Origin: Arenibacter echinorum
GTDB taxonomy: Bacteria; Bacteroidota; Bacteroidia; Flavobacteriales; Flavobacteriaceae
Direction of reading: 5' to 3'
Length of the DNA: 64,000 nt
NCBI RefSeq assembly: GCF_003259375.1
Contig: NZ_QLLN01000003.1
Location: forward strand, 300,955-364,954
Shown here one piece after another: positions 1-64,000 of the stretch. The stretch's first letter is position 1; each line of letters begins with the position of its first letter. The notes beneath the pieces were generated by a model. The model did not search any database. It was not told the origin of the DNA and saw nothing but the letters and a program-made list of their open reading frames with translations. The translations under genes and the position numbers were made by a program.

Positions 1-1
1 G

Positions 2-127
2 AGAAAAAACAAACATGGTTTTAGGGAACGTATGGCTACTGCCAATGGTAGAAAAGTTCTTGCTAGAAGAAGAGCTAAAGGAAGAAAGAAATTATCTGTA
101 TCCTCGGAGCTGAAGCACAAAAAATAA
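2..127 (+). CDS. rpmH: 50S ribosomal protein L34, 3' part
   Basis: The window opens inside this gene; 41 codons and the TAA stop are visible. The reading frame gives the hallmark L34 C-terminal pattern: KHGFRERM, then [21 protein letters not shown], a small, extremely Arg/Lys-rich protein of the large ribosomal subunit. The family is usually about 45-53 residues long, so only the first few codons lie upstream of the window. A hairpin with a T tract follows at once, so transcription probably ends before carB. Confidence 0.95.
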
Positions 128-153
128 TGATAGAATTGTTTTTTTAAAATAAC

Positions 154-189
154 AAGGTGTTACTTTTTCCGAAGTAGCACCTTTTTTTT
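154..189 (+). terminator. Rho-independent terminator of rpmH
   Basis: The arms GGTGTTAC (156-163) and GTAGCACC (174-181) pair with one G-T pair. They are followed directly by eight T residues. It lies 30 bp after the rpmH stop and before carB. Confidence 0.8.
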
Positions 190-229
190 GTCCAATTCCC
201 TTTTTTCATATATATAAATAACTAGTAAA

Positions 230-3082
230 ATGCCCAAAAGAAAAGATTTAAATTCTATTTTAATTATTGGTTCCGGACCCATCGTTATTGGTCAAGCGTG
301 TGAATTTGATTATTCAGGTACACAGGCATTGAGATCTTTAAGAGAAGATGGCATAGAAACAATCCTCATCAACAGTAACCCAGCAACGATCATGACGGAC
401 CCAACCATGGCCGATCATGTATACTTAAAACCACTGACTACAAAATCCATTAGGGAGATTTTGGAAAAACATCCCAATATAGATGCAGTCTTACCTACAA
501 TGGGTGGTCAAACAGCTTTAAATCTTTGTATAGAAGCGGATACTAAAGGAATTTGGGAAGATTACGGTGTAAAGATCATAGGTGTAGATATTGACGCCAT
601 CAATATTACCGAAGACAGAGAGAAATTCCGTGAGCTTATGCTTAAAATTGGCATTGGCATGGCGCCTCAGGCAACTGCTACATCCTTTCTAAAAGGAAAG
701 GAAATTGCCCAAGAATTTGGATTTCCATTGGTTATCAGGGCCTCCTATACCCTTGGTGGTGCCGGAGCTTCTATAGTGTACAAAGCGGAGGATTTCGACG
801 AACTTCTTAGTCTTGGATTGGAAGTTTCCCCAATTCACGAGGTCATGATAGACAAAGCCTTAATGGGGTGGAAAGAATATGAACTGGAATTGCTAAGGGA
901 TAAAAATGATAACGTAGTTATTATTTGTACCATTGAAAATATGGACCCCATGGGAATCCATACCGGAGATTCCATTACGGTAGCCCCGGCTATGACCCTA
1001 TCTGACACTACCTTCCAGAGAATGCGCGATATGGCAATTCATATGATGCGCAGTATCGGGGATTTTGCGGGTGGATGTAACGTTCAGTTCGCTGTTAGCC
1101 CTGATGAAAAAGAAGACATTATCGCTATTGAGATTAATCCCAGGGTTTCCCGATCCTCAGCATTAGCGTCAAAAGCTACTGGTTATCCTATTGCCAAGAT
1201 AGCCGCAAAACTAGCCATAGGGTATAATTTAAATGAGCTGAGCAATCAGATTACAAAATCTACCTCCGCCTTATTTGAACCTACCCTAGATTATGTAATC
1301 GTAAAAATACCACGATGGAATTTTGATAAATTTGAGGGCTCGGATAGAACTTTGGGACTTCAGATGAAATCTGTAGGAGAGGTAATGGGCATTGGCCGAT
1401 CCTTTCAGGAAGCCTTGCACAAAGCCACACAGTCCTTGGAAATTAAGAGGAACGGACTTGGAGCTGATGGTAAAGGATATACCAATTATGATGAGATTAT
1501 AAGCAAACTCACCATCCCAAGTTGGGACCGTGTCTTTGTAATTTATGATGCCATACAATTAGGGATTCCATTGAGCAGGATCCATGAAATCACTAAAATT
1601 GACATGTGGTTCTTAAAGCAATACGAGGAGCTATATCAACTGGAAAAGGAAATTTCCAACTTCAGCATAGAAACACTTTCCAAGGACCTGCTTTTGGAAG
1701 CCAAGCAAAAAGGGTTCGCCGACAGACAGATTGCCCATATGCTGGATTGTTATGAGAGTGAAGTGTATAATAAACGTGTTGCCCTGAATATTAACAGGAT
1801 TTATAAACTGGTCGATACCTGTGCTGCCGAGTTCAAGGCCATGACCCCTTACTATTATTCTACTTTTGAGGCGGAAATAGAAACTCCTGACGGTAAGAGA
1901 TATGTAGAGAACGACAGTATTGTAAGCGACAAGAAAAAAATTGTGGTCTTGGGCTCAGGGCCTAACCGAATTGGACAGGGTATCGAATTTGACTACTGCT
2001 GTGTACATGGGGTATTGGCCGCTTCGGAATGTGGCTATGAGACCATCATGATCAACTGTAATCCCGAAACGGTTTCCACGGATTTCGATATCTCGGACAA
2101 GCTTTATTTTGAGCCGGTATTTTGGGAACACATTTATGATATTATTAGACATGAAAAACCAGAAGGCGTTATTGTTCAACTTGGAGGCCAAACAGCCCTT
2201 AAGTTGGCAGAAAAGCTTGATAAATACGGTATCAAAATAATAGGCACCAGTTTCAAAGCATTGGATTTGGCGGAGGACAGAGGAAGTTTTTCTAATTTAT
2301 TGGCCGAGAACAATATTCCTTTCCCCCAGTTTGGTGTTGCCGAAACGGCCGATGAAGCCTTGGCCCTTTCAGACGAGTTGGACTTTCCACTCTTAGTTAG
2401 ACCGTCATATGTTTTGGGTGGACAGGGAATGAAGATTGTAATCAACAAAGAAGAATTGGAAGAGCATGTGGTAGACCTTCTGAGAAAAATACCTAATAAC
2501 AAATTGTTGTTGGACCATTATTTGGATGGCGCCATTGAGGCAGAGGCCGATGCAATTTGCGATGGGGAAGATGTTTACATCATCGGAATTATGGAGCATA
2601 TAGAGCCGTGTGGAATTCACTCCGGGGATTCCAACGCCACCTTACCTCCCTTTAATTTGGGCGAATTTGTCATGCAACAAATAAAGGACCACACCAAGAA
2701 AATTGCCTTGGCCCTTAATACTGTAGGATTGATCAATATTCAATTCGCCATAAAGGATGATATTGTATACATAATAGAGGCCAACCCTAGGGCGTCCAGA
2801 ACGGTACCATTTATTGCCAAGGCCTACAAGGAGCCATACGTAAATTATGCAACCAAGGTGATGTTGGGAGAAAAAAAGGTAAAGGACTTTAATTTTAACC
2901 CACAATTAGAGGGATATGCCATAAAGCAACCGGTATTCTCCTTTAATAAATTCCCTAACGTAAATAAGAACTTAGGCCCTGAAATGAAGAGTACTGGGGA
3001 GAGCATTTTGTTTATAGACAGTCTCAAGGACGACGAATTCTACAACCTGTATTCCAGGCGTAAGATGTACTTGAGCAAATAA
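230..3082 (+). CDS. carB: Carbamoyl-phosphate synthase large subunit, short form
   Basis: Makes carbamoyl phosphate from ammonia (delivered by CarA), bicarbonate and two ATP, for pyrimidine and arginine synthesis in the cytoplasm. The two homologous ATP-grasp halves are clear: each begins with a nucleotide-fold motif (IGSGPIVIGQACEFDYSG near residue 12, LGSGPNRIGQGIEFDYCC near residue 575) and each has the GGQTAL, RPSYVLGG/RASYTLGG and EINPR/EANPR motifs. The oligomerisation segment lies at about 400-550. At 950 aa it is about 120 residues shorter than E. coli CarB: the protein stops roughly 24 residues after GPEMKSTGE, so the MGS-like allosteric domain that binds UMP and ornithine is missing. 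carA is not in the window. The start ATG follows the rpmH terminator. Confidence 0.97.
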   Translation: MPKRKDLNSILIIGSGPIVIGQACEFDYSGTQALRSLREDGIETILINSNPATIMTDPTMADHVYLKPLTTKSIREILEKHPNIDAVLPTMGGQTALNLCIEADTKGIWEDYGVKIIGVDIDAINITEDREKFRELMLKIGIGMAPQATATSFLKGKEIAQEFGFPLVIRASYTLGGAGASIVYKAEDFDELLSLGLEVSPIHEVMIDKALMGWKEYELELLRDKNDNVVIICTIENMDPMGIHTGDSITVAPAMTLSDTTFQRMRDMAIHMMRSIGDFAGGCNVQFAVSPDEKEDIIAIEINPRVSRSSALASKATGYPIAKIAAKLAIGYNLNELSNQITKSTSALFEPTLDYVIVKIPRWNFDKFEGSDRTLGLQMKSVGEVMGIGRSFQEALHKATQSLEIKRNGLGADGKGYTNYDEIISKLTIPSWDRVFVIYDAIQLGIPLSRIHEITKIDMWFLKQYEELYQLEKEISNFSIETLSKDLLLEAKQKGFADRQIAHMLDCYESEVYNKRVALNINRIYKLVDTCAAEFKAMTPYYYSTFEAEIETPDGKRYVENDSIVSDKKKIVVLGSGPNRIGQGIEFDYCCVHGVLAASECGYETIMINCNPETVSTDFDISDKLYFEPVFWEHIYDIIRHEKPEGVIVQLGGQTALKLAEKLDKYGIKIIGTSFKALDLAEDRGSFSNLLAENNIPFPQFGVAETADEALALSDELDFPLLVRPSYVLGGQGMKIVINKEELEEHVVDLLRKIPNNKLLLDHYLDGAIEAEADAICDGEDVYIIGIMEHIEPCGIHSGDSNATLPPFNLGEFVMQQIKDHTKKIALALNTVGLINIQFAIKDDIVYIIEANPRASRTVPFIAKAYKEPYVNYATKVMLGEKKVKDFNFNPQLEGYAIKQPVFSFNKFPNVNKNLGPEMKSTGESILFIDSLKDDEFYNLYSRRKMYLSK

Positions 3083-3129
3083 TCCCTAGGATTATGAATA
3101 TTGCAAGAAATTCACTTCCAAGGAAATAA

Positions 3130-3176
3130 AAAACTCCTTTTTCTATTAAGTTAGAAAAAGGAGTTTTCTTTTTTTT
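3130..3176. terminator. Bidirectional terminator between carB and the peptidase gene
   Basis: A 15-bp perfect stem is formed by arms at 3130-3144 and 3153-3167 (AAAACTCC... and ...GGAGTTTT) with an 8-nt loop. A T tract follows on the plus strand and an A-rich flank gives T's on the minus strand. It sits between two convergent genes. Confidence 0.85.
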
Positions 3177-3278
3177 ATTGTTGACAAGTGAGAGTCAGTA
3201 TAAAACATCTGAAGTTGACCACATAATAACCGATCTACGAAGACCAAACTAGCCTAATTAATCTTGCTAAGGATTAAA

Positions 3279-5129
3279 TTATTCAGTAGCACTTTTAAAG
3301 GCTTCTACGCCCCCAACAACAGGAATTGTTAATGTTGTAACATCCAAGTCAACCGATAATTCTGTTCCAGGATGGGGCAGAAGCGTAAATTCCCTGTCAC
3401 TTGAGAAAATCATGAGTGCTATTTGTTGGCCTTTGGGTATAACCTGGTCGTCCGGCATCAAATTAAAAGTTACATTGTAGAACTGTCCTGGCACCAAAGG
3501 TTCCCCTTCTGTAATGGAGCTATGGTTTTGTGGGTCTGCCCAACCACGGGTTATGATGTTTTCCGTTATTTTTACATTCTTACCATCATTCCAAGGCATG
3601 GAAACCAACCAAACCGATAAATTGGCAGCAGCTTTGTTGCTCGCCACAGAAATACTGATTTTAGGGGTTCCAGAGAGGTGGATATCCTTGGTAAGGGTTG
3701 GCGTAATATAAAGCAGTCGATGATTTGTATTCTCTGCCTTGGCCAATGTTTCTCCAGAAAAGGAGAAATTATCCACCAAAGTTTCCACCCCTTGATTAGG
3801 CTTCTTTTCAGTACTTAGACCACCTTTCTCAGGTGCACCTCCCCCAAGATATAAAGTTACATCTGCTGCTTGAGGATTGGGATAATCTTTATAGGGTGTA
3901 GGACTTTGCTTGTCGTCATTCTCGCGAACGATCCAGGCCTTGGCATCTTCTTCCACACCATTTTCAACTCCATGTAGATAACGGGTGAACCACTTGTTCA
4001 TCATTGCTAGAGGAGGCTCCCCTCCATGCCCGTTCTGGTGATAATAAATTTGGGCAGGCAAGCCTTTATCCTTGACTGCCTTATAAATTCTATAGCTATG
4101 TTCCGGCATTACGTTCCAATCGTTAAATCCATGTGCCATCAATAAAGCGGCCTTCATAGGCTCCATATCATTTAAATAGTCACGCCCGGCCCAAAAATCG
4201 TTATAATCACCAGTGATCCTATCCATACCGTTTTTCATTTCGGTATCCCTAACCACCTTATTGTTATGGGCTCGTTTGGACTCGTCCCCGCTGTGTATAA
4301 AGTCGTAAAGCACATCAATATCTTCACCTAAGTACCCCCCTGGAGAACGTACAAGGCCATTGGACCTATAGTAGTGATAATAGGAAGTATTGGGAGCAAT
4401 CGGGATAATAGCCTCCAACCCCTTAACTCCTGTGGTAGCTGCCGCCAGTGGTATGGTACCATTATAAGATGTCCCGGTCATACCTACTTTTCCCGTAGAC
4501 CAATAGGCCTTTACCTTTTCTTTGCCATACGGCTCCGTGTAGCCTTTAGCCCTACCACATAACCAATCTATGACCGCTTTTGGGGCCAAGGACTCATTGT
4601 CCCCACCTACGGTAGGGGAACCTTGGGATAAGCCTGTGCCAGGGGAGGAGGAGTGTACCACAATATAACCACGGGGAACCCAGGTCTGTATATGTGACTT
4701 AGAAATATATGGTCTTTCCCCAGTCCTGACCACCTCTGGGTGCAAACGCTCTTTGGGACTTTCCCCTAATTCATGCCGTACATCCCAAAAAATCTCATTC
4801 AAATTGGAAGCCACACCGGCAAAATAAGGACTACTGATGTAAATAACGGGTAATTTAAGTCCCTCCGTTTCAGTTTGGCCAGGCCTAGTGACCGAGACAT
4901 GCATTCTATCTTTCTTACCATCCCCGTCAGTATCAAACTCTGTTTCTACCCAGAGGTCATGTGTTATCCATGCAGATTCGTCACTAAAACCGGGAACAAC
5001 CTGTGCTTCACCGTTCTCAAAAATTGGAGCAGATTTATTTTCTAATAAAACTTCACTTTTCTGGGCGCTAACAATGGTTAGTACTCCAAATAAAAATGTG
5101 CATAGAAATGCTATTTTGTTTTTTATCAT
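3279..5129 (-). CDS. Exported CocE/NonD-family hydrolase, Xaa-Pro dipeptidyl-peptidase type
   Basis: A 616-aa serine hydrolase with a Sec signal peptide (about residues 1-22, ending VSAQ), so periplasmic or secreted. The alpha/beta-hydrolase core carries the family's nucleophile elbow GTSYNG (Ser221), the acid in HGFNDW (Asp337) and the His in NGHGG (His368). Residues about 400-610 fit the C-terminal beta-sandwich typical of X-Pro dipeptidyl-peptidases and cocaine-esterase relatives. The family cleaves dipeptides after proline or hydrolyses esters and beta-lactam-type bonds; the substrate here cannot be told from sequence. The gene stands alone, convergent with carB. The fold and catalytic residues are well supported; the peptidase activity is inferred. 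Confidence 0.88.
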   Translation of the reverse strand: MIKNKIAFLCTFLFGVLTIVSAQKSEVLLENKSAPIFENGEAQVVPGFSDESAWITHDLWVETEFDTDGDGKKDRMHVSVTRPGQTETEGLKLPVIYISSPYFAGVASNLNEIFWDVRHELGESPKERLHPEVVRTGERPYISKSHIQTWVPRGYIVVHSSSPGTGLSQGSPTVGGDNESLAPKAVIDWLCGRAKGYTEPYGKEKVKAYWSTGKVGMTGTSYNGTIPLAAATTGVKGLEAIIPIAPNTSYYHYYRSNGLVRSPGGYLGEDIDVLYDFIHSGDESKRAHNNKVVRDTEMKNGMDRITGDYNDFWAGRDYLNDMEPMKAALLMAHGFNDWNVMPEHSYRIYKAVKDKGLPAQIYYHQNGHGGEPPLAMMNKWFTRYLHGVENGVEEDAKAWIVRENDDKQSPTPYKDYPNPQAADVTLYLGGGAPEKGGLSTEKKPNQGVETLVDNFSFSGETLAKAENTNHRLLYITPTLTKDIHLSGTPKISISVASNKAAANLSVWLVSMPWNDGKNVKITENIITRGWADPQNHSSITEGEPLVPGQFYNVTFNLMPDDQVIPKGQQIALMIFSSDREFTLLPHPGTELSVDLDVTTLTIPVVGGVEAFKSATE

Positions 5130-5561
5130 AATCGACTTTAAATTAATATTTAAAATTTAGGTTTATTTTATCTGAGAGGCTAACTCGTTGATTCAAGACC
5201 AATATAAGGTTTGAAATAAAATTGATTCCAATACATGTTTTTGGGCTGGCAATTCATTGGACGCTTCAGTGCCTATACCATATAATGCACTGGTTAGATA
5301 TGCACCTAGGCCTAAAGTAACTGATAATTTGAATGGAAAAGAATTTATGACCCTCATGTAGATTCGCAATAAATAGCAATTATATAGGACGAATATAACC
5401 AATAATTGCAGTACAAGGTTTCAATTAAGTTAGCCAATCTATATGATTTTATTACTTCCTATAGATGTAATAAGTAGACTGAAAATTCAATTATAGCTCA
5501 GCTAGAAACTGTTCTAAGCCCTAATTGTTTCGCAATAACTTTTAGAAATAATCTTTGGTAA
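5130..5561. other. Intergenic stretch without a supported gene
   Basis: This 432-bp AT-rich stretch lies between two minus-strand genes. It must hold the promoter of the CocE-type hydrolase and the end of the DUF3999 gene. A 69-codon minus-strand frame (5193-5402) is open, but nothing in it matches a family I recognise. It could be a gene remnant. No RNA gene or repeat was seen. Confidence 0.5.
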
Positions 5562-6797
5562 TCAATCCTTCTTCTTGATCATTGTAAGCGAGAACCATCC
5601 CAAAACGATCACGATAAGGACAATTATTCCCCATAACCAGGCCTTGTTTTTAAAAATAGGCTCTTTTTCCAATAATTGCAGTTTCTTCAATTCCTGTTCA
5701 CTCCCCACTTTTAAGGGAGTAAGGATCTTAGGGATATTTTTGGAAAATTGTGCAATGTCGTAGTTGGGCATTGCTACATGATTATTCCCATAAGTAAGAT
5801 AATAGGTTGCTTCTGTGGTAAACCGGGCAACCAACTCATGTAAAAAGCCCTTAACTTCTATATTTTCAAAGTTGAGTGGTTGATTATCCCCATTGTAGAC
5901 CGTGATTTTCATTTTCTGTACAATCGTACTGGGAAAATCAAAACTACTTTCTTCCAACGAACTCAATGTTCCGGATAACAAGTTGTTATAATTATAATTC
6001 CAGCCCCTTTCGGTTTTGATACTATCCGTTACATGGGATATGGTAATTGGTCTGTAATAATCATATTCTTCTTGCACCCCAAGGGAAATAGAACTAATAG
6101 GCACCGCTTTGGCCAGATCCAATGTTATTTCCGTAGTTCTTTCAGATTTATTCCCCTGAATATTTTTTGCTTTAACAGGATAGTTTATAAATTTCCCTTC
6201 TAAGATTTCATTAATGGAAATTTGGGCAGTTATTAAGTTTGGCTTTTTATCACTTTTAATCAATAACCTAAAAAAGCGATACTTAGAACTTGGGAGGGCG
6301 ATGGTCGTAAATTGGTAATCTGTCAATTCATTTTTAACGGATAAAATACGATAATCATTTACCAGAGTAAACCATTCCTCTTGTTGCTGACTACCTTGTA
6401 ATTCTATTTTCCAATCGAAATTCCTCTCCTCAAAGTCTAATTTTATTTGGTCTATAACTGCTTCGGTTGCCACTTCAAAAGTGTAATAGTAACCATTATG
6501 GTTATGTGAGGTATTAACTATATTGAAATTGATCGCCGTACTATTTATTTTTTCGGAATTAATACGGAGTAGGTAGGGAACTTCTATAGTATCCTTGTTG
6601 CCCTCTAAGCCATATATCCTTAAATCTGATAAATTGTTTGAGACCTTTCCAAACATAGAATCGGGCAGGGGTACCGTATGCCATTGGTTATTTACCCCTG
6701 TAATCAACCTCTTGTATTGATATTGTTCCATTTGACCATAAGAAAGTGAACAGGCCAATAGAATTATAAAGGTGATACATTTATTCCTTCGTTTCAT
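5562..6797 (-). CDS. DUF3999 family protein, signal peptide plus C-terminal membrane anchor
   Basis: A 411-aa protein with an N-terminal signal peptide (about 1-21, ending LSYGQ), a long beta-rich periplasmic part and one transmembrane helix near the C-terminus (about 387-405, rich in Ile/Val/Leu), followed by a short basic tail MIKKKD. The sequence style (WKIELQGS, RFFRLLIKSDKKP) suggests discoidin-like beta-sandwich modules. Its start overlaps the end of the DUF2339 gene by 17 bp, so the two are almost certainly co-transcribed and probably co-translated. DUF3999 next to DUF2339 is a recurrent pair in proteobacteria and Bacteroidota; I infer a membrane complex, possibly in envelope biogenesis. 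The biochemical role is unknown. Confidence 0.8.
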   Translation of the reverse strand: MKRRNKCITFIILLACSLSYGQMEQYQYKRLITGVNNQWHTVPLPDSMFGKVSNNLSDLRIYGLEGNKDTIEVPYLLRINSEKINSTAINFNIVNTSHNHNGYYYTFEVATEAVIDQIKLDFEERNFDWKIELQGSQQQEEWFTLVNDYRILSVKNELTDYQFTTIALPSSKYRFFRLLIKSDKKPNLITAQISINEILEGKFINYPVKAKNIQGNKSERTTEITLDLAKAVPISSISLGVQEEYDYYRPITISHVTDSIKTERGWNYNYNNLLSGTLSSLEESSFDFPSTIVQKMKITVYNGDNQPLNFENIEVKGFLHELVARFTTEATYYLTYGNNHVAMPNYDIAQFSKNIPKILTPLKVGSEQELKKLQLLEKEPIFKNKAWLWGIIVLIVIVLGWFSLTMIKKKD

Positions 6798-9144
6798 TGG
6801 TTATGATGTGTTTGTATTTATTGTACAAAAAGGAAATAATCAATAATAGAACTCCCAAGGAAACAAAGACGATAGTCTTTGCTAGAGTATCCAAATGTGA
6901 TATATCATATAGGAAAAGTTTTATTAGGGTAACTCCAAACAGGGCAAAGGCCATTATCCGCAGATGTTTCTTGTTTTTCCATATCCCCAAAACTATTAGA
7001 AGTAGCGCATATACGCCCCACAATATACTAAGTCCCAACTTATAGGACTGTGCAAATTCCAATATATCCATCCAATTGATCAATTCACTACTCGAAATCC
7101 AGAGCAATGAAATATATAATAAAAGATCATATCCAATGTTAAAACGCAGCTTTAAAAATTCCTGCTTATTGTACCAATAAGTGGCCAGTAAAGTAATTCC
7201 AACAAAAATATAAGAGACGTATCGCATTATTATATTCCATGTACCAATGTGATAATATTGGCTGTTGTTACGGTCCAAATAACTTTCCCTGAGTTCGCTA
7301 AGTTCATAAAGGCCGACAAATAAAAAGAAAGCAATAACCAAACAATTTATAACTATACTAAAAACACCTAATTGATGACTTTTTAACTTTTTAATATTGA
7401 TTAAAGAGAATGCCGACACAAATAACAAGGTGTAGTTAATGGTCCAAATGTCCCTTATACTTCTAATATTGTAATCCCAAAAATAACTGGGTTGATCGTG
7501 GCCCTCTGGCGTGATAACTAGTGCGGAATCCAAATACAATTGGTCCCAATAGGTGACCAACTCTATCCTTAAGGCAAAATATATTATCAATACCAAAACT
7601 ACGGGAATGGAATAAGAGATTAATGTTTGGTAAGAGTTTCTGGGTTCTTTATTGTTAGGGGAGTTCCTTTCCCTTAAATCTATCCAATACATATATCCAA
7701 AAGCGCAGATAGTTAAAAGTGAAGTAAGAAAATTTAAATTTAATAAAGGTGTAATCTTAGTTCCACTATCTGCAGGATCGTAGCCACCATACACCCAGGA
7801 CCAATCTTCAAAAATACTAAATACGGCCAATAACATCAGGGGATAGGAAAGCTTTTCATAAATAGTCACATGTTTGGATCGCCCAAGCCAAAACAGTAAA
7901 GTGGCTTCCCCGGCCCATAAAAGAGTTACCCAGTTTCCGTTCAATTGAACAGGGATAGCAATGGTTATAAAAACCAGGACCAAACCGATAATAAAATAAA
8001 ATAAATTTACGTCTGCCAGTTTCTGACGATATATTATAAATCCTACCACAAAGTGAATCAGAGCATTTATAAGGGTAAATAATCCCAGAAGTTGTTTCCC
8101 TGCCTCTTGATTATGCAGTATGCTATATCCTAATCCAAAAAAGATCATGGAATTAAACAAAAGGAGTATCACATCTGTAATTCCAAATTTTTCCTTTTGT
8201 AGAAGTTTGTAGCCCAGAAAAGCCATATAGAATATAAGAAAAAACAGGCTCAGAAAAGTCATAGCCATTCCGAAATGTTGTTCCGTTTCATACTTTGATA
8301 TGAACCAAACAAAAAACATCAACCAAGTTAATCCAAAAGAGGAATAATAAAGTGGTTTCCAATATTTCTTAAAGGCGATGATAAGGATACCAATATTTAT
8401 AATTGCCATGTAACTAAATAATACCATTACTTCATTAGAACCTTCACTCAGTAAAAATGGGATGGCATAGGCGCCCACCAGTCCGATAAGCGCAATCACC
8501 TGCCTGTTATAATTAATTGCAGCTACCACTGTAAAAACGGTAAAAACAACCATAAGAGCAAAGGCCATTCCCTGGGGAAAAAGATTATAGAAACTAAAGG
8601 CTGCAAAGGTTATAAAATAGAAAATGGCCATGGCGCCACTTACCAATACAGCACTGTAGTTTTCGAATTTTTGCTTTAATTTTATACCAAATCCCAAAAG
8701 TCCGGCACCTGCCAAATAGCCCAAAATTATCCTTGTGAGCGGACTAATCAGCTCATGCTCTATGGAGTATTTTGCCCCTATGGCCACCCCGATGACCGTA
8801 ATAACAATTCCAATTTTATTAATTAGGTTCTCGCCAATAAACTTTTCGATATCCAGCTTTAATATTGGTGTTTTTTTTATTCCTGAAAGTTCTTTTTCAA
8901 CTTGGGTTTTCGCAGGCTGGGTGCCAATTACCGAATCCTGTACTACCTTTTCAGTGGATTCTTTGGCCTGTAATGGGGCTGTCGTAGAAATTGTGTCGGA
9001 AAGACTGGTGTCAACTTGGGTTTCCCTTAAGAGATTGATGTCTTTACGGAGTATATTTATTTCCTTGGAAAACTCGTCCTGTCTTTTTAACAATAGCTCG
9101 AGCCTTTCTAAGAGTAAATTAATTTGGTCCTGGGAGTCTGTCAT
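6781..9144 (-). CDS. DUF2339 family polytopic membrane protein
   Basis: A 787-aa inner-membrane protein. The first about 45 residues look like a coiled coil (LLLERLELLLKRQDEFSKEI), then a polar linker, then from about residue 108 an almost continuous series of hydrophobic segments, consistent with more than 20 transmembrane helices. This matches DUF2339 in length and layout. The downstream DUF3999 gene overlaps it by 17 bp, so the pair forms one operon. No catalytic motif is visible. The function is unknown; the family has been likened to large multi-pass membrane enzymes acting on the cell surface, but that is inference only. Confidence 0.85.
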   Translation of the reverse strand: MTDSQDQINLLLERLELLLKRQDEFSKEINILRKDINLLRETQVDTSLSDTISTTAPLQAKESTEKVVQDSVIGTQPAKTQVEKELSGIKKTPILKLDIEKFIGENLINKIGIVITVIGVAIGAKYSIEHELISPLTRIILGYLAGAGLLGFGIKLKQKFENYSAVLVSGAMAIFYFITFAAFSFYNLFPQGMAFALMVVFTVFTVVAAINYNRQVIALIGLVGAYAIPFLLSEGSNEVMVLFSYMAIINIGILIIAFKKYWKPLYYSSFGLTWLMFFVWFISKYETEQHFGMAMTFLSLFFLIFYMAFLGYKLLQKEKFGITDVILLLFNSMIFFGLGYSILHNQEAGKQLLGLFTLINALIHFVVGFIIYRQKLADVNLFYFIIGLVLVFITIAIPVQLNGNWVTLLWAGEATLLFWLGRSKHVTIYEKLSYPLMLLAVFSIFEDWSWVYGGYDPADSGTKITPLLNLNFLTSLLTICAFGYMYWIDLRERNSPNNKEPRNSYQTLISYSIPVVLVLIIYFALRIELVTYWDQLYLDSALVITPEGHDQPSYFWDYNIRSIRDIWTINYTLLFVSAFSLINIKKLKSHQLGVFSIVINCLVIAFFLFVGLYELSELRESYLDRNNSQYYHIGTWNIIMRYVSYIFVGITLLATYWYNKQEFLKLRFNIGYDLLLYISLLWISSSELINWMDILEFAQSYKLGLSILWGVYALLLIVLGIWKNKKHLRIMAFALFGVTLIKLFLYDISHLDTLAKTIVFVSLGVLLLIISFLYNKYKHIITNETKE

Positions 9145-9346
9145 TATTGGTTGGATAACTTAATGGGTAGAGTTCATAATATCCTTGGCTGAAAAATAAT
9201 AAATATTTACCATCTCAATAGATTAATGAATACAAACGCCATTTATGCCAATGTATTTTAACCAAGCAGACAACAATTTGCAAAGCTCTGCAATTTTCCT
9301 TGTTATTAATCAACTTCAAATGCTGATCATTAATAATGGATAAACC

Positions 9347-10036
9347 TCATTGTTTAATAGCGTTGGCAATAATGGGCCATATATTATTGGCTATAATTTT
9401 TTGCCCTTCGGCTGTGGGATGTATTCCATCGGGTTGATTTAGTTCTGGATTGCCTGCCACATCCTCCAAAAGGAATGGAATAAGGCCTAGCTTATTCTTT
9501 TTGGCAAGATCTGGAAATATATCCCTGAATTCGCGGGTATAATCCTGACCCATATTGGGAGGAATTTGCATTCCGGCCAGAATAATTGTCGTATTCGGAT
9601 TTTTTTGCTGCACCACATCTATAATTTCCTGTAAATTACTACGGGTTTCTTCCAATGATATGCCCCGTAGACCATCATTGGCCCCAAGTTCCAGAACAAA
9701 AATCTCTATATCGGCATTAAGCACCCATCCAAGCCTATTTTTGCCACTTGCCGTAGTTTCCCCACTTAAACCGGCGTTCACAACTTTATAGGACAGCTGT
9801 AGGGAATCTACCTTCTCTTGGATCAAAGCGGGAAAAGCTTCATTGGGATCAAGGCCCATACCCGCAGTAAGACTATTCCCAAAAAACAATATTACCTTGC
9901 TTGTACTCTTGGTCTCAAGCTTGTTTTCAATGGCATTTTCTTCTTTTCCTGCTGCATCCGACTTCTTGGTGGCCATATTTCCGCAAGAAGTAATAAAAAT
10001 GATTAATAAATAAGAAAATCTTAACAAGGTTCGCAT
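9347..10036 (-). CDS. Arylesterase/lysophospholipase-like SGNH hydrolase, lipoprotein
   Basis: Of the TesA/GDSL type. Block I is FFGNSLTAGMG with the nucleophile Ser, block III is GANDG with the oxyanion-hole Asn, and block V is DGIHP with the catalytic Asp and His. The reading frame is open up to 10114, but I choose the ATG at 10036. From there the protein begins with a lipoprotein signal peptide ending FITSC (Cys18 would be lipidated), and the longer start would overlap the divergent ABC-transporter gene. This gives 229 aa, in the usual range. The gene is divergent from the ABC pair, exactly as tesA is from ybbA-ybbP in E. coli. Likely acts on acyl esters at the envelope. Confidence 0.88.
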   Translation of the reverse strand: MRTLLRFSYLLIIFITSCGNMATKKSDAAGKEENAIENKLETKSTSKVILFFGNSLTAGMGLDPNEAFPALIQEKVDSLQLSYKVVNAGLSGETTASGKNRLGWVLNADIEIFVLELGANDGLRGISLEETRSNLQEIIDVVQQKNPNTTIILAGMQIPPNMGQDYTREFRDIFPDLAKKNKLGLIPFLLEDVAGNPELNQPDGIHPTAEGQKIIANNIWPIIANAIKQ

Positions 10037-10107
10037 AGGATATTGGATTAAAATCAAAATCATTTCAGTATTTTGCCTACTTGGGAAAATCATGAAATAA
10101 AAATTAT

Positions 10108-10797
10108 ATGGCAAAGATATTAAACGTAAACAATTTAGGGAAAATCTATACTAGTGGCTCTAAAAAACTTACGGTGTTGCAAGATATTACTTTTGACGTT
10201 GAGGAAGGGGATACTTTTTCCATTGTGGGCCCTTCTGGAAGCGGAAAAACTACATTACTTGGTATATGTGCGGGTCTGGACCAACCGGATTCGGGTATGG
10301 TGACCCTTTGCGGAACTGAATTAGGGAGTTTAAACGAAGATGAGAGGGCCGTACTGCGCAATAAGAATGTAGGATTTGTGTTTCAGGATTTTCAATTACT
10401 ACCAACACTTACTGCTTTAGAGAATGTGGCCATTCCGTTGGAATTAAGGGGGGATAAAACCGCCATGAAGAACGGTATGGAACTTCTGGACAAGGTAGGT
10501 CTTCAAAATCGATTCCATCATTATCCATCCCAACTATCGGGTGGGGAACAACAGCGCGTTGCCTTGGCAAGAGCATTCTCCAACAATCCTTCCATATTAT
10601 TAGCCGATGAGCCTACCGGAAATTTGGATGCGGAAACAGGTGAAAAGGTGATACAATTACTTTTTCAGTTAAATGCAGATGCAGGCACTACTTTAGTAAT
10701 AGTTACCCACGATTTGGAATTGGCAGCCAAGACAAAACACATATTAAGGTTAAAAGGTGGTAGAATAATTGCCAACCAAGAAACAACGGCATTGTGA
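10108..10797 (+). CDS. ABC transporter ATP-binding protein, YbbA/LolD type
   Basis: A 229-aa ATPase subunit of the MacB/LolD/YbbA group. Walker A is GPSGSGKTT (about residues 39-47), the Q-loop is in VFQDFQLLP, the signature is LSGGEQQR, Walker B is ILLADEP with GNLD after it, and the H-loop His is in VTHD. The stop overlaps the start of the next gene by 4 bp, so ATPase and permease are translationally coupled. With the divergent esterase this repeats the tesA-ybbA-ybbP arrangement, suggesting a role in moving or extracting a lipid-linked substrate or in envelope stress, as proposed for that group. The substrate is not known. Confidence 0.92.
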   Translation: MAKILNVNNLGKIYTSGSKKLTVLQDITFDVEEGDTFSIVGPSGSGKTTLLGICAGLDQPDSGMVTLCGTELGSLNEDERAVLRNKNVGFVFQDFQLLPTLTALENVAIPLELRGDKTAMKNGMELLDKVGLQNRFHHYPSQLSGGEQQRVALARAFSNNPSILLADEPTGNLDAETGEKVIQLLFQLNADAGTTLVIVTHDLELAAKTKHILRLKGGRIIANQETTAL

Positions 10798-13343
10798 ACG
10801 AACATAACAGCACTTCAAAGTCCGGATTCCAATGGCTTCTAAAAATGGCATGGCGGGATGGAAAGGCGAGTAAAAGGAAACTTTTTCTTTTTATGGCTTC
10901 GATTATTATGGGGATTGCCGCAGTAGTCTCTATCCAGTCTTTTGGGGATAATCTTAAAAAAAATATCTCCTTGCAATCCAAATCCCTAATGGGTGCCGAT
11001 TTTATAATCGATAGTAGGAATCCACCAAATGAAAAGGTTCTGGGAATAATGGATTCCCTTGGCGGGGCCAATGCCAAAGAAATAAATTTTCCTTCCATGG
11101 CTGCTTTCCCAAAAACAGGAGCTTCCAAATTGGTACAAGTTCGTGGAATTGAAGGCGGTTTTCCTTTTTATGGTATACCGGAGACCATACCCTTAGCAGC
11201 AGCAGATAACTACCAACAAAATGGTGGAGCTTTGGTAGATGCCACAGTCATGCTTCAGTATAACCTGCAAGCCGGAGATAGTATTAAAATTGGGGAAGTA
11301 ACCTTTCCAATTTCCGGATCCCTAAAATCGATACCCGGTAGCTCCGGGCTGTTCAGTTCTGTGGCACCTCCCGTGGTGATTCCCTACAGATTTATCAAAG
11401 AAACTGGATTGATACAGAAGGGCAGTAGGCTGGATTACGAGTTCTATTTCTTCCAACCAGATACAGATCTGGAAGCACTGGATAAAAAGTTGGATCCCAT
11501 ATTGGATGCCGAAGGTGCCGATTTGGATACCCATACCTCCACTAGTGCCAATTTGGGTCGTAGATATGGGAATTTCGGAAAATTTCTTAATCTAGTTGCT
11601 TTTATTGCCCTCCTTCTTGGCTGCATTGGAATTGCCAGTGCCATTAATATTTATATAAAGGAAAAATTAAGATCGGTAGCCGTATTAAAGTGCCTGGGAG
11701 CAACCAAAAAACAAACTTTTCTTATTTTTCTACTGCAAATTGCAGTGCTTGGTTTAATTGGGGGAGCTATAGGTACCGTATTCGGTATAATTCTACAACA
11801 AATATTCCCGTTACTTTTGGGAGACCTTTTACCTGTGGATGTACAATTGTCCTTGGCACCGAAGGCTATAGCCATGGGACTTCTATTGGGTCTCTTCATG
11901 TCTGTCCTTTTCGCCTTATACCCTTTAATGGGCACCTTGTATGTCTCGCCACTTCAAGCTTTGAGAGTACAGGAAGTGGATAGGTCTAGGTCTAGAAGGG
12001 GACTTATATTGGTCTCTTTGGCAATTTTGAGCTTCTTGTTCCTTTTTTCATATTGGTTATTAAAGGATTGGAAATATTCCTTGTCATTTGTTGCTGGTAT
12101 TGTAGTTACCTTTGCCATAATGGCCGGCTTGTCCGCATTGGCTATGAAGGCTATAAAAAAATACTTTCCAACTTCTTGGGGTTTTACTGCCCGTCATAGT
12201 TTATCGAACCTTTTTAGGCCACAGAACCAAACCTTGACCTTGGTCTTGGCTATTGGTATAGGTACCTTTTTGATCAGTACCCTATATTTCACCAAAGACT
12301 TCTTACTGGCAAAATCTTCCATGGGAACAGATGACAATAGCCCCAATATAATTCTTCTGGATATTCAAACGGAACAGAAAGAAGCCGTAGCCAATACCAT
12401 AAAGCTCGATGGTCATCCCGTGTTGACGGATATCCCAATTGTTACTATGAGGGTAAATAGCATAGAGGGAAAGTCTGTAAACGACATCAGAAAAGATACA
12501 ACTTCCACGGTTAATCAGTGGATATTGAACCATGAGTTTAGGGTAACCTATAGGGATAGCCTTATTTCCTCGGAAAAATTGGAATTTGGAGAATGGGTCA
12601 ACAAAGTAACTTCCAAGGAGAAAATACCTATTTCCGTGAGTGATAATTTTGCAAGGGATGCCAAGGTGGAAGTGGGGGACGAGATGAGCTTTAATGTACA
12701 GGGTGTAATTATGAATGCCGTTGTAGCCAGCATAAGAACGGTGGATTGGGGCAGGATGCAACTAAACTTTTCCATTGTATTTCCCTTGGGTATTTTGGAA
12801 GAGGCTCCGCAATTTACAGTGCTTACCACCAATGTACCCGATGAAAATGCATCGGCAAAGTTGCAGAAGGAATTGGTTAGGGTATTTCCCAATGTATCCA
12901 TTCTGGATATAAGGCAAATCTTGGTGGTAATTGAGGGCTTGTTGAACAAAATTTCATGGATTATTAATTTTATGGCATTTTTTAGCATCCTTACTGGAAT
13001 AATAGTGCTAATGGGTGCCGTAAGGACCAGTAAATATCAGCGAATACGTGAAAGTGTGCTTCTAAGGACCATTGGTGCCAAGAGTAACCAAATACTTAAA
13101 ATAGTGGCCTTGGAGTACCTTTATTTGGGTGTTTTGGGAGGTTTATCGGGAATTTTGCTATCCTTGGTAAGTAGTCAGTTACTGGCTTTTTTCGTATTTG
13201 AATCAGCTTTTACACCTTCGTTATTTCCATTTTTGGTACTGTTCCCAGGAATTACTTTATTGGTCTTACTGATAGGGTTAACGAATAGTAGAAGTGTTAT
13301 TAAAAGTCCACCGTTGGAAGTATTGCGGAAGGAAGCTAGATAA
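10794..13343 (+). CDS. FtsX-family ABC permease, YbbP type
   Basis: An 849-aa permease and the membrane partner of the ATPase just upstream (4-bp overlap). Layout: N-terminal transmembrane helix (about 28-50), a large periplasmic domain (about 50-260), three helices (about 265-400, with the FtsX-like segment YIKEKLRSVAVLKCLGATKK), further helices at about 405-455 and 490-505, a second periplasmic domain (about 515-715), and a second FtsX block (about 725-845, with YQRIRESVLLRTIGAKSNQ). Two FtsX domains separated by extra helices are typical of YbbP rather than LolC/MacB. Such transporters couple ATP use in the cytoplasm to work in the periplasm. Confidence 0.9.
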   Translation: MNEHNSTSKSGFQWLLKMAWRDGKASKRKLFLFMASIIMGIAAVVSIQSFGDNLKKNISLQSKSLMGADFIIDSRNPPNEKVLGIMDSLGGANAKEINFPSMAAFPKTGASKLVQVRGIEGGFPFYGIPETIPLAAADNYQQNGGALVDATVMLQYNLQAGDSIKIGEVTFPISGSLKSIPGSSGLFSSVAPPVVIPYRFIKETGLIQKGSRLDYEFYFFQPDTDLEALDKKLDPILDAEGADLDTHTSTSANLGRRYGNFGKFLNLVAFIALLLGCIGIASAINIYIKEKLRSVAVLKCLGATKKQTFLIFLLQIAVLGLIGGAIGTVFGIILQQIFPLLLGDLLPVDVQLSLAPKAIAMGLLLGLFMSVLFALYPLMGTLYVSPLQALRVQEVDRSRSRRGLILVSLAILSFLFLFSYWLLKDWKYSLSFVAGIVVTFAIMAGLSALAMKAIKKYFPTSWGFTARHSLSNLFRPQNQTLTLVLAIGIGTFLISTLYFTKDFLLAKSSMGTDDNSPNIILLDIQTEQKEAVANTIKLDGHPVLTDIPIVTMRVNSIEGKSVNDIRKDTTSTVNQWILNHEFRVTYRDSLISSEKLEFGEWVNKVTSKEKIPISVSDNFARDAKVEVGDEMSFNVQGVIMNAVVASIRTVDWGRMQLNFSIVFPLGILEEAPQFTVLTTNVPDENASAKLQKELVRVFPNVSILDIRQILVVIEGLLNKISWIINFMAFFSILTGIIVLMGAVRTSKYQRIRESVLLRTIGAKSNQILKIVALEYLYLGVLGGLSGILLSLVSSQLLAFFVFESAFTPSLFPFLVLFPGITLLVLLIGLTNSRSVIKSPPLEVLRKEAR

Positions 13344-13346
13344 CCA

Positions 13347-13372
13347 AGATCTGAGCGATCTATGTTTTTTTT
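13347..13372 (+). terminator. Possible terminator after the ABC operon
   Basis: A short stem AGATC/GATCT (13347-13351 and 13357-13361) with a 5-nt loop is followed by ATG and an eight-T run. The stem is short, so this is tentative, but the place (3 bp after the permease stop, before a convergent gene) is right. Confidence 0.4.
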
Positions 13373-13438
13373 ATAATCCAACAAATTAGGATAACGAGAA
13401 CTACGGAAAACAACAACCAGTTTATCCCTTAATTATTT

Positions 13439-13951
13439 TTAGTTAAGCAGATAAAGGGCTTTTGCTTTGGGAAGGTCCGTTTTTGAGTGTTGCCCAATCT
13501 CCAAAAAATATTCCAATTGCCATTTTTGGGTAGATTGAGCTGTTATATTGGTAGGTTGGGACCAAGGGGGATAAACCCTAAAACCTCGTTTCCCTTCTTT
13601 TTTGTTATAGGATACTATTCCTTTTTCGATTAGGGCGGCTTTAGGAAATACAAATTGTCCTATATGTGGTCCCTCTTGGATATTTATTACGAATAAATCT
13701 ACCTTGTCGGATTCATCATATGGCGTGGTTTGGCCATTTTCATTTCTTTTCCACAAGGTTACGAATTGTCCTATTTTTTTTGGAGTGATTTTAGCCTTTC
13801 TTGCCACAACATATAAGGCATTCAATTGAAATGAAGAGGCTTCATATTCTTTACTTTCCTTATCCAGCACATAGTTTGATACCGTTAGGCCACAAGACGT
13901 ATAGACTTCTTCAAGAATAGTAGAAAAATCTGTGTTAGATATCAACTTCAT
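13439..13951 (-). CDS. MepB family protein
   Basis: A 170-aa soluble protein with the pattern of the MepB family: YEASSFQLN near the N-terminal third, VARKAKITPKKIGQFVTLWKR, FVINIQEG..GQFVFPKAAL, and KEGKRGFRVYPPW near the C-terminus. No signal peptide or membrane segment. MepB was first named from a Staphylococcus multidrug-resistance operon (mepRAB), but its function has not been determined, and here it has no MepA or MepR neighbour. It stands alone, convergent with the ABC permease gene and upstream of no obvious partner. Confidence 0.8.
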   Translation of the reverse strand: MKLISNTDFSTILEEVYTSCGLTVSNYVLDKESKEYEASSFQLNALYVVARKAKITPKKIGQFVTLWKRNENGQTTPYDESDKVDLFVINIQEGPHIGQFVFPKAALIEKGIVSYNKKEGKRGFRVYPPWSQPTNITAQSTQKWQLEYFLEIGQHSKTDLPKAKALYLLN

Positions 13952-14001
13952 TTTAATAATTTACTTCAAAATGCAACTAAATTAGCAAGCATTTTAAAAT
14001 A

Positions 14002-14964
14002 CTAAATATTGTTTTCGGCTAATTTAAGTCTTTCTGCTTCCCAACCATGGTCCACATATTCCCATGAAAAATCATTTCCGTTTATCTTAATTTTAACAAA
14101 GCCCTCCTTAGTATTATGCCTTCTTCCTTTCCAACCGTTACCTGCAATGGAGCCTCCCGTTAAAAAATGAAATCGATCGTTGATGAATCCATATTCCTTC
14201 CAATGAATATGTCCCTGTAGAACAAGCTTTAAATTATGGTCTTCCAAGATCTTAAATACATCGGAAGCATTCTTGACCGTTCTACTACCTTCGCTACCGT
14301 TTAATTGGGAATAGGTGCAAATCATGGGAATATGGGTGGTAATGATAATGGGAGTGCTTTTATCCACCTTTGCAATATCCTCCTTTAGCCATTCCAATTG
14401 TTTTTCATGAAAGATACCCTGATATCTTTTGTTTTCGGTTACATCCAAGGAGTTCAGGGTTATAAAATGCCAACCTTTATGATCAAAAGAATAGTAAGTG
14501 TCCCCAAAATGTCTTTCCCACATACCGTATTTATAATCGGGATGATCTTCAGATTCTGGACTTTCTTCATAGATGGCAAATAGGTCGTGATTACCGATGC
14601 AATTATGGACCGGCATGTTAAAGCCCTTGCTCATGTCTTTATAGAGGGTAAACAGGGATTCACTTTGTTCATAGTTACCGCGCATGGTATCAAAAGCAAG
14701 GTCCCCTCCGGTAATTACAAAATCGGGATTCAATTCATTAACCTTATCTATGGCCATCTGAAACCCCTTGGGCGCATTCATTTCCGGTTTTATGTGTATA
14801 TCCGTTAGAAATGCGAATTCAAAAGAATCCCCATTTTCTTCTGTTGCTTCCTTTTCGTTTGAATTTTGACAGGAAATTTGCGTAAATGGTATGGCTACAG
14901 CTGCCAAACCCGATTGAAGCAAAAACTTTCTTCTGCCGCCTATGTCTTTTTTTTCGTTCTCCAT
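14002..14964 (-). CDS. Exported calcineurin-like metallophosphoesterase
   Basis: A 320-aa two-metal phosphoesterase. The N-terminus has a twin-arginine motif (GRRKFLLQSG, Arg11-Arg12) and a possible lipobox ending ISC (Cys32), so it is probably exported folded and lipid-anchored. All core motifs are present: DIH (Asp55, His57), GGDLAFD (Asp88), GNHD (Asn125-His126-Asp127), TTHIP and QGHIHW. The family hydrolyses phosphomono- or diesters; the substrate is unknown. Only 3 bp separate it from the upstream glycosidase-like gene, so it belongs to the minus-strand operon of hydroxyacid dehydrogenase, aldolase and glycosidase and may remove phosphate from substrates imported or released there. Confidence 0.9.
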   Translation of the reverse strand: MENEKKDIGGRRKFLLQSGLAAVAIPFTQISCQNSNEKEATEENGDSFEFAFLTDIHIKPEMNAPKGFQMAIDKVNELNPDFVITGGDLAFDTMRGNYEQSESLFTLYKDMSKGFNMPVHNCIGNHDLFAIYEESPESEDHPDYKYGMWERHFGDTYYSFDHKGWHFITLNSLDVTENKRYQGIFHEKQLEWLKEDIAKVDKSTPIIITTHIPMICTYSQLNGSEGSRTVKNASDVFKILEDHNLKLVLQGHIHWKEYGFINDRFHFLTGGSIAGNGWKGRRHNTKEGFVKIKINGNDFSWEYVDHGWEAERLKLAENNI

Positions 14965-14967
14965 GCC

Positions 14968-17412
14968 TTATTTTTTATTTAATTCATCTTGGTTTATAAT
15001 CCAAATCTCGGAAACTTGGGACCCCCGTTCTCCCTCACCACAGCTCCATTCCAGTTCCAGAATTCCGTCCTCTAAAGCATTGGCAGGAACTTTAAACTCG
15101 TATATGGGCCGGTCACCTGTAGTAATGAAATCGTGTATCATAATATTCTCTGCCATCAATCTAATTTTTGAACGAAATCGCCCTGTATAACCCACCCTAA
15201 TTAAATAGGAGCCTTTGGGATCCAAATCAGGATACACCATTTTTAAAGGTTCATCATATAAGGCCGTAACTTGGTTCATCCAAGATAATGGCGTTGTATG
15301 GCCGTCAAAGCCTACAGCCGTTATCTCATGTACCCATTCTTCACCTCTGAGACCTACCCCAAAACTGACCCTTGGCGATTTTAATCCACCTGGATCTTCT
15401 TCATAACTATAATTGGAAACTACCCTGCTCCAACTTGCTGGTGTCCCAAAATTATCATAATATCCACCGGGACCCGGGTTGTTCCGCTCCAATAAATTGG
15501 CTATTGCCTTCAATTTATCAGCTTCATCTCCATTTTTTTCGATTAAGGAAAGTTGGTCTATCAGCCACATACCGTCATTCAAAGGCACATCAATATTATC
15601 TATAAAATTTCCTCGCCCAGCAGCCGCAAAGTGTTTTCCCACGGTTAATTGGGCACCTATACTTTCAAACAGATCATTGGCCAAGGCATAACATCTGTTT
15701 TTCCATTCGGACATAATTGGTTGCTGTTTGGCCTTATATAAGGTTTTCATAGCTTTTTCTATAGCATCAATTGTACCTATAACTTTGGCCGTCGACAATA
15801 TTTCCCTTGCCTGCTGCTCCAATTCCGTCTCATAAATCATTCGTCTATATTGATAAGCGTCGAAATAGGCTCTTATGAGTCCCATTTGAAAACGGAAATT
15901 ACCTAAAACTTCCTTTGTCGCATTCTTTTCCAGATTCTGCCACTGCTGCAAGGTTCTAATTACCCCATCGTTGGTAAGTAATGGACCTTGAAGGTTTTTT
16001 TCCAAGGCCATTAATCCATGGGAAACTGTCTCTTTATAATTAGGGCCAATAAAATAGCGAGCATAATCCCGCAAGGTTTCCATAACGGGTGTTTTTGGAT
16101 CCCAATCCTGATCGCTCCATATCATTTTATTAACATCGTCATTGGTGCCTTCGGAATAACTTATACTCCCCTGGGCATATTGGTCAAAGGCGTTATGAAT
16201 TATTTTCTGGTCATTGGGCCTAGGATTTATACACTCCCTCCCCAAGGTAATGGCATAGGCCAGATCCCAATGTGGAATGGGATATTGGCTGCTAAGACTA
16301 TGGGTTATATCCGGGTACCTTCGTATCGGAATTCCTGGATTAAGGCGTTCCCTAATTTCTTTAATCGGCGTTTTTATCCAAGGTCCAAATACAATGCCAC
16401 CAAACCACGGGTACTCTTTGTTTACATGTTCATAAAAAGTTTCGAACCAGGCATTTGTGGGCCTAAAAACCTGAGGGGAAACCCATATTTTGGCGTTAGG
16501 ATGGTATTCATGCAGCACTTCTGCTTCCTTTTCCAACCAGCTGAACAATTCATCCGGCTCCAAATCCCCTGGATCTCCACCTGGGACAAATAGTGCATCC
16601 AATCTGGGCACAGCTTTGAATACCTTACGACGCTCCTCAATTTCCAACTTCAATGAGTCGGAACTTGTATAGTCGGACCCCAAATTGGGATACCACATCC
16701 AAACGTCCATGCCATATTTGTCACATATTTTGGATTGTTCAACAATCATTTCAATGGCCGGAAGCTTCATATGAACACTGGTGAAATCATCATCCGTACG
16801 GGGAGGCATTATTTCAATACTATTGGCCCCAAAAATTACCAGATCCCGAATATAATTATCAAATTGCTCCACGGAAAATGCGTCATAGGAATTGGTCTTT
16901 GGTCGGTACCCCAATTGGTGACCCCGTATGGGATAGGCCGGACTGGAAGCAATATTCAGATCACTTGGTAGTAAAATTTGCCCCTGGGACAGTTCCAATT
17001 TCCTTAAAAGTTTTCCGATCCCATATAGTACCCCCCTAGAATCGTTCCCCACTACGAGGACTACATTTTTTTTGGGAATTACTGCTATTTTGTAACCTTC
17101 CGCTTTTATATCTGGCATTGTGGCCAAGAACTGCCTGTATTCCAATGGAAATTTATCAAGTCCATTTTCGAGTCCAATAACTATAGCCCTTTGGGATCGA
17201 TTTGGAAATTTGCTCCCTTTAGTGAGTGTAATGTTACTCCTTTTACTTATTTCCTCCTGTAAAATGTTAATGGCATTTAAGACCAGTGGATCCTGTTTTT
17301 TCAAGCTGATTATTTTAGCCTGACTCAAATCGATTATTTGTCCTAAAAGGGCAGATGGATTAATGAAAACAAACAGAACAAAGATTAAGGATAGTTTAAT
17401 AATTCTGTTCAT
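14968..17412 (-). CDS. Large exported glycoside-hydrolase-like protein, family unassigned
   Basis: An 814-aa protein with a Sec signal peptide (about 1-25, ending LLGQ). Residues about 28-165 look like the GH20b/GH67 N-terminal domain that precedes catalytic barrels in chitobiases and alpha-glucuronidases (LVLNAINILQEEISKRS, GNDSRGVLYGIGKLLRKLE). Next comes a probable TIM barrel (about 170-480) opening with YPIRGHQLGYR and containing GANSIEIMPP, DVWMWYPN, FVPGGDPGD and AKIWVSPQ. A helical region and a C-terminal beta-sandwich (about 640-805) follow. I cannot place it in a named GH family, and the catalytic acids are not certain; Asp/Glu in the GGDPGDLEPDE stretch are candidates. It shares an operon with an aldolase and a dehydrogenase for sugar-acid breakdown, which fits release of a uronic-type sugar. 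Confidence 0.7.
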   Translation of the reverse strand: MNRIIKLSLIFVLFVFINPSALLGQIIDLSQAKIISLKKQDPLVLNAINILQEEISKRSNITLTKGSKFPNRSQRAIVIGLENGLDKFPLEYRQFLATMPDIKAEGYKIAVIPKKNVVLVVGNDSRGVLYGIGKLLRKLELSQGQILLPSDLNIASSPAYPIRGHQLGYRPKTNSYDAFSVEQFDNYIRDLVIFGANSIEIMPPRTDDDFTSVHMKLPAIEMIVEQSKICDKYGMDVWMWYPNLGSDYTSSDSLKLEIEERRKVFKAVPRLDALFVPGGDPGDLEPDELFSWLEKEAEVLHEYHPNAKIWVSPQVFRPTNAWFETFYEHVNKEYPWFGGIVFGPWIKTPIKEIRERLNPGIPIRRYPDITHSLSSQYPIPHWDLAYAITLGRECINPRPNDQKIIHNAFDQYAQGSISYSEGTNDDVNKMIWSDQDWDPKTPVMETLRDYARYFIGPNYKETVSHGLMALEKNLQGPLLTNDGVIRTLQQWQNLEKNATKEVLGNFRFQMGLIRAYFDAYQYRRMIYETELEQQAREILSTAKVIGTIDAIEKAMKTLYKAKQQPIMSEWKNRCYALANDLFESIGAQLTVGKHFAAAGRGNFIDNIDVPLNDGMWLIDQLSLIEKNGDEADKLKAIANLLERNNPGPGGYYDNFGTPASWSRVVSNYSYEEDPGGLKSPRVSFGVGLRGEEWVHEITAVGFDGHTTPLSWMNQVTALYDEPLKMVYPDLDPKGSYLIRVGYTGRFRSKIRLMAENIMIHDFITTGDRPIYEFKVPANALEDGILELEWSCGEGERGSQVSEIWIINQDELNKK

Positions 17413-17467
17413 ATAAATTAATTTAATTATCTAATAATGAGTTATTTAAGACGCCTATCCTTTATTG

Positions 17468-18280
17468 TTAAATTGCCAACTCGCTGCCGGTGGACAAATT
17501 TTGGCTATCGCCTACCGCCTTTTTAATATTACTTAGATCTTCTGAAAGTTTTTGACTAAAAAGTCGCATATCCGAACTGTGCAATACAATATTGGCACCT
17601 TCCTTTACCCACTTTATTTGGTATTCTGGATGGGCGGGAAAATGTATTCCTGCGGCAAGCCCTTTTGCCCTTGCCTTGTTTATTATTTCTTTAACCGCCT
17701 TTTCAAAATTGGGGTGGTCATATTGTTCCGGCAGGCCCATATTTATGGAAAGGTCGTGAGGGCCTATGACGATGCCGTCCAAGCCAGAAACACTAAGAAG
17801 CTCGTCCAATCTCTGTACCGCTATGGTACTCTCTATATTTATCAAACACAAACTGTCCTGATTGAAGTTGTCCAAATAAGTCTTTAATACCGGTGATAAT
17901 TCTTCCCTTCCGGTTATTACATTTTGAAGTCGCTCTCCCTTCAAGGGTCTATATTTGGTGGCACCCACCATTTGCTGTACTTGACCTATATTTTCAATAT
18001 AAGGCGCCAGTACCCCCACAGCCCCAGCATCTTTGGCCATACATGCCGCATAGGGGTCTGGACTTGGTATGCGAACAATTGGAGACATCCCATGAGCGTT
18101 ATAAATCTGACATAAAAAGGTTAGTTCCGTTCTATCCAAAGGAACATGTTCCGTATCCAGAAAAACAAAATCCAAGCCAGTGCCCTTTACTACCTTGGAC
18201 CAAATAGGGGAGGTAGATAAAATACAGGTCCCGTAAATATTTTGGTTGCCGCTTAGTTTTTGTTTAAGGTTAAGTGCCAT
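17468..18280 (-). CDS. HpcH/HpaI family 2-oxoacid aldolase
   Basis: A 270-aa class II (metal-dependent) aldolase of the group that includes GarL (2-dehydro-3-deoxyglucarate aldolase) and HpaI. Signature segments: FVFLDTEHVPLDR with the catalytic His, PIVRIPS with the substrate-binding Arg, VLAPYIENIGQ, the metal-binding Glu in NIEST, and the metal Asp in GPHDLS. The expected reaction is retro-aldol cleavage of a 2-keto-3-deoxy sugar acid to pyruvate plus an aldehyde (tartronate semialdehyde if the substrate comes from an aldarate). It lies between the glycosidase and the hydroxyacid dehydrogenase genes (38-55 bp gaps), consistent with one operon. The family is clear; the exact substrate is inference. 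Confidence 0.9.
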   Translation of the reverse strand: MALNLKQKLSGNQNIYGTCILSTSPIWSKVVKGTGLDFVFLDTEHVPLDRTELTFLCQIYNAHGMSPIVRIPSPDPYAACMAKDAGAVGVLAPYIENIGQVQQMVGATKYRPLKGERLQNVITGREELSPVLKTYLDNFNQDSLCLINIESTIAVQRLDELLSVSGLDGIVIGPHDLSINMGLPEQYDHPNFEKAVKEIINKARAKGLAAGIHFPAHPEYQIKWVKEGANIVLHSSDMRLFSQKLSEDLSNIKKAVGDSQNLSTGSELAI

Positions 18281-18318
18281 TGGTTAGTATTTTGAATTCC
18301 TCGTAAAAGGATATAGGA

Positions 18319-19284
18319 TTAATTATTTACCACATTAGTCGGCTTACCGTTTAAAAAAGCTTCTAAATTTTCAAGAGCCGTATTCATCAATCTATTTCTA
18401 GACTCTTTTGAAGCCCAGGCGATGTGAGGGGTTATGATACAATTATTGGCTTTTAATAATGGATTGTCTTTATCAATAGGCTCTTTGGATACTACATCCA
18501 GTGCGGCACCTGCTAATTTTCCATTGTCCAAAGCCTCCTTCAAATCTTGCTCCACGATCAATTGTCCGCGAGAGGTATTTATAATCATGGCTCCATCCTT
18601 CATTTTGGAAATATTGGAAGCATTTATAATACCTTCGGTTTCCGGAGTAAGTGGACAATGTAAACTTATTACATCCGATTTGGCCAATAGTTCCTCCAAA
18701 TCAACTTGTTTACAAGTGTTGCTCTCCAGTTCAGGTTTCCTTCTACTCCCTGAAGTCAATATATTCATACCAAATGCCTGGGCCAGTTTGGCGGTAGCTT
18801 GTCCAATTCTCCCAAAACCGATAATGCCCATAGTTTTACCGTCCAATTCTATAAGGGGGTAGTTCCAAAAACAAAAATCCTTGCTATTGGACCATTCTCC
18901 CTCCTTAACGGCACGATTGTGTTCTCCAACATGATGGCACATTTCCAAAAGGAGGGCCATGGTCATCTGTGCCACGGCAGTAGTTCCATAGCCGGGCACA
19001 TTGGTCACCACTATACCTAAATCATTAGCGGCATCCACATCCACTACATTGTAGCCTGTGGCCAACACCCCTATATATTTTAGTACAGGTATTTTGTCCA
19101 AAACCTCTTTGGGCAGAGGTGTCTTATTTGTAAAAATTATCCCTGCCTCGCCTATGGCATCTATAATCTTATCGTTGTCATATTCAGTTCGATCATAGAT
19201 GGTAAGTTCACCAAATTTATTAAGTCTCTCCCAGCTAAGATCTCCAGGGTTTAATGTGTATCCGTCTAGAATAACAATTTTCAT
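18319..19284 (-). CDS. D-2-hydroxyacid dehydrogenase, glycerate/hydroxypyruvate type
   Basis: A 321-aa NAD(P)-dependent dehydrogenase. The substrate-binding half flanks a Rossmann domain with MGIIGFGRIGQ (about 152-162). The catalytic triad is in place: Arg in INTSRGQL, Glu in DVVSKEP and His in TPHIAW. The length and the sequence YNVVDVDAANDLGIVVTNVPGYGT are those of glycerate dehydrogenase/hydroxypyruvate reductase-like members. It is the first gene of the minus-strand operon that continues to the aldolase, and across the divergent region lies a glycerate kinase. I infer reduction of hydroxypyruvate or tartronate semialdehyde (or a related product of the aldolase) to D-glycerate. Confidence 0.9.
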   Translation of the reverse strand: MKIVILDGYTLNPGDLSWERLNKFGELTIYDRTEYDNDKIIDAIGEAGIIFTNKTPLPKEVLDKIPVLKYIGVLATGYNVVDVDAANDLGIVVTNVPGYGTTAVAQMTMALLLEMCHHVGEHNRAVKEGEWSNSKDFCFWNYPLIELDGKTMGIIGFGRIGQATAKLAQAFGMNILTSGSRRKPELESNTCKQVDLEELLAKSDVISLHCPLTPETEGIINASNISKMKDGAMIINTSRGQLIVEQDLKEALDNGKLAGAALDVVSKEPIDKDNPLLKANNCIITPHIAWASKESRNRLMNTALENLEAFLNGKPTNVVNN

Positions 19285-19959
19285 ATTTTATTCTCTTATT
19301 AATATATATGGGTAAATATTACTTCACAAAAATGGAAACATGGCATTTTTATTGGAGCTAAAGTTACTGGAGAAATTAATTTTTATTTTCCTGAAACTAC
19401 CAATTTATATATAAACTATACATTTAAGTAAATAACACCAATCAACTGGTTGTTAAATATTTTATCAAATAGTTTGTTTTTTGTAAACCACAAGCGCATT
19501 TACTGCAACGCCTACCACTTGTCTTATAAAACATGCAACCAAAGACCTAGGGAGATTCAAGTGTTGGCAGCACTAACTTTTATCTATATTTAGCCATATT
19601 TAGGCTTTCTCAATCCAATAAACCTGCCAAAGACCATTTTGTGTTTCCTACAAATATAAAATATATCCCAAGGGTTTACTAGCCTATATTTTATCGAATT
19701 CAGATTAAATATTGACTTTCCCGTTTTATAATCGATATTGCCTATAAACGTTGCCCTATTTTATAATTTCTAATATTTCAATTGGAAGAGGACAATACAA
19801 GACTTATTTTCTATAAAATAATTCATTCCTGCTCCAAAAGGCATCAGTTTTTAATCTATTTCTATCATTTACGGGGAAAAGGATAATTTTTTTAATCTGT
19901 TTTTATGATATTAGAGGAATATTCACAGCCTTATTACCAACCTAAATTAGAGTTAAGCC
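19285..19959. other. Divergent intergenic control region
   Basis: A 675-bp AT-rich stretch separates the dehydrogenase operon (minus) from the esterase/glycerate-kinase operon (plus). It should carry both promoters and probably regulator sites, as the two arms look like one pathway. A TTG and a near-match to the -7 element (AATAGTTTG around 19467-19476) are present but not convincing. No ORF, RNA gene or strong repeat was seen. Confidence 0.5.
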
Positions 19960-20778
19960 ATGAAAAAGCTAGTCTTATACATGTTTTTGGCAGTATTGCC
20001 ACTATATGCCAACGGTCAGGCCCTTAGTTATAAGACCATAGACAATGTATATTATTACGATTCCCAAGCAGTCGAACCGACTACTTATATGAAAGAAAAA
20101 AATCTTTTGGACATCTATTATCCGGAAGGGGATCATAAAGTACCAGTGGTTATCTGGTTTCATGGTGGAGGTCTAACGGCTGGTCAAAAAGAAATTCCAT
20201 CTGCATTAAAGGATAAAGGATTTTGTGTAGTTGGAGTAGGGTATAGACTTTCTCCAAATATAAAGGCCGAAACCTGTATTGCCGATGCTACTGCAGCCAT
20301 TGCTTGGGTGTTTAAGAACATTGATCGTTATAATGGCGATCCCAACCAAATATTTGTCTCGGGACATTCAGCAGGAGGCTATTTGGCCTTAATGGCCGTT
20401 TTGGACAAAAGCTGGCTCCAAAAATATAATTTGGATTCCGATCTAGTCGCAGGTCTAGTGCCTTTTAGTGGACATACCATTACCCATTTTACGATAAGAA
20501 AGGAACAGGGTATCCCTGGGGAACAACCAATTGTTGATAGGTTGGCTCCCTTGTACCATGTTAGAAAAAATGCCCCACCTACCTTATTGATTACCGGGGA
20601 CAGGGAAAAAGAGATGTTGGGACGTTATGAGGAAAATGCTTATTTCTATAGGATGATGAAAGTTGCTGGACATCAGGATATTACCCTATACGAAATGGAC
20701 GGTTATGGACATAACATGACCCACCCGGCATTTCCCTTATTGGTTGATTTTGTAAAATCCAAATCGAAAGTGGAGTAG
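19960..20778 (+). CDS. Exported alpha/beta-hydrolase, carbohydrate-esterase-like
   Basis: A 272-aa esterase of the HSL/BD-FAE-like group with a signal peptide (about 1-20, ending ANGQ). The oxyanion motif HGGG is at 68-71, the nucleophile is Ser137 in GHSAGG, the acid is probably the Asp in LLITGDRE, and the His is in DGYGHN. Such enzymes remove acetyl, feruloyl or similar groups from sugars and polysaccharides. It opens the plus-strand operon that continues with glycerate kinase 110 bp downstream. The catalytic residues are seen; the substrate is inferred from the context. Confidence 0.85.
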   Translation: MKKLVLYMFLAVLPLYANGQALSYKTIDNVYYYDSQAVEPTTYMKEKNLLDIYYPEGDHKVPVVIWFHGGGLTAGQKEIPSALKDKGFCVVGVGYRLSPNIKAETCIADATAAIAWVFKNIDRYNGDPNQIFVSGHSAGGYLALMAVLDKSWLQKYNLDSDLVAGLVPFSGHTITHFTIRKEQGIPGEQPIVDRLAPLYHVRKNAPPTLLITGDREKEMLGRYEENAYFYRMMKVAGHQDITLYEMDGYGHNMTHPAFPLLVDFVKSKSKVE

Positions 20779-20888
20779 TAAGACTTAATATTTAAAAAAT
20801 GGATATGATTTTTAACGTGCCAATATTTTGTACATTATTCCCTTGTATTTATAAGTCAAAAAAATAACCTGGAGCCAATCAATATATA

Positions 20889-22028
20889 ATGAAAATCGTA
20901 ATAGCCCCTGATTCTTTTAAGGAATGTTTATCAGCGCAGGAAGTGGCCAGCAATATAGCTATAGCCATACGAAAGATAGCCCCTACGGCAGAAATCTTCG
21001 AAATTCCTATATCGGATGGAGGTGAAGGCGTACTTGAAGCGCTTATAAATGGGGTTGGTGGCCGTAGAATATCTGTTTCCGTACTGGATCCCCTTATGCG
21101 CCAAGTAAATGCTGAATACGGTATTTTAAAGGATGGAAAAACCGCCGTTATAGAGATGGCCAAGGCCTCCGGATTGGAATTGCTCCAAGAAGTTGAAAAG
21201 AACCCTCTAACAACTACAACCTTTGGTACGGGACAATTGATCAAGGATGCATTAAATAAGGGTTGCGATAAGATTATTATCGGTATTGGCGGAAGCGCCA
21301 CCAATGATGGGGGAGTTGGAATGGTCAGGGCACTTGGAGCTAAATTCTTGGATGATAAGGGTCAAGAGATCCCCGAAGGAGGTGGAAGCCTGGATAGGTT
21401 GAAGAGCATAGATTTGTCCAATTTTGATAAAAGAATTGAAAATTGCGAGGTAATTGTGGCCTGTGATGTATCCAATCCACTTACTGGTGCCAATGGTGCC
21501 TCCATGGTTTATGGAGCCCAAAAAGGTGGTAGTTCGGAAGATTTGGAAATTTTGGATAGGAACCTTACCCACTATGCCAATAAAATTAAGGCCGCCCTTG
21601 CTATAGATGTTTCACAGATTCCCGGAGCAGGAGCAGCTGGTGGAACTGGTGCCGGATTAATGGCCTTTTTGAAGGGCACACTGGTAAATGGAATAGAATT
21701 AATTCTACAGACCATTAAAATAGAAGAATTCATAAAACAAGCTGACCTGGTCTTTACCGGTGAAGGAAAAATAGACGGGCAAACCCTACATGGCAAAACT
21801 ATTTCCGGAGTTGCTGCCATGGCAAAAAAATATGAAGTACCGGTAATCGTGCTTACTGGAAAAATAGGGGAGGGAATTGAGGAAATATACAGCATTGGTG
21901 TCAGTGCGGTGTTCTCCATAGTAAGTCAACCTATGGAGTTAAAGGCGGCTATAGAACAGGCTCCTGTATTAATTCAGGACTGTACTAAAAATGTAATGGC
22001 CACCATAATGTGTTTTAATAGCGATTAA
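20889..22028 (+). CDS. Glycerate kinase, GlxK/GarK family
   Basis: A 379-aa cytoplasmic kinase. The N-terminus MKIVIAPDSFKECLSA and the motifs PISDGGEG, IGIGGSATNDGG (residues about 134-145), VACDVSNPL.G, PGAGAAGGTGAG and TGEGKIDGQT are diagnostic of the GlxK/GarK family (glycerate kinase type I). Members phosphorylate D-glycerate with ATP, usually to 2-phosphoglycerate, and so feed lower glycolysis. With the aldolase and D-2-hydroxyacid dehydrogenase on the opposite strand it completes a garLRK-like route. The length is normal for the family (about 375-385 aa). Confidence 0.95.
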   Translation: MKIVIAPDSFKECLSAQEVASNIAIAIRKIAPTAEIFEIPISDGGEGVLEALINGVGGRRISVSVLDPLMRQVNAEYGILKDGKTAVIEMAKASGLELLQEVEKNPLTTTTFGTGQLIKDALNKGCDKIIIGIGGSATNDGGVGMVRALGAKFLDDKGQEIPEGGGSLDRLKSIDLSNFDKRIENCEVIVACDVSNPLTGANGASMVYGAQKGGSSEDLEILDRNLTHYANKIKAALAIDVSQIPGAGAAGGTGAGLMAFLKGTLVNGIELILQTIKIEEFIKQADLVFTGEGKIDGQTLHGKTISGVAAMAKKYEVPVIVLTGKIGEGIEEIYSIGVSAVFSIVSQPMELKAAIEQAPVLIQDCTKNVMATIMCFNSD

Positions 22029-22099
22029 TATCAACGGATTTATAATAGAGATATCAAAGTCCAAAAAAAAAATCAAATAAACTAAATAGAAAATCAATT

Positions 22100-22960
22100 A
22101 TGCCGAATCCATGGACGGGGAAAGGAAACCCCTACACTAAACAAGAAGTTAGAGACAGATTACAAGCAGTAGTAAATCAAAAAAAAGCCATTATTGCGGC
22201 CGGAGCCGGTACTGGGATCAGTGCTAAATTTATAGAAAAAGGTGGGGCGGATTTGATCATCATCTACAACTCGGGCAGGTTCAGAATGTCCGGACATGGT
22301 TCAACAGCAGGTATGATGGCCTATGGGGATGCCAACGCCGTAGCTATGGAAATTGGGGAATTCGAGGTTTTGCCCGTGGTAGAGGAAATTCCTGTTATCT
22401 GTGGTGTGCACGGAAGTGACCCAAGAAGAAGGATGTGGCATTTTTTGGGAAAAGTAAAGGATATGGGATTCTCCGGGGTCAATAATTTTCCAACACATTC
22501 CATTATTGATGGTCATTTTAGAAATGTTCTAGAAGAAACGGGAATGAGTTTTCAAAAAGAAGTGGATATGGTAGATCTGGCCACTAAAATGGACCTTTTT
22601 TCTATCGTATATGTTGGCAAACCGGAAGAGGCCGTAAAAATGGCCGATGTGGGTGCAGATGCCATAATTGCGCATGTAGGGACAACTGTTGGGGGATCTA
22701 TTGGAGTTACCAATGCTTCTGCATCTATGGATGATGCACTGGAGCGTACCCAAAAAATTGTCGACGCCGTTAAAAAGGCAAATCCCAACGCATTTTTATT
22801 GGCCCATGGTGGACCAATAAATACCCCCGCCGACGTAAAATACGTATTGGAACATTGCAAGGGTCTGCATGGCTTTGTAGGGGCATCGTCTTTGGAAAGA
22901 ATGGGGATAGAACAGTCATTGACCAATCTGACCAAGGAATTCAAAGCATTGACCCTATAG
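22100..22960 (+). CDS. PEP-hydrolase-family TIM-barrel protein
   Basis: A 286-aa protein of the group annotated as phosphoenolpyruvate hydrolase family or TIM-barrel signal transduction protein (PF09370), related to one half of the plant Tm-1 protein. Strongly conserved segments: IIAAGAGTGISAKFIEKGGAD near the N-terminus, YNSGRFRMSGHGS, PVICGVHGSDP, GVNNFPT, IIAHVG.TVGGS and LLAHGGPI, all phosphate- or carboxylate-binding style loops of a (beta/alpha)8 barrel. The Tm-1-like UPF0261 partner often found beside it is absent here. It lies between glycerate kinase and a cupin, 7 bp from the latter. I infer a lyase or hydrolase acting on a 3-carbon acid; no member's reaction is firmly established. 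Confidence 0.85.
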   Translation: MPNPWTGKGNPYTKQEVRDRLQAVVNQKKAIIAAGAGTGISAKFIEKGGADLIIIYNSGRFRMSGHGSTAGMMAYGDANAVAMEIGEFEVLPVVEEIPVICGVHGSDPRRRMWHFLGKVKDMGFSGVNNFPTHSIIDGHFRNVLEETGMSFQKEVDMVDLATKMDLFSIVYVGKPEEAVKMADVGADAIIAHVGTTVGGSIGVTNASASMDDALERTQKIVDAVKKANPNAFLLAHGGPINTPADVKYVLEHCKGLHGFVGASSLERMGIEQSLTNLTKEFKALTL

Positions 22961-22967
22961 TTTGTCT

Positions 22968-23378
22968 ATGGAAAGGAACTGGAAATTCGTCAAGGAAAAA
23001 GACCAAATGTTCGAAACGGCCTTCGGGCGGGATCATCATTGGCATTATCATCCCGAAATTATAAAACAGGCCGACTCCTATATGGTGAAGGTGGTTATGC
23101 CGGAAGGCGGTGGACATAATTTTCATGTTCACCCCGAAATGCATGAAATTCTTTACGTACTCAAAGGTACTGCGGAACAATGGATAGAAGATGAAATGCA
23201 GCTACTGGAGGCGGGCGACTCCGTTTATATAGGTGCCAATGTAGCACACGGTACTTTTAATGCCGGACAAGGGGAATTGGAGTTTTTGGCGATCCTATCC
23301 CCTCCGGAAGGATGGGAAGCGGGTACTGTGGATGTAAGTGAAAGTGCCCCTTATTCGGAATATCGTCCTCGAATATAA
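22968..23378 (+). CDS. Small cupin-domain protein
   Basis: A single-domain cupin of 136 aa. The beta-barrel motif 1 is GGGHNFHVHPEMHEILYVLKG, with the metal ligands His-x-His and Glu, and motif 2 is AGDSVYIGANVAHGTFNAG, with the last His ligand. The frame also allows a TTG start at 22962, one base after the previous stop; I prefer the ATG at 22968. Either way the gene is tightly coupled to the TIM-barrel gene. Metal-cupins of this size act as sugar isomerases, lyases or dioxygenases. The operon position suggests sugar-acid conversion, but the reaction cannot be told from sequence. Confidence 0.85.
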   Translation: MERNWKFVKEKDQMFETAFGRDHHWHYHPEIIKQADSYMVKVVMPEGGGHNFHVHPEMHEILYVLKGTAEQWIEDEMQLLEAGDSVYIGANVAHGTFNAGQGELEFLAILSPPEGWEAGTVDVSESAPYSEYRPRI

Positions 23379-23457
23379 TGATCTAAAATATTGCCTTCTT
23401 CTTAAAGTTATTTCAATTACGCTTGGCTGTAGTTATTTATAATATAAAATTTAGAAA

Positions 23458-26400
23458 ATGAAAAATGTAACCGCTTACCTTTCTTTGTTATTTTGTGGAA
23501 TGGTCGTTTTATCCAGCTGCTCCGGGGAAAAAGAGCCCCCCCCGCCATTGACCTATACTGGAGAGAACCCTAGGGTTCAGGATCCTTTAAGTCCAGAGGA
23601 TTCCCAAAAACATATTCAGCTTCCGGAAGGCTTCAAAGTGGAGCTCTATGCCGCCGAGCCCAATATTATAAACCCAATAGCCTTCACTTGGGATGAAAGG
23701 GGCAGGCTATGGGTGGTACAGTCCCAGGATTACCCGCATGGGCTGGCCAATGATGTTGGTGGTGATAGAATTACTATCTGTGAAGATACCAACGGGGATG
23801 GCAAGGCCGATAAATTTACCGATTATGCCACCGAGCAAAATCTAACAACGGGAATTACTTTGGTAAATGGAGGGGCTATTGTGTCGCAAGCTCCCAATAT
23901 GGTTTTTTTGGAAGATACCGATGGGGACGACAAAATGGACAAGCGTACCGTTTTATTCGAAGGTTTTGGAACCTGGGACACTCATGCCGGACCATCAAAT
24001 CTGCGCTATGGCGTCGATAATATGATATGGGGTTCCGTTGGGTATTCGGGTTTCGAAAATCAGTTTCAGGGCAAGCCTGTGGAATTTAAAATGGGCGTCT
24101 ACAAATTTGCCAAGGATGGTTCCTATTTTGAACCTGTAGGTCAATTTAACAACAATACCTGGGGCCTTGGTTTTAACGAGAATTTTGAAATATTTGGTTC
24201 TACGGCCAACAACAACCATTGTTGTTATGTTGGTATTCCCCTAAACCACTACGATTATTTAAATAAACTGCCTTCCTGGGCTGTCAATGCCGATTTTATC
24301 CAAGGACACTATGAAATTACTCCTGTAGATACCATTCCGTTGCAACAGGTAGATGTTCGTGGAGGTTATACCGCAGCTGCCGGGGCCAATTTCTATACCG
24401 CGCGAAACTATCCAGAGGCCTACCAAAATCAAATGTATGTATGCGAACCTACCGGACATTTGGTGCATATTGCAAAAATTGTCAAGGATGGGGCAGGGTA
24501 TAAGGAGGTCGACGGTGGAAATATCTTTGCGAGTACCGATGCTTGGACTGCACCAGTTTTCGCAGAAACCGGACCAGATGGAAATTTATGGGTCGCAGAT
24601 TGGTACAACCCCGTAATTCAGCATAATCCGGACAAACGCGGGATGGACAATCAAATTTGGAACGCGGATAAGGGAGAAGGCAACGCCCATTTAAATAAAC
24701 TGCGCGATTATGGCCATGGTAGGATATACGTAATTACCCATGAGGACGCTGATGACTCGGATATCACTTCCTTGGATCCCGAGGATGATAAAGCACTTTT
24801 GGAGGCCCTCGGAAGTGATAATATGTTCTGGCGCACCACCGCGCAGCGCCTGATAGTGGAGAACAAGAAGGTGTCATTAATTCCGGGCTTGATCAATATG
24901 GCCGGGAACAATGATATTGATTATAGCGGTCTCAATGCCAGTGCCTTGCACGCACTGTGGACTTTAAAAGGCCTGGGAGCACTTAACGATTCCAATACGG
25001 CCGCCAACGAAGTGGTCAAAAAAGCATTGGCAAGTAGCTCCTATGGAGTAAAACGGGCCGCACTCGCTTTATTGCCTGCAACAAAAGAAAGTAGTGAAGT
25101 CTTGGCGCAATCCGGCCTATTGAGCAGTACAGATCTACATATGAGGCTTGCTGCAGTATTGCGCGCAGGGGAATTACCGGAATCCAGCGCATTATATCTA
25201 GAAATAGAAAAATTGTCCAAGGACGATGCCAGCACTTCTGACAAATGGCTCAATGCCGCCATAAAAATTTATTTCAGAGAATTGAACTTTCAAGAAGTAG
25301 ACCCTTCAACCGTAGTTATGGTAATACCCTCGGCAGAAGAAAAAAAAACCACTTGGAATTACACTACTGACAAACCTGCCGATAACTGGACTAAATTGGA
25401 ATTCGATGACTCCGATTGGAAAAAGGGTGCTGCCAAGTTTGGAGGCGATAAAATGAAACAGGTGAACACCCCATGGAGCAGTTCGGATATTTGGATGCGT
25501 CAAGAAGTGGTTGTTTCTGATGAAATTACTGAACCTGTTATCAAAATAGCCCATGATGACGACTATGAAATATATGTCAATGGCCAGCTTTTGATGTCGG
25601 AAACCGGATCCAGTGAAGTTTATAAGTACATAAAACTGGACAAGGAGAAAGGCGAATTGTTCAAAAAAGGCAAGAATCTAATCGCCGTTCACTGTGTTAA
25701 TACCGGAGGAAATCAGCACATTGATATGGGCATAGGTAAGGTGGGTAGAATAAAGGCCGATGTAACCTTTATACTCAATACCGTAAACCAAGAAATGGCT
25801 TATGATAAAAAGACACTTCACGCCACGGCTGGGCAGACCGTGGAAATAGTATTGAACAATAAGGATCAAATGTCCCATAATTTGGTGGTCATTCAACCAG
25901 GAAGTGTGGAAACTTTCGGGGCCATGGTAGATGGATTTCTAAAGAATCCTGAAGCCGAAAAAATGGGATATGTTCCAAAATCGAGATATGTGCTGGGGGC
26001 AACGGATATGTTGACACCGGGAGTTACGGGGTCTGTAGTGTTTAAACTTCCAGATACTCCGGGTATTTATCCATACGTCTGCACTTTTCCAGGGCATTGG
26101 CGAATGATGCAGGGGGTAATTATAGTAACTGCTCCTGGATCATACATTTCCGAGGATAAGGAAGCTCTGAAAATCTCGGCCATGGGCGGTGGTGGATCCC
26201 ATGACTTCCTTAAATTTTTTGGCGTTGCGGATGGTAAAATCCTTAGTAATGGCGGGAAGAACACAGTGATCTACACAGAAAATTCAATGGAATTGGGAAC
26301 CTTGCTTCCAACTACCGATGTGCTATTATTAAGTAACAACAAACCTTTGGACAAAAATACCCGAAATGCTATTATATCCCGTGTAAACTCAGGGGATATG

Positions 26401-26796
26401 AATATGCTTATCTACCATCCAAGTACTTGGTACAATTGGGAGGACTGGCCGGAATACAATAAAACCCTGGTTGGGGGAGGATCCAGGTCCCATGAAGATC
26501 TACAGGAATTTGAAGTAAGGGTTCTTAAGCCAGATCATCCCATAATGAAAGGCGTTCCCTCCAAATTCAGAATCGTGGACGAATTGTACCGATGGGAAAA
26601 GGACCCTGAAGCGGAAATAGAGGTTCTAGCGGTAAGTAGGGGCCTAAAATCCGGAGAAGAATATCCCACCGTATGGATCGTAAAACATCCAAAAGTGAAA
26701 ATTGTCGGGAATACTTTAGGGCACGATGAAAGGGCACATGGACACAAGGCCTACCAAGCCATTTTAAAAAACAGTCTGGATTGGGTAGAAAAATAA
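23458..26796 (+). CDS. Lipoprotein sugar-dehydrogenase-like protein with azurin-like and ThuA domains
   Basis: A 1112-aa lipoprotein (lipobox ending VLSSC, Cys21). Modules in order: a sorbosone-dehydrogenase-type beta-propeller (about 45-430; FKVELYAAEPNIINP, CEDTNGDGKADK, GPDGNLWVADWYNP); HEAT-like helices (about 435-600); a beta-sandwich reminiscent of GH2 sugar-binding domains (about 620-760); a cupredoxin domain (about 765-895) with the full azurin-type copper set His807 (MSHNLVV), Cys875, His880 and Met884 (CTFPGHWRMM); and a ThuA-like domain (about 905-1112). Homologous membrane-bound dehydrogenases usually end in a CxxCH cytochrome c; no CxxCH occurs here. I infer electron transfer from an oxidised sugar to the copper centre. 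It closes the plus-strand operon. Confidence 0.85.
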   Translation: MKNVTAYLSLLFCGMVVLSSCSGEKEPPPPLTYTGENPRVQDPLSPEDSQKHIQLPEGFKVELYAAEPNIINPIAFTWDERGRLWVVQSQDYPHGLANDVGGDRITICEDTNGDGKADKFTDYATEQNLTTGITLVNGGAIVSQAPNMVFLEDTDGDDKMDKRTVLFEGFGTWDTHAGPSNLRYGVDNMIWGSVGYSGFENQFQGKPVEFKMGVYKFAKDGSYFEPVGQFNNNTWGLGFNENFEIFGSTANNNHCCYVGIPLNHYDYLNKLPSWAVNADFIQGHYEITPVDTIPLQQVDVRGGYTAAAGANFYTARNYPEAYQNQMYVCEPTGHLVHIAKIVKDGAGYKEVDGGNIFASTDAWTAPVFAETGPDGNLWVADWYNPVIQHNPDKRGMDNQIWNADKGEGNAHLNKLRDYGHGRIYVITHEDADDSDITSLDPEDDKALLEALGSDNMFWRTTAQRLIVENKKVSLIPGLINMAGNNDIDYSGLNASALHALWTLKGLGALNDSNTAANEVVKKALASSSYGVKRAALALLPATKESSEVLAQSGLLSSTDLHMRLAAVLRAGELPESSALYLEIEKLSKDDASTSDKWLNAAIKIYFRELNFQEVDPSTVVMVIPSAEEKKTTWNYTTDKPADNWTKLEFDDSDWKKGAAKFGGDKMKQVNTPWSSSDIWMRQEVVVSDEITEPVIKIAHDDDYEIYVNGQLLMSETGSSEVYKYIKLDKEKGELFKKGKNLIAVHCVNTGGNQHIDMGIGKVGRIKADVTFILNTVNQEMAYDKKTLHATAGQTVEIVLNNKDQMSHNLVVIQPGSVETFGAMVDGFLKNPEAEKMGYVPKSRYVLGATDMLTPGVTGSVVFKLPDTPGIYPYVCTFPGHWRMMQGVIIVTAPGSYISEDKEALKISAMGGGGSHDFLKFFGVADGKILSNGGKNTVIYTENSMELGTLLPTTDVLLLSNNKPLDKNTRNAIISRVNSGDMNMLIYHPSTWYNWEDWPEYNKTLVGGGSRSHEDLQEFEVRVLKPDHPIMKGVPSKFRIVDELYRWEKDPEAEIEVLAVSRGLKSGEEYPTVWIVKHPKVKIVGNTLGHDERAHGHKAYQAILKNSLDWVEK

Positions 26797-26924
26797 TGTA
26801 GCGTAATATAGTCATTCGGACATAATCAGTGACTGAAGTAGGGGTCAAGAGTATGGAAGAATATTTTAGGTAAAATTCATTATACAGTGGAATTAAATCA
26901 ATATCCGATTTTAATTACAATCTT

Positions 26925-26942
26925 AAATAAGAACTCTTATTT
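26925..26942. repeat. 7-bp inverted repeat upstream of the antiporter gene
   Basis: AAATAAG (26925-26931) and CTTATTT (26936-26942) form a perfect inverted repeat with a 4-nt spacer, ending 28 bp before the antiporter ATG. It could be an operator or a weak terminator for the upstream gene; the sequence alone does not decide. Confidence 0.35.
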
Positions 26943-26970
26943 TTACGGAAATACAATTTAGTCCTACATA

Positions 26971-28434
26971 ATGAATTTAACCATAGAAAATATAGTCTTA
27001 GTCGGTTCAATACTACTTTTTATAAGTATCGTTGTAGGTAAGACTTCCTATAAATTTGGGGTGCCCACCCTGTTGCTCTTTTTGGCCATAGGAATGTTGG
27101 CTGGTTCAGATGGCATTGGGGGAATACGTTTTGACGACCCCAAAATTGCCCAATTTATTGGAATCGTATCCCTTAATTTTATTTTGTTCTCCGGGGGATT
27201 GGATACCAACTGGGAAGCAGTCAAGCCCATTATCAAGGAAGGCCTGGTACTTTCTACCTTGGGTGTTTTATTGACTGCCCTTACCTTAGGTACCTTTGTT
27301 TGGTTTATTACCGACTTCACCGTTTACGAAAGTATGCTACTGGGTTCCATTGTATCCTCCACGGACGCCGCTGCCGTTTTTTCCATTTTGCGATCCAAAA
27401 GTCTGGCCTTAAAAACCAATCTTAGACCAACCTTGGAATTGGAAAGTGGTAGTAACGACCCAATGGCCTATGTATTGACCCTTGCTTTCTTGACCCTGGT
27501 AATTCATCAGGACCAAAGCATTTTTTCCATCATACCGTTATTTTTACAACAAATGATTTTGGGTGGAGCTGCAGGTTTCGGTTTTGGAAAACTGAGTAAA
27601 TATATTATCAATAATATTAAACTCGACTTTGAAGGCCTTTATCCCGTATTGGCAATAGCTCTAATGTTTATTACATTTTCTGCAACCGACTTTGTTGGTG
27701 GTAATGGATTTCTGGCCATCTACATATGTGCTGTATATCTTGGCAATCAGGATTTGATACACAAGAAAACCATTCTAAAAATGTTCGATGGTCTGGCTTG
27801 GTTAATGCAAATTGTACTCTTCCTAACCCTAGGCTTGCTGGTATTTCCTTCACAAATTATTCCGTATATAGGAATAGGTTTACTTATTTCGTTATTCCTC
27901 ATTATAGTCGCCAGACCTCTCAGTGTATTTCTAAGTCTGATCTTTTTCAAAATGCGAATGAAAAGGCGATTTTATATTTCATGGGTCGGTTTACGTGGAG
28001 CAGTGCCAATCGTATTTGCTACTTACCCACTTTTAGCGGGAATAGACAAGGCGAATATGATTTTTAATATTGTATTCTTTATCTCGGTAACCTCTATTCT
28101 AATTCAAGGAACCACACTCTCCATTGTAGCTAAATGGTTAGGCGTTGCCATCCCTGAAAAAGCAAAGAAATTAACAACAACAGATCTGTTATTTTCTGAA
28201 AATCCCAAGACTATTATGAGAGAAATTGCTGTAGGCGCTGATTGCTATGCGGCAAACAAAAAGATTGTTGATTTGGGTTTCCCTAAGAATGCGATAATTG
28301 CCATGATTAAAAGAGGGGACAAGTATATTACCCCAAACGGATCCACGGAAATTGAAAGTGATGATACCTTGATTGTTCTTGCTGACCAACAAAGAATTAT
28401 AGACGAAGTTTATAAAACATTGAGGATAGAATAG
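26971..28434 (+). CDS. K+/H+ antiporter, CPA1 family with TrkA-C domain
   Basis: A 487-aa inner-membrane cation/proton antiporter. About 12 hydrophobic helices span residues 5-395. The CPA1 ion-binding Asn-Asp pair is visible in LESGSNDPMA, and the family segment GSIVSSTDAAAVFSILR precedes it. The conserved WVGLRGAVPIVFATYP helix is near residue 345. Residues about 405-487 form a cytosolic TrkA-C (RCK-C) regulatory domain (IVDLGFPKNAIIAMIKRGD..ITPNG..EIESDDTLIVLAD). Length and architecture match NhaP2/CvrA-type potassium/proton antiporters involved in pH and volume control. It stands alone and separates the sugar-acid operon from the nitrate island. Confidence 0.9.
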   Translation: MNLTIENIVLVGSILLFISIVVGKTSYKFGVPTLLLFLAIGMLAGSDGIGGIRFDDPKIAQFIGIVSLNFILFSGGLDTNWEAVKPIIKEGLVLSTLGVLLTALTLGTFVWFITDFTVYESMLLGSIVSSTDAAAVFSILRSKSLALKTNLRPTLELESGSNDPMAYVLTLAFLTLVIHQDQSIFSIIPLFLQQMILGGAAGFGFGKLSKYIINNIKLDFEGLYPVLAIALMFITFSATDFVGGNGFLAIYICAVYLGNQDLIHKKTILKMFDGLAWLMQIVLFLTLGLLVFPSQIIPYIGIGLLISLFLIIVARPLSVFLSLIFFKMRMKRRFYISWVGLRGAVPIVFATYPLLAGIDKANMIFNIVFFISVTSILIQGTTLSIVAKWLGVAIPEKAKKLTTTDLLFSENPKTIMREIAVGADCYAANKKIVDLGFPKNAIIAMIKRGDKYITPNGSTEIESDDTLIVLADQQRIIDEVYKTLRIE

Positions 28435-28569
28435 CCTAAATTTTTTATTTTCTTTCATGCTCCCCTGATGGTCCGTTTTGTTACAATCAACAGCATAACA
28501 AGATAAGCTGTACTCAGCTATTCGATTCCAGAATATTTTTAGTTTTTACTCTGTGCTAAATAGCTAGTA

Positions 28570-28944
28570 CTATTCCTTTTTTTCCAATAAAGGATTGGGG
28601 TAATTATCGGATTGATCTTCAATGGTTTCATCCAAACAAACAAAATCTTTTTCCAACAGTAGAAAAAGTTCCTTGCCTTTTCCCATGGCAATGGTATGTT
28701 TAAATCCAACACGATCGCTATTGGCCCAGACCATTTTATCCTTTTCAGGCAGGTACATGATGATGGTATCGTTTTTAAAATCAGCTTCCAGATGGGAAAT
28801 ATTTTCCCTGCTCCGCAATTCATATCGAAAGATATGGTGCTTAAACTCTGTCTGCTCCTCATAAAATCCCACTTTACAAAAGGCTTCAACCTCTGTCTTG
28901 GTAAGTCTATAGCGTACTGAGTTTCCTTTTATTCTTATTTTCAT
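28570..28944 (-). CDS. Conserved small protein of unknown function, nitrite operon end
   Basis: A 124-aa soluble protein without signal peptide or membrane segment. It begins MKIRIKGNSVRYRLTKTEVE and is mostly beta with charged residues; nothing catalytic is visible (only two Cys, no His/Asp cluster). It follows the sensor kinase gene by 102 bp on the same strand and so is probably the last gene of the nirB-nirD-DUF4202-kinase unit. I recognise no characterised family, although the opening sequence is of a type I associate with short conserved proteins of unknown function. A competing overlapping frame (28539-28889) shows no such pattern and is rejected. Confidence 0.7.
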   Translation of the reverse strand: MKIRIKGNSVRYRLTKTEVEAFCKVGFYEEQTEFKHHIFRYELRSRENISHLEADFKNDTIIMYLPEKDKMVWANSDRVGFKHTIAMGKGKELFLLLEKDFVCLDETIEDQSDNYPNPLLEKKE

Positions 28945-29046
28945 ACTTAATTTGAGTTAAAAACTACTTCCCATTCATAGATTGTGTCGCTTTCCCTTAG
29001 TTGTGAAGTCATTACAACCCATGAAAAATCCGGAATTGGACAAAAA

Positions 29047-30894
29047 TTATTCCTCAGTAGCCATTAATTCCCTGCTATCCGTTTTATAGTTAATGGTTAC
29101 CCTGGTACCCTTTCCAGGAATGGAGTTAATAAAAAGACGTCCGTTGATATAGTTCATTCTCTCTTTCATAAAGAAAAGTCCCATTCCTCCTTCGCTGGTA
29201 TTTTTGGGAACCTTTCCCAAGATAGAATCGTCAAAACCCTTGCCATCATCATCGATGACTACACTTAAAACATTGTCATTAAAGTTAATGGTTACCAAAA
29301 TAAAATTGGCCTCGGAATACTTTATGGCATTATTTACCGCTTCCTGTACAACGCGATAAATATTGGTTTCCGCCAAGGAATTAAAACGAATGTTCTCTTC
29401 GGTCTTATTTTCGAAGAGTATATTTTTACCGGTAAGTTTGGAGAGTTCATGGGTCATTTTGTGAAGTGCGGGAAATATTCCATGATCACTAAGTTCTGGA
29501 GGGGTCAGGTTAAAGGTGGCAGTGCGCACTCCTTTGATCAAATCACTGGCAAGGCTTTTAATGTATTCTATTTTTTCGGCAGTTTTTTCCTTATTGCTAA
29601 GATTGATCGATTCTATATTAAATTTCAAAGCGGTCAACATTTGTCCAATGCCATCGTGGATATCCTTGGCAATTCTTTTGCGCTCCTCTTCCTGACCTTC
29701 AACAATCTGGCTGGCCTGCAACTGCTTTTGCCTCATGGTCTCTTCGTAATTGGCTTGGGTCAACTGTGCTACTTTTAGCTCATTCTGTTTGCGTTCCGTT
29801 ATATTGGAACACAATATTAGAATGGATTGTTGGGCACTGGATTGGTGCATTGGGATAATGGACATATCCAACCAGAGCGAATCCCCTTTGGCAGTCTTGA
29901 TCTTTATCTCTTCGGTCCTGATATTTTTCCTATTGCTTTTTAATACTTCCGCCAGATATTGTTGTTGCCCTTCATCCGTTGTCAATATTTCGTATAACGG
30001 CCTATTTAAATCTTGATCGTTACGCCCTAAAAGTTCATTGAATTTTTTACTGATAAAAACAACATTTCCATCTTGCTTGGTGCTTGCGAAAAGGGCGGCA
30101 TTATCTATCACAAAATTAAGCTCCTGTAGTTCCTGTAAGGATTTTTCCTTTTCTTGGAAGAGTTTTTTAATCTCCTTGGTGCTTTCATCCGATTTTTTGT
30201 GCGCGACAATTAAATTCTTGATCGTGTTTCTAATTTGTAGTGAAAGAGGTTTAAAGATGAAAAATATCTCCAAAATCAATATGAGGAGCGATATGGCCAA
30301 TAATAGATATTCCTTAAATTTTAAATTCTGTAAATGTGTTTTACTAAGGACATCATACTTATTGACGATGGTGTCCATCATCTTCAAAAAAGTACGCTCA
30401 TTTTCTAAAAGAATATCAACATACAATTGGTGGGGAATTGATTTCCCTGTATCCTTAAAATCGGCCAAGATATTTTCCACGGCAGCTACCATTGCATTGT
30501 AATGCGGGTTTATTTTCTGGAAAAGCTCTTGGACTTCCTCATTCTCCTCCTCTGAAATACCCATGGCCACATCACTGTGTTGTAACGCTTGATGGGATTC
30601 TTTCCAAACGGCTAGGGTTTCCCTTAATTCTGCAAATATTTGATTTCGCTGTTCGGGATCGGACAATTCCTTTAATAGCAATACTTCCTTAGTCAATTTT
30701 TGACTATAGGCCCTTTGTCTGCCCGCAACATTGATCACTTTTGAATCGTCCAGTTGGGAATTTAAATGATGTTGAATCAAGATTTGGGCCACAATGATAC
30801 TTAAGGCAATAGCGGCCAATGCAAACAAATACCACTTCCGGATCCTTTGAAAGGTGGTAGTATCCAGGGGTGCATGGTATTTATCGTCGTTCAT
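29047..30894 (-). CDS. NarX-like sensor histidine kinase with PilJ-type sensor and PAS
   Basis: A 615-aa membrane kinase. The first transmembrane helix is at about 22-42 and the second at about 190-212. Between them lies a periplasmic four-helix domain of the PilJ/NarX type with the P-box-like stretch VAGRQRAYSQKLTKEVLLLKEL, the element that binds nitrate or nitrite in NarX/NarQ. A coiled coil, then a PAS domain (about 255-375), then a HisKA_3 domain with the phospho-His in RIAKDIHDGIGQ (about residue 413) and a HATPase domain (about 505-610; NNAIKYS, DDDGKGFD, GGMGLFFMKER). It is encoded in the nirBD unit; its likely partner is the NarL-type regulator at 38.7 kb. Nitrate/nitrite sensing is inferred from the motif and context. 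Confidence 0.88.
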   Translation of the reverse strand: MNDDKYHAPLDTTTFQRIRKWYLFALAAIALSIIVAQILIQHHLNSQLDDSKVINVAGRQRAYSQKLTKEVLLLKELSDPEQRNQIFAELRETLAVWKESHQALQHSDVAMGISEEENEEVQELFQKINPHYNAMVAAVENILADFKDTGKSIPHQLYVDILLENERTFLKMMDTIVNKYDVLSKTHLQNLKFKEYLLLAISLLILILEIFFIFKPLSLQIRNTIKNLIVAHKKSDESTKEIKKLFQEKEKSLQELQELNFVIDNAALFASTKQDGNVVFISKKFNELLGRNDQDLNRPLYEILTTDEGQQQYLAEVLKSNRKNIRTEEIKIKTAKGDSLWLDMSIIPMHQSSAQQSILILCSNITERKQNELKVAQLTQANYEETMRQKQLQASQIVEGQEEERKRIAKDIHDGIGQMLTALKFNIESINLSNKEKTAEKIEYIKSLASDLIKGVRTATFNLTPPELSDHGIFPALHKMTHELSKLTGKNILFENKTEENIRFNSLAETNIYRVVQEAVNNAIKYSEANFILVTINFNDNVLSVVIDDDGKGFDDSILGKVPKNTSEGGMGLFFMKERMNYINGRLFINSIPGKGTRVTINYKTDSRELMATEE

Positions 30895-30923
30895 TTCCCA
30901 AAAGTGTTGCTCAAATTTAGACC

Positions 30924-31511
30924 CTATCCCTTAAGTGCTTTACCTATCAACTCTAGCGATTCCTTTGATAAGGGTAGTTTTAAGGCCGCATCATGACCTT
31001 TTTTGGACATTTTTCGCCATGTTTTTTGAAGAATATCAATTAGTTTTTCCTCCGGATATTTATGTGAAAATGGCTCAAAATAGAATTCAAGGAATACTAG
31101 GCAAATTACATCTTCCAAAGTCTGTGTCTCTGCATTTTTTTTAAGTTGCTTCTTTTCCAATAAAAAAGCTACCTTATCTATCATTTCTTGATCATAGCCC
31201 ACTTCCCTGAGAATGGCACCGGCCTTCTCTGCATGAAATTTTTTCAGGTCCTGCCTCCATTTTAAATAGCCCGTCCTGTTCATTTCATAGGATTCCCTTG
31301 GAATCTCCCATCTGCGGATATGCTGACACCTGGACGTAAGCTGTAAAGATTCCGGTGCCTCGGGATCAAATGTTCTTAACTTCTCTGTCATTCTCATGGC
31401 ATACAACAACTCCTTGGGATACTCCTTGCCCTGCCATACTTCTACATTAGGGTCATTGGCATTTGCTACATCAAATAGGCGAAAGGCACTTTTCAATTTT
31501 TCTGAGGCCAT
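30924..31511 (-). CDS. DUF4202 family protein
   Basis: A 195-aa cytoplasmic protein of the DUF4202 family. Its conserved core is CQHIRRWEIPRESYEMNRTGY, followed by W+xxLKKFHAEKAG, with a second acidic/hydrophobic helix block EDVICLVFLEFYFEPFSHKYPEEK. The His and Asp/Glu residues along helical segments suggest an HD-like metal-dependent hydrolase fold, but this is not established. It lies 24 bp after nirD and 29 bp before the sensor kinase gene, so it is part of the nitrite reductase operon. The function is unknown; the location suggests a role in nitrogen assimilation or its control. Confidence 0.85.
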   Translation of the reverse strand: MASEKLKSAFRLFDVANANDPNVEVWQGKEYPKELLYAMRMTEKLRTFDPEAPESLQLTSRCQHIRRWEIPRESYEMNRTGYLKWRQDLKKFHAEKAGAILREVGYDQEMIDKVAFLLEKKQLKKNAETQTLEDVICLVFLEFYFEPFSHKYPEEKLIDILQKTWRKMSKKGHDAALKLPLSKESLELIGKALKG

Positions 31512-31535
31512 AATTCACTTTGGTTTTTTCCAAAG

Positions 31536-31913
31536 CTATTCAGAAAAACCAATATAAACAAAGTCGTTCTCTATTTTAACCGGATATGTTGCTATGCTAT
31601 TCAAATCCCCATTAAGATGCATTCCCGTTTTTAGGGAAAAGGAGTTTTTATGTAGCGGACAGGCTACCTTGGGTTCACCTTGATCTTCTCCTATCATTCC
31701 CCGTGAAAGGACCATTTCCATTTTATGGGGGCATAAATTCTGGCAGGCATACCACGTCCCTTCCCTTGTAAAATTAAAAACTGCAATTTGCATTCCCTTA
31801 TATTTTACACAAGCACCCCCGTTTTCTGGAAATTTTTGTACAGGGGCCGCCTTAAACCAAAGACTCACTTTTTCTGTCTCCACTGCTTCGTAAGTGTTTA
31901 AAATTGAAATCAT
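31536..31913 (-). CDS. nirD: Nitrite reductase small subunit, Rieske type
   Basis: A 125-aa partner of NirB for NAD(P)H-dependent reduction of nitrite to ammonium. The Rieske [2Fe-2S] ligands are complete: CPH (Cys61, His63) and CPLH (Cys85, His88). Some NirD proteins, such as that of E. coli, have lost these ligands, so a functional cluster is expected here. It is separated from nirB by 90 bp and from the DUF4202 gene by 24 bp on the same strand. Cytoplasmic; no signal peptide. Confidence 0.93.
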   Translation of the reverse strand: MISILNTYEAVETEKVSLWFKAAPVQKFPENGGACVKYKGMQIAVFNFTREGTWYACQNLCPHKMEMVLSRGMIGEDQGEPKVACPLHKNSFSLKTGMHLNGDLNSIATYPVKIENDFVYIGFSE

Positions 31914-32003
31914 CTGTCTATATTTTTAAAGGTCGTAATGCTGGTTGACCCATTATTGAACATATTTTAAATTGGTTATAAAAATTTGGATCCAACCATA
32001 TAA

Positions 32004-34520
32004 CTAGACCCACGCCTTAGGCATTTTTTGTTCCCTTAAGGAAACAAATTCAATGGTGTCGTCAGTGTCTTCGGCATTCACAAAATGAGTATACCTTGCC
32101 CTTATTTCTGGATTTTCTACAGCCTCTTTCCACTCACATTTATAGGTATCTACCAAATACTGCATTTCGCTGTCCAACTGATCCGCAATACCTAGGCAAT
32201 CATTAATGACAACATCTTTCACATAATCTATACCCCCGTCAAGTTTATCCAACCAAGCAGCTGTTCGGGTTAGGGGGGGAGCAGTCTGTATATAGTACAT
32301 TAAAAATCGGTCTACATATTTGGTAGCTGTTATCTTGTCTACCTTTTCAGCAAGCAATTGTGCATGCTGTGGATTGGCCCCGCCATTTCCACATATATAT
32401 ACATTCCAACCACCTTCAACGGCTATAAAACCGAAATCCTTATTCCTGGCCTCTGCACATTCCCTAATACATCCGGAAACACCACCCTTAATTTTATGCG
32501 GGGAACGTATGCCCTTATAGCGGTTCTCTATATCGATGGCAAATGTCACACTTTCATCCATCCCATATCTACACCATGTAGAACCTACACAACTTTTAAC
32601 GGTCCGTAGCGATTTACCATAAGCTTGACCCGTTTCAAAACCTTCCGCAATTAATTCCTCCCATATAAGTGGTAGTTCGTGCAATTGTGCCCCGAACATG
32701 TCAATACGCTGTCCACCTGTAATTTTAGTATACAAATCATATTTTTGCGCTATTTTACCAATGGCCAAAAGCTGTTTTGGGGTAATTTCTCCGGCTGCGA
32801 CCCTAGGTACTACCGAATAGGTCCCGTTCCTTTGAATATTGGCCAAATATCGATCGTTCGTGTCCTGTATGGTTGCCTGCCTATTGGCTGTTTCATTGTA
32901 AATACTGGCGAAAATAGAGGCCACTGCGGGCTTACAAACTTCACATCCATGTCCTTTTCCAACCTCGTCCAACAGCGAATTGTAGTCCTCAATTTTTCTA
33001 AGTTTTACAATATCGTACAGTTCCTGTCTGGAATATTCAAAATGCTCGCAAATGGACTCCTTAATTACTTTTCCTAAGGATTTAAGGGTTTCCTTTACCA
33101 AATCGTCGACCATTGGTTTGCACCCTCCACAACCAGTTGTTGCCTTGGTAGCTTTGGAAATTGCTTTTACGCTTTCGTTGCCATCATCTTTTACAGAGCA
33201 ACATATTTGTCCTTTGGTAACTGCTTCACAGGAACATATCACAGCCGTATCCGGTAGGTCCATAGCACTGCCAAATGACATATCCTGACCACCGCGACTT
33301 CCTAAAATAAGATTTTCAGGATTTTTGGGCAATGGCATTTCGTTAAGATACATCTGCAAGAGCATATTGTAATCTTGGGCATCACCTACCAAGATTCCGC
33401 CCAGAAGCCGTTTGCCATCATGGCTTACATTGATCCTTTTATAAAGACTCTCCGTTTTGTTTTCAAAAATAATAGAGTGCCCTTTTTCCGCCGGCATAAA
33501 GGGAATCCCAAAACTGGCAACGTCCACCCCTATAAGTTTAAGTTTGGTAGACATATCTATCTCTGCTGCCATAACAGTCTCCTCCATACCCAGAATCTGA
33601 TCTACCGCAACACCCGCCATTTCATATCCGGGAGCAACCAGACCATAGATCATTTGGTTGTAAAGGGCTATTTCCCCAATAGCGAAAATATTGGGATCTG
33701 AAGTTCTCATTTTATTATCCACTACTATGCCTCCTCTGGTACCCATTTTAAGGCCGCAACTTTTTCCCAATTCGTCCCTAGGCCTTATTCCTGCCGAAAT
33801 CACCAACATATCTACATTCAGGACATCGTCTTCCCCAAATTCCATCCCTATGACATGACCATTACCTAAAATCTGATTTGTAGCTTTGCTCAAATGAATA
33901 TTGATTCCCATAGATTCCAACTTCACCTGTAGTACCTTACTACTTCTAGTATCCAACTGTCTAGGCATTAATTTAGGGGCAAATTCCACAACATGTGGCT
34001 CCATACCCATATCCATCACGGCCTTGGCCGCCTCAAGACCTAATAGTCCACCCCCCAAGATGGCCGCCTTTGGTTTTTCTACAGTTTTCTTTATTTTGTC
34101 GGCATAGGCCAAGGTATCTTCCAAGTCCTCTATAGTCCTATACACGAACACTCCTTCCTTATCTACTCCATTTATTTGAGGCACAAACGGACTGGAGCCG
34201 GTTGCCAACACCAAATAATCATAATTAAAGGTCTTTTCGCTAAGAGTGGTTATTGTTTTTGAATTTCTATGAATATCCGTTACCCTCTCATTGATATAAA
34301 GTTCAATGTTATTTTCCTGGTACCATTCTCTGGGAGCCATGGATAAACGTTCCGCATCACCATTTTCAAAATACTCACTTAAATGTACCCTATCATAGGC
34401 AACTCTTGGTTCTTCTCCAAAAACAATCAGTTTAAAGGAGGCTTGGTCTACTTTGGACACAAATTTCTCACAGAATTTGTATCCAACCATTCCATTTCCA
34501 ACTACAATTACGGTCTTCAT
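32004..34520 (-). CDS. nirB: Nitrite reductase [NAD(P)H] large subunit
   Basis: An 838-aa flavo-iron-sulfur-sirohaem protein that reduces nitrite to ammonium. Modules: FAD/NAD(P)-binding domains (about 1-310; VVGNGMVGYKF, AILGGGLLGLEAA, PNIFAIGEIA); two BFD-like [2Fe-2S] domains (about 425-475 with CSCEAV..TGCGGCKP, and about 485-540 ending GHGCEVCKP); the ferredoxin-like nitrite/sulfite reductase half domain (about 550-625); and the [4Fe-4S]-sirohaem site with SCVGSTWC (Cys-x5-Cys, about 643) and GCIREC (Cys-x3-Cys, about 685). It is the first gene of the minus-strand operon. The divergent cobA gene makes the sirohaem precursor. Its promoter carries the tandem TACGTA element. Confidence 0.97.
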   Translation of the reverse strand: MKTVIVVGNGMVGYKFCEKFVSKVDQASFKLIVFGEEPRVAYDRVHLSEYFENGDAERLSMAPREWYQENNIELYINERVTDIHRNSKTITTLSEKTFNYDYLVLATGSSPFVPQINGVDKEGVFVYRTIEDLEDTLAYADKIKKTVEKPKAAILGGGLLGLEAAKAVMDMGMEPHVVEFAPKLMPRQLDTRSSKVLQVKLESMGINIHLSKATNQILGNGHVIGMEFGEDDVLNVDMLVISAGIRPRDELGKSCGLKMGTRGGIVVDNKMRTSDPNIFAIGEIALYNQMIYGLVAPGYEMAGVAVDQILGMEETVMAAEIDMSTKLKLIGVDVASFGIPFMPAEKGHSIIFENKTESLYKRINVSHDGKRLLGGILVGDAQDYNMLLQMYLNEMPLPKNPENLILGSRGGQDMSFGSAMDLPDTAVICSCEAVTKGQICCSVKDDGNESVKAISKATKATTGCGGCKPMVDDLVKETLKSLGKVIKESICEHFEYSRQELYDIVKLRKIEDYNSLLDEVGKGHGCEVCKPAVASIFASIYNETANRQATIQDTNDRYLANIQRNGTYSVVPRVAAGEITPKQLLAIGKIAQKYDLYTKITGGQRIDMFGAQLHELPLIWEELIAEGFETGQAYGKSLRTVKSCVGSTWCRYGMDESVTFAIDIENRYKGIRSPHKIKGGVSGCIRECAEARNKDFGFIAVEGGWNVYICGNGGANPQHAQLLAEKVDKITATKYVDRFLMYYIQTAPPLTRTAAWLDKLDGGIDYVKDVVINDCLGIADQLDSEMQYLVDTYKCEWKEAVENPEIRARYTHFVNAEDTDDTIEFVSLREQKMPKAWV

Positions 34521-34545
34521 ACGTATACTATTAAATGTTACGTAG

Positions 34546-34567
34546 CAATATTACGTATAATTACGTA
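34546..34567 (-). promoter_or_regulatory. nirB promoter with tandem TACGTA palindromes
   Basis: On the minus strand the order is TACGTA (34567-34562), 4 bp, TACGTA (34557-34552), with the last TA also starting a -7-like element TAATATTG (consensus TAnnTTTG). Further TACGTA copies lie at 34539-34544 and 34520-34525 (the latter touches the nirB start codon). The same 22-bp arrangement stands before narK. Chance is unlikely: five TACGTA hexamers fall within 81 bp here. The binding protein is unknown. Confidence 0.65.
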
Positions 34568-34591
34568 ATTAATATATGTTTTTATGAAAAT

Positions 34592-34606
34592 AAATACGTA
34601 TTTTTG
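34592..34606 (+). promoter_or_regulatory. cobA promoter: AAATACGTATTT palindrome overlapping the -7 element
   Basis: AAATACGTATTT (34592-34603) is a perfect 12-bp palindrome, and its right half is the start of TATTTTTG (34599-34606), a match to the Bacteroidota -7 consensus TAnnTTTG. Transcription should begin near 34613, which rules out the upstream ATG at 34584 as the cobA start and supports the ATG at 34647. Confidence 0.65.
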
Positions 34607-34646
34607 TTGCGAAATTCTTAATTGCATATCTAAAAAAGTAGAAATC

Positions 34647-35414
34647 ATGAGCATATCCAAAGACCCAAAAGTTAGTTTAGTAGGTGCTGGTCCGGGAAGT
34701 AGCGACCTTATTACCATAAGAGGATACAGAACATTGGAGGATGCCGATGTAATCTTATATGATGCTCTAATAAGCACGGATTTGCTACAGGATCTAAATC
34801 CGGATATCCCCAAAGTCTACGTAGGGAAAAGATGTGGGGAGCATTCCCTTACCCAAGAAGATATTAATAAATTAATCGTGGAAAAAGCCTTTAACTACGG
34901 ACATGTTGTGCGTTTAAAGGGTGGGGATCCTTTTGTATTCGGTAGGGCCAGTGAAGAATTGGAATACGTTGAATCTTTCGGAATACCGGTTACGGTCGTT
35001 CCAGGGGTAACCAGTGCGATAGCCGTTCCGGCTAGTCAAGGAATCCCGGTAACCAGACGGGGAATTAGCAGTAGTTTCTGGGTGATGACAGCCACAAAAC
35101 GCGATGGTTCCTTTTCCGAAGATCTGGAACTGGCAGCCAAGTCATCGGCCACAATGGTCATATTAATGGGCGTACGTAGATTTTTGGAAATTGCTGGTGA
35201 AATTGTTCAACATAGAAATGGACTAACCCCATTTGCAATTATACAAAATGGAACCATTAAAAATGAAACTTGTATAACAGGACTTCTAAAAGATGCTGGC
35301 TCACTTGTTGAGCAAATAGATATTACACAACCCGGAATAATAGTGGTTGGGGAAGTAGTAACCGAACATCCGTCCTTTTTTGAAGAGGAAATTCAACGGG
35401 CACTTTACTATTAG
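34647..35414 (+). CDS. cobA: Uroporphyrinogen-III C-methyltransferase
   Basis: A 255-aa SAM-dependent methyltransferase that makes precorrin-2, the first committed step to sirohaem, the cofactor of NirB. Motifs: VSLVGAGPGSSDLITIRG near the N-terminus, VYVGKRCGEHSLTQ, VVRLKGGDPFVFGR, VPGVTSAIAVPASQGIPVTRRG, and VILMGVRRF. No precorrin-2 dehydrogenase/ferrochelatase domain is fused to it, so those steps must be encoded elsewhere. The open frame extends to 34584, but the promoter element at 34592-34606 makes the ATG at 34647 the right start. It is divergent from nirB and shares its control region. Confidence 0.93.
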   Translation: MSISKDPKVSLVGAGPGSSDLITIRGYRTLEDADVILYDALISTDLLQDLNPDIPKVYVGKRCGEHSLTQEDINKLIVEKAFNYGHVVRLKGGDPFVFGRASEELEYVESFGIPVTVVPGVTSAIAVPASQGIPVTRRGISSSFWVMTATKRDGSFSEDLELAAKSSATMVILMGVRRFLEIAGEIVQHRNGLTPFAIIQNGTIKNETCITGLLKDAGSLVEQIDITQPGIIVVGEVVTEHPSFFEEEIQRALYY

Positions 35415-35557
35415 GTACCCACCTAATACAACACATTTACAATATTGCAATAGGACTACCTGATTAATTGCAATTTCATAATCGCAGGCTTAATATTTTC
35501 CCACCTTCATAAAAACACTACTTATTTTCGGTATTACATAAAAATAATAAGTAATAA

Positions 35558-35579
35558 TACGTAGAAATACGTATTTTTG
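35558..35579 (+). promoter_or_regulatory. narK promoter with tandem TACGTA palindromes
   Basis: TACGTA (35558-35563), 4 bp, TACGTA (35568-35573); the last TA starts TATTTTTG (35572-35579), a full match to the -7 consensus TAnnTTTG. The 22-bp layout is the same as that before nirB (17 of 22 positions identical on aligned strands). No -33 TTG is visible at the usual distance, which fits a promoter that depends on an activator. The transcript should begin near 35586, which supports the narK ATG at 35621. Confidence 0.68.
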
Positions 35580-35620
35580 AATTGTTAAACGAAACAACTA
35601 ATCCTATAAACAATTCAGTT

Positions 35621-37039
35621 ATGAAAGAATTTGTCTCTGCTAAAGCTACTAAATTAGAACTTTTAAACTTGAGGAGTGTACCAATACGTACGTTTTGGAT
35701 TACCTCCATCGCCTTTTTCATTTGTTTCTTTGCCTGGTTCGGAATTGTTCCTTTTATGCCCGACGTGGTCAAAGACTTGGGATTGACACCTACCCAAAAG
35801 TGGAACTCCATAATATTGGCGGTTTCAGGAACAGTATTCGCCAGATTGTTAATCGGCAAGTTATGTGACAAGTATGGTCCTAGACTGTGTTATACTTATT
35901 TATTGATACTCGGATCCATCCCTGTTATACTTCTAGGTTTTGTACAAACACCGCTTCAATTTCTAATTTGTAGGTTGTTCATTGGTTTTATAGGTGCTTC
36001 GTTCGTAATAACCCAATTCCATACTTCCATAATGTTTGCTCCAAATATAGTGGGTACAGCAAATGCCACTTCCGCTGGCTGGGGTAACCTTGGAGGAGGG
36101 GCCAACCGATTGGGAATGCCATTGATCGCAGCAGGAGTTGTTAGTTTTGGAATTGCCGATGAAGTAGCCTGGAGATATTCCATGGTCATTGCCGGTGTTA
36201 TTTGCTTTGCTATGGGACTTATATATTACTTCTTTACCAAAGATACCCCCGAAGGCAATTTCAAGGAACTTAAGGAAGAAGGTAAAATGCCTAATTTAAA
36301 GAAAGATGAAGTATCCTTCTTGAGTACCTTAAAAGATTACAGGGTCTGGATCTTGTTTTTAGTTTATGCGGCTTGTTTTGGAATAGAATTAACAGTGTAT
36401 GGTACTATGGACGATTATCTTCAAAATAGATTTGGTCTGGATCGTTCTACCGCAGGAAATTTAGTATTGTCGTTTGCCCTTATGAATATTTTTGCCAGAA
36501 CTTTAGGTGGCTATTTCGGAGACCTGTTCGGTAAGTTCCGTGGCCTGCGCGGCAGGGTAGTTTTTCTTGCGCTGATCTTGGCTACGGAAGGACTAATGCT
36601 TTCCATCTTTTCCGTGACCACTAGTCTGGTATTTGGTATGATATTTTTGATCGCTTTTAGTCTCACCGTTCAAATGGCGGAAGGTGCCACTTTCTCTGTT
36701 GTGCCATTTATTAATAAAAAAGCCATAGGATCCATTTCCGGTATTGTTGGGGCAGGAGGAAACGTAGGGGCCTTTATGGCTGCCATGTTATTAAAATCCA
36801 AATCGGCCGTGGCCGAGAGTGCTGCCATTGCCGCCAACAGCGAATTAGGAGAGCAGGCTATAAAGGCCGCCCAGACGACTGCGGCAGCTTCGGCAGTATC
36901 CAGTGGATTTTTTGTCATAGGAGGATTTATAGTAATTGCAGCCCTTCTATCCCTTGCCATTAGGTTTGCAACTGCCGAGGAAATGGCTGTTATAGATGAA
37001 ACCAAGGCCGAACTTTTATTATCAGGAGTCGATAAATAG
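35621..37039 (+). CDS. narK: Nitrate/nitrite transporter, MFS NarK family
   Basis: A 472-aa, 12-helix inner-membrane transporter of the nitrate/nitrite porter family. Helix 2 has the substrate-binding Arg in FARLLIGKLCDKYG and helix 8 the second Arg in FARTLGGYFGD. Both glycine-rich nitrate signatures are present: SAGWGNLGGG in helix 5 and GIVGAGGNVGAF in helix 11. The frame can be extended to a TTG at 35582, but this lies upstream of the expected transcription start, so I use the ATG at 35621. It is the import step of the island: nitrate enters here and is reduced by the fused nitrate reductase at 39.6 kb. Confidence 0.95.
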   Translation: MKEFVSAKATKLELLNLRSVPIRTFWITSIAFFICFFAWFGIVPFMPDVVKDLGLTPTQKWNSIILAVSGTVFARLLIGKLCDKYGPRLCYTYLLILGSIPVILLGFVQTPLQFLICRLFIGFIGASFVITQFHTSIMFAPNIVGTANATSAGWGNLGGGANRLGMPLIAAGVVSFGIADEVAWRYSMVIAGVICFAMGLIYYFFTKDTPEGNFKELKEEGKMPNLKKDEVSFLSTLKDYRVWILFLVYAACFGIELTVYGTMDDYLQNRFGLDRSTAGNLVLSFALMNIFARTLGGYFGDLFGKFRGLRGRVVFLALILATEGLMLSIFSVTTSLVFGMIFLIAFSLTVQMAEGATFSVVPFINKKAIGSISGIVGAGGNVGAFMAAMLLKSKSAVAESAAIAANSELGEQAIKAAQTTAAASAVSSGFFVIGGFIVIAALLSLAIRFATAEEMAVIDETKAELLLSGVDK

Positions 37040-37057
37040 GGGAAGAAATAAACTGCT

Positions 37058-37078
37058 GTGCCCATTTTGGCACTTTTA
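37058..37078 (+). terminator. Possible narK terminator
   Basis: GTGCC (37058-37062) and GGCAC (37069-37073) form a 5-bp stem with a 6-nt loop, followed by TTTTA. It lies 19 bp after the narK stop. The short stem keeps confidence modest. Confidence 0.45.
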
Positions 37079-37114
37079 TCCAAACATACCAAGCTACTGA
37101 AATTGAAATCGGAA

Positions 37115-37149
37115 TACGGAATGGATAATTGCAATTATTTTATTCCGTA
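37115..37149. repeat. Nested palindrome between narK and the porin gene
   Basis: The outer arms TACGGAAT (37115-37122) and ATTCCGTA (37142-37149) enclose a second perfect palindrome, ATAATTGCAATTAT (37125-37138), with short GG and TTT bulges. It may be a transcript-end structure or a regulator site for the downstream porin gene. Confidence 0.5.
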
Positions 37150-37268
37150 ATTCTGATCAAAATATGAAATAAGCCATAATAATTTTTCACATGAACCTGT
37201 GCGATTAATGGCAAATTACTCCTTATGTTTACAGGTTATACTCCTAAAAAATAAATACCTATCAACAG

Positions 37269-38552
37269 ATGAAAAGAATATATTTTTTATTTATCGTTAC
37301 AGTCCTCTATGGATCAATTGCCAATGCACAGTTTACATTGGATGGAGAATTTAGACCTCGTACCGAATTACGTCACGGTTTTGGCAGTCTAATTACCGAT
37401 GATGCAGATGCCGGTTTTGGTGTTTCAACCCGTTTGCGTTTAAATGCGGGCTACACTATAGATGCCTACACATTTTATGTAAGCCTTCAAGATGTTATTG
37501 TATGGGGCGAAAATAGGCAGCTTCTACCGGATGATGAGAATAATTCCTTCGCTGTCTTTGAAGCCTGGGCAGATATAAATTTTGGAAGTAATTTTTCAGC
37601 CAAATTGGGAAGACAGACCTTGGATTACGACGATGAACGCATATTGGGCAGTGTTGGTTGGACACAACAGGCACGTAATCATGACGCCGCTATTTTAAAA
37701 TACGCCAAAGAGCGTTTTCAGTTGGATCTGGGATTGGCCTACAGCCAGGATTATGATAATCCCAGTGGCTTTCAATCAGTTGGCACGGCTTATAACACTA
37801 CTGGGTTCTTCTCTTATAAAACCATGCAATACCTTTATTTGAAGGAGAATTGGAAAAACTTAAGCGTGAGCCTATTACTGTTGAACAATGGCTTCCAGAA
37901 TTTTGAAGTTGATGGTACAACGCCTGACGGTATAAGTAATTTACAGACCCTAGGCACACATTTAGATTATAAAAAAGGAAGTTTTGGGGCTGCTTTGAAC
38001 GCTTTTCTTCAAACCGGGGAAAGACAAGGTGCAGTTGATGTAGGAGGTGCTTATTTGTTGGGACTTGATTTCAACTATAATGCTTCTGCAAAAATAAGTC
38101 TTGTCGCCGGTATGGAAATCATTAGTGGTAATGATGCCGGTACCACTGATAAAACAGAGGCCTTTTTCCCCCTTTATGGTACCAATCATAAATTCAATGG
38201 ATTTATGGATTATTTCTACGTAGGCAATCACGCCAATTCCGTTGGATTATTGGATGTTCATGTGAGTGCCAATTTCAAGCTTGGGGAGAAATCAAGTTTA
38301 ATGGTCAAGGCACTTAACTTTAGTGGAGAGCAAGAATTGCCTAGCAGGGAAAAATCGTTGGGGACCGAATTGGATCTTGTGTTCTCACAGGCATTCAATG
38401 GTTATTCCCTTCAGTTGGGTTATTCCCAAATGTTTGCCAATGATGGTATGTACGAATTAAAAGGCATTACTGAAGATGCTTCGGCCAGTAGCCAAAACTG
38501 GGCTTGGGCCATGCTGGTCATCAAACCCAAATTTTTGAATACTTCCAAATAA
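37269..38552 (+). CDS. Outer-membrane porin, alginate-export-like family
   Basis: A 427-aa beta-barrel protein with a signal peptide (about 1-20, ending IANAQ). The body has alternating hydrophobic/polar strands with aromatic girdles (YTIDAYTFYVSLQDVIVWGE, FSAKLGRQTLDYDDERILG, VGWTQQARNHDAAILKY), as in the alginate_exp/AlgE-like porins of Bacteroidota. KLGRQ.LDYDDERILG is a typical segment of this group. It sits between narK and the response regulator inside the nitrate island, so it may serve as the outer-membrane entry route for nitrate or nitrite. No alginate genes are near. The barrel is well supported; the substrate is inference. Confidence 0.82.
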   Translation: MKRIYFLFIVTVLYGSIANAQFTLDGEFRPRTELRHGFGSLITDDADAGFGVSTRLRLNAGYTIDAYTFYVSLQDVIVWGENRQLLPDDENNSFAVFEAWADINFGSNFSAKLGRQTLDYDDERILGSVGWTQQARNHDAAILKYAKERFQLDLGLAYSQDYDNPSGFQSVGTAYNTTGFFSYKTMQYLYLKENWKNLSVSLLLLNNGFQNFEVDGTTPDGISNLQTLGTHLDYKKGSFGAALNAFLQTGERQGAVDVGGAYLLGLDFNYNASAKISLVAGMEIISGNDAGTTDKTEAFFPLYGTNHKFNGFMDYFYVGNHANSVGLLDVHVSANFKLGEKSSLMVKALNFSGEQELPSREKSLGTELDLVFSQAFNGYSLQLGYSQMFANDGMYELKGITEDASASSQNWAWAMLVIKPKFLNTSK

Positions 38553-38691
38553 TCCAGTTATCATTGGAGTTTTGTTTATAAAACGTGGCAAAATAATAAA
38601 ACTCTAGGTCAAACGATATTACAATCAAGGTCAATTATCATAATTTTAGTATCTATTTTCACCGTATGAATACTTAGTTTTAATTTTATCC

Positions 38692-38699
38692 TATATTTG
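38692..38699 (+). promoter_or_regulatory. -7 promoter element of the response regulator gene
   Basis: TATATTTG matches the Bacteroidota -7 consensus TAnnTTTG. Transcription would begin at about 38706, 14 bp before the GTG start. There is no TACGTA here, unlike the structural genes. Confidence 0.5.
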
Positions 38700-38719
38700 T
38701 TTGGAAAGAATAGACTATT

Positions 38720-39391
38720 GTGGATAAAACAACGCGTATTGTATTGGCCGATGACCATTCTCTGGTAAGGGATGGTATTAGAGCCTTATTGGAAGAAGAT
38801 GATAATTATGTGGTGATCGGTGAGGTCTCCAATGGCAAGGAGGCCGTTCAAATGGTATTGGATAAAAAACCCGATCTCTTGATCATTGATATCCGAATGC
38901 CCGAAATGAATGGTATAGAGGCCGTTGAAGAACTCAAAAAACATTCTTCAACAACCAAATCTATTATACTTTCCATGCACGATTCCGAAGAATACATCCT
39001 TAAATCGGTAAATGCTGGAGCTAGTGGTTATCTCTTGAAGGATACCGGAAAAACTGAATTTCTTAAGGCTATTTCTACCGTTGAACAAGGTGGAAAATAT
39101 TTTAGTGGTGATATTTCCAATGTTTTGGTAAACAATCTGTTGAGTCAGGGACAGACAAAGCCGGAAAGCAAGCATCCCTCAAAAAATGGAAATAACTCCT
39201 TTGGGATTACAAGCAAGGAATTGCAAATCCTGGAACTCGTCCTTTCAGGGCTTACCAATAAACAAATTTCTGAAAAACTTCAAAAAAGCAAACGTACCAT
39301 TGAAACACATCGCTTTAATCTAATGCGAAAAATGGGCGTAAATAACCTTATGGACCTGGCCAGAAAGGCACAGGAATATAAACTGATTTAA
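38720..39391 (+). CDS. NarL-type two-component response regulator
   Basis: A 223-aa regulator. Receiver domain (about 6-122): acidic pocket DDH at 11-13, phospho-acceptor Asp57 in LLIIDIRMPEMNG, switch Ser85 in IILSMHD and Lys107 in YLLKDT. C-terminal LuxR/GerE helix-turn-helix (about 158-220) with GITSKELQILELVLSGLTNKQISEKL and KRTIETHRFNLMRKMG. The start is GTG; the next in-frame Met would cut into the receiver. The HisKA_3 kinase encoded in the nirBD operon is the natural partner, making a NarX/NarL-like system split between the two strands of the island. It is also the best candidate in this window to bind the TACGTA elements. Confidence 0.93.
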   Translation: MDKTTRIVLADDHSLVRDGIRALLEEDDNYVVIGEVSNGKEAVQMVLDKKPDLLIIDIRMPEMNGIEAVEELKKHSSTTKSIILSMHDSEEYILKSVNAGASGYLLKDTGKTEFLKAISTVEQGGKYFSGDISNVLVNNLLSQGQTKPESKHPSKNGNNSFGITSKELQILELVLSGLTNKQISEKLQKSKRTIETHRFNLMRKMGVNNLMDLARKAQEYKLI

Positions 39392-39529
39392 CTTGTCATA
39401 TTTGGTTTTTTATTGATTTACAGCGGTTTATCATGTTTTAGATCCATGGTATATTCTGTAATATCCAATGAAAAAGCAATTTTATTGTCTTTTCGTCAAT
39501 AATCCGCCCAACTATTATCAATAAATTAC

Positions 39530-39535
39530 TACGTA
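39530..39535 (+). promoter_or_regulatory. Single TACGTA site upstream of the nitrate reductase gene
   Basis: One TACGTA, in the context ACTACGTATTTATAC, lies 62 bp before the nitrate reductase ATG. It shares the right half ACGTATTT with the cobA and narK sites, but here the -7 match is poor (TATTTATA). It is a likely member of the same set of sites. Confidence 0.5.
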
Positions 39536-39597
39536 TTTATACTTAATTTGGTAATTTTAGATCATATTTAATTGGTTTCTTTTAATACAAGGATTTT

Positions 39598-42500
39598 ATG
39601 CAGAAAAAGAACGAACATAAGACTATTTGCTCCTACTGTGGGGTGGGGTGTGGCATTGTGGTGGAACAGGACTCCAAGGGCAATATTAGTGTTGAAGGAG
39701 ATCAAGATTATCCTGTAAACAAAGGTATGCTTTGTTCCAAAGGGAAGAATCTTAACTATGTGGCCCAGGATGTAAGTGACCGGATCTTATATCCGGAAAT
39801 GAGATGGAGCAGAAATCACCCTTTACAAAAAGTTTCGTGGGATACGGCCTTTGATAGAGCCGTTGCCGTATTCAAAAGCATTATCGAAAAGCATGGTCCG
39901 GACAGTGTAGGGTTCTATGTTTCTGGCCAGTGCCTTACTGAAGAATATTATTTGGTTAATAAATTGACCAAAGGTTTTATAGGCACCAATAATATTGATA
40001 CCAATTCCAGGCTCTGCATGAGTTCTGCCGTTGTGGGTTATAAAAAAATGTTGGGAGAGGATTCCGTGCCCATTTCTTATGATGACATAGAGTTATCAGA
40101 TTGTTTCCTTATCGCCGGGGCAAATCCTGCCTGGTGTCACCCCATCCTGTTTAGAAGAATAGAAAATCACAAGGAGAACAATCCGGATGTAAAAATAATA
40201 GTAGTAGACCCTAGGAAAACACAGACCTGTGCTGCGGCAGATCTTCATTTACAAATATTACCGGGAACGGATGTTATTCTATTTAATGCCATAGCCCGCT
40301 GGTTGATAGAAAAGAAAAAAACGGATAGAAACTTCATTAAAAAGCATACGGTAAATTTTGATGCGGTTAAAGAGAGTGCCTTTCAACTTTCAATGAAAAA
40401 AGCAGCCGAACTTTGTGGAATTCCTGTAGAGGACATCAAGAAGGCGGCAATGTATATAGGCAATGCCAATGCTTTTATAAGTATGTGGACCATGGGCCTA
40501 AACCAAAGTGTCATTGGTGTTTCCAAAAATGTCGCATTAATGAACCTGTCACTGCTTACTGGACAAATCGGGAAGCCCGGTGCAGGACCATTTTCGCTTA
40601 CCGGACAACCCAACGCCATGGGGGGTAGGGAAGTAGGTGGTATGGCCAGCTTGCTTGCGGCCCATAGGGAATTGGGCAATCCCAAACACCGCAAGGAAGT
40701 ATCTGATTTTTGGGGTGGAAAAGAAATAAAATCCGAACCTGGCTATACCGCCACAGAGATGTTCGACGCATTGGAAAATGGCAAAATGAAGGCGGTGTGG
40801 ATTATCTGTACCAATCCAATAGTGAGCATGCCCAATGTACATAAAGCGGAAAAGGCATTAAAAAATGCCAACTTTGTGGTCGTTCAGGATATTTCACATA
40901 ATTCCGAGACAACTAAATTTGCTGACCTCTTATTACCGGCTGCAGGCTGGCTGGAAAAGGAAGGGACTATGACCAATTCAGAAAGGCGCATTAGTTACCT
41001 TCCCAAAGTAATTGATGCGCCGGGAGAGGCTTTACCGGACGCAGAAATATTATGGAAGTTTGCACAAAAAATGGGGTATCATGGATTTGACTATAAAAAT
41101 GCCAGTGAAGTATATGACGAACACTGCCTTTTAACAAAAGGTACCGAAATAGATATATCCGGTTTATCCTATGATCGACTAAAGAACGAAGGCAGCTTTC
41201 AATGGCCGGTACCCCACGCTACACATATGGGTACACCCAGACTGTTTACGGACTATCAATTCTTTACCAATGATAAGAAATCGCACTTCAACGCCCCCCA
41301 ATCACTTTACAATAAATCGGAAATAACAACACCTGAATATCCCTTAATTCTCAATACAGGTAGGGTAAGGGACCAATGGCATACCCGCACCAAAACCGGA
41401 AAGGTAAAACGTCTGCTTACCCATATTCCAGATCCGTATTTGGAAATGAACAAAGTGGATGCCTATTTGAGAAAATTAAAGGATGGGGATATAGCGGTGA
41501 TAAAAAGTAGGAGAGGAACAGTACAGGTTAAAGTTAAGGTGAGTTTTGACATTCGTGAAAAGGTAGTCTTTCTCCCTATGCATTGGGGCAAAGTGCTGAA
41601 TAATGATTTTGGCAGGGCAAATAACTTGACCAATGACCTAATTGATCCAGTATCCAAGGAGCCTGATTTTAAGTATTGTGCCGTAGAAGTGGCAAAGTAT
41701 GTAAAACCCAAACAGAAGATTGTGATTATAGGAGCTGGAGCTGCGGCCTATAGATTTATCCAGACCTATAGGGAAAAAAATGAAACAGATCAACTCCACG
41801 TTTTCTCCAAGGAAAAAGATCCTTTTTACAATAGGGTATTACTCCCTGAATATGTAAGTGAGGAACTCTCATGGGAAGCTCTCGAAAAACTAAAAAAAGG
41901 AGAACTTGAAAAATTGGATATTACACTACATCAAGGTTTAGGAGTAACTCAAATAGATAGGAAAAATAAAACCGTGCTGGACGACAACGGTTTTGAACAC
42001 GCCTACGATATACTTGTAATGGCAACAGGGAGTAGGGCCTTTGTTCCTAGTGAGGTACAAATAAACATGCCAGGTCGTTTTACTATGAGAGAACGCGGGG
42101 ATGCCGATAAATTACGTAAATATTTGGAAGATACCGGCCTGCCCTCAGAAGAACAACATGTGGTAATCGTTGGAGGTGGACTTCTGGGACTGGAGCTGGC
42201 GGCAGCGCTTAAGAACAGAAATGTAAATATCAGTATCATTCAACGTGCCCCTAGATTAATGGAAAGACAGTTGGATAGAATTGCGAGTCGACTGTTGGCC
42301 GAGGATGTGAGTGATAGGGGAATTAAGGTTTATTATGATAATGAGGTAAGTACCGTATTCGAGGAAAGGGATGACAAGAACTCCCTTTCAATTACCTTAA
42401 AAACGGGAAGGACGGTTAAATGCAATGCCATCGTTTATGCCATTGGTACCCGTCCCAATATTGAGTTGGCAAAGCATTCAGATCTTAAGACAGGGAGGGG

Positions 42501-43131
42501 AGTGGTAGTCAATGAATATTTGCAGACCAGCGATCCCAATATCTTTGCGCTTGGGGAGATTGCCGAATTTAGAAATGCCCTTTTTGGCATAACGTCGGCC
42601 GCCGAGCAACAGGCCGATACCGCTGCAAAATATATCATGGGCGATTTTAGCAGTATCTATAATGGATCTATCCTTATGAACATTTTAAAGTTCGAAAATC
42701 TGGACCTCTGTAGTCTGGGTATGGTAAATGCCCCCTTGGATGACAACAGTTATGAGGAAATTATCCTAATGGATGTCACAAAGAAATACTACAAAAAATG
42801 TATCGTAAAAGACGATACCCTAAAAGGTGCCATCCTTATGGGGGACAAAAACGAGTTCGCCGAATTTAAAAGATTAATTGAGGAAGAAATTGAACTATCC
42901 GAAAAGCGGAACGAGCTACTTAGAGGGCAATCAAATTCTGTTCCTTTGAAAGGAAAATTGGTATGCTCATGCAGTCAGGTAGGAGAAGGCAATCTAATTG
43001 AAACAATTAATGGGGGATGTGAAGACTTCTCAAAACTGTGCTCAGAAACTGGAGCGGGGCTTGGCTGTGGAAGTTGTAAACCCGAAATACAGGATATTTT
43101 GCGAAAAGAATTACAAACAGTTACCTCATAA
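39598..43131 (+). CDS. nasA: Assimilatory nitrate reductase fused to its FAD/NAD(P)H reductase
   Basis: A 1177-aa cytoplasmic enzyme reducing nitrate to nitrite. Residues 1-55 bind a [4Fe-4S] cluster (Cys11, Cys14, Cys18, Cys46). Residues about 55-560 are the molybdopterin domain (FYVSGQCLTEEYYLVNK, TNSRLCMSSAVVGYK) and about 575-700 the molybdopterin dinucleotide-binding domain (LNTGRVRDQWHTRTKTGK). From about 705 a second enzyme follows: FAD/NAD(P)-binding domains (IVIIGAGAAAYRF, VVIVGGGLLGLELA, PNIFALGEIAE), ending with a BFD-like [2Fe-2S] domain (about 1121-1175; CSCSQV..GLGCGSCKP). In Bacillus and Klebsiella these are separate NasC/NasB-type subunits, so this is a one-chain NAD(P)H:nitrate reductase. 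The rubredoxin-fusion gene follows after 11 bp. Confidence 0.95.
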   Translation: MQKKNEHKTICSYCGVGCGIVVEQDSKGNISVEGDQDYPVNKGMLCSKGKNLNYVAQDVSDRILYPEMRWSRNHPLQKVSWDTAFDRAVAVFKSIIEKHGPDSVGFYVSGQCLTEEYYLVNKLTKGFIGTNNIDTNSRLCMSSAVVGYKKMLGEDSVPISYDDIELSDCFLIAGANPAWCHPILFRRIENHKENNPDVKIIVVDPRKTQTCAAADLHLQILPGTDVILFNAIARWLIEKKKTDRNFIKKHTVNFDAVKESAFQLSMKKAAELCGIPVEDIKKAAMYIGNANAFISMWTMGLNQSVIGVSKNVALMNLSLLTGQIGKPGAGPFSLTGQPNAMGGREVGGMASLLAAHRELGNPKHRKEVSDFWGGKEIKSEPGYTATEMFDALENGKMKAVWIICTNPIVSMPNVHKAEKALKNANFVVVQDISHNSETTKFADLLLPAAGWLEKEGTMTNSERRISYLPKVIDAPGEALPDAEILWKFAQKMGYHGFDYKNASEVYDEHCLLTKGTEIDISGLSYDRLKNEGSFQWPVPHATHMGTPRLFTDYQFFTNDKKSHFNAPQSLYNKSEITTPEYPLILNTGRVRDQWHTRTKTGKVKRLLTHIPDPYLEMNKVDAYLRKLKDGDIAVIKSRRGTVQVKVKVSFDIREKVVFLPMHWGKVLNNDFGRANNLTNDLIDPVSKEPDFKYCAVEVAKYVKPKQKIVIIGAGAAAYRFIQTYREKNETDQLHVFSKEKDPFYNRVLLPEYVSEELSWEALEKLKKGELEKLDITLHQGLGVTQIDRKNKTVLDDNGFEHAYDILVMATGSRAFVPSEVQINMPGRFTMRERGDADKLRKYLEDTGLPSEEQHVVIVGGGLLGLELAAALKNRNVNISIIQRAPRLMERQLDRIASRLLAEDVSDRGIKVYYDNEVSTVFEERDDKNSLSITLKTGRTVKCNAIVYAIGTRPNIELAKHSDLKTGRGVVVNEYLQTSDPNIFALGEIAEFRNALFGITSAAEQQADTAAKYIMGDFSSIYNGSILMNILKFENLDLCSLGMVNAPLDDNSYEEIILMDVTKKYYKKCIVKDDTLKGAILMGDKNEFAEFKRLIEEEIELSEKRNELLRGQSNSVPLKGKLVCSCSQVGEGNLIETINGGCEDFSKLCSETGAGLGCGSCKPEIQDILRKELQTVTS

Positions 43132-43142
43132 AATATATCGTT

Positions 43143-44579
43143 ATGAATGATGATTTACACCGAATATTGATCAAGGGAGGAGTAACTTCTCCAGGGGAAT
43201 TAAAGGATATCATTGCCATGTTGGAAGCTGGCGGGCTGAAAGAGGTATTTTTTGGATCGCGGCAAGATTTGTTGTTCCCATTGCAAAATGCCAAAGAGGA
43301 ACAATTGGAACAAATATCAAAATTCAACACCGATATCGTTAGCGAAAGAAGTTACCAAAATATAGTAACTTCATATGTGTCCGCCGATATTTTTGATATG
43401 ACCAACTGGCTCAAAGGGTCCACTTATCTGTATATTTTGGAAGGTTTTGATTATCTGCCCAAATTAAAAATAAACATCACCGACCCCAAGCAACGCTTGG
43501 TACCTATTTTTAATGGCAACCTTAACTTTATTGCTTCGGATAGTGAGGATTATTGGTACCTGAACATTAAACTTCCGCACTGGACGAAATCCGTGTACTA
43601 CCCTGTCTTAATTTATAGTTGGGACATCCATACCGTGGCCAAGGCTATTGAGGAAATATATCAGGACGTAGCGGATATAGACGAACTATTTTTTATTCTC
43701 AATAAAAAATTGGATACCAATAATAGAACCATGGAACGGGAGCTGGTGGTTCCCTATATTAAATTTCCTTATTACGAAGGAATGAATAGAATGGGGCTGG
43801 ATCAATACTGGTTGGGACTTTATTGGCGAAACAATAGATACGATCTTGATTTTCTAAAAAAATTATGTGGCTTTTGTCTGGACAACAGCATTGGGAAAAT
43901 ATGCATCACGCCGTGGAAGTCATTTATTATAAAAGGAATTAAAAGTTCCAGCAGGCCCGAACTGGAACGCTTTCTAGGACAAAAAGGAATCAATATTCGT
44001 CACTCCCAATTGGAAATGAACTGGCACCTACCGGTAGATGATATGGAGGCACTGGAATTGAAAAAATTCTTGGTGCTAAGTTTTGATCAGAACGATATCA
44101 GCACCTATGGACTGACCTTTGGCATAAGCAATGAAACGGGGAAGAGAACACATTTCTCATCTGTAATAATTGAAAAGAACACCCAACCCACTATTGTAAA
44201 GGATTTTGCCGTAAGGCCAACTTACAACGTTTTGCATTTTAAAAATTTCGATCCCAATACACAAGAATATCAAGTTTACGCCCAAGATGTAGATAAGATA
44301 GAGTTACCAGGTCTGTTAATGGAACTGAGTAAACATTATTTTGATCAATTGGGAAGGGCCGTCGCCAAAAAAGAAACCCCCAAGAATGCAAATGTTGATA
44401 TTTTGAAAGAAGTTTATCAATGTAGCTCTTGTTTCACAGTTTATGACGAAACCTACGGTGATGCAAAATCGCAGGTCGCTGTTGGAACTTCATTTGCAGA
44501 CCTTAGTGAGGATTACTGCTGTCCGGTTTGTTCTGCCCCCAAATCAGGATTTGAAAAAATGAAACTACAAATATTGTAA
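43143..44579 (+). CDS. Rubredoxin fused to a nitrite/sulfite-reductase-like scaffold without sirohaem site
   Basis: A 478-aa protein. The C-terminal part (about 425-478) is a rubredoxin: CSSC and CPVC are the four iron ligands, followed by SAPKSGFE. The first about 420 residues resemble the ferredoxin-like half domains of nitrite/sulfite reductases: KGGVTSPGELKDIIAMLE..VFFGSRQDLLFP recalls their N-terminal RQNLQL region and KICITPWKSFIIKGI their LTPWR..LLPG segment. However, the Cys-x5-Cys/Cys-x3-Cys ligands of the [4Fe-4S]-sirohaem centre are absent, so it cannot be a standard nitrite reductase. It is 11 bp behind the nitrate reductase gene and surely co-transcribed. A role in electron delivery, assembly or channelling of nitrite is inference. 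Confidence 0.8.
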   Translation: MNDDLHRILIKGGVTSPGELKDIIAMLEAGGLKEVFFGSRQDLLFPLQNAKEEQLEQISKFNTDIVSERSYQNIVTSYVSADIFDMTNWLKGSTYLYILEGFDYLPKLKINITDPKQRLVPIFNGNLNFIASDSEDYWYLNIKLPHWTKSVYYPVLIYSWDIHTVAKAIEEIYQDVADIDELFFILNKKLDTNNRTMERELVVPYIKFPYYEGMNRMGLDQYWLGLYWRNNRYDLDFLKKLCGFCLDNSIGKICITPWKSFIIKGIKSSSRPELERFLGQKGINIRHSQLEMNWHLPVDDMEALELKKFLVLSFDQNDISTYGLTFGISNETGKRTHFSSVIIEKNTQPTIVKDFAVRPTYNVLHFKNFDPNTQEYQVYAQDVDKIELPGLLMELSKHYFDQLGRAVAKKETPKNANVDILKEVYQCSSCFTVYDETYGDAKSQVAVGTSFADLSEDYCCPVCSAPKSGFEKMKLQIL

Positions 44580-44712
44580 TGCCTCCAAAGCCATCATATG
44601 TGAGTTGACAATATTAAAAGTTGGTTAGTATATTGAGGAAATATTATTGGGTCTAACCTACTAGAGTGGTTACTTGCTAGTGCCGCGTAGTCACACTTGG
44701 ATTTACAGCCAA

Positions 44713-46374
44713 TTATTTATTGTATAATACCAACCATTTTACAAATTCCTGCCGGTTCTTGAAATGAGGTTCCAAATATTTTAGGTCGTCCTTAAAACCT
44801 CTTTTTTTATTAATAATTAGATACGTGTTGGGACTATAGGAGAGCGAATCCAGACGTGAGACCATTACCTCATCATTTATATCCCAAAGGTCATCTTTCC
44901 ATTCTTCATCCTTTTGAAACTGTACTTCCCGATTTGTGGTGTTGTTCCTTAATTTTAAAGTGATCGGATTGTCCCCAGAATACATGGGTATGGAAGATAA
45001 AAGATAATCATAAACAACAATAGTCTTGTTTTCTTTTAGAGTGACATTATTGATAAAACCGATCATTTCTTTGGTAGAGTTGAAAGTTGAACCGTTGTGG
45101 GCCATTATAGAAGTTGATAATAAAACTAAGGCCGCACCAAAACTTGCTCCCAAAATAGCCGGTTTTTCAGGCACACCATTATCTACGTAAAAAAATAAGG
45201 ATACAAAGAGGATCACCAAAACAATACCAATTACTAATGTTGCATTGGAAATCTGGATAAATTGCGGCTTCCAGAGCCAAAATCCAATTATCCCCAAGAA
45301 CAAACAACTCATCAAAATTGTATAGGCCAGGTTCAAGGTATTGAGAATAGATACGCTAACCTTATACAATTGTACAGCAATTAATATAGCCAACATCCAA
45401 AACATGGGAAGAATATACAGCACCATTTTAGTTCTGAAGACCGAAAAAATCAAGAAAAGAAAAACACTTGAAATCAACAATAACCGTTCTTCCCTTCCAA
45501 TATTCAGGAATGTACTTGCCTTTATTTTAAAATTTCGTAAAATAATCCACCACCAAGGGAGTGTCAGACCAATAATTAAAGGAATATAAAACCAAAACGG
45601 CTTGGATCGATTAAAGGAATGCGATGTTATCCGTGATATAAGTTGATCCGTTACAAAATAATCCCATAAGCCAGGATTGTTTATAACTACCAAAATATAC
45701 CAGCTTGAAGCAAGAAGAAGACAAAGCACAAATCCCAGGATATGATGTAGGCTGATTTTTGAATTTCGCTTGAATATTGTCTTATAAACTATAATATAGG
45801 TCAGAATAAACAAAAGGGCTACAGGTCCCTTGGTAAGTAAGGCCATGGCCACCAATAAATAAAACAAATAAAGGGCTACAGTTTTTCCTTTTGAAGTATA
45901 GTATTGCCAGCAAAACAGAGACCCTAATATAAAAGTAGTTAGGTAGGCATCTGTTGTTAAGTTACGACTAGAAATCAGTACTAGGGGCAAAGCAAAATAC
46001 ACGAGACCGGAGGTAAAGGCTATTCTTCTGTCTTTGTAGAGCAAGTATGCCATACCATATACCAAAGCCAATTGAAATACAATCGCGATTTGAAGAAAGA
46101 ACCTTGCACCAAACTCATTGACCCCAAAAATACGATAGCCCAAAGTGGTGACATAATAGGTTATGGGTGGCTTATGAAAATGAAAAATACCGAGAAGTTT
46201 TGGATTGAGATAGTCCTTGGAGCTTAGCATTTCCTTACTGATTTCGGCGTATCTAGCTTCACTGGTCTCCGTAAATCCATAAGAACCAACACCTGCCAGC
46301 AATATAGCCAATGCAACAACCAAGAAAAAAAGATAATGTTTATTGGTGACCACTTTGGATAACATTATTCCCAT
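44713..46374 (-). CDS. Glycosyltransferase family 39 / ArnT-like membrane protein
   Basis: A 553-aa multi-pass inner-membrane protein of the PMT/ArnT type. It has about 11-12 hydrophobic segments (first at about 14-30). The first periplasmic loop has the family's acidic motif in TETSEARYAEISKEML, and HFHKPPITYYV is the typical second motif of ArnT-like enzymes. A soluble periplasmic tail follows (about 430-553). Such enzymes transfer a sugar from a polyprenyl-phosphate donor to a lipid or protein. It is divergent from the adhesin gene; a role in O-glycosylating secreted proteins is possible but only suggested by proximity. Lipid A modification is the alternative. Confidence 0.85.
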   Translation of the reverse strand: MGIMLSKVVTNKHYLFFLVVALAILLAGVGSYGFTETSEARYAEISKEMLSSKDYLNPKLLGIFHFHKPPITYYVTTLGYRIFGVNEFGARFFLQIAIVFQLALVYGMAYLLYKDRRIAFTSGLVYFALPLVLISSRNLTTDAYLTTFILGSLFCWQYYTSKGKTVALYLFYLLVAMALLTKGPVALLFILTYIIVYKTIFKRNSKISLHHILGFVLCLLLASSWYILVVINNPGLWDYFVTDQLISRITSHSFNRSKPFWFYIPLIIGLTLPWWWIILRNFKIKASTFLNIGREERLLLISSVFLFLIFSVFRTKMVLYILPMFWMLAILIAVQLYKVSVSILNTLNLAYTILMSCLFLGIIGFWLWKPQFIQISNATLVIGIVLVILFVSLFFYVDNGVPEKPAILGASFGAALVLLSTSIMAHNGSTFNSTKEMIGFINNVTLKENKTIVVYDYLLSSIPMYSGDNPITLKLRNNTTNREVQFQKDEEWKDDLWDINDEVMVSRLDSLSYSPNTYLIINKKRGFKDDLKYLEPHFKNRQEFVKWLVLYNK

Positions 46375-46848
46375 TTTGAATATTAAAAATACGAATCTTA
46401 AATAAGGAATTCTTTATACTATCATAATAATAAATTAAATCTGTGAAAAGACTTTGAAAAGAGTAATACCGTTGAGACTTCAGGAAAATTTGATCTTATT
46501 CTGAAAGTAATATTTTATCAAGAATTGCAATTAATATAATTCATTATGGACACAATTGATTTTCATTATCGATTGTAAAAAAAACCTGCGCCGACATGGG
46601 TTTGTCAAACGCCGATCGGAAGCAATAAAAGCTCTCTTGTTAAGTGCCAATTTCCAGACTAAATTTCCCGATCCAATGATAGTCCAAACTTACTGTACAC
46701 CACAATAAAATGCCTTTTCACAACAAATCCATTTATGTAGGTATTAAAGGGTATAAATAACCGCAATATATCTAAGCGTTGTCCCGTTATAGGGTCTTTC
46801 CTACAAAGTGGATAAAATCACTTGGAATATAATATAAGGGGCAAAATC
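46375..46848. other. Divergent intergenic region upstream of the adhesin
   Basis: A 474-bp stretch between the glycosyltransferase (minus) and the adhesin (plus). It should hold both promoters. A small palindrome GTTTGTCAAAC lies near 46600. The adhesin frame can be extended to a TTG at 46822, but the signal peptide begins at the ATG at 46849. No gene was seen. Confidence 0.5.
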
Positions 46849-49800
46849 ATGATAAAATCGACCAAAAAACTACTGCTGCTAATCTTGTTGTTTAGTTTTA
46901 ATGCTTGGTATAGTACCGCTCAGGTTACTACCAGTGTGCAGAATACCAATTTCAATTCCTGTGGTAGCAACCTACCACAGACCGAACTAAATTTAGGAAA
47001 CCTGGTGCTGTCAGAAACCCTGGCCACGGATTTCGGTGCGGGAACCTTTACCTTCTACATTGAGGCTCCCTCCAATTTTGAAATTAGGGCAACTGCCTTT
47101 ACCGAAACAGGTACAGACATTAGCAGTGCATCCGTAGCCCAAGACTCGGGCAATACCTCCAGATTAATAGTTACCATAACCACTAACGGCCAAGGTTCCT
47201 TGGATGTATTTACAATAGAAAATGTAAGAATTAAACTTATACCCGGTTCAACAACCACAAACGGTACTATAAAATATTTATTGGGAGGTAACCCCAACAA
47301 GATAAACGGACTTGCAAACTACCAGACGCTTGCAAACATTTCTTTTACCGCACTCACAGGAGGAACAGGAGTTAATCAACAGGTATGTGCCATCAACGAT
47401 GTACAGAATATCAGCATAACAGGTTCCAATATTACCCAAACAAGAACTTTTGAATGGGAAAAGGATAATAACGGAACCTGGACGGCCATTGCCAATTCCA
47501 ATACGGAAATTTTAGTAGTGGACAAGCCATCATTCCCAAATGGGATTAGTAGATATCGCAGATTAACCACCTTTATGGTCAATGGGGAATCATGTACCCA
47601 GATCAGCACCACTGCAACCATTACCGTAAATGAAATATATGCCGGAAGTATCACTGATGGGACCGGTCAAAACGTTTGTGCTACCCAAATACCTGCACAA
47701 TTAAGTACCTCTGGCGATGTTGCGGTGACCCCTTCAGGAACCACAACCTATCAATGGTACAAAAACGATTCTGGCCCATGGGATATAATTTCAGGAGCAA
47801 CGGACAATTTTTATCAGCCTAGCCCTTTATCCAAAACTACTTCTTTTAAAAGAAGGGTAACCAACGTTTTAAACGGATTTAGTTGTTATAAGGAAACACC
47901 GGCAGTTTCCATAATTGTAAATTCTGCCGTGTTGGGCGGTACTGCCACCAATCAGAATATATGTTCGCTAAGCGAATTACAATTGTTAACTGTAAATAAT
48001 GGGGACAATGGTACCTATCAATGGCAAAAACGCAGCGGAACCAATTGGGTAAACATAAGTGGTGCCACACAAAGCAACTACAACGCCAGTGCCAACCTAA
48101 ATCCCGGAGTAGAAGAGTTTAGAAGGGTCACTACCATTTCTGGGGCAAGTTGTCAAGGAGTGAGTTCTGTTGCTACGATTACCTATACCAATTTTACCGT
48201 AGGAAGTATTACAGGTGCTGAAACTGTTTGTTACAATCAAGCGCCAAATACCATTACATCGGACACCAATGCCACAGGAAGTGGCACTATCTCCTATAAA
48301 TGGGAACGATTTAACGGAAGTTCCTGGACCACAATTTCTAGCGCCAGTAATGCAGATTACCAGCCAACTGCCTTAACCCAGACAACTGCCTTTAGAAGGC
48401 AGGATAACATACTCTTAAACGGTTACACCTGTTCGGATTATACCAATGAAATTGAGATCACTGTACTCGGTCAAATCAGCGGAGGAACAGCCAGCGCGGA
48501 TCAGACTATCTGTGCAGGGGAAGTACCCAATTCTATTTCTATAAGCAACGCTACAGCAGCAGGGCCCAACATAACTTATCAATGGCAATCGGCTACCACT
48601 GGTAGTTTTACAAATATTAGTGGGGAAACCAATGCTGTTTATAATTTTTCCGTAGCACCTGCAGCTACCACTAGGTATAGAAGACAAACCATAATTTCCA
48701 ATAACGCCAAAGTCTGTTTCCAGAATTCTACTGTAAGTACTGTTTTTGTAAACAGCCTTAATTTGGGAACAATTGGTAATAATCAAAATGTTTGTGCAGG
48801 ACAAGCACCCAGCACCATTATTAATGTAGGAAATACTACAGCCGCTGGTAACCTAACCTATGCATGGGAAGCCTCGACCGATAATGGGACAAGCTGGAGC
48901 CCAATAGCTTCTGCCACAGGTTCTACATATACCCCTGGAGTACTAGCAACGTCTACCAAATATAGAAGACTGGATACCACTACCCTAAACGGAAAGGTGT
49001 GTACTGGCTACACCAATGAAGTCGCCATAATTGTAGCTGGCGCTATTTCAGGTGGAGAGGGTTCTGCGAACCAAGCAATTTGTGAAGGCGAGAATCCAGC
49101 GACCATTACAGTTTCCAACGGCACTCCTGCAGGTACAGGGATTAATTTCCAGTGGTATTCGTCTACCGATAATGTCAATTACACCTTGATGAGCGGGGAA
49201 ACTGGGGAAAGCCTTAATTTTTCCACAGGATTGGCAACATCGACCTATTTTAGGCGAAATGTTACCAACACCAACAATGGCAATACTTGTGAGGCTTCCA
49301 GCCTTCCCACCTTTGTTACCCTAATTACCTTAACTGAAGGATCTATTTCACAAACCCAGACGGTTTGTGGCTCTAGCCTTGTGGCTCCAATTACAAGTAC
49401 GGCCAATGCTACTTCCAATGGAACTATAATCTATACATGGCAGAGTTCTCCGGATGGAAACACTTGGGCCGATATTGCCAATACCAATCAAGCTACTTAC
49501 ACTCCTGTAAATAATGGAGATTTACAAACCTATTATAGAAGAAAGGCAAGTTCAACATTACAAAGTATCACTTGCGAGGCCATAACCACAGCGGTTATAG
49601 TTTACGTAAATAAATTCGACAATGCTGCTGGCCATAATATCACTTTTTCATCTGGCGCAACTGGAACTACGGAGGTATGTAATGGTGGAGATCCACAGCC
49701 ATTTAGTACTAATTTTCCGTTGATTGCCTCTGGAACGGTAAGCTACCAATGGCAGATTTCCAGTGATAACATATCATTTTCAGATATTGCAGGAGCTACC

Positions 49801-52800
49801 TCGGTTAGCTATGATCCACCTGCCGTAACACAGGACAATTACTATAGAAGAATTACTACTTCTACCTTAAATGGTCTCTCCTGCAGTGTAACCAGTAATG
49901 TACTGACCATCATAAATGGAGGGAATGCCACTGGTGGTACTATTGGCACTACCAATCCTAATGGTGTATCTCCCAGCACCAATGTAGAAGTAATTTGTAA
50001 GGGGGACGATCCAAGCCTAATTGAGGAACTAACGCCCTCTACCGGACAAACATTGACCTACCAATGGTATGCCAATGGCGTTGCGATAGGTGGAGCTACA
50101 GGAATTAGTTATGACCCAACCAATATATCTTCAACTACAACCTATATTAGAACTACTACCAGCACGGATATTTCCGGGGTGGAATGTGTAGTGGATAGTA
50201 ACCCTGTAACGGTTTTGGTACCCCAAGCTGACAATCTTGGAAACAATATCACCATCTGTTATAATACCATGGCCCCAACATTGGGCAACCCTAGCGCCAT
50301 AGAAGGATTGCCCTATTTGGCTTTTAAATGGTACGAATCAAATGATGGCGCTACCTTTACTGAAATAATTGGTGCAACAAATGCAACATATACTCCTGCA
50401 GCGGCATTAACCGCCGATAAATATTATAGGAGGGATTATCAAGCTACAGTGGACTTTGTTGTATGCGCACCCTATGCTCCAAGTAATGTAATCAGAATTT
50501 TTGTCAATGATGTGGACGGAGGTACTATTTCAGGCGAACAAAAAATTTGTTTCGGGGATGATCCCGCTATCTTGGGAAATACCGTAGACGGAACTGCGGA
50601 GGGAGTATTAAAATATCAATGGTACTCTTCAGTGGATAACAGTAACTGGGGTATGATTAATGGAGCTGTAAACAGCACTTATGACCCACAGGCCGGTAAT
50701 TTTCCAACGACCTACTTTAAGAGGACGGCATCTTCAACCCTTAACAGTGTAGTCTGTACGGAAGATAGTAATACTATAGTTGTACAGGTTACAGAGCAAT
50801 TGTTGCCCGGAACCCTTGTGAACGACCAGACCATATGCGAAGGTTTTGTGCCGGGAGCCTTGACCGTAACCGGTGGCAGTACCTATGTAGACCAGACCTA
50901 TGACTGGTATTCCTCGCCAAATGGTACAACCTGGACAGATATCGCTGTGCATAGTGCCTCCTATACACCTCCGGTCCCAACAACTACCATGTATTATAAG
51001 CGGACTATTACAAGAACCAGTTTGGTAGACCAGACTTGTATAGTGGAGACCAACCCTATAAAAGTTACCCTTAATGATGTTTATGCCGGTAAAATAACGG
51101 ACAATCAATCGGTTTGCGAGGGAACTCAGCCTTTAGCCATCGTGGAACAGGAATCGGCCACAGGTGCAGGAGTACTGACCTATCAGTGGTGGTCTTCCCC
51201 TGACAATCAAACTTATACTGCCGTAGCCGGTGCCACACAGCCAAATTATACTCCCCCAAGTAACCTCACTACCTCCACCTACTTTAAAAGAGTAGTTACC
51301 AGTACGGTGAACGGTATGGCCTGTGCGGATGAAACTTCGCCAAAAATTGTAACCGTAATACCTTATGCCATCATAAATAATGATGCCATTATTGCCAATG
51401 ATATTAGCAATGTGAGCTGTAATGGAGGAAATGATGGAAGTATTGTAATACCCAACTCCAGAATCACTGGAGGTAATACGGCCCAGAAGCAAATCAATAC
51501 CATTTCCCTTTTTGGCACTCCAACTTTAGGCAATACCTATAGTATACTAATTGATGGGAAGGTCTATGATCACCAAGTTACCTTGAACGGCATTAATCAG
51601 CCACAGGATAATAATGAGGTGGCCGCCGCACTAGTTCAGAAAATCAATACGGCAACAGGACCCAATTTGAGCTCTGTCGTGGCCACAAGCAGTTTCAATG
51701 AAATTGCCTTGACCGCCAAAGTTGCTGGTATTGGGTTTACGGCATATGTTAGTACTGGATCCGACCCAAATGTCAGTTCATCCAACGTAATTACTCAACC
51801 AAATTCGGTTGCAAATACTTATGTATGGTCCAAAATAGGTGATAACAGCTTTACGGCCTCTACCTTAAGCATAAGCAATCTTACTGCCGGAGCATACCAA
51901 TTAACGGTTTACAATGAATTCTGCGGAACCACGTCGTCTCCGTTTATAGTATCTGAACCCGAGGTATTGACATTGAATATTGGGGATACCTGTAATACGG
52001 CCATTACAGCTTATAGCACTGGAGGTATTGCGCCTTTCACCTTTACGCTCACAAGGCCCAACGGAACAACCCTGGTACAGACATCCAACAATCCAAATAT
52101 TACCTATACCAATTTAACCGGTGGAGCTATTTACAACATAAGTGTACAGGATGCCTCTTGCGGAATACAGGAATCGCAATCCGTCACCTTGCCAATGGGA
52201 CTGCAATTTAATCAAGCTTCCGTAGTAGTGGATAATGCCACTTGTTATGGCCAAAATGATGGTAGCATTAGCTTAAACATTGGAGCTACAACTGTAACCG
52301 GAGGCTATCCTCCTTATAACTTTAGTTGGACAGGCCCCAATAATGCCAACTTTACCACAGAAAATATTACCAACTTGGCACCGGGGGTATATGTACTATC
52401 CGTAACTGACCAACTTGGTTGTTCAGCAACTTATACTGCGAATGTGGCTTCAAAAGCACAATTGGAAATCAGTAGCGTGCAGGTTATCAACCAGCAGTTA
52501 CAATGTGCTGGTGATGCCAATGCCGAAATAAGTATACAAATAAGTTCTGATCCTAGCAGTCAGTTACAAATAAACTGGTACAAAAACGGAACAAGTTATT
52601 CTACCAACAACACCAGTCTTACCAATCTGAGTGGAGGTAGCTACGAAGTGGTAATTATCGATACCAATAGTGATGCAAATACACCATGTACCGTTAGACA
52701 GACATTTGTCATTACGGCTCCAACAGTATTTAGTGCTACAGAGGTAACTAGTGGTAACACAACTTGTGTGGATGCCAGTACCGGAAGGGATTTTACTTTT

Positions 52801-54372
52801 AGGGTTCAGGGAGGTACATCACCTTTTCAATATACTTTGGACGGAGGGACTCCTGTTATCTTCAGTAGTACCCAAACCACAATTAGCGCACTTTCCAATG
52901 ACAGTCATGTTATAGAGGTAACCGATGCCAACCAATGTGTTGTACAAACGTTTACCATGGATAGTTATGAGGCCATGGATTATACCGGCGCGAAATCTTA
53001 CACTATTCCACCTTGTGAAGCTGATTATGCATTTAGCCTGAATACCAATTTAATTACTGGTGGAAAACCTTTTGTAGACGGAAGTAACAACCCATACTAT
53101 TTTTATGATTGGAGAGGTCCCAATAATTTTGTGGCCCAGGACATTACTAGTTTTGATGCGGTGCCAGGCTCATATTGGTTGACCATAACCGATAGTAATG
53201 ACTGTTCTTCCGAAGAAATTGAGTTTACCTTTAATACTACCTATACACCTATTGTTGTAAACAGGACAATAACTCCGGTAAGCTGTGGAGCTACCAACGA
53301 CGGAGCCATTTCCATTACCGTAAGCGGTGGTTTAAGACCGTATAGTATTACATGGGAAAAAGAAACGGCCGGTACAGCGAATAATCCTGATCCAGTGTTT
53401 ACGCCTTTCGGTCAAAACATAACGCAATTGAGCGGATTGGAAGAAGGAAGGTTAAGACTTACCATTACCAGTAATATTAATGGTTGTACCAATGCCGATC
53501 CAGCCTATTATTATAGGGAAATTATTACCATTAATAAAGCGGAATCGCTTCAGCTAATAGACGGACCTTATTTGGATCAGTCACTTTGTTTGGGCAATCC
53601 CGGAAGTATTTCGGTATCGGTTTTCAATAGTCAACCAGGCAACCTAAGCTTTTACTATGAAGGTGCCCTAGTGCCATCCGTAAAAACAGGTACCAATACT
53701 TATTCTGTTCAAATTGGAAATCCATTGGATAACGCCACCCTTAGTGTTGTAAATGACCAAGGATGTGGAATTACAATGCCTATAAGTTCTGGGGTAACAG
53801 ACCCTTCGTTTGCCTTTAGTTCGGACGAATTTGAAATTACAGGTCTATTGATGGCCAAGGAAGATATTCGCTTCAGTATAACCAGTGAGGCGGGATATGG
53901 CAATGCTTCCTGGGATTTTGGAGATGGAAGTCCCGTAATTAACGTTGATCCGGAAGTAGACGGTGTTATGACCACACATATATATAGTTATCCTGGTATT
54001 TTTACTACCACCCTAACTTTATATAATGAGGAAGGTTGTAGTAAAACTGTTCAACAGGACGTGCAGGTGGGTAACGGCTATGACGTAATGTTCCCTAATG
54101 TATTCTCTGCCAATGCGGATGGAATAAACGATTATTTCCAAGGCGAATTTACCGGTATAGCCTCGTTTACCTTTCAAATTTATGATATGTGGGGCTCATT
54201 GGTGTTTAGCGTGGCCTATGACTTTGATTCAATGCCCGTAAATTGGGGTTGGAACGGCAATTACAGTTCGGGAAAACCTTATAAAAACACTTCCTTCAGA
54301 TATCTGTTTGTAGGAACAACGAAAGACAACAACCAAATAACCAAAACTGGCGAAGCCTCAATATTAAGATAG
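46849..54372 (+). CDS. Giant gliding-motility/T9SS adhesin with tandem modules (SprB-like)
   Basis: A 2507-aa cell-surface protein. The signal peptide is about residues 1-25 (ending YSTAQ); a longer TTG start at 46822 would spoil it. Order: a beta-rich N-terminal domain (about 25-170); 14 tandem modules of about 95 aa (about 171-1508), each with a Cys in the first strand and one near the end; about six SprB-like repeats (about 1509-2240; VSCNGGNDGSI, ATCYGQNDGSIS, VSCGATNDGAIS), the first interrupted by an extra about 110-aa domain (about 1545-1654); a PKD-like domain (about 2340-2400; WDFGDGSP); and a gliding-motility C-terminal secretion domain (about 2410-2507; FPNVFSANADGINDYF), the type B signal for type IX secretion. 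The sprF-like gene follows after 2 bp. Likely an adhesin moved along the surface during gliding. Confidence 0.93.
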   Translation: MIKSTKKLLLLILLFSFNAWYSTAQVTTSVQNTNFNSCGSNLPQTELNLGNLVLSETLATDFGAGTFTFYIEAPSNFEIRATAFTETGTDISSASVAQDSGNTSRLIVTITTNGQGSLDVFTIENVRIKLIPGSTTTNGTIKYLLGGNPNKINGLANYQTLANISFTALTGGTGVNQQVCAINDVQNISITGSNITQTRTFEWEKDNNGTWTAIANSNTEILVVDKPSFPNGISRYRRLTTFMVNGESCTQISTTATITVNEIYAGSITDGTGQNVCATQIPAQLSTSGDVAVTPSGTTTYQWYKNDSGPWDIISGATDNFYQPSPLSKTTSFKRRVTNVLNGFSCYKETPAVSIIVNSAVLGGTATNQNICSLSELQLLTVNNGDNGTYQWQKRSGTNWVNISGATQSNYNASANLNPGVEEFRRVTTISGASCQGVSSVATITYTNFTVGSITGAETVCYNQAPNTITSDTNATGSGTISYKWERFNGSSWTTISSASNADYQPTALTQTTAFRRQDNILLNGYTCSDYTNEIEITVLGQISGGTASADQTICAGEVPNSISISNATAAGPNITYQWQSATTGSFTNISGETNAVYNFSVAPAATTRYRRQTIISNNAKVCFQNSTVSTVFVNSLNLGTIGNNQNVCAGQAPSTIINVGNTTAAGNLTYAWEASTDNGTSWSPIASATGSTYTPGVLATSTKYRRLDTTTLNGKVCTGYTNEVAIIVAGAISGGEGSANQAICEGENPATITVSNGTPAGTGINFQWYSSTDNVNYTLMSGETGESLNFSTGLATSTYFRRNVTNTNNGNTCEASSLPTFVTLITLTEGSISQTQTVCGSSLVAPITSTANATSNGTIIYTWQSSPDGNTWADIANTNQATYTPVNNGDLQTYYRRKASSTLQSITCEAITTAVIVYVNKFDNAAGHNITFSSGATGTTEVCNGGDPQPFSTNFPLIASGTVSYQWQISSDNISFSDIAGATSVSYDPPAVTQDNYYRRITTSTLNGLSCSVTSNVLTIINGGNATGGTIGTTNPNGVSPSTNVEVICKGDDPSLIEELTPSTGQTLTYQWYANGVAIGGATGISYDPTNISSTTTYIRTTTSTDISGVECVVDSNPVTVLVPQADNLGNNITICYNTMAPTLGNPSAIEGLPYLAFKWYESNDGATFTEIIGATNATYTPAAALTADKYYRRDYQATVDFVVCAPYAPSNVIRIFVNDVDGGTISGEQKICFGDDPAILGNTVDGTAEGVLKYQWYSSVDNSNWGMINGAVNSTYDPQAGNFPTTYFKRTASSTLNSVVCTEDSNTIVVQVTEQLLPGTLVNDQTICEGFVPGALTVTGGSTYVDQTYDWYSSPNGTTWTDIAVHSASYTPPVPTTTMYYKRTITRTSLVDQTCIVETNPIKVTLNDVYAGKITDNQSVCEGTQPLAIVEQESATGAGVLTYQWWSSPDNQTYTAVAGATQPNYTPPSNLTTSTYFKRVVTSTVNGMACADETSPKIVTVIPYAIINNDAIIANDISNVSCNGGNDGSIVIPNSRITGGNTAQKQINTISLFGTPTLGNTYSILIDGKVYDHQVTLNGINQPQDNNEVAAALVQKINTATGPNLSSVVATSSFNEIALTAKVAGIGFTAYVSTGSDPNVSSSNVITQPNSVANTYVWSKIGDNSFTASTLSISNLTAGAYQLTVYNEFCGTTSSPFIVSEPEVLTLNIGDTCNTAITAYSTGGIAPFTFTLTRPNGTTLVQTSNNPNITYTNLTGGAIYNISVQDASCGIQESQSVTLPMGLQFNQASVVVDNATCYGQNDGSISLNIGATTVTGGYPPYNFSWTGPNNANFTTENITNLAPGVYVLSVTDQLGCSATYTANVASKAQLEISSVQVINQQLQCAGDANAEISIQISSDPSSQLQINWYKNGTSYSTNNTSLTNLSGGSYEVVIIDTNSDANTPCTVRQTFVITAPTVFSATEVTSGNTTCVDASTGRDFTFRVQGGTSPFQYTLDGGTPVIFSSTQTTISALSNDSHVIEVTDANQCVVQTFTMDSYEAMDYTGAKSYTIPPCEADYAFSLNTNLITGGKPFVDGSNNPYYFYDWRGPNNFVAQDITSFDAVPGSYWLTITDSNDCSSEEIEFTFNTTYTPIVVNRTITPVSCGATNDGAISITVSGGLRPYSITWEKETAGTANNPDPVFTPFGQNITQLSGLEEGRLRLTITSNINGCTNADPAYYYREIITINKAESLQLIDGPYLDQSLCLGNPGSISVSVFNSQPGNLSFYYEGALVPSVKTGTNTYSVQIGNPLDNATLSVVNDQGCGITMPISSGVTDPSFAFSSDEFEITGLLMAKEDIRFSITSEAGYGNASWDFGDGSPVINVDPEVDGVMTTHIYSYPGIFTTTLTLYNEEGCSKTVQQDVQVGNGYDVMFPNVFSANADGINDYFQGEFTGIASFTFQIYDMWGSLVFSVAYDFDSMPVNWGWNGNYSSGKPYKNTSFRYLFVGTTKDNNQITKTGEASILR
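47361..51372 (+). repeat. Array of 14 tandem about 95-residue modules in the adhesin
   Basis: Each module reads roughly: I.G.Q.VC.G..P..I......G...Y.WQ.S.DN..W..I.GAT...Y.P.....T.YYRR......NG..C......I.V. The two Cys (one in the opening strand, one after YRR) could form a disulfide within each immunoglobulin-like module. The modules are diverged at the DNA level, so the array is old and not a recent slippage product. About 4.0 kb in all. Confidence 0.85.
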
Positions 54373-54374
54373 AG

Positions 54375-55373
54375 ATGAAGAAACTTAATCTAATAACCCT
54401 ACTAATAGTTCTTATTACGTTGGGGGCCAACGCTCAGGAAAAATTTGTGAACAACCTAAGCAAGGTGCCGGCTTCCTTGAACCCTAGTTTTCATGCTTTT
54501 AAAGATAAGACCAGGATAGGCGTCTTGGCCGAATTTGCCAGCCAAAGTCAGGGAAACCAATCCCAGCATAAATATGCCTTTGGCTCAACGGCCTTTGAAG
54601 AATACAATTTTCAACTGGGCGTAGATCTGTTTAACAATAACCTGAACAATTCAGGATTTAATTATACTTCTGCTGCATTGAGCTATATGTACAAATTGGT
54701 TTTAAAGAACGATTGGATCCTATATCCCGGAATTACTGCGGCGTATAGCAATTACCGATACGATTTTAACAATCTTACCTTTCAGGACCAGATAAACATC
54801 TTTACGGGCCAAATTAGTGCCAATACCATAGATCCCATTACAGCCTCTGAAAATGTTGGCTATTTGGATATGGGGGCATCCGTTTTAATACATAACGATA
54901 TAAATACACTTTTTGGGCTATCCCTTAAACATTTGAATCAACCACGAATATCTTCCAGGCAAAGCGAAAATAATGTGAATTTAAACATGCTCATTTCAGG
55001 GCAGTTTGGTTATGAATTGGACATCAATAAATATGGGCAGGCCAAATTGCCGGAGCATTCCTATTTATATCTATTTAATGCAGTGTCCTTGCAAGGTCCG
55101 AATACTAGATTGGATTTCTATCAGGATGTTACGTTGGGCAACTTTAGTATAGGGGTAAATGAGCATCTTAGCTATTTGGAGAATGCATCTTTTTCCGAAA
55201 TAGGATTTGCTACAAGCCTTACCTTGGAAACATTTGAATTTGGGTTGAACTATAGATTACCCTTTGGAGGGGAAGCCAAACAATATATTCCCAACTCCTT
55301 GGAATTATTTTTGGTCTTTGATATATCTCGATTTAAAGAGCGAGGTAGATCTGACTACAGTAAGTTTTATTAA
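54375..55373 (+). CDS. PorP/SprF family outer-membrane protein
   Basis: A 332-aa outer-membrane beta-barrel protein with a signal peptide (about 1-20, ending GANAQ). Typical PorP/SprF features: FVNNLSKVPASLNPSF after the signal, mid-protein YKLVLKNDWILYPGITAAYSNYRYD, and a C-terminal end LFLVFDISRFKERGRSDYSKFY. These proteins accompany one specific large T9SS substrate and are needed for its secretion or attachment; the partner here is the adhesin, whose stop is 2 bp upstream. A strong terminator follows. A second copy of its last 23 codons occurs at 56751-56822. Confidence 0.93.
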   Translation: MKKLNLITLLIVLITLGANAQEKFVNNLSKVPASLNPSFHAFKDKTRIGVLAEFASQSQGNQSQHKYAFGSTAFEEYNFQLGVDLFNNNLNNSGFNYTSAALSYMYKLVLKNDWILYPGITAAYSNYRYDFNNLTFQDQINIFTGQISANTIDPITASENVGYLDMGASVLIHNDINTLFGLSLKHLNQPRISSRQSENNVNLNMLISGQFGYELDINKYGQAKLPEHSYLYLFNAVSLQGPNTRLDFYQDVTLGNFSIGVNEHLSYLENASFSEIGFATSLTLETFEFGLNYRLPFGGEAKQYIPNSLELFLVFDISRFKERGRSDYSKFY

Positions 55374-55731
55374 CTGATACCTAATAATATTGCAAAACCC
55401 TCAACAAAAGTTGGGGGTTTTATTTTTGTTAGCAAAACGCATAAATGGATTGTAAATTAACACTTCCTAAACTTGAGGATAGATGGTTAATAAATGTAGT
55501 CCTTATGGAATATTGCGGGTTTTCAACTTAAAAACTTTGTAGAATACTCGATGAATACCATAAAGTATTAACTTCAACAAAAAATAAGAATTGGTAATAG
55601 TTAATGAACAAACTACTTCCTAGTCATGGAGCAAGGTTTATTTTATTAACTTGATAAATTCCATTATTAAAAAGTAAGGCCTATTCAACCTGCTTTACAT
55701 ACAAGTATGTAGCATTAACCAAGATTCCTAT
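55374..55731. other. Intergenic region between the sprF-like gene and the GH43-like gene
   Basis: 358 bp holding the sprF terminator (55394-55428) and, in its later part, AT-rich sequence with no ORF of note. It is bounded on the other side by the GH43-like gene; the sprF-like 3' stub beyond that gene marks a rearrangement in this area. Confidence 0.5.
55394..55428 (+). terminator. Rho-independent terminator of the adhesin-sprF operon
   Basis: A 12-bp stem (AAAACCCTCAAC at 55394-55405 and GTTGGGGGTTTT at 55410-55421, one G-T pair) with the loop AAAA, followed by a T-rich tail. It begins 20 bp after the sprF-like stop. Confidence 0.88.
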
Positions 55732-56718
55732 ATGAAATTCAAATTCCTTGTATCAATATTTGTTTTAATTGTACAAACACAATTTTATGGCCAAAAGGAC
55801 CTCTTGGTGCCAATTCAGGCCAATGAATATGTACTTGTGTATAAACCGGACGGGGACTATTTTTTTGGGCCCAATACCCCCAACTTAAAGCAAGGGAAAT
55901 GGTATGATGAATGGGTACCCAACGACCATACTTTTGTGAAGGCCGATGACGGCAATTGGCACATTTTTGGAATTACACATCCGATAGTAAAAACCAAACC
56001 GCTGAACAAAGGTATTCACGAAGGGGAATATGCGTCCTTTCATGCGGTTTCATCTACCACTAATTTTAAAGGATCGATCAAGGAGCACCACTACAATGAT
56101 TTGCCCAAAATACTAACACCAAAAGATCGACCTGGTGAAATACCCCAAAACCATGCACCTTATATTATTAGAAAGGATGGACTTTATCAAATGGTCTACG
56201 GCCACAGTCCAATTCGATTGGCGGTGTCATCCAACTTGTACGATTGGGAAACCAAAGGGGAACTATTTGCAGATCCGGATGGAGCCCGCGATCCTAATTT
56301 ATTATTATATAACGGAACATACTATTTAACTTATTGTTCCATTAAAAGTGTGCGAATGGTTACTTCAAAAGATTTGATACATTGGAGTACACCTATGACT
56401 ATTCTTAAAACCAATAAGTTCGACCCTGAATCACCCACATTAATTTTTCACAACAACACTTTTTACCTGTTTGTATGTGCATGGGAAGATGATTGGGATG
56501 GCAGGGATATTCAGGGGGCCTATACCCATAAGGCATATGTATATAACTCGGATGACCTGACCGATTTTGGCACTGATAATGAAAAAGAAATTACTATTCT
56601 AAATTCGCATGCCCCTGAAATCTTTCAGGGAGAGGATGGACAGTGGTATATTTCCAGTGCAGAGTGGCCTAAGAGAGGGGTAAGTATTGATAAACTTGTA
56701 TGGATGAAACAACAGTAA
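55732..56718 (+). CDS. Exported GH43/GH32-fold glycosidase-like protein
   Basis: A 328-aa protein with a signal peptide (about 1-20, ending FYGQ). The sequence follows the five-bladed propeller pattern of GH43/GH32/GH68: HAPYIIRKDGLYQMVYGHSP, SSNLYDWETKG, DPDGARDPNLLLYNGTYYLTYC, SKDLIHWSTP, and a final SHAPEIFQGEDGQWYISSA. Candidate catalytic acids are Asp in GARDPN and Glu in FDPESP or HAPEIF. A specific family or substrate (arabinan, fructan, xylan) cannot be assigned. It has its own promoter region and lies between the adhesin-sprF operon and an sprF gene stub, so it may have been inserted there. Confidence 0.78.
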   Translation: MKFKFLVSIFVLIVQTQFYGQKDLLVPIQANEYVLVYKPDGDYFFGPNTPNLKQGKWYDEWVPNDHTFVKADDGNWHIFGITHPIVKTKPLNKGIHEGEYASFHAVSSTTNFKGSIKEHHYNDLPKILTPKDRPGEIPQNHAPYIIRKDGLYQMVYGHSPIRLAVSSNLYDWETKGELFADPDGARDPNLLLYNGTYYLTYCSIKSVRMVTSKDLIHWSTPMTILKTNKFDPESPTLIFHNNTFYLFVCAWEDDWDGRDIQGAYTHKAYVYNSDDLTDFGTDNEKEITILNSHAPEIFQGEDGQWYISSAEWPKRGVSIDKLVWMKQQ

Positions 56719-56750
56719 ATTCCATCAATAAATGTATAAGAGTGCCTACT

Positions 56751-56822
56751 GAATTGTTTTTGGTCTTTGATATCTCTCGATTTAAGGAGCGTAGAAGATC
56801 GGACTACAGCAGGTTTTATTAA
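56751..56822 (+). pseudogene. 3' stub of a second sprF/porP-like gene
   Basis: These 72 bp translate to ELFLVFDISRFKERRRSDYSRFY plus stop, matching the last 23 codons and stop of the sprF-like gene at 55302-55373 (63 of 72 bases, 21 of 23 residues). Six of the nine base changes are synonymous third positions, so the stub derives from a paralog that diverged under selection rather than from a fresh copy. No upstream part of the gene is visible: the GH43-like gene stands there instead. It is a gene relic, not an expressed CDS. Confidence 0.85.
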
Positions 56823-56868
56823 CTATGGTTTACTTGAACGTAGGTTAAATGAAGATGAAATAGTATAA

Positions 56869-57834
56869 TTAAAGACGGAATAATTTCTTAGCATTTTCAT
56901 ATAATATTTTACGTTCGGTCTGCTTAGATACTAGTTTACGGATTTCTGCAATATCTAGGGTGCCGGAGCAACTTTCTATATCAGAACCTGTTGGGTCTGC
57001 ACAATCGCTTCCATACAATAATTTGTCTTGGTGTCTTTCTAAAAAAGCTATCGCATGGCCTTCATCTCTTGTAAGCGCATTAAGACCTGAGCCCGCAGAT
57101 AGATCGCCATACATGTTCGGGTAATCGCTAAGATACCGGTCTGTAATTCCTCCTGGTGTAACAGGGTTTTTAGGATATAGGACTGATTGATCCATATGAT
57201 TTTTGTCAATATTGGCCCACCAGGTTTGCGCATGGCCGATGAAATTTACTTTCGGATATTTCTCCAGCATTTTATAAAAGCGTTCGAAGCCATAATTATA
57301 CATTTCATGCTGCCAATGCATGAGTACCGGTACATTGTAGTTTTCAGCCAATTGGTAAATTTTTTGCATCTCGGTCGAATCACAGTTAACGCCAAATTTT
57401 AATTCCCCAATAACCACCGCACCCAATTTTAAATATTTTTCAATCTCATAAAGACCATCTTTCATATCCGGAACAGCACATGCCCCAAAGCGGAATTCCT
57501 TCTTATGTTGGCTTGCAAATAAGTAACACTCTGCATTCCCTCCTGCTTCTGCCTGCAATCCATTGGCTACGCCCTGGTGAGTTGATGGCGAATTCACTGG
57601 ACGCCCTGATGGTAAAAGAATAGTAGTAGTAATGCCCATTGTCCTTTGATGTGCCAGCAGCTGTTCATCTGTACGTTGCACATAATGAGTATGCTGATGA
57701 ATGTCAATTATTGGTTCTTTTTTGATGCTTGAAATTCCATTAAACGCGTTTAGTTTTAAAGAGGTACCAAGTGCAAACAAACTAGTACCTGCAATAAATT
57801 CTCGACGGGAAAAACTTTTTTTTGACTGTGACAT
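56869..57834 (-). CDS. Tat-exported amidohydrolase, PF04909-like
   Basis: A 321-aa metal-dependent hydrolase. The N-terminus has a twin-arginine signal (SRREFIAGTSLFALG, Arg10-Arg11). The metal-binding start of the barrel is IIDIHQHTH (His46, His48); later ligands fit GHAQTWW and LLYGSDCADP. This group includes lactonases and decarboxylases acting on cyclic or sugar-acid substrates. It is the last gene of a minus-strand unit with a HiPIP and a sugar-dehydrogenase-like lipoprotein, so lactone hydrolysis after sugar oxidation is an attractive guess. The family is seen; the substrate is inferred. Confidence 0.85.
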   Translation of the reverse strand: MSQSKKSFSRREFIAGTSLFALGTSLKLNAFNGISSIKKEPIIDIHQHTHYVQRTDEQLLAHQRTMGITTTILLPSGRPVNSPSTHQGVANGLQAEAGGNAECYLFASQHKKEFRFGACAVPDMKDGLYEIEKYLKLGAVVIGELKFGVNCDSTEMQKIYQLAENYNVPVLMHWQHEMYNYGFERFYKMLEKYPKVNFIGHAQTWWANIDKNHMDQSVLYPKNPVTPGGITDRYLSDYPNMYGDLSAGSGLNALTRDEGHAIAFLERHQDKLLYGSDCADPTGSDIESCSGTLDIAEIRKLVSKQTERKILYENAKKLFRL

Positions 57835-57898
57835 AAGAACTAAATTAATAGGGGAGTGGTTAAAACATTTTCTACTTTTTATTTTTGAACTTTTTCAA

Positions 57899-58270
57899 TT
57901 AATTAGTTACGGCCGCCCATTGAATACAATGACCCTCGACATAAACGGGTCCTTTAAATAGGATGCATCCCCCACATTTCTTATCTGGCTTCGCAGGAAT
58001 ATAGAGCGCGCAATTACCACATGAATTATTAGGAACGGCAGATTGTTTTACATACCCCAAGCTTTCGCGCTTTTTAATTTCCCCGTCACTTACATCTGTT
58101 AGGTCGTTACAAGGGTCATTTAAATTGCTTTGTATCATGGTCTCACTTTCATCACCGGATGATTCATTTTTACCGCGACAGTTAAAAAGTAGCATACCCC
58201 CTAAAAATAAACAACCGCTACTAAAACATTTATTTATAAAATTCCTTCTGGAATTGTTCTTTATGCCCAT
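57899..58270 (-). CDS. High-potential iron-sulfur protein (HiPIP)-like, Tat-exported
   Basis: A 123-aa exported electron carrier. A twin-arginine motif (SRRNF) precedes a hydrophobic stretch (about 16-30), possibly with a lipobox ending FNC. The C-terminal half has the HiPIP pattern: C84-x2-C87, C102 in GGCILFKGPVYV and C115 in GHCIQW, the four ligands of a high-potential [4Fe-4S] cluster; Cys99 is extra. HiPIPs carry single electrons at high potential in the periplasm. It lies 50 bp behind the dehydrogenase-like lipoprotein gene and 64 bp before the amidohydrolase gene, so it probably serves that dehydrogenase, which has no cytochrome domain. Confidence 0.85.
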   Translation of the reverse strand: MGIKNNSRRNFINKCFSSGCLFLGGMLLFNCRGKNESSGDESETMIQSNLNDPCNDLTDVSDGEIKKRESLGYVKQSAVPNNSCGNCALYIPAKPDKKCGGCILFKGPVYVEGHCIQWAAVTN

Positions 58271-58320
58271 TTTTAAAACTGTTTATTTAATAGATATATT
58301 TAGATGTTATTAGCAACTGT

Positions 58321-60438
58321 TCATATAGCATACAATTCTATTAAATCCTGGATTGCTTTAGGGGCATTGCCCTCTGCTTCCGATGAAATAGATTTTAATT
58401 TTTCTTTTAATGAATTTTCCAAGCCAGCTGATTTTTCAATTCCTTCCACCAATCCCTTAATACTTGCCGACTGCAAGCCTGCTGTATTTGAAAGTGAGGA
58501 TTGGGCCAGCAAGCTTAATAACCCTGAGACCTGGTTTTTATCATTACGTGCACCAATTACATTGGAACAAGTTTCAATAAAATTCACTCTCCACGATGAG
58601 GCGTCCATAAAAAAAGAATTCCTCTCCAAGATTTTTAAAAGGTCTATACCCGAACCAGCTTCTGAGCTCAACACTGCAGTCCTGAACCATGAACTCTGAC
58701 CATTTAGCTCCAAGGCTTTTGCCAGTGCGGGTATCACCGCTTTATCTTTGAATTGGCCTAAACTCAAAGTAGCTTGGAAAGCGACCCTGATCGAAGGGTC
58801 ATTGATCATTTCCGCCAACTGGGATAAACAATCGGGAAAGCGTTCGGAAAGTATCGCAGCATTTTCTCTCACTCCTGCTGAAGGGTCTTTCATTGCAATC
58901 ATCACAGTAACAGCATCCAGAGCATCCATTCCTTCTAAAACATATAAGGCATGTAATCTGAATCTTGGATTTTCGCTTTGGGCAAACAAGGCTCTTACTT
59001 CGGGTATTACACTTTTATCCTGGCGCTCTAAAAGAAGCCTTTGAGCTGTAAGATTCCACCAACGATTTTCATGCTGCAACGCTTTAACCAGCTCGGAAGA
59101 AGATACTTTAGTGAGATTGGGGTACACTGGCTTATAAGGACCAACATCCTTAGGTACAATTCTGTAAATACGCCCATATTCATTCCCCGCATCGAAATCC
59201 ATGGTCTCTTGTAAGTCTTCAGGAATAGACATTGGAGTCTCAATATGCTGCCGGTACATGTCCATAATATACAGATAACCATCAGGGCCTACTGAAAAAT
59301 TTGCAGGACGAAACCATGAATCCGTAGTTGCCATAAATTCTTTGTCTTTTTCCTTTTCTCCACGCTTTGCTACCATATAAGGTAAACTATCAACAACAGA
59401 AAGAATATCCCTGTGCACCAAGCTGCCTGCAACATCGCCTGTGAATATATTGCCATAATATTCTTTTGGAAACTTATCGCCATCGTAGTACGTACCACCT
59501 GAAGCCCCTGTAAAATGACCCCTTGCATATTCTACCCTGTCAAGGTTATTTTCCTGGTAATTCTTATTACGACGGTCAGTACGTTCCTGTCTCCAGTACG
59601 GCGTTTCACTTAACTGGTGCATAAGCGGATCATGGTCCGAAATATTTTGAATCGTGCTTTTAGCTGAAGCTGGCAGATAAGGGTTTCTTTCCAGGTATCT
59701 CAAAGGAACTACTACCTCGCGGATGTGTAAGGAATTCGCTGTAAAAAACCGATGGCCCCAATCGTCAATGGCAAGGCCAAACTGACCTGGGCCTGTACTG
59801 CGTTCAAATTCATTGCGGTCTAGCCGGAAGCGAAAATCGGCACCCTGCACATTTAGCCGGGGTGCATCGGGTCGGCGGCTAAAACTTATTTCACCTGCCT
59901 GCCCACCATTGTTTGCATAGATCCAGTTATCAATACCAAAACGAAGATCGGTGATTTGCACTTCTTCATTCTTATTAAAAAAGCCGCCAAAAAGAATCTC
60001 TTTTAAATCTGAACGTCCATCTCCATCAGTATCCTTATAATATGTGATATTGGGAGCTGCACATACCAGAAGGCCGCCCTTCCAAGGCAATATACTTGTT
60101 GCCTCCCTAAGGCTGTCTACAAAAACTGTAGACGTGTCGGCCCTTCCATCGCCATTAGTGTCCTTTAACATAACGATTTTTCCTTTTCCTTTTACAGAAT
60201 CGTCCTTGTAGGCATCCAGCATGCCGACAACGTAAGCATTGCCATCTCCATCATATTGCATGGACACAGGGTCTATGACCAATGGTTCCGATGCGAATAT
60301 TTCCACCTTAAAGTTTTCTGCCAACTGAAAAGTTTTCATGGACTCTTCCGGACTCAGTGGTCCTTCATACAGAGGCTTTCCCTCACAAGAAACCAAGATG
60401 ATCAATATTAATATTAGGAATTGTACATTAATAGCCAA
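58321..60438 (-). CDS. Lipoprotein sugar-dehydrogenase-like protein, propeller plus HEAT
   Basis: A 705-aa lipoprotein (lipobox ending ILVSC, Cys18). It is a paralog of the 1112-aa protein at 23.5 kb: both open with PLSPE(E/D)S.K..QL...FKVE..A.EP. A beta-propeller (about 40-430) with repeated DTNGDGRAD/DTDGDGRSD calcium-loop-like segments is followed by HEAT-like helical repeats (about 460-700; LHALYVLEGMDALDAV, VRENAAILSERF). Family members of the membrane-bound dehydrogenase type usually carry a C-terminal cytochrome c (CxxCH); this one ends after the HEAT part and has no CxxCH. The HiPIP gene just downstream could replace it. Substrate unknown; sugar or sugar alcohol oxidation is inferred. 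Confidence 0.83.
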   Translation of the reverse strand: MAINVQFLILILIILVSCEGKPLYEGPLSPEESMKTFQLAENFKVEIFASEPLVIDPVSMQYDGDGNAYVVGMLDAYKDDSVKGKGKIVMLKDTNGDGRADTSTVFVDSLREATSILPWKGGLLVCAAPNITYYKDTDGDGRSDLKEILFGGFFNKNEEVQITDLRFGIDNWIYANNGGQAGEISFSRRPDAPRLNVQGADFRFRLDRNEFERSTGPGQFGLAIDDWGHRFFTANSLHIREVVVPLRYLERNPYLPASAKSTIQNISDHDPLMHQLSETPYWRQERTDRRNKNYQENNLDRVEYARGHFTGASGGTYYDGDKFPKEYYGNIFTGDVAGSLVHRDILSVVDSLPYMVAKRGEKEKDKEFMATTDSWFRPANFSVGPDGYLYIMDMYRQHIETPMSIPEDLQETMDFDAGNEYGRIYRIVPKDVGPYKPVYPNLTKVSSSELVKALQHENRWWNLTAQRLLLERQDKSVIPEVRALFAQSENPRFRLHALYVLEGMDALDAVTVMIAMKDPSAGVRENAAILSERFPDCLSQLAEMINDPSIRVAFQATLSLGQFKDKAVIPALAKALELNGQSSWFRTAVLSSEAGSGIDLLKILERNSFFMDASSWRVNFIETCSNVIGARNDKNQVSGLLSLLAQSSLSNTAGLQSASIKGLVEGIEKSAGLENSLKEKLKSISSEAEGNAPKAIQDLIELYAI

Positions 60439-60801
60439 GTACCCGATTAACCTGCTACACTTATTTTTGTTCTGCCTTATTTTCTTGTGAGAGAAATTTA
60501 TGGTTTTTCCTTTTTTCAGAATTAATTATTTGAAAGGTTAATATTATCCTTATAGCATAAAATTAGGTGATCAATATCCTAAAATACTAAAAAAAAGTGC
60601 ATTCGGAATTATTGTTGTCCGAGGAAAATCTAAAGTAGTGAAAAAGGCCATGTTATTGCCTTATTATATAGTTTTGGGCCTCCATTAATACAACAGACTC
60701 CCTAATGGTCAAAAAAACTTAATCGGTATTTATTTAAACATCTGTAAACTTACTAAAGCTTAAAAGGATTATTTTTATAATCCGAACCAAAAATTATTAT
60801 T
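60439..60801. other. Divergent intergenic control region
   Basis: 363 bp between the dehydrogenase unit (minus) and the sulfatase gene (plus). It must contain both promoters. AT-rich sequence with no ORF and no clear operator was seen; a stretch TTATTTTTATAATCC ends 20 bp before the sulfatase start and may be its promoter. Confidence 0.5.
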
Positions 60802-62487
60802 TTGAAAAAACCAAATACTCCAACCGCCTTATTATTTGTATTAGTTGCCTTGTCACTTTTCTCGTGTGGGGACAAGACCGCAGAACAGGAAATAACAAAA
60901 CCCAATATAATATACATCATGTCCGATGACCATACTACCCAGGGCTTTGGTATTTATGGGAGTAGGCTGGCCGGATTAAATCCGACCCCAAACTTGGACA
61001 AGATTGCCAACGAAGGAATAATTTTTGACAATTGTTTTGTAAACAATTCCATATGTACTCCGAGTAGGGCTTCTATTATTTCTGGACAATACCCGCAGAC
61101 CAATGGAGTTTTGGACCTAGAAGGTATTATAGGGATTGAAAGACAATATCTGCCTAAAGAGTTGAAAATATTGGGGTATCAAACGGCTATTGTTGGTAAA
61201 TGGCATTTACATGACGAGCCGGCAGCTTTTGATTACTATAAGGTATTGCCCGGACAAGGTGACTATTTTGATCCAGAATTTCTAGTGAGGGGTGAAAAAT
61301 CATGGCCTGATAATGTGGTAAAGACAAAAGGGCATTCCTCGGATAACATCATGGATATTACCTTGGATTATCTAAAAAATAAAAGGGATCCCAGCAAACC
61401 TTTTTTCTTGATGCACCATTTTAAAGCTCCACATGACGATTTTGAATATGCACCCCGATATGAGGAATATTTGGCCGATACTTTTATTCCCGAACCGGAA
61501 AGTCTATACAATAATGGCAATAATGGATCAATAGCTACCAGGGGCAAAAACGATTCCCTTACCAGGATAATAGGATCCTCCGTTTCACACCGTAACCTAA
61601 TTCGCCATCAGGCCAACAATATATATTGGAACGATACCACTGTTTATAAAAAATATAGGAATGCAAGAGATATTGCCCCATCGGAATATGTAAAGTGGGA
61701 AATGACAGCGGAAGAAAAAGACTATACCAGTAAAGTCTACCAGGATTATTTAAAGAAATACCTGAGATGTGTTAAGGGTGTGGACGATAATGTAAAGCGG
61801 TTGTTGGATTATTTAGAAGCGGAAAATCTTTTGGACAATACCATTATTGTCTATACCGGGGATCAAGGTTTTATGTTGGGCGAACACGATTACATAGACA
61901 AAAGATGGATGTACGAAGAATCCATGCGCATGCCATTTTTTGTGAGATATCCTAAATCCATTGCAGCAGGAACACGTACCGATGCTATTATCAACAACAC
62001 AGATTTTGCTCCGACTTTAATTGAATTGGCAGGGGGGAAGACCCCTGATTATATGCAGGGCCACAGTTTTAAAACTATTTTGGAAACGGGACAGGAGCCT
62101 GAAGGTTGGCAACAGGCCACCTACTATCGTTATTGGATGCATATGGCCCACCGCCATCAAAACCCCGCCCACTTTGGTATTAGGACCAAGGACCATAAAT
62201 TAATATTTTTCTATGGTAAATACTGGGTAGATACCGAGGATCCAAATGCTGTATGGAACAAGGATAGTTGGGGCAATGACTTTTCCAACCATACGCCTGT
62301 GGCTTGGGAGTTTTATGATCTTAAACAAGATCCGAAGGAAATGAACAATGCCTATAATGACCCCAATTATAAAGATATAATCGAGGACTTAAAGGAACAG
62401 CTGATCACGTTGCGGGAAGATCTCAACGAGACCGATGTGAATTATCCGCACATCCAAAAAGTAATTGATGCGCATTGGAATGATTGA
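60802..62487 (+). CDS. Lipoprotein sulfatase, formylglycine type
   Basis: A 561-aa exported sulfatase. It begins with a TTG codon: the sequence from there is a clean lipoprotein signal peptide (lipobox ending LFSC, Cys22) and no upstream ATG fits. The active-site motif is C85-T-P-S-R89, where Cys85 would be converted to formylglycine. Calcium ligands appear in SDDH (Asp42, Asp43) and in TGDQGFMLGEHDYIDKRW with catalytic residues; GKWHLHD and HHFKAPHDDF are further family motifs. Such enzymes remove sulfate from algal polysaccharides such as carrageenan, ulvan or fucoidan. No anaerobic maturase (anSME) gene is in the window. Confidence 0.93.
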   Translation: MKKPNTPTALLFVLVALSLFSCGDKTAEQEITKPNIIYIMSDDHTTQGFGIYGSRLAGLNPTPNLDKIANEGIIFDNCFVNNSICTPSRASIISGQYPQTNGVLDLEGIIGIERQYLPKELKILGYQTAIVGKWHLHDEPAAFDYYKVLPGQGDYFDPEFLVRGEKSWPDNVVKTKGHSSDNIMDITLDYLKNKRDPSKPFFLMHHFKAPHDDFEYAPRYEEYLADTFIPEPESLYNNGNNGSIATRGKNDSLTRIIGSSVSHRNLIRHQANNIYWNDTTVYKKYRNARDIAPSEYVKWEMTAEEKDYTSKVYQDYLKKYLRCVKGVDDNVKRLLDYLEAENLLDNTIIVYTGDQGFMLGEHDYIDKRWMYEESMRMPFFVRYPKSIAAGTRTDAIINNTDFAPTLIELAGGKTPDYMQGHSFKTILETGQEPEGWQQATYYRYWMHMAHRHQNPAHFGIRTKDHKLIFFYGKYWVDTEDPNAVWNKDSWGNDFSNHTPVAWEFYDLKQDPKEMNNAYNDPNYKDIIEDLKEQLITLREDLNETDVNYPHIQKVIDAHWND

Positions 62488-62765
62488 AAATTTGGCTATT
62501 GGTATTAAAGTGTAAAGTGTGTTTTTAGAGAAATATACTATGTAATTTCTACCTAGTTGAGGCATCTATGACATTCAAGGCTTTTGTAAGGTTCCCCATA
62601 GCACCTTGCTGCCTTAATTAGCGGCTTGGTACAGATTACATTAAAGCCTTAAAAGGTTGGACTGTAAAAATGAAAAAACAAAAGCAAAAGATTTCACTAT
62701 GTGCTTAGCTTAAAGCAAACGCTAGTTTGCTCCTGTACTGTAGTAGCATCGGACATTAACCAAAA

Positions 62766-64000
62766 ATGAATAATATGAGTAATATCTTCTTCAATAAGTT
62801 CAAAAAGGTCTTTTTCATACTCTTGCTATTACAACTCTCCTGTCAGGTTTCCTCTGAAAAAAAACAGTCAGCTGAAACTGATAATTTCAGATTTATGGAA
62901 CTAGGCATAGATGAATTACAACAGGGATTTAAGGACGGTAACTACACCATCAAGGAGGTGGTGGAAGCCTATTTACAAAGGATTGAGGAGATCGATAGAA
63001 GTGGCCCCTCGCTTAATTCTATAATTCAAATAAATCCTGACGCCATTAAAAATGCGGAACAGTTAGATTTGGAGATGGCTCAGGGAAACATCAGAGGACC
63101 ACTACATGGAATCCCCATCTTACTAAAGGATAATATAGATACCCATGATAAAATGGCGACAACTACAGGTTCTAGGGCCCTGCTAAATTCTTACCCCTTA
63201 CGGGATAGCCATGTTGCCAAACAATTGAAAGAAGGGGGAGCCATTATCATTGGAAAAGCCAATTTGAGCGAGTGGGCAAATTTCCGAGGTGAATTATCTT
63301 CAAGTGGTTGGAGTGGTGTTGGGGGACAAACCAAAAATCCGTACGTTTTAGATCGTAATCCATGTGGCTCTAGCTCTGGTTCTGCCGTTGCCGTTTCTGC
63401 CAATCTAAGCATGTTGGCGATAGGCACTGAAACCAATGGCTCCATTGTCTGTCCTTCTAATAGCAATGGTATCGTGGGCATCAAGCCAACTGTAGGCCTT
63501 GTTAGCCGCTCTGGAGTAATTCCCATCTCCTATACCCAAGATACCCCCGGACCTATGGCACGGACCGTGTTGGACGCTGCCATTTGTTTGGGAGTACTGA
63601 CAGGGATTGACCCGGCCGATGAAAAAACATTGGCAGGCCAAGAGAAATTTTATAAGGATTATACACAATTCCTAAAAGAGGACGGATTAAGGGGCAAGAG
63701 AATTGGGCTATACCAAATACCGCTAGGTAAAAATTATAAAGTGGATACCTTGATGTCTAAAGCGGTAGCTTTTATGAAGCGTCAGGGCGCAGAAATCATT
63801 GATATAAATGAGATATCAAGTGCCGACGTTGGTGGTTATTCATTTCAAGTTATGTTATATGAATACAAAGACGGATTGAACAAATATTTTCGATCTCTGG
63901 GACCAAATGCAGCTATCAAAAGTTTAGAAGAGCTGATCGCATTTAATCGAAAGGATTCCATAGAATTAAAATTTTATAATCAGAGATACCTGGAGATGGC
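62766..64000 (+). CDS. Amidase-signature-family lipoprotein, 5' part
   Basis: The gene runs off the window; 411 complete codons are visible. The N-terminus is a lipoprotein signal peptide ending LQLSC. The amidase signature follows: Lys121 in ILLKDNID, the glycine-serine loop GSSSGS (about 201-206) and the nucleophile Ser226 in ETNGSIVCPS, together the Ser-cisSer-Lys triad. GPLHGIPILLKDN and TVGLVSRSGVIP are typical. Members hydrolyse diverse amides; exported lipoprotein forms are common in Bacteroidota. Two in-frame ATGs (62766 and 62775) are possible starts. It lies 278 bp behind the sulfatase; that gap holds no gene that I can see. Confidence 0.9.
   Translation, partial: MNNMSNIFFNKFKKVFFILLLLQLSCQVSSEKKQSAETDNFRFMELGIDELQQGFKDGNYTIKEVVEAYLQRIEEIDRSGPSLNSIIQINPDAIKNAEQLDLEMAQGNIRGPLHGIPILLKDNIDTHDKMATTTGSRALLNSYPLRDSHVAKQLKEGGAIIIGKANLSEWANFRGELSSSGWSGVGGQTKNPYVLDRNPCGSSSGSAVAVSANLSMLAIGTETNGSIVCPSNSNGIVGIKPTVGLVSRSGVIPISYTQDTPGPMARTVLDAAICLGVLTGIDPADEKTLAGQEKFYKDYTQFLKEDGLRGKRIGLYQIPLGKNYKVDTLMSKAVAFMKRQGAEIIDINEISSADVGGYSFQVMLYEYKDGLNKYFRSLGPNAAIKSLEELIAFNRKDSIELKFYNQRYLEM

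Follow-up and report, generated by a model that had tools for sequence, protein, structure and literature searches.

The control regions of a nitrate island in Arenibacter echinorum carry a recurrent hexamer, TACGTA, which raises the question of what unit the copies form, which protein reads it and in which direction it acts. The island lies in the window (the whole stretch of 64,000 nt analysed here) and comprises, on the minus strand, nirB (32004..34520), nirD (31536..31913), a gene for a DUF4202 protein of the nirB operon (30924..31511) and one for a sensor histidine kinase (29047..30894). On the plus strand follow cobA, for uroporphyrinogen-III C-methyltransferase (34647..35414, with homologues backing the ATG at 34647), the nitrate/nitrite transporter gene narK (35621..37039, ATG at 35621), the gene of a NarL/FixJ-family response regulator with a GTG start (38720..39391), a nasA-type nitrate reductase gene with fused pyridine-nucleotide reductase domains (39598..43131) and, after nasA, a gene for a rubredoxin/NIR-SIR half-domain protein (43143..44579). 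Among the listed matches from the open-access literature on flavobacterial nitrate control, no title or abstract opening addresses this operator or the way in which flavobacteria turn on nitrate use.

The repeated hexamer and its unit

The window contains 20 copies of TACGTA where 7.4 are expected, and none of 100 shuffles reaches 20. Twelve copies lie inside ORFs, and the remaining eight are confined to three control regions, namely nirB/cobA with five (34520, 34539, 34552, 34562 and 34595), narK with two (35558 and 35568) and nasA with one (39530). The recount agrees with the earlier note, which had placed eight copies in these regions and none in any other non-coding stretch. The three regions amount to 539 bp, where ~0.06 copies would be expected at the shuffled rate (binomial p ~3e-12).

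The copies had previously been taken for a direct tandem of TACGTA palindromes. When all gapped 3-mer pairs were ranked de novo in 84 promoters from 20 genera, the top pair was GTA-N4-TAC, present in 61 promoters against 4.2 in shuffles (maximum 10 in 60 shuffles), and the direct tandem was dropped. The operator is better described as a 16-bp inverted repeat, TAMGTA-N4-TACKTA, around this core; 55 core matches come from 18 genera, and in other genera TAAGTA/TACTTA is frequent as the half-site. The 22-bp layout common to nirB (34567 down to 34546) and narK (35558-35579), also described before, was confirmed.

In the 5.2-Mb genome the 16-mer is found at five places, four of which precede nirB, narK (twice) and nasA, which supports the proposal of a shared operator that defines a nitrate regulon. 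The nirB operator reads TACGTA-ATTA-TACGTA (34552..34567, minus strand). A further TACGTA half-site lies 13 bp from its second half-site (34539..34544), another touches the nirB start codon (34520..34525) and is kept in part of the genus only, and a cobA half-site is located 33 bp upstream of its first half-site (34595..34600, plus strand). The narK operator is TACGTA-GAAA-TACGTA (35558..35573, plus strand). Three elements had escaped the earlier note: a third narK half-site, TAAGTA at 35548, which forms an overlapping upstream operator TAAGTA-ATAA-TACGTA (35548..35563, plus strand); a full nasA site with one altered half, TACGTA-TTTA-TACTTA (39530..39545, plus strand), followed by TAATTTGG; and a weaker site, ACCGTA-TGAA-TACTTA (38661..38676, plus strand), ahead of the response regulator gene. 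The last is identical in all 12 upstream regions compared (the window and 11 congeners).

Conservation and the two-component system

Enrichment upstream of nitrate genes, which the earlier note had called for in related genomes, is evident not only in the 20-genus set but also in a named sample of 80 loci, where the 16-mer precedes 72 of 76 nirB genes. The core is absent from the other four (L324, L325, L328 and L341); the first three, all Saprospiraceae, keep the nirB layout with TGC replacing TAC, and L341 shows none. The regulator's own gene was covered by the fetched stretch in just 31 of the 80 loci; the full 16-mer stands before it in only four of these 31 and the core in 18, which tells against the explanation proposed below.

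The operator together with its -7 pattern follows the regulator closely. Of 119 genomes, 28 have the regulator, and 26 of these also the operator pattern, against 2 of the 91 that lack the regulator (Fisher 1e-21); within the genus it is present in 12 of 12 narK carriers and 0 of 6 non-carriers. Similarly, in a phylum-wide sample it is present in 14 of 19 genomes with the regulator and 6 of 376 without, the latter being within chance because a reversed-pattern control matched 10 of 395 genomes. The strict 22-bp pattern missed G085 and G105 among the regulator-positive relatives and G293, G308, G316, G358 and G396 in the phylum sample. A closer look showed the 16-bp core ahead of nirB in G085, G308 and G316 and an N5 spacing in G293; G105 lacks the nirB start because its contig ends there, and in G358 and G396 no nirB was found within the fetched stretch. 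Regulator, kinase and nirB are present in exactly the same 28 of the 119 genomes, so that co-occurrence does not separate the regulator from other factors linked to the island.

The regulator combines a Response_reg and a GerE domain, i.e. the receiver and LuxR-type HTH of the NarL/FixJ family. Its best full-length solved relative is NarL, and its DNA-binding domain is nearest to EsrB, SsrB, 1yio and FixJ, ahead of NarL; the recognition helix is of the FixJ/SsrB type. The kinase resembles NarX/NarQ in its PilJ-type sensor domain (E 4e-16) with a P-box-like motif, INVAGRQRAYSQKL, followed by PAS, HisKA_3 and HATPase domains. Among the 34 kinases longer than 550 aa that were aligned, 33 contain the underlying stretch I-N-x-x-G-(R/K)-Q-R, which we take to correspond to the "P-box", and L102 lacks it; the alignment did not include three shorter kinases.

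Covariation between the helix residue (T or V) and an operator base (G or T) was considered and rejected. In the raw counts, over 75 rows in which some genomes appear twice, 175 of 236 operator halves were G-type with Thr against 61 of 174 with Val, an association that survived regression with GC content; after independent contrasts on the regulator tree (identical proteins collapsed to 64 tips; 72 of the 75 rows with at least three half-sites) r was 0.06 and p 0.65. On this tree, the Thr helix forms one clade of 27 plus one tip.

In our view the repeats quite likely serve as operator for the nitrate two-component system that the island itself encodes. The membrane kinase, with its nitrate-sensor-type PilJ domain, would phosphorylate the regulator, a dimer of which would bind TAMGTA-N4-TACKTA as a FixJ-type inverted repeat of 16 bp. 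Its targets would be nirB-nirD-DUF4202-kinase, narK and nasA, more weakly the regulator gene itself, and cobA through a half-site. The computation itself shows the operator, its conservation, its tie to regulator and island, and the likeness of half-site and recognition helix to FixJ; that this regulator binds, that nitrate is the signal and which way control runs is what we infer. Such a regulator-operator pair is open to testing and comes with genome-scale support.

Promoter placement, direction of control and other readers

The right half-site of the 16-bp operator usually provides the TA of the Bacteroidota sigma-A -7 box, TAnnTTTG. The predicted nirB box is TAATATTG (34546..34553, minus strand), its TA being common to the operator; for cobA (34599..34606, plus strand) and narK (35572..35579, plus strand) the box is predicted, as read from the letters, to be TATTTTTG. 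According to an excerpt of a study on F. psychrophilum, the -7 box spans -12 to -5 (PMC9723704). By this flavobacterial convention, the usual operator covers ~-26 to -11 with its centre at -18.5, and therefore the right half provides the TA; transcription starts are predicted near 34541 (nirB, minus strand) and, on the plus strand, 34611 (cobA), 35584 (narK) and 39556 (nasA). This overlapping register (+6) was found at 30 of 58 operators in the 20-genus set and at 70 of 72 named nirB operators. The operator had been described as lying over the -7 box; this is the commonest register but not a fixed one. Among 59 operators of named narK promoters, 17 stand in a register of +18, i.e. 12 bp further upstream; nine of these leave the -7 box without a half-site, and eight still carry a single one there. 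A TTG at the distance of a -33 element (17-23 bp before the -7 box) occurs at 3 of 37 operator promoters, on a par with the shuffled level (3.7); among 97 controls it occurs in 24 (p 0.03 with kinship ignored), a modest excess over their shuffles (16).

We lean towards activation under nitrate rather than repression because the -33 TTG is scarce at operator promoters, a weak argument given the modest excess of the controls, and because the +18 register of narK exists, with nine cases free of a half-site on the -7 box. Rather tentatively, the regulator might activate from a position between the -7 and -33 elements; the downstream half-site would itself form part of the -7 box, and the bound dimer would replace the missing -33 contact with the Bacteroidota RNA polymerase. 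NarL and FixJ are known to act from class I/II positions further upstream, from which such a mode would differ. Activation, if confirmed, would also show how recruitment of this polymerase can do without a -33 element. Alternatively, and in our view rather unlikely, the same regulator could repress by covering the -7 box, a block of the polymerase that nitrate, or else nitrogen limitation, would lift. Overlap with the -7 box is the classic repressor position, and a centre at ~-18.5, typical of a repressor, is unusual for a NarL-type activator; in E. coli ogt and constructs, as far as the available extract of that work goes, activator centres are -44.5, -67.5 and -77.5 (PMC7419079). Repression of nitrate-use genes would nevertheless be odd, since nitrate-phosphorylated NarL-type regulators presumably bind with the signal present; nor does it agree with the operator promoters that lack a -33 TTG or with the +18 register, where the whole operator is clear of the -7 box on its upstream side, even if 8 of 17 keep a half-site on the box.

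Readers other than the island regulator have a much lower probability. That a factor of another family (GntR, Rrf2 or TetR), encoded elsewhere, reads a palindromic TACGTA is improbable: the hexamer is self-palindromic and the cobA box AAATACGTATTT resembles a short palindromic operator, but the conserved core is GTA-N4-TAC, the TAAGTA/TACTTA halves outside the genus are not palindromes, and neither a GntR candidate nor any further regulator was seen in the island within the window.

A CRP/FNR-family reader, with whose FNR-like sites an N4 spacing is compatible, is likewise improbable and disfavoured by co-occurrence. Its gene lies close to nrtA-like or globin genes and, in 31 of the 80 named loci, within the flank that was fetched; in 8 of the 9 representative genera where it was found, the 16-mer stands in the region upstream of it. 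Close homologues (E below 1e-90), however, are confined to genomes with the response regulator, 10 among the 119, and this genome has none; of the 18 regulator-positive genomes that lack one, 17 still have the operator, which is not always accompanied by a cognate CRP/FNR. The nirB 16-mer precedes nirB in 31 of 31 named loci with the CRP/FNR gene in the flank and in 41 of 45 without, and a general homologue (G000:C4:190637-191296; E ~1e-39 to 1e-41) is also found in six congeners that lack the operator. The CRP/FNR factor looks like a target of the operator instead, if an uneven one: in the 31 named loci the 16-mer stands directly upstream in only two, the reversed-core control in four, and in most the preceding stretch reads as the end of another ORF, with which the gene may be co-transcribed. 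Of the readers named in the earlier note (NarL-like, CRP/FNR or GntR), the data thus favour the island regulator and weaken CRP/FNR. Finally, an artefact of AT-rich promoters, in a window where TACGTA is over-represented throughout, has practically no probability left after the shuffles, the reversed-pattern controls and the genome-wide count.

Comparison with known systems

The earlier note had compared the repeats with the half-site of E. coli NarL. The NarL consensus is TACYNMT-N2-AKNRGTA; of five window sites compared with this 7-2-7 arrangement none agrees, and the window contains no match. The NarXL and NarQP systems of E. coli are like the island system in pairing a nitrate-type sensor kinase with a NarL-family regulator and in a total site of 16 bp. 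They are unlike it in that the island's recognition helix differs, its targets are assimilatory and its operator is predicted at -18.5 rather than upstream of -35.

By sequence, SsrB/EsrB-type regulators have the DNA-binding domains nearest to that of the island regulator. A partial text on SsrB describes heptamers in a 7-4-7 architecture with single half-sites tolerated (PMC2837388); these regulators differ from the island system in their unrelated targets and more degenerate site.

FixJ is, from its half-site and helix, a closer comparison than NarL. Excerpts of one report give the FixJ site of rhizobial fixK as TAAGTAATTTCCCTTA, a 16-bp TAAGTA-N4-CCCTTA, and a SELEX class GTAMGTAG, which contains TAMGTA (PMC4999443). 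So far as these go, the flavobacterial operator shares with it the left half-site, the spacer and the 16-bp length, and is in this sense a FixJ-type site; the recognition helices are similar as well. In rhizobia a CRP/FNR gene, fixK, is driven by FixJ; several of the genera studied here likewise have the operator at a CRP/FNR gene. Unlike the FixJ site, the flavobacterial operator is symmetric in both halves and lies on the -7 box of nitrate-use genes in Bacteroidota promoters, where operator and box have bases in common; and unlike FixL, a haem oxygen sensor, the island kinase has a PilJ nitrate-type sensor.

Structure and position of the operator

The eight TACGTA hexamers that an earlier note had listed in the nitrate-use island of Arenibacter echinorum are all in place, and the remaining twelve in the window are all coding, as its claim of no further non-coding occurrence implies. 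The three control regions concerned amount together to 539 bp, where about 0.06 TACGTA would be expected at the shuffled rate. The 22-bp layout described for nirB and narK, in which two hexamers spaced by 4 bp run into the -7 box (TAnnTTTG), is likewise exact, and these two promoters are the sole places in the 5.19-Mb genome with TACGTA-N4-TACGTA. The hexamer tandem, however, is not the repeat unit. Across 84 promoters of 160 bp from 20 genera (upstream of nirB, narK, nasA, the response regulator gene, a CRP/FNR gene and nrtA), the top gapped pair of 3-mers was GTA-N4-TAC, present in 61, whereas 60 dinucleotide shuffles gave 4.2 on average and never more than 10. A matrix of 55 such matches from 18 genera (those too close to an end left out, a few of those included clearly due to chance) reads TAMGTA-NNNN-TACKTA followed by NWWTTG, and the operator unit is therefore an inverted repeat. 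Judged from sequence, TACGTA is a special case of the operator half-site, each half being palindromic by itself.

The 16-mer TAMGTA-N4-TACKTA is found at five places in the same genome (nirB, narK twice with overlap, nasA, and G000:C10:66912), the reversed control pattern at three. The sole 16-bp match outside the nitrate island, TAAGTA-CTAC-TACTTA at G000:C10:66912-66927 (L262:1501-1516 in the extracted stretch), ends 12 bp before the ATG of a small lipoprotein-like ORF and represents either chance or a further target.

A kinase-alignment search yielded 493 confirmed loci, the best 80 of which, partly common to the other genome sets, include Arenibacter, Zobellia, Maribacter, Cellulophaga, Muricauda/Allomuricauda, Flavobacterium, Aquimarina, Lutibacter and Saprospiraceae; the top kinase identities (84-89%) belong to Arenibacter records. 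In these best 80 of 493 loci, 72 of 76 nirB upstream regions contain the 16-mer, 70 also in the -7 register, and three the reversed core ATG-N4-CAT. The 16-mer also precedes narK (45/48), nrtA (33/40), nasA (15/22) and cobA (59/62, mostly the region common to nirB and cobA). The regulator gene itself is preceded by the complete 16-mer in a minority, 4/31, and by the core in 18/31, a count that does not speak for the regulator as reader of the operator. Upstream of nirB in three Saprospiraceae relatives (L324, L325, L328) the layout is kept with TGC replacing the right-half TAC (TGCTTA in L325 and L328, TGCGTA in L324), followed by GTTTTG. One contig with a flavobacterial-type nir island (L341) is labelled Thalassovita, an alphaproteobacterial name, and is perhaps a wrongly named bin.

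According to the excerpted text of PMC9723704, TAnnTTTG spans -12 to -5 in F. psychrophilum; with this numbering the usual operator occupies -26 to -11. For 30 of 58 operators of the 20-genus set, and for 70 of 72 nirB operators of the 80-locus sample, the -7 box has its G 6 bp past the operator (register +6). For narK in the latter, 59 operators, each of which may count at more than one register, gave +6 (23), +11 (9), +16 (14), +18 (17) and +21 (8). A half-site covers the -7 box always at +6 and +16, in 8/17 cases at +18 and never at +11 and +21; such coverage is therefore a rule, not a necessity. Leaders calculated from predicted starts measure about 21 nt (nirB), 37 (narK), 42 (nasA) and 36 (cobA). 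At four distances from the operator, additional half-sites exceed the background of 0.011 per position and may bind further regulator dimers: 33 and 23 bp upstream (6/38 promoters each) and, counted downstream from where the operator starts, 30 and 31 bp (5/36 each).

Distribution of the regulator, the kinase and a CRP/FNR gene

In the window's island, nirB-nirD adjoin the gene for a single sensor kinase (PilJ, PAS, HisKA_3, HATPase), and nasA is preceded by that for a single response regulator of the NarL/FixJ family. Among 119 genomes including its own (E up to 1e-40 for the regulator, 1e-50 kinase, 1e-150 nirB, 1e-60 narK), the operator with -7 box was found in 28, the regulator, kinase and nirB in an identical set of 28, narK in 24 and the reversed pattern in three. 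Operator and regulator coincide in 26 genomes, the operator pattern standing alone in G030 and G050 and the regulator in G085 and G105; since regulator and nirB always occur together, co-occurrence cannot separate the two. Within the genus, all 12 narK carriers possess the operator and none of the 6 others. In a partly common phylum set of 395 genomes (regulator matches taken below E 1e-60, the next ones being clearly set apart), 20 have the operator, 19 the regulator and 14 both; six have the operator without the regulator, versus ten with the reversed control. Fisher values (p about 1e-21 for 119 genomes, 2e-17 for 395) are not true probabilities because the genomes share ancestry.

DUF4202 (30924-31511 in the window) lies between nirD and the kinase gene in most islands seen. 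The N-terminal part of the kinase (29047-30894) bears a P-box-like stretch, GRQRAYSQ/GRQRAFSQ in the genus and (G/S)(R/K)QRMLSQ-like in most others. This motif is absent from the kinase of L102 (G047), and L104, L219 and L220 have shorter kinases, of 451-491 aa as called. All four loci retain the operator or its core nearby, and the sensor input of these kinases may differ.

Five genomes (G031, G034, G053, G061, G066) carry the 22-bp pattern ahead of a CRP/FNR gene, whose product has an N-terminal CxxCx4C in the four aligned; operators before such genes lie at L092:5393-5414, L093:5046-5067, L095:5775-5796 and L097:8000-8021. Downstream follow nrtA-like (NMT1_2) and permease genes in L095, and genes for a globin, a Tll0287-like protein and an FAD/2Fe-2S reductase in L092. 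The 16-mer precedes the CRP/FNR gene in 8/9 cases of the 20-genus set, and directly in only 2/31 of the best 80 of 493 loci, where the gene seems mostly downstream of another ORF. Of the 119 genomes, 10 have a close homologue (E below 1e-90), each together with the regulator, and the window's own has none; the operator is nonetheless present in 17 of the 18 that have the regulator but no such homologue. Likewise, within the best 80 of 493 loci, nirB has the 16-mer in 31/31 with the CRP/FNR gene nearby and 41/45 without. This gene is best seen as a frequent regulon member or target.

Sign of control and relation to known systems

The nitrate-type sensor kinase would pass phosphate to the response regulator, which when phosphorylated would bind the operator. 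Given the operator's place on the -7 box, it is possible that the regulator acts there as a repressor. At the -33 distance, 3/37 operator promoters have TTG (3.7 on average in shuffles), versus 24/97 TAnnTTTG sites used as controls (16 in shuffles; p 0.03). The absence of TTG is not imposed by the operator sequence, because this position lies outside it. The missing TTG, the register one turn upstream and the logic of nitrate induction favour activation, which we consider somewhat likelier than repression. The open-access literature searched yielded no experiments on this nitrate operator and regulator.

The best solved relative of the full-length regulator is NarL, while its DNA-binding domain is nearest to EsrB, SsrB, 1yio (StyR) and FixJ. 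A recognition helix (K/R)RT-x-E-(T/V)-HR-(F/Y)-N fits all 44 aligned regulators; Ala replaces Thr/Val in four of 75 rows of the helix-operator covariation table, and covariation of helix and operator was gone after phylogenetic correction and lends no support to the regulator as reader. Unlike the sites of E. coli NarL, none of the five window operators checked matches the 7-2-7 consensus. In the excerpted text of PMC4999443, fixK carries the FixJ site TAAGTAATTTCCCTTA, and GTAMGTAG represents one SELEX class; as far as that text describes it, the FixJ site shares with our operator the half-site (TAAGTA/TAMGTA), the N4 spacer and the 16-bp length. On comparative grounds, the predicted operator is real and conserved, a FixJ-type site, unusually placed on the -7 box, with a FixJ-type regulator. 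The likeness extends to the CRP/FNR gene as putative regulon member or target, as FixLJ drives fixK.
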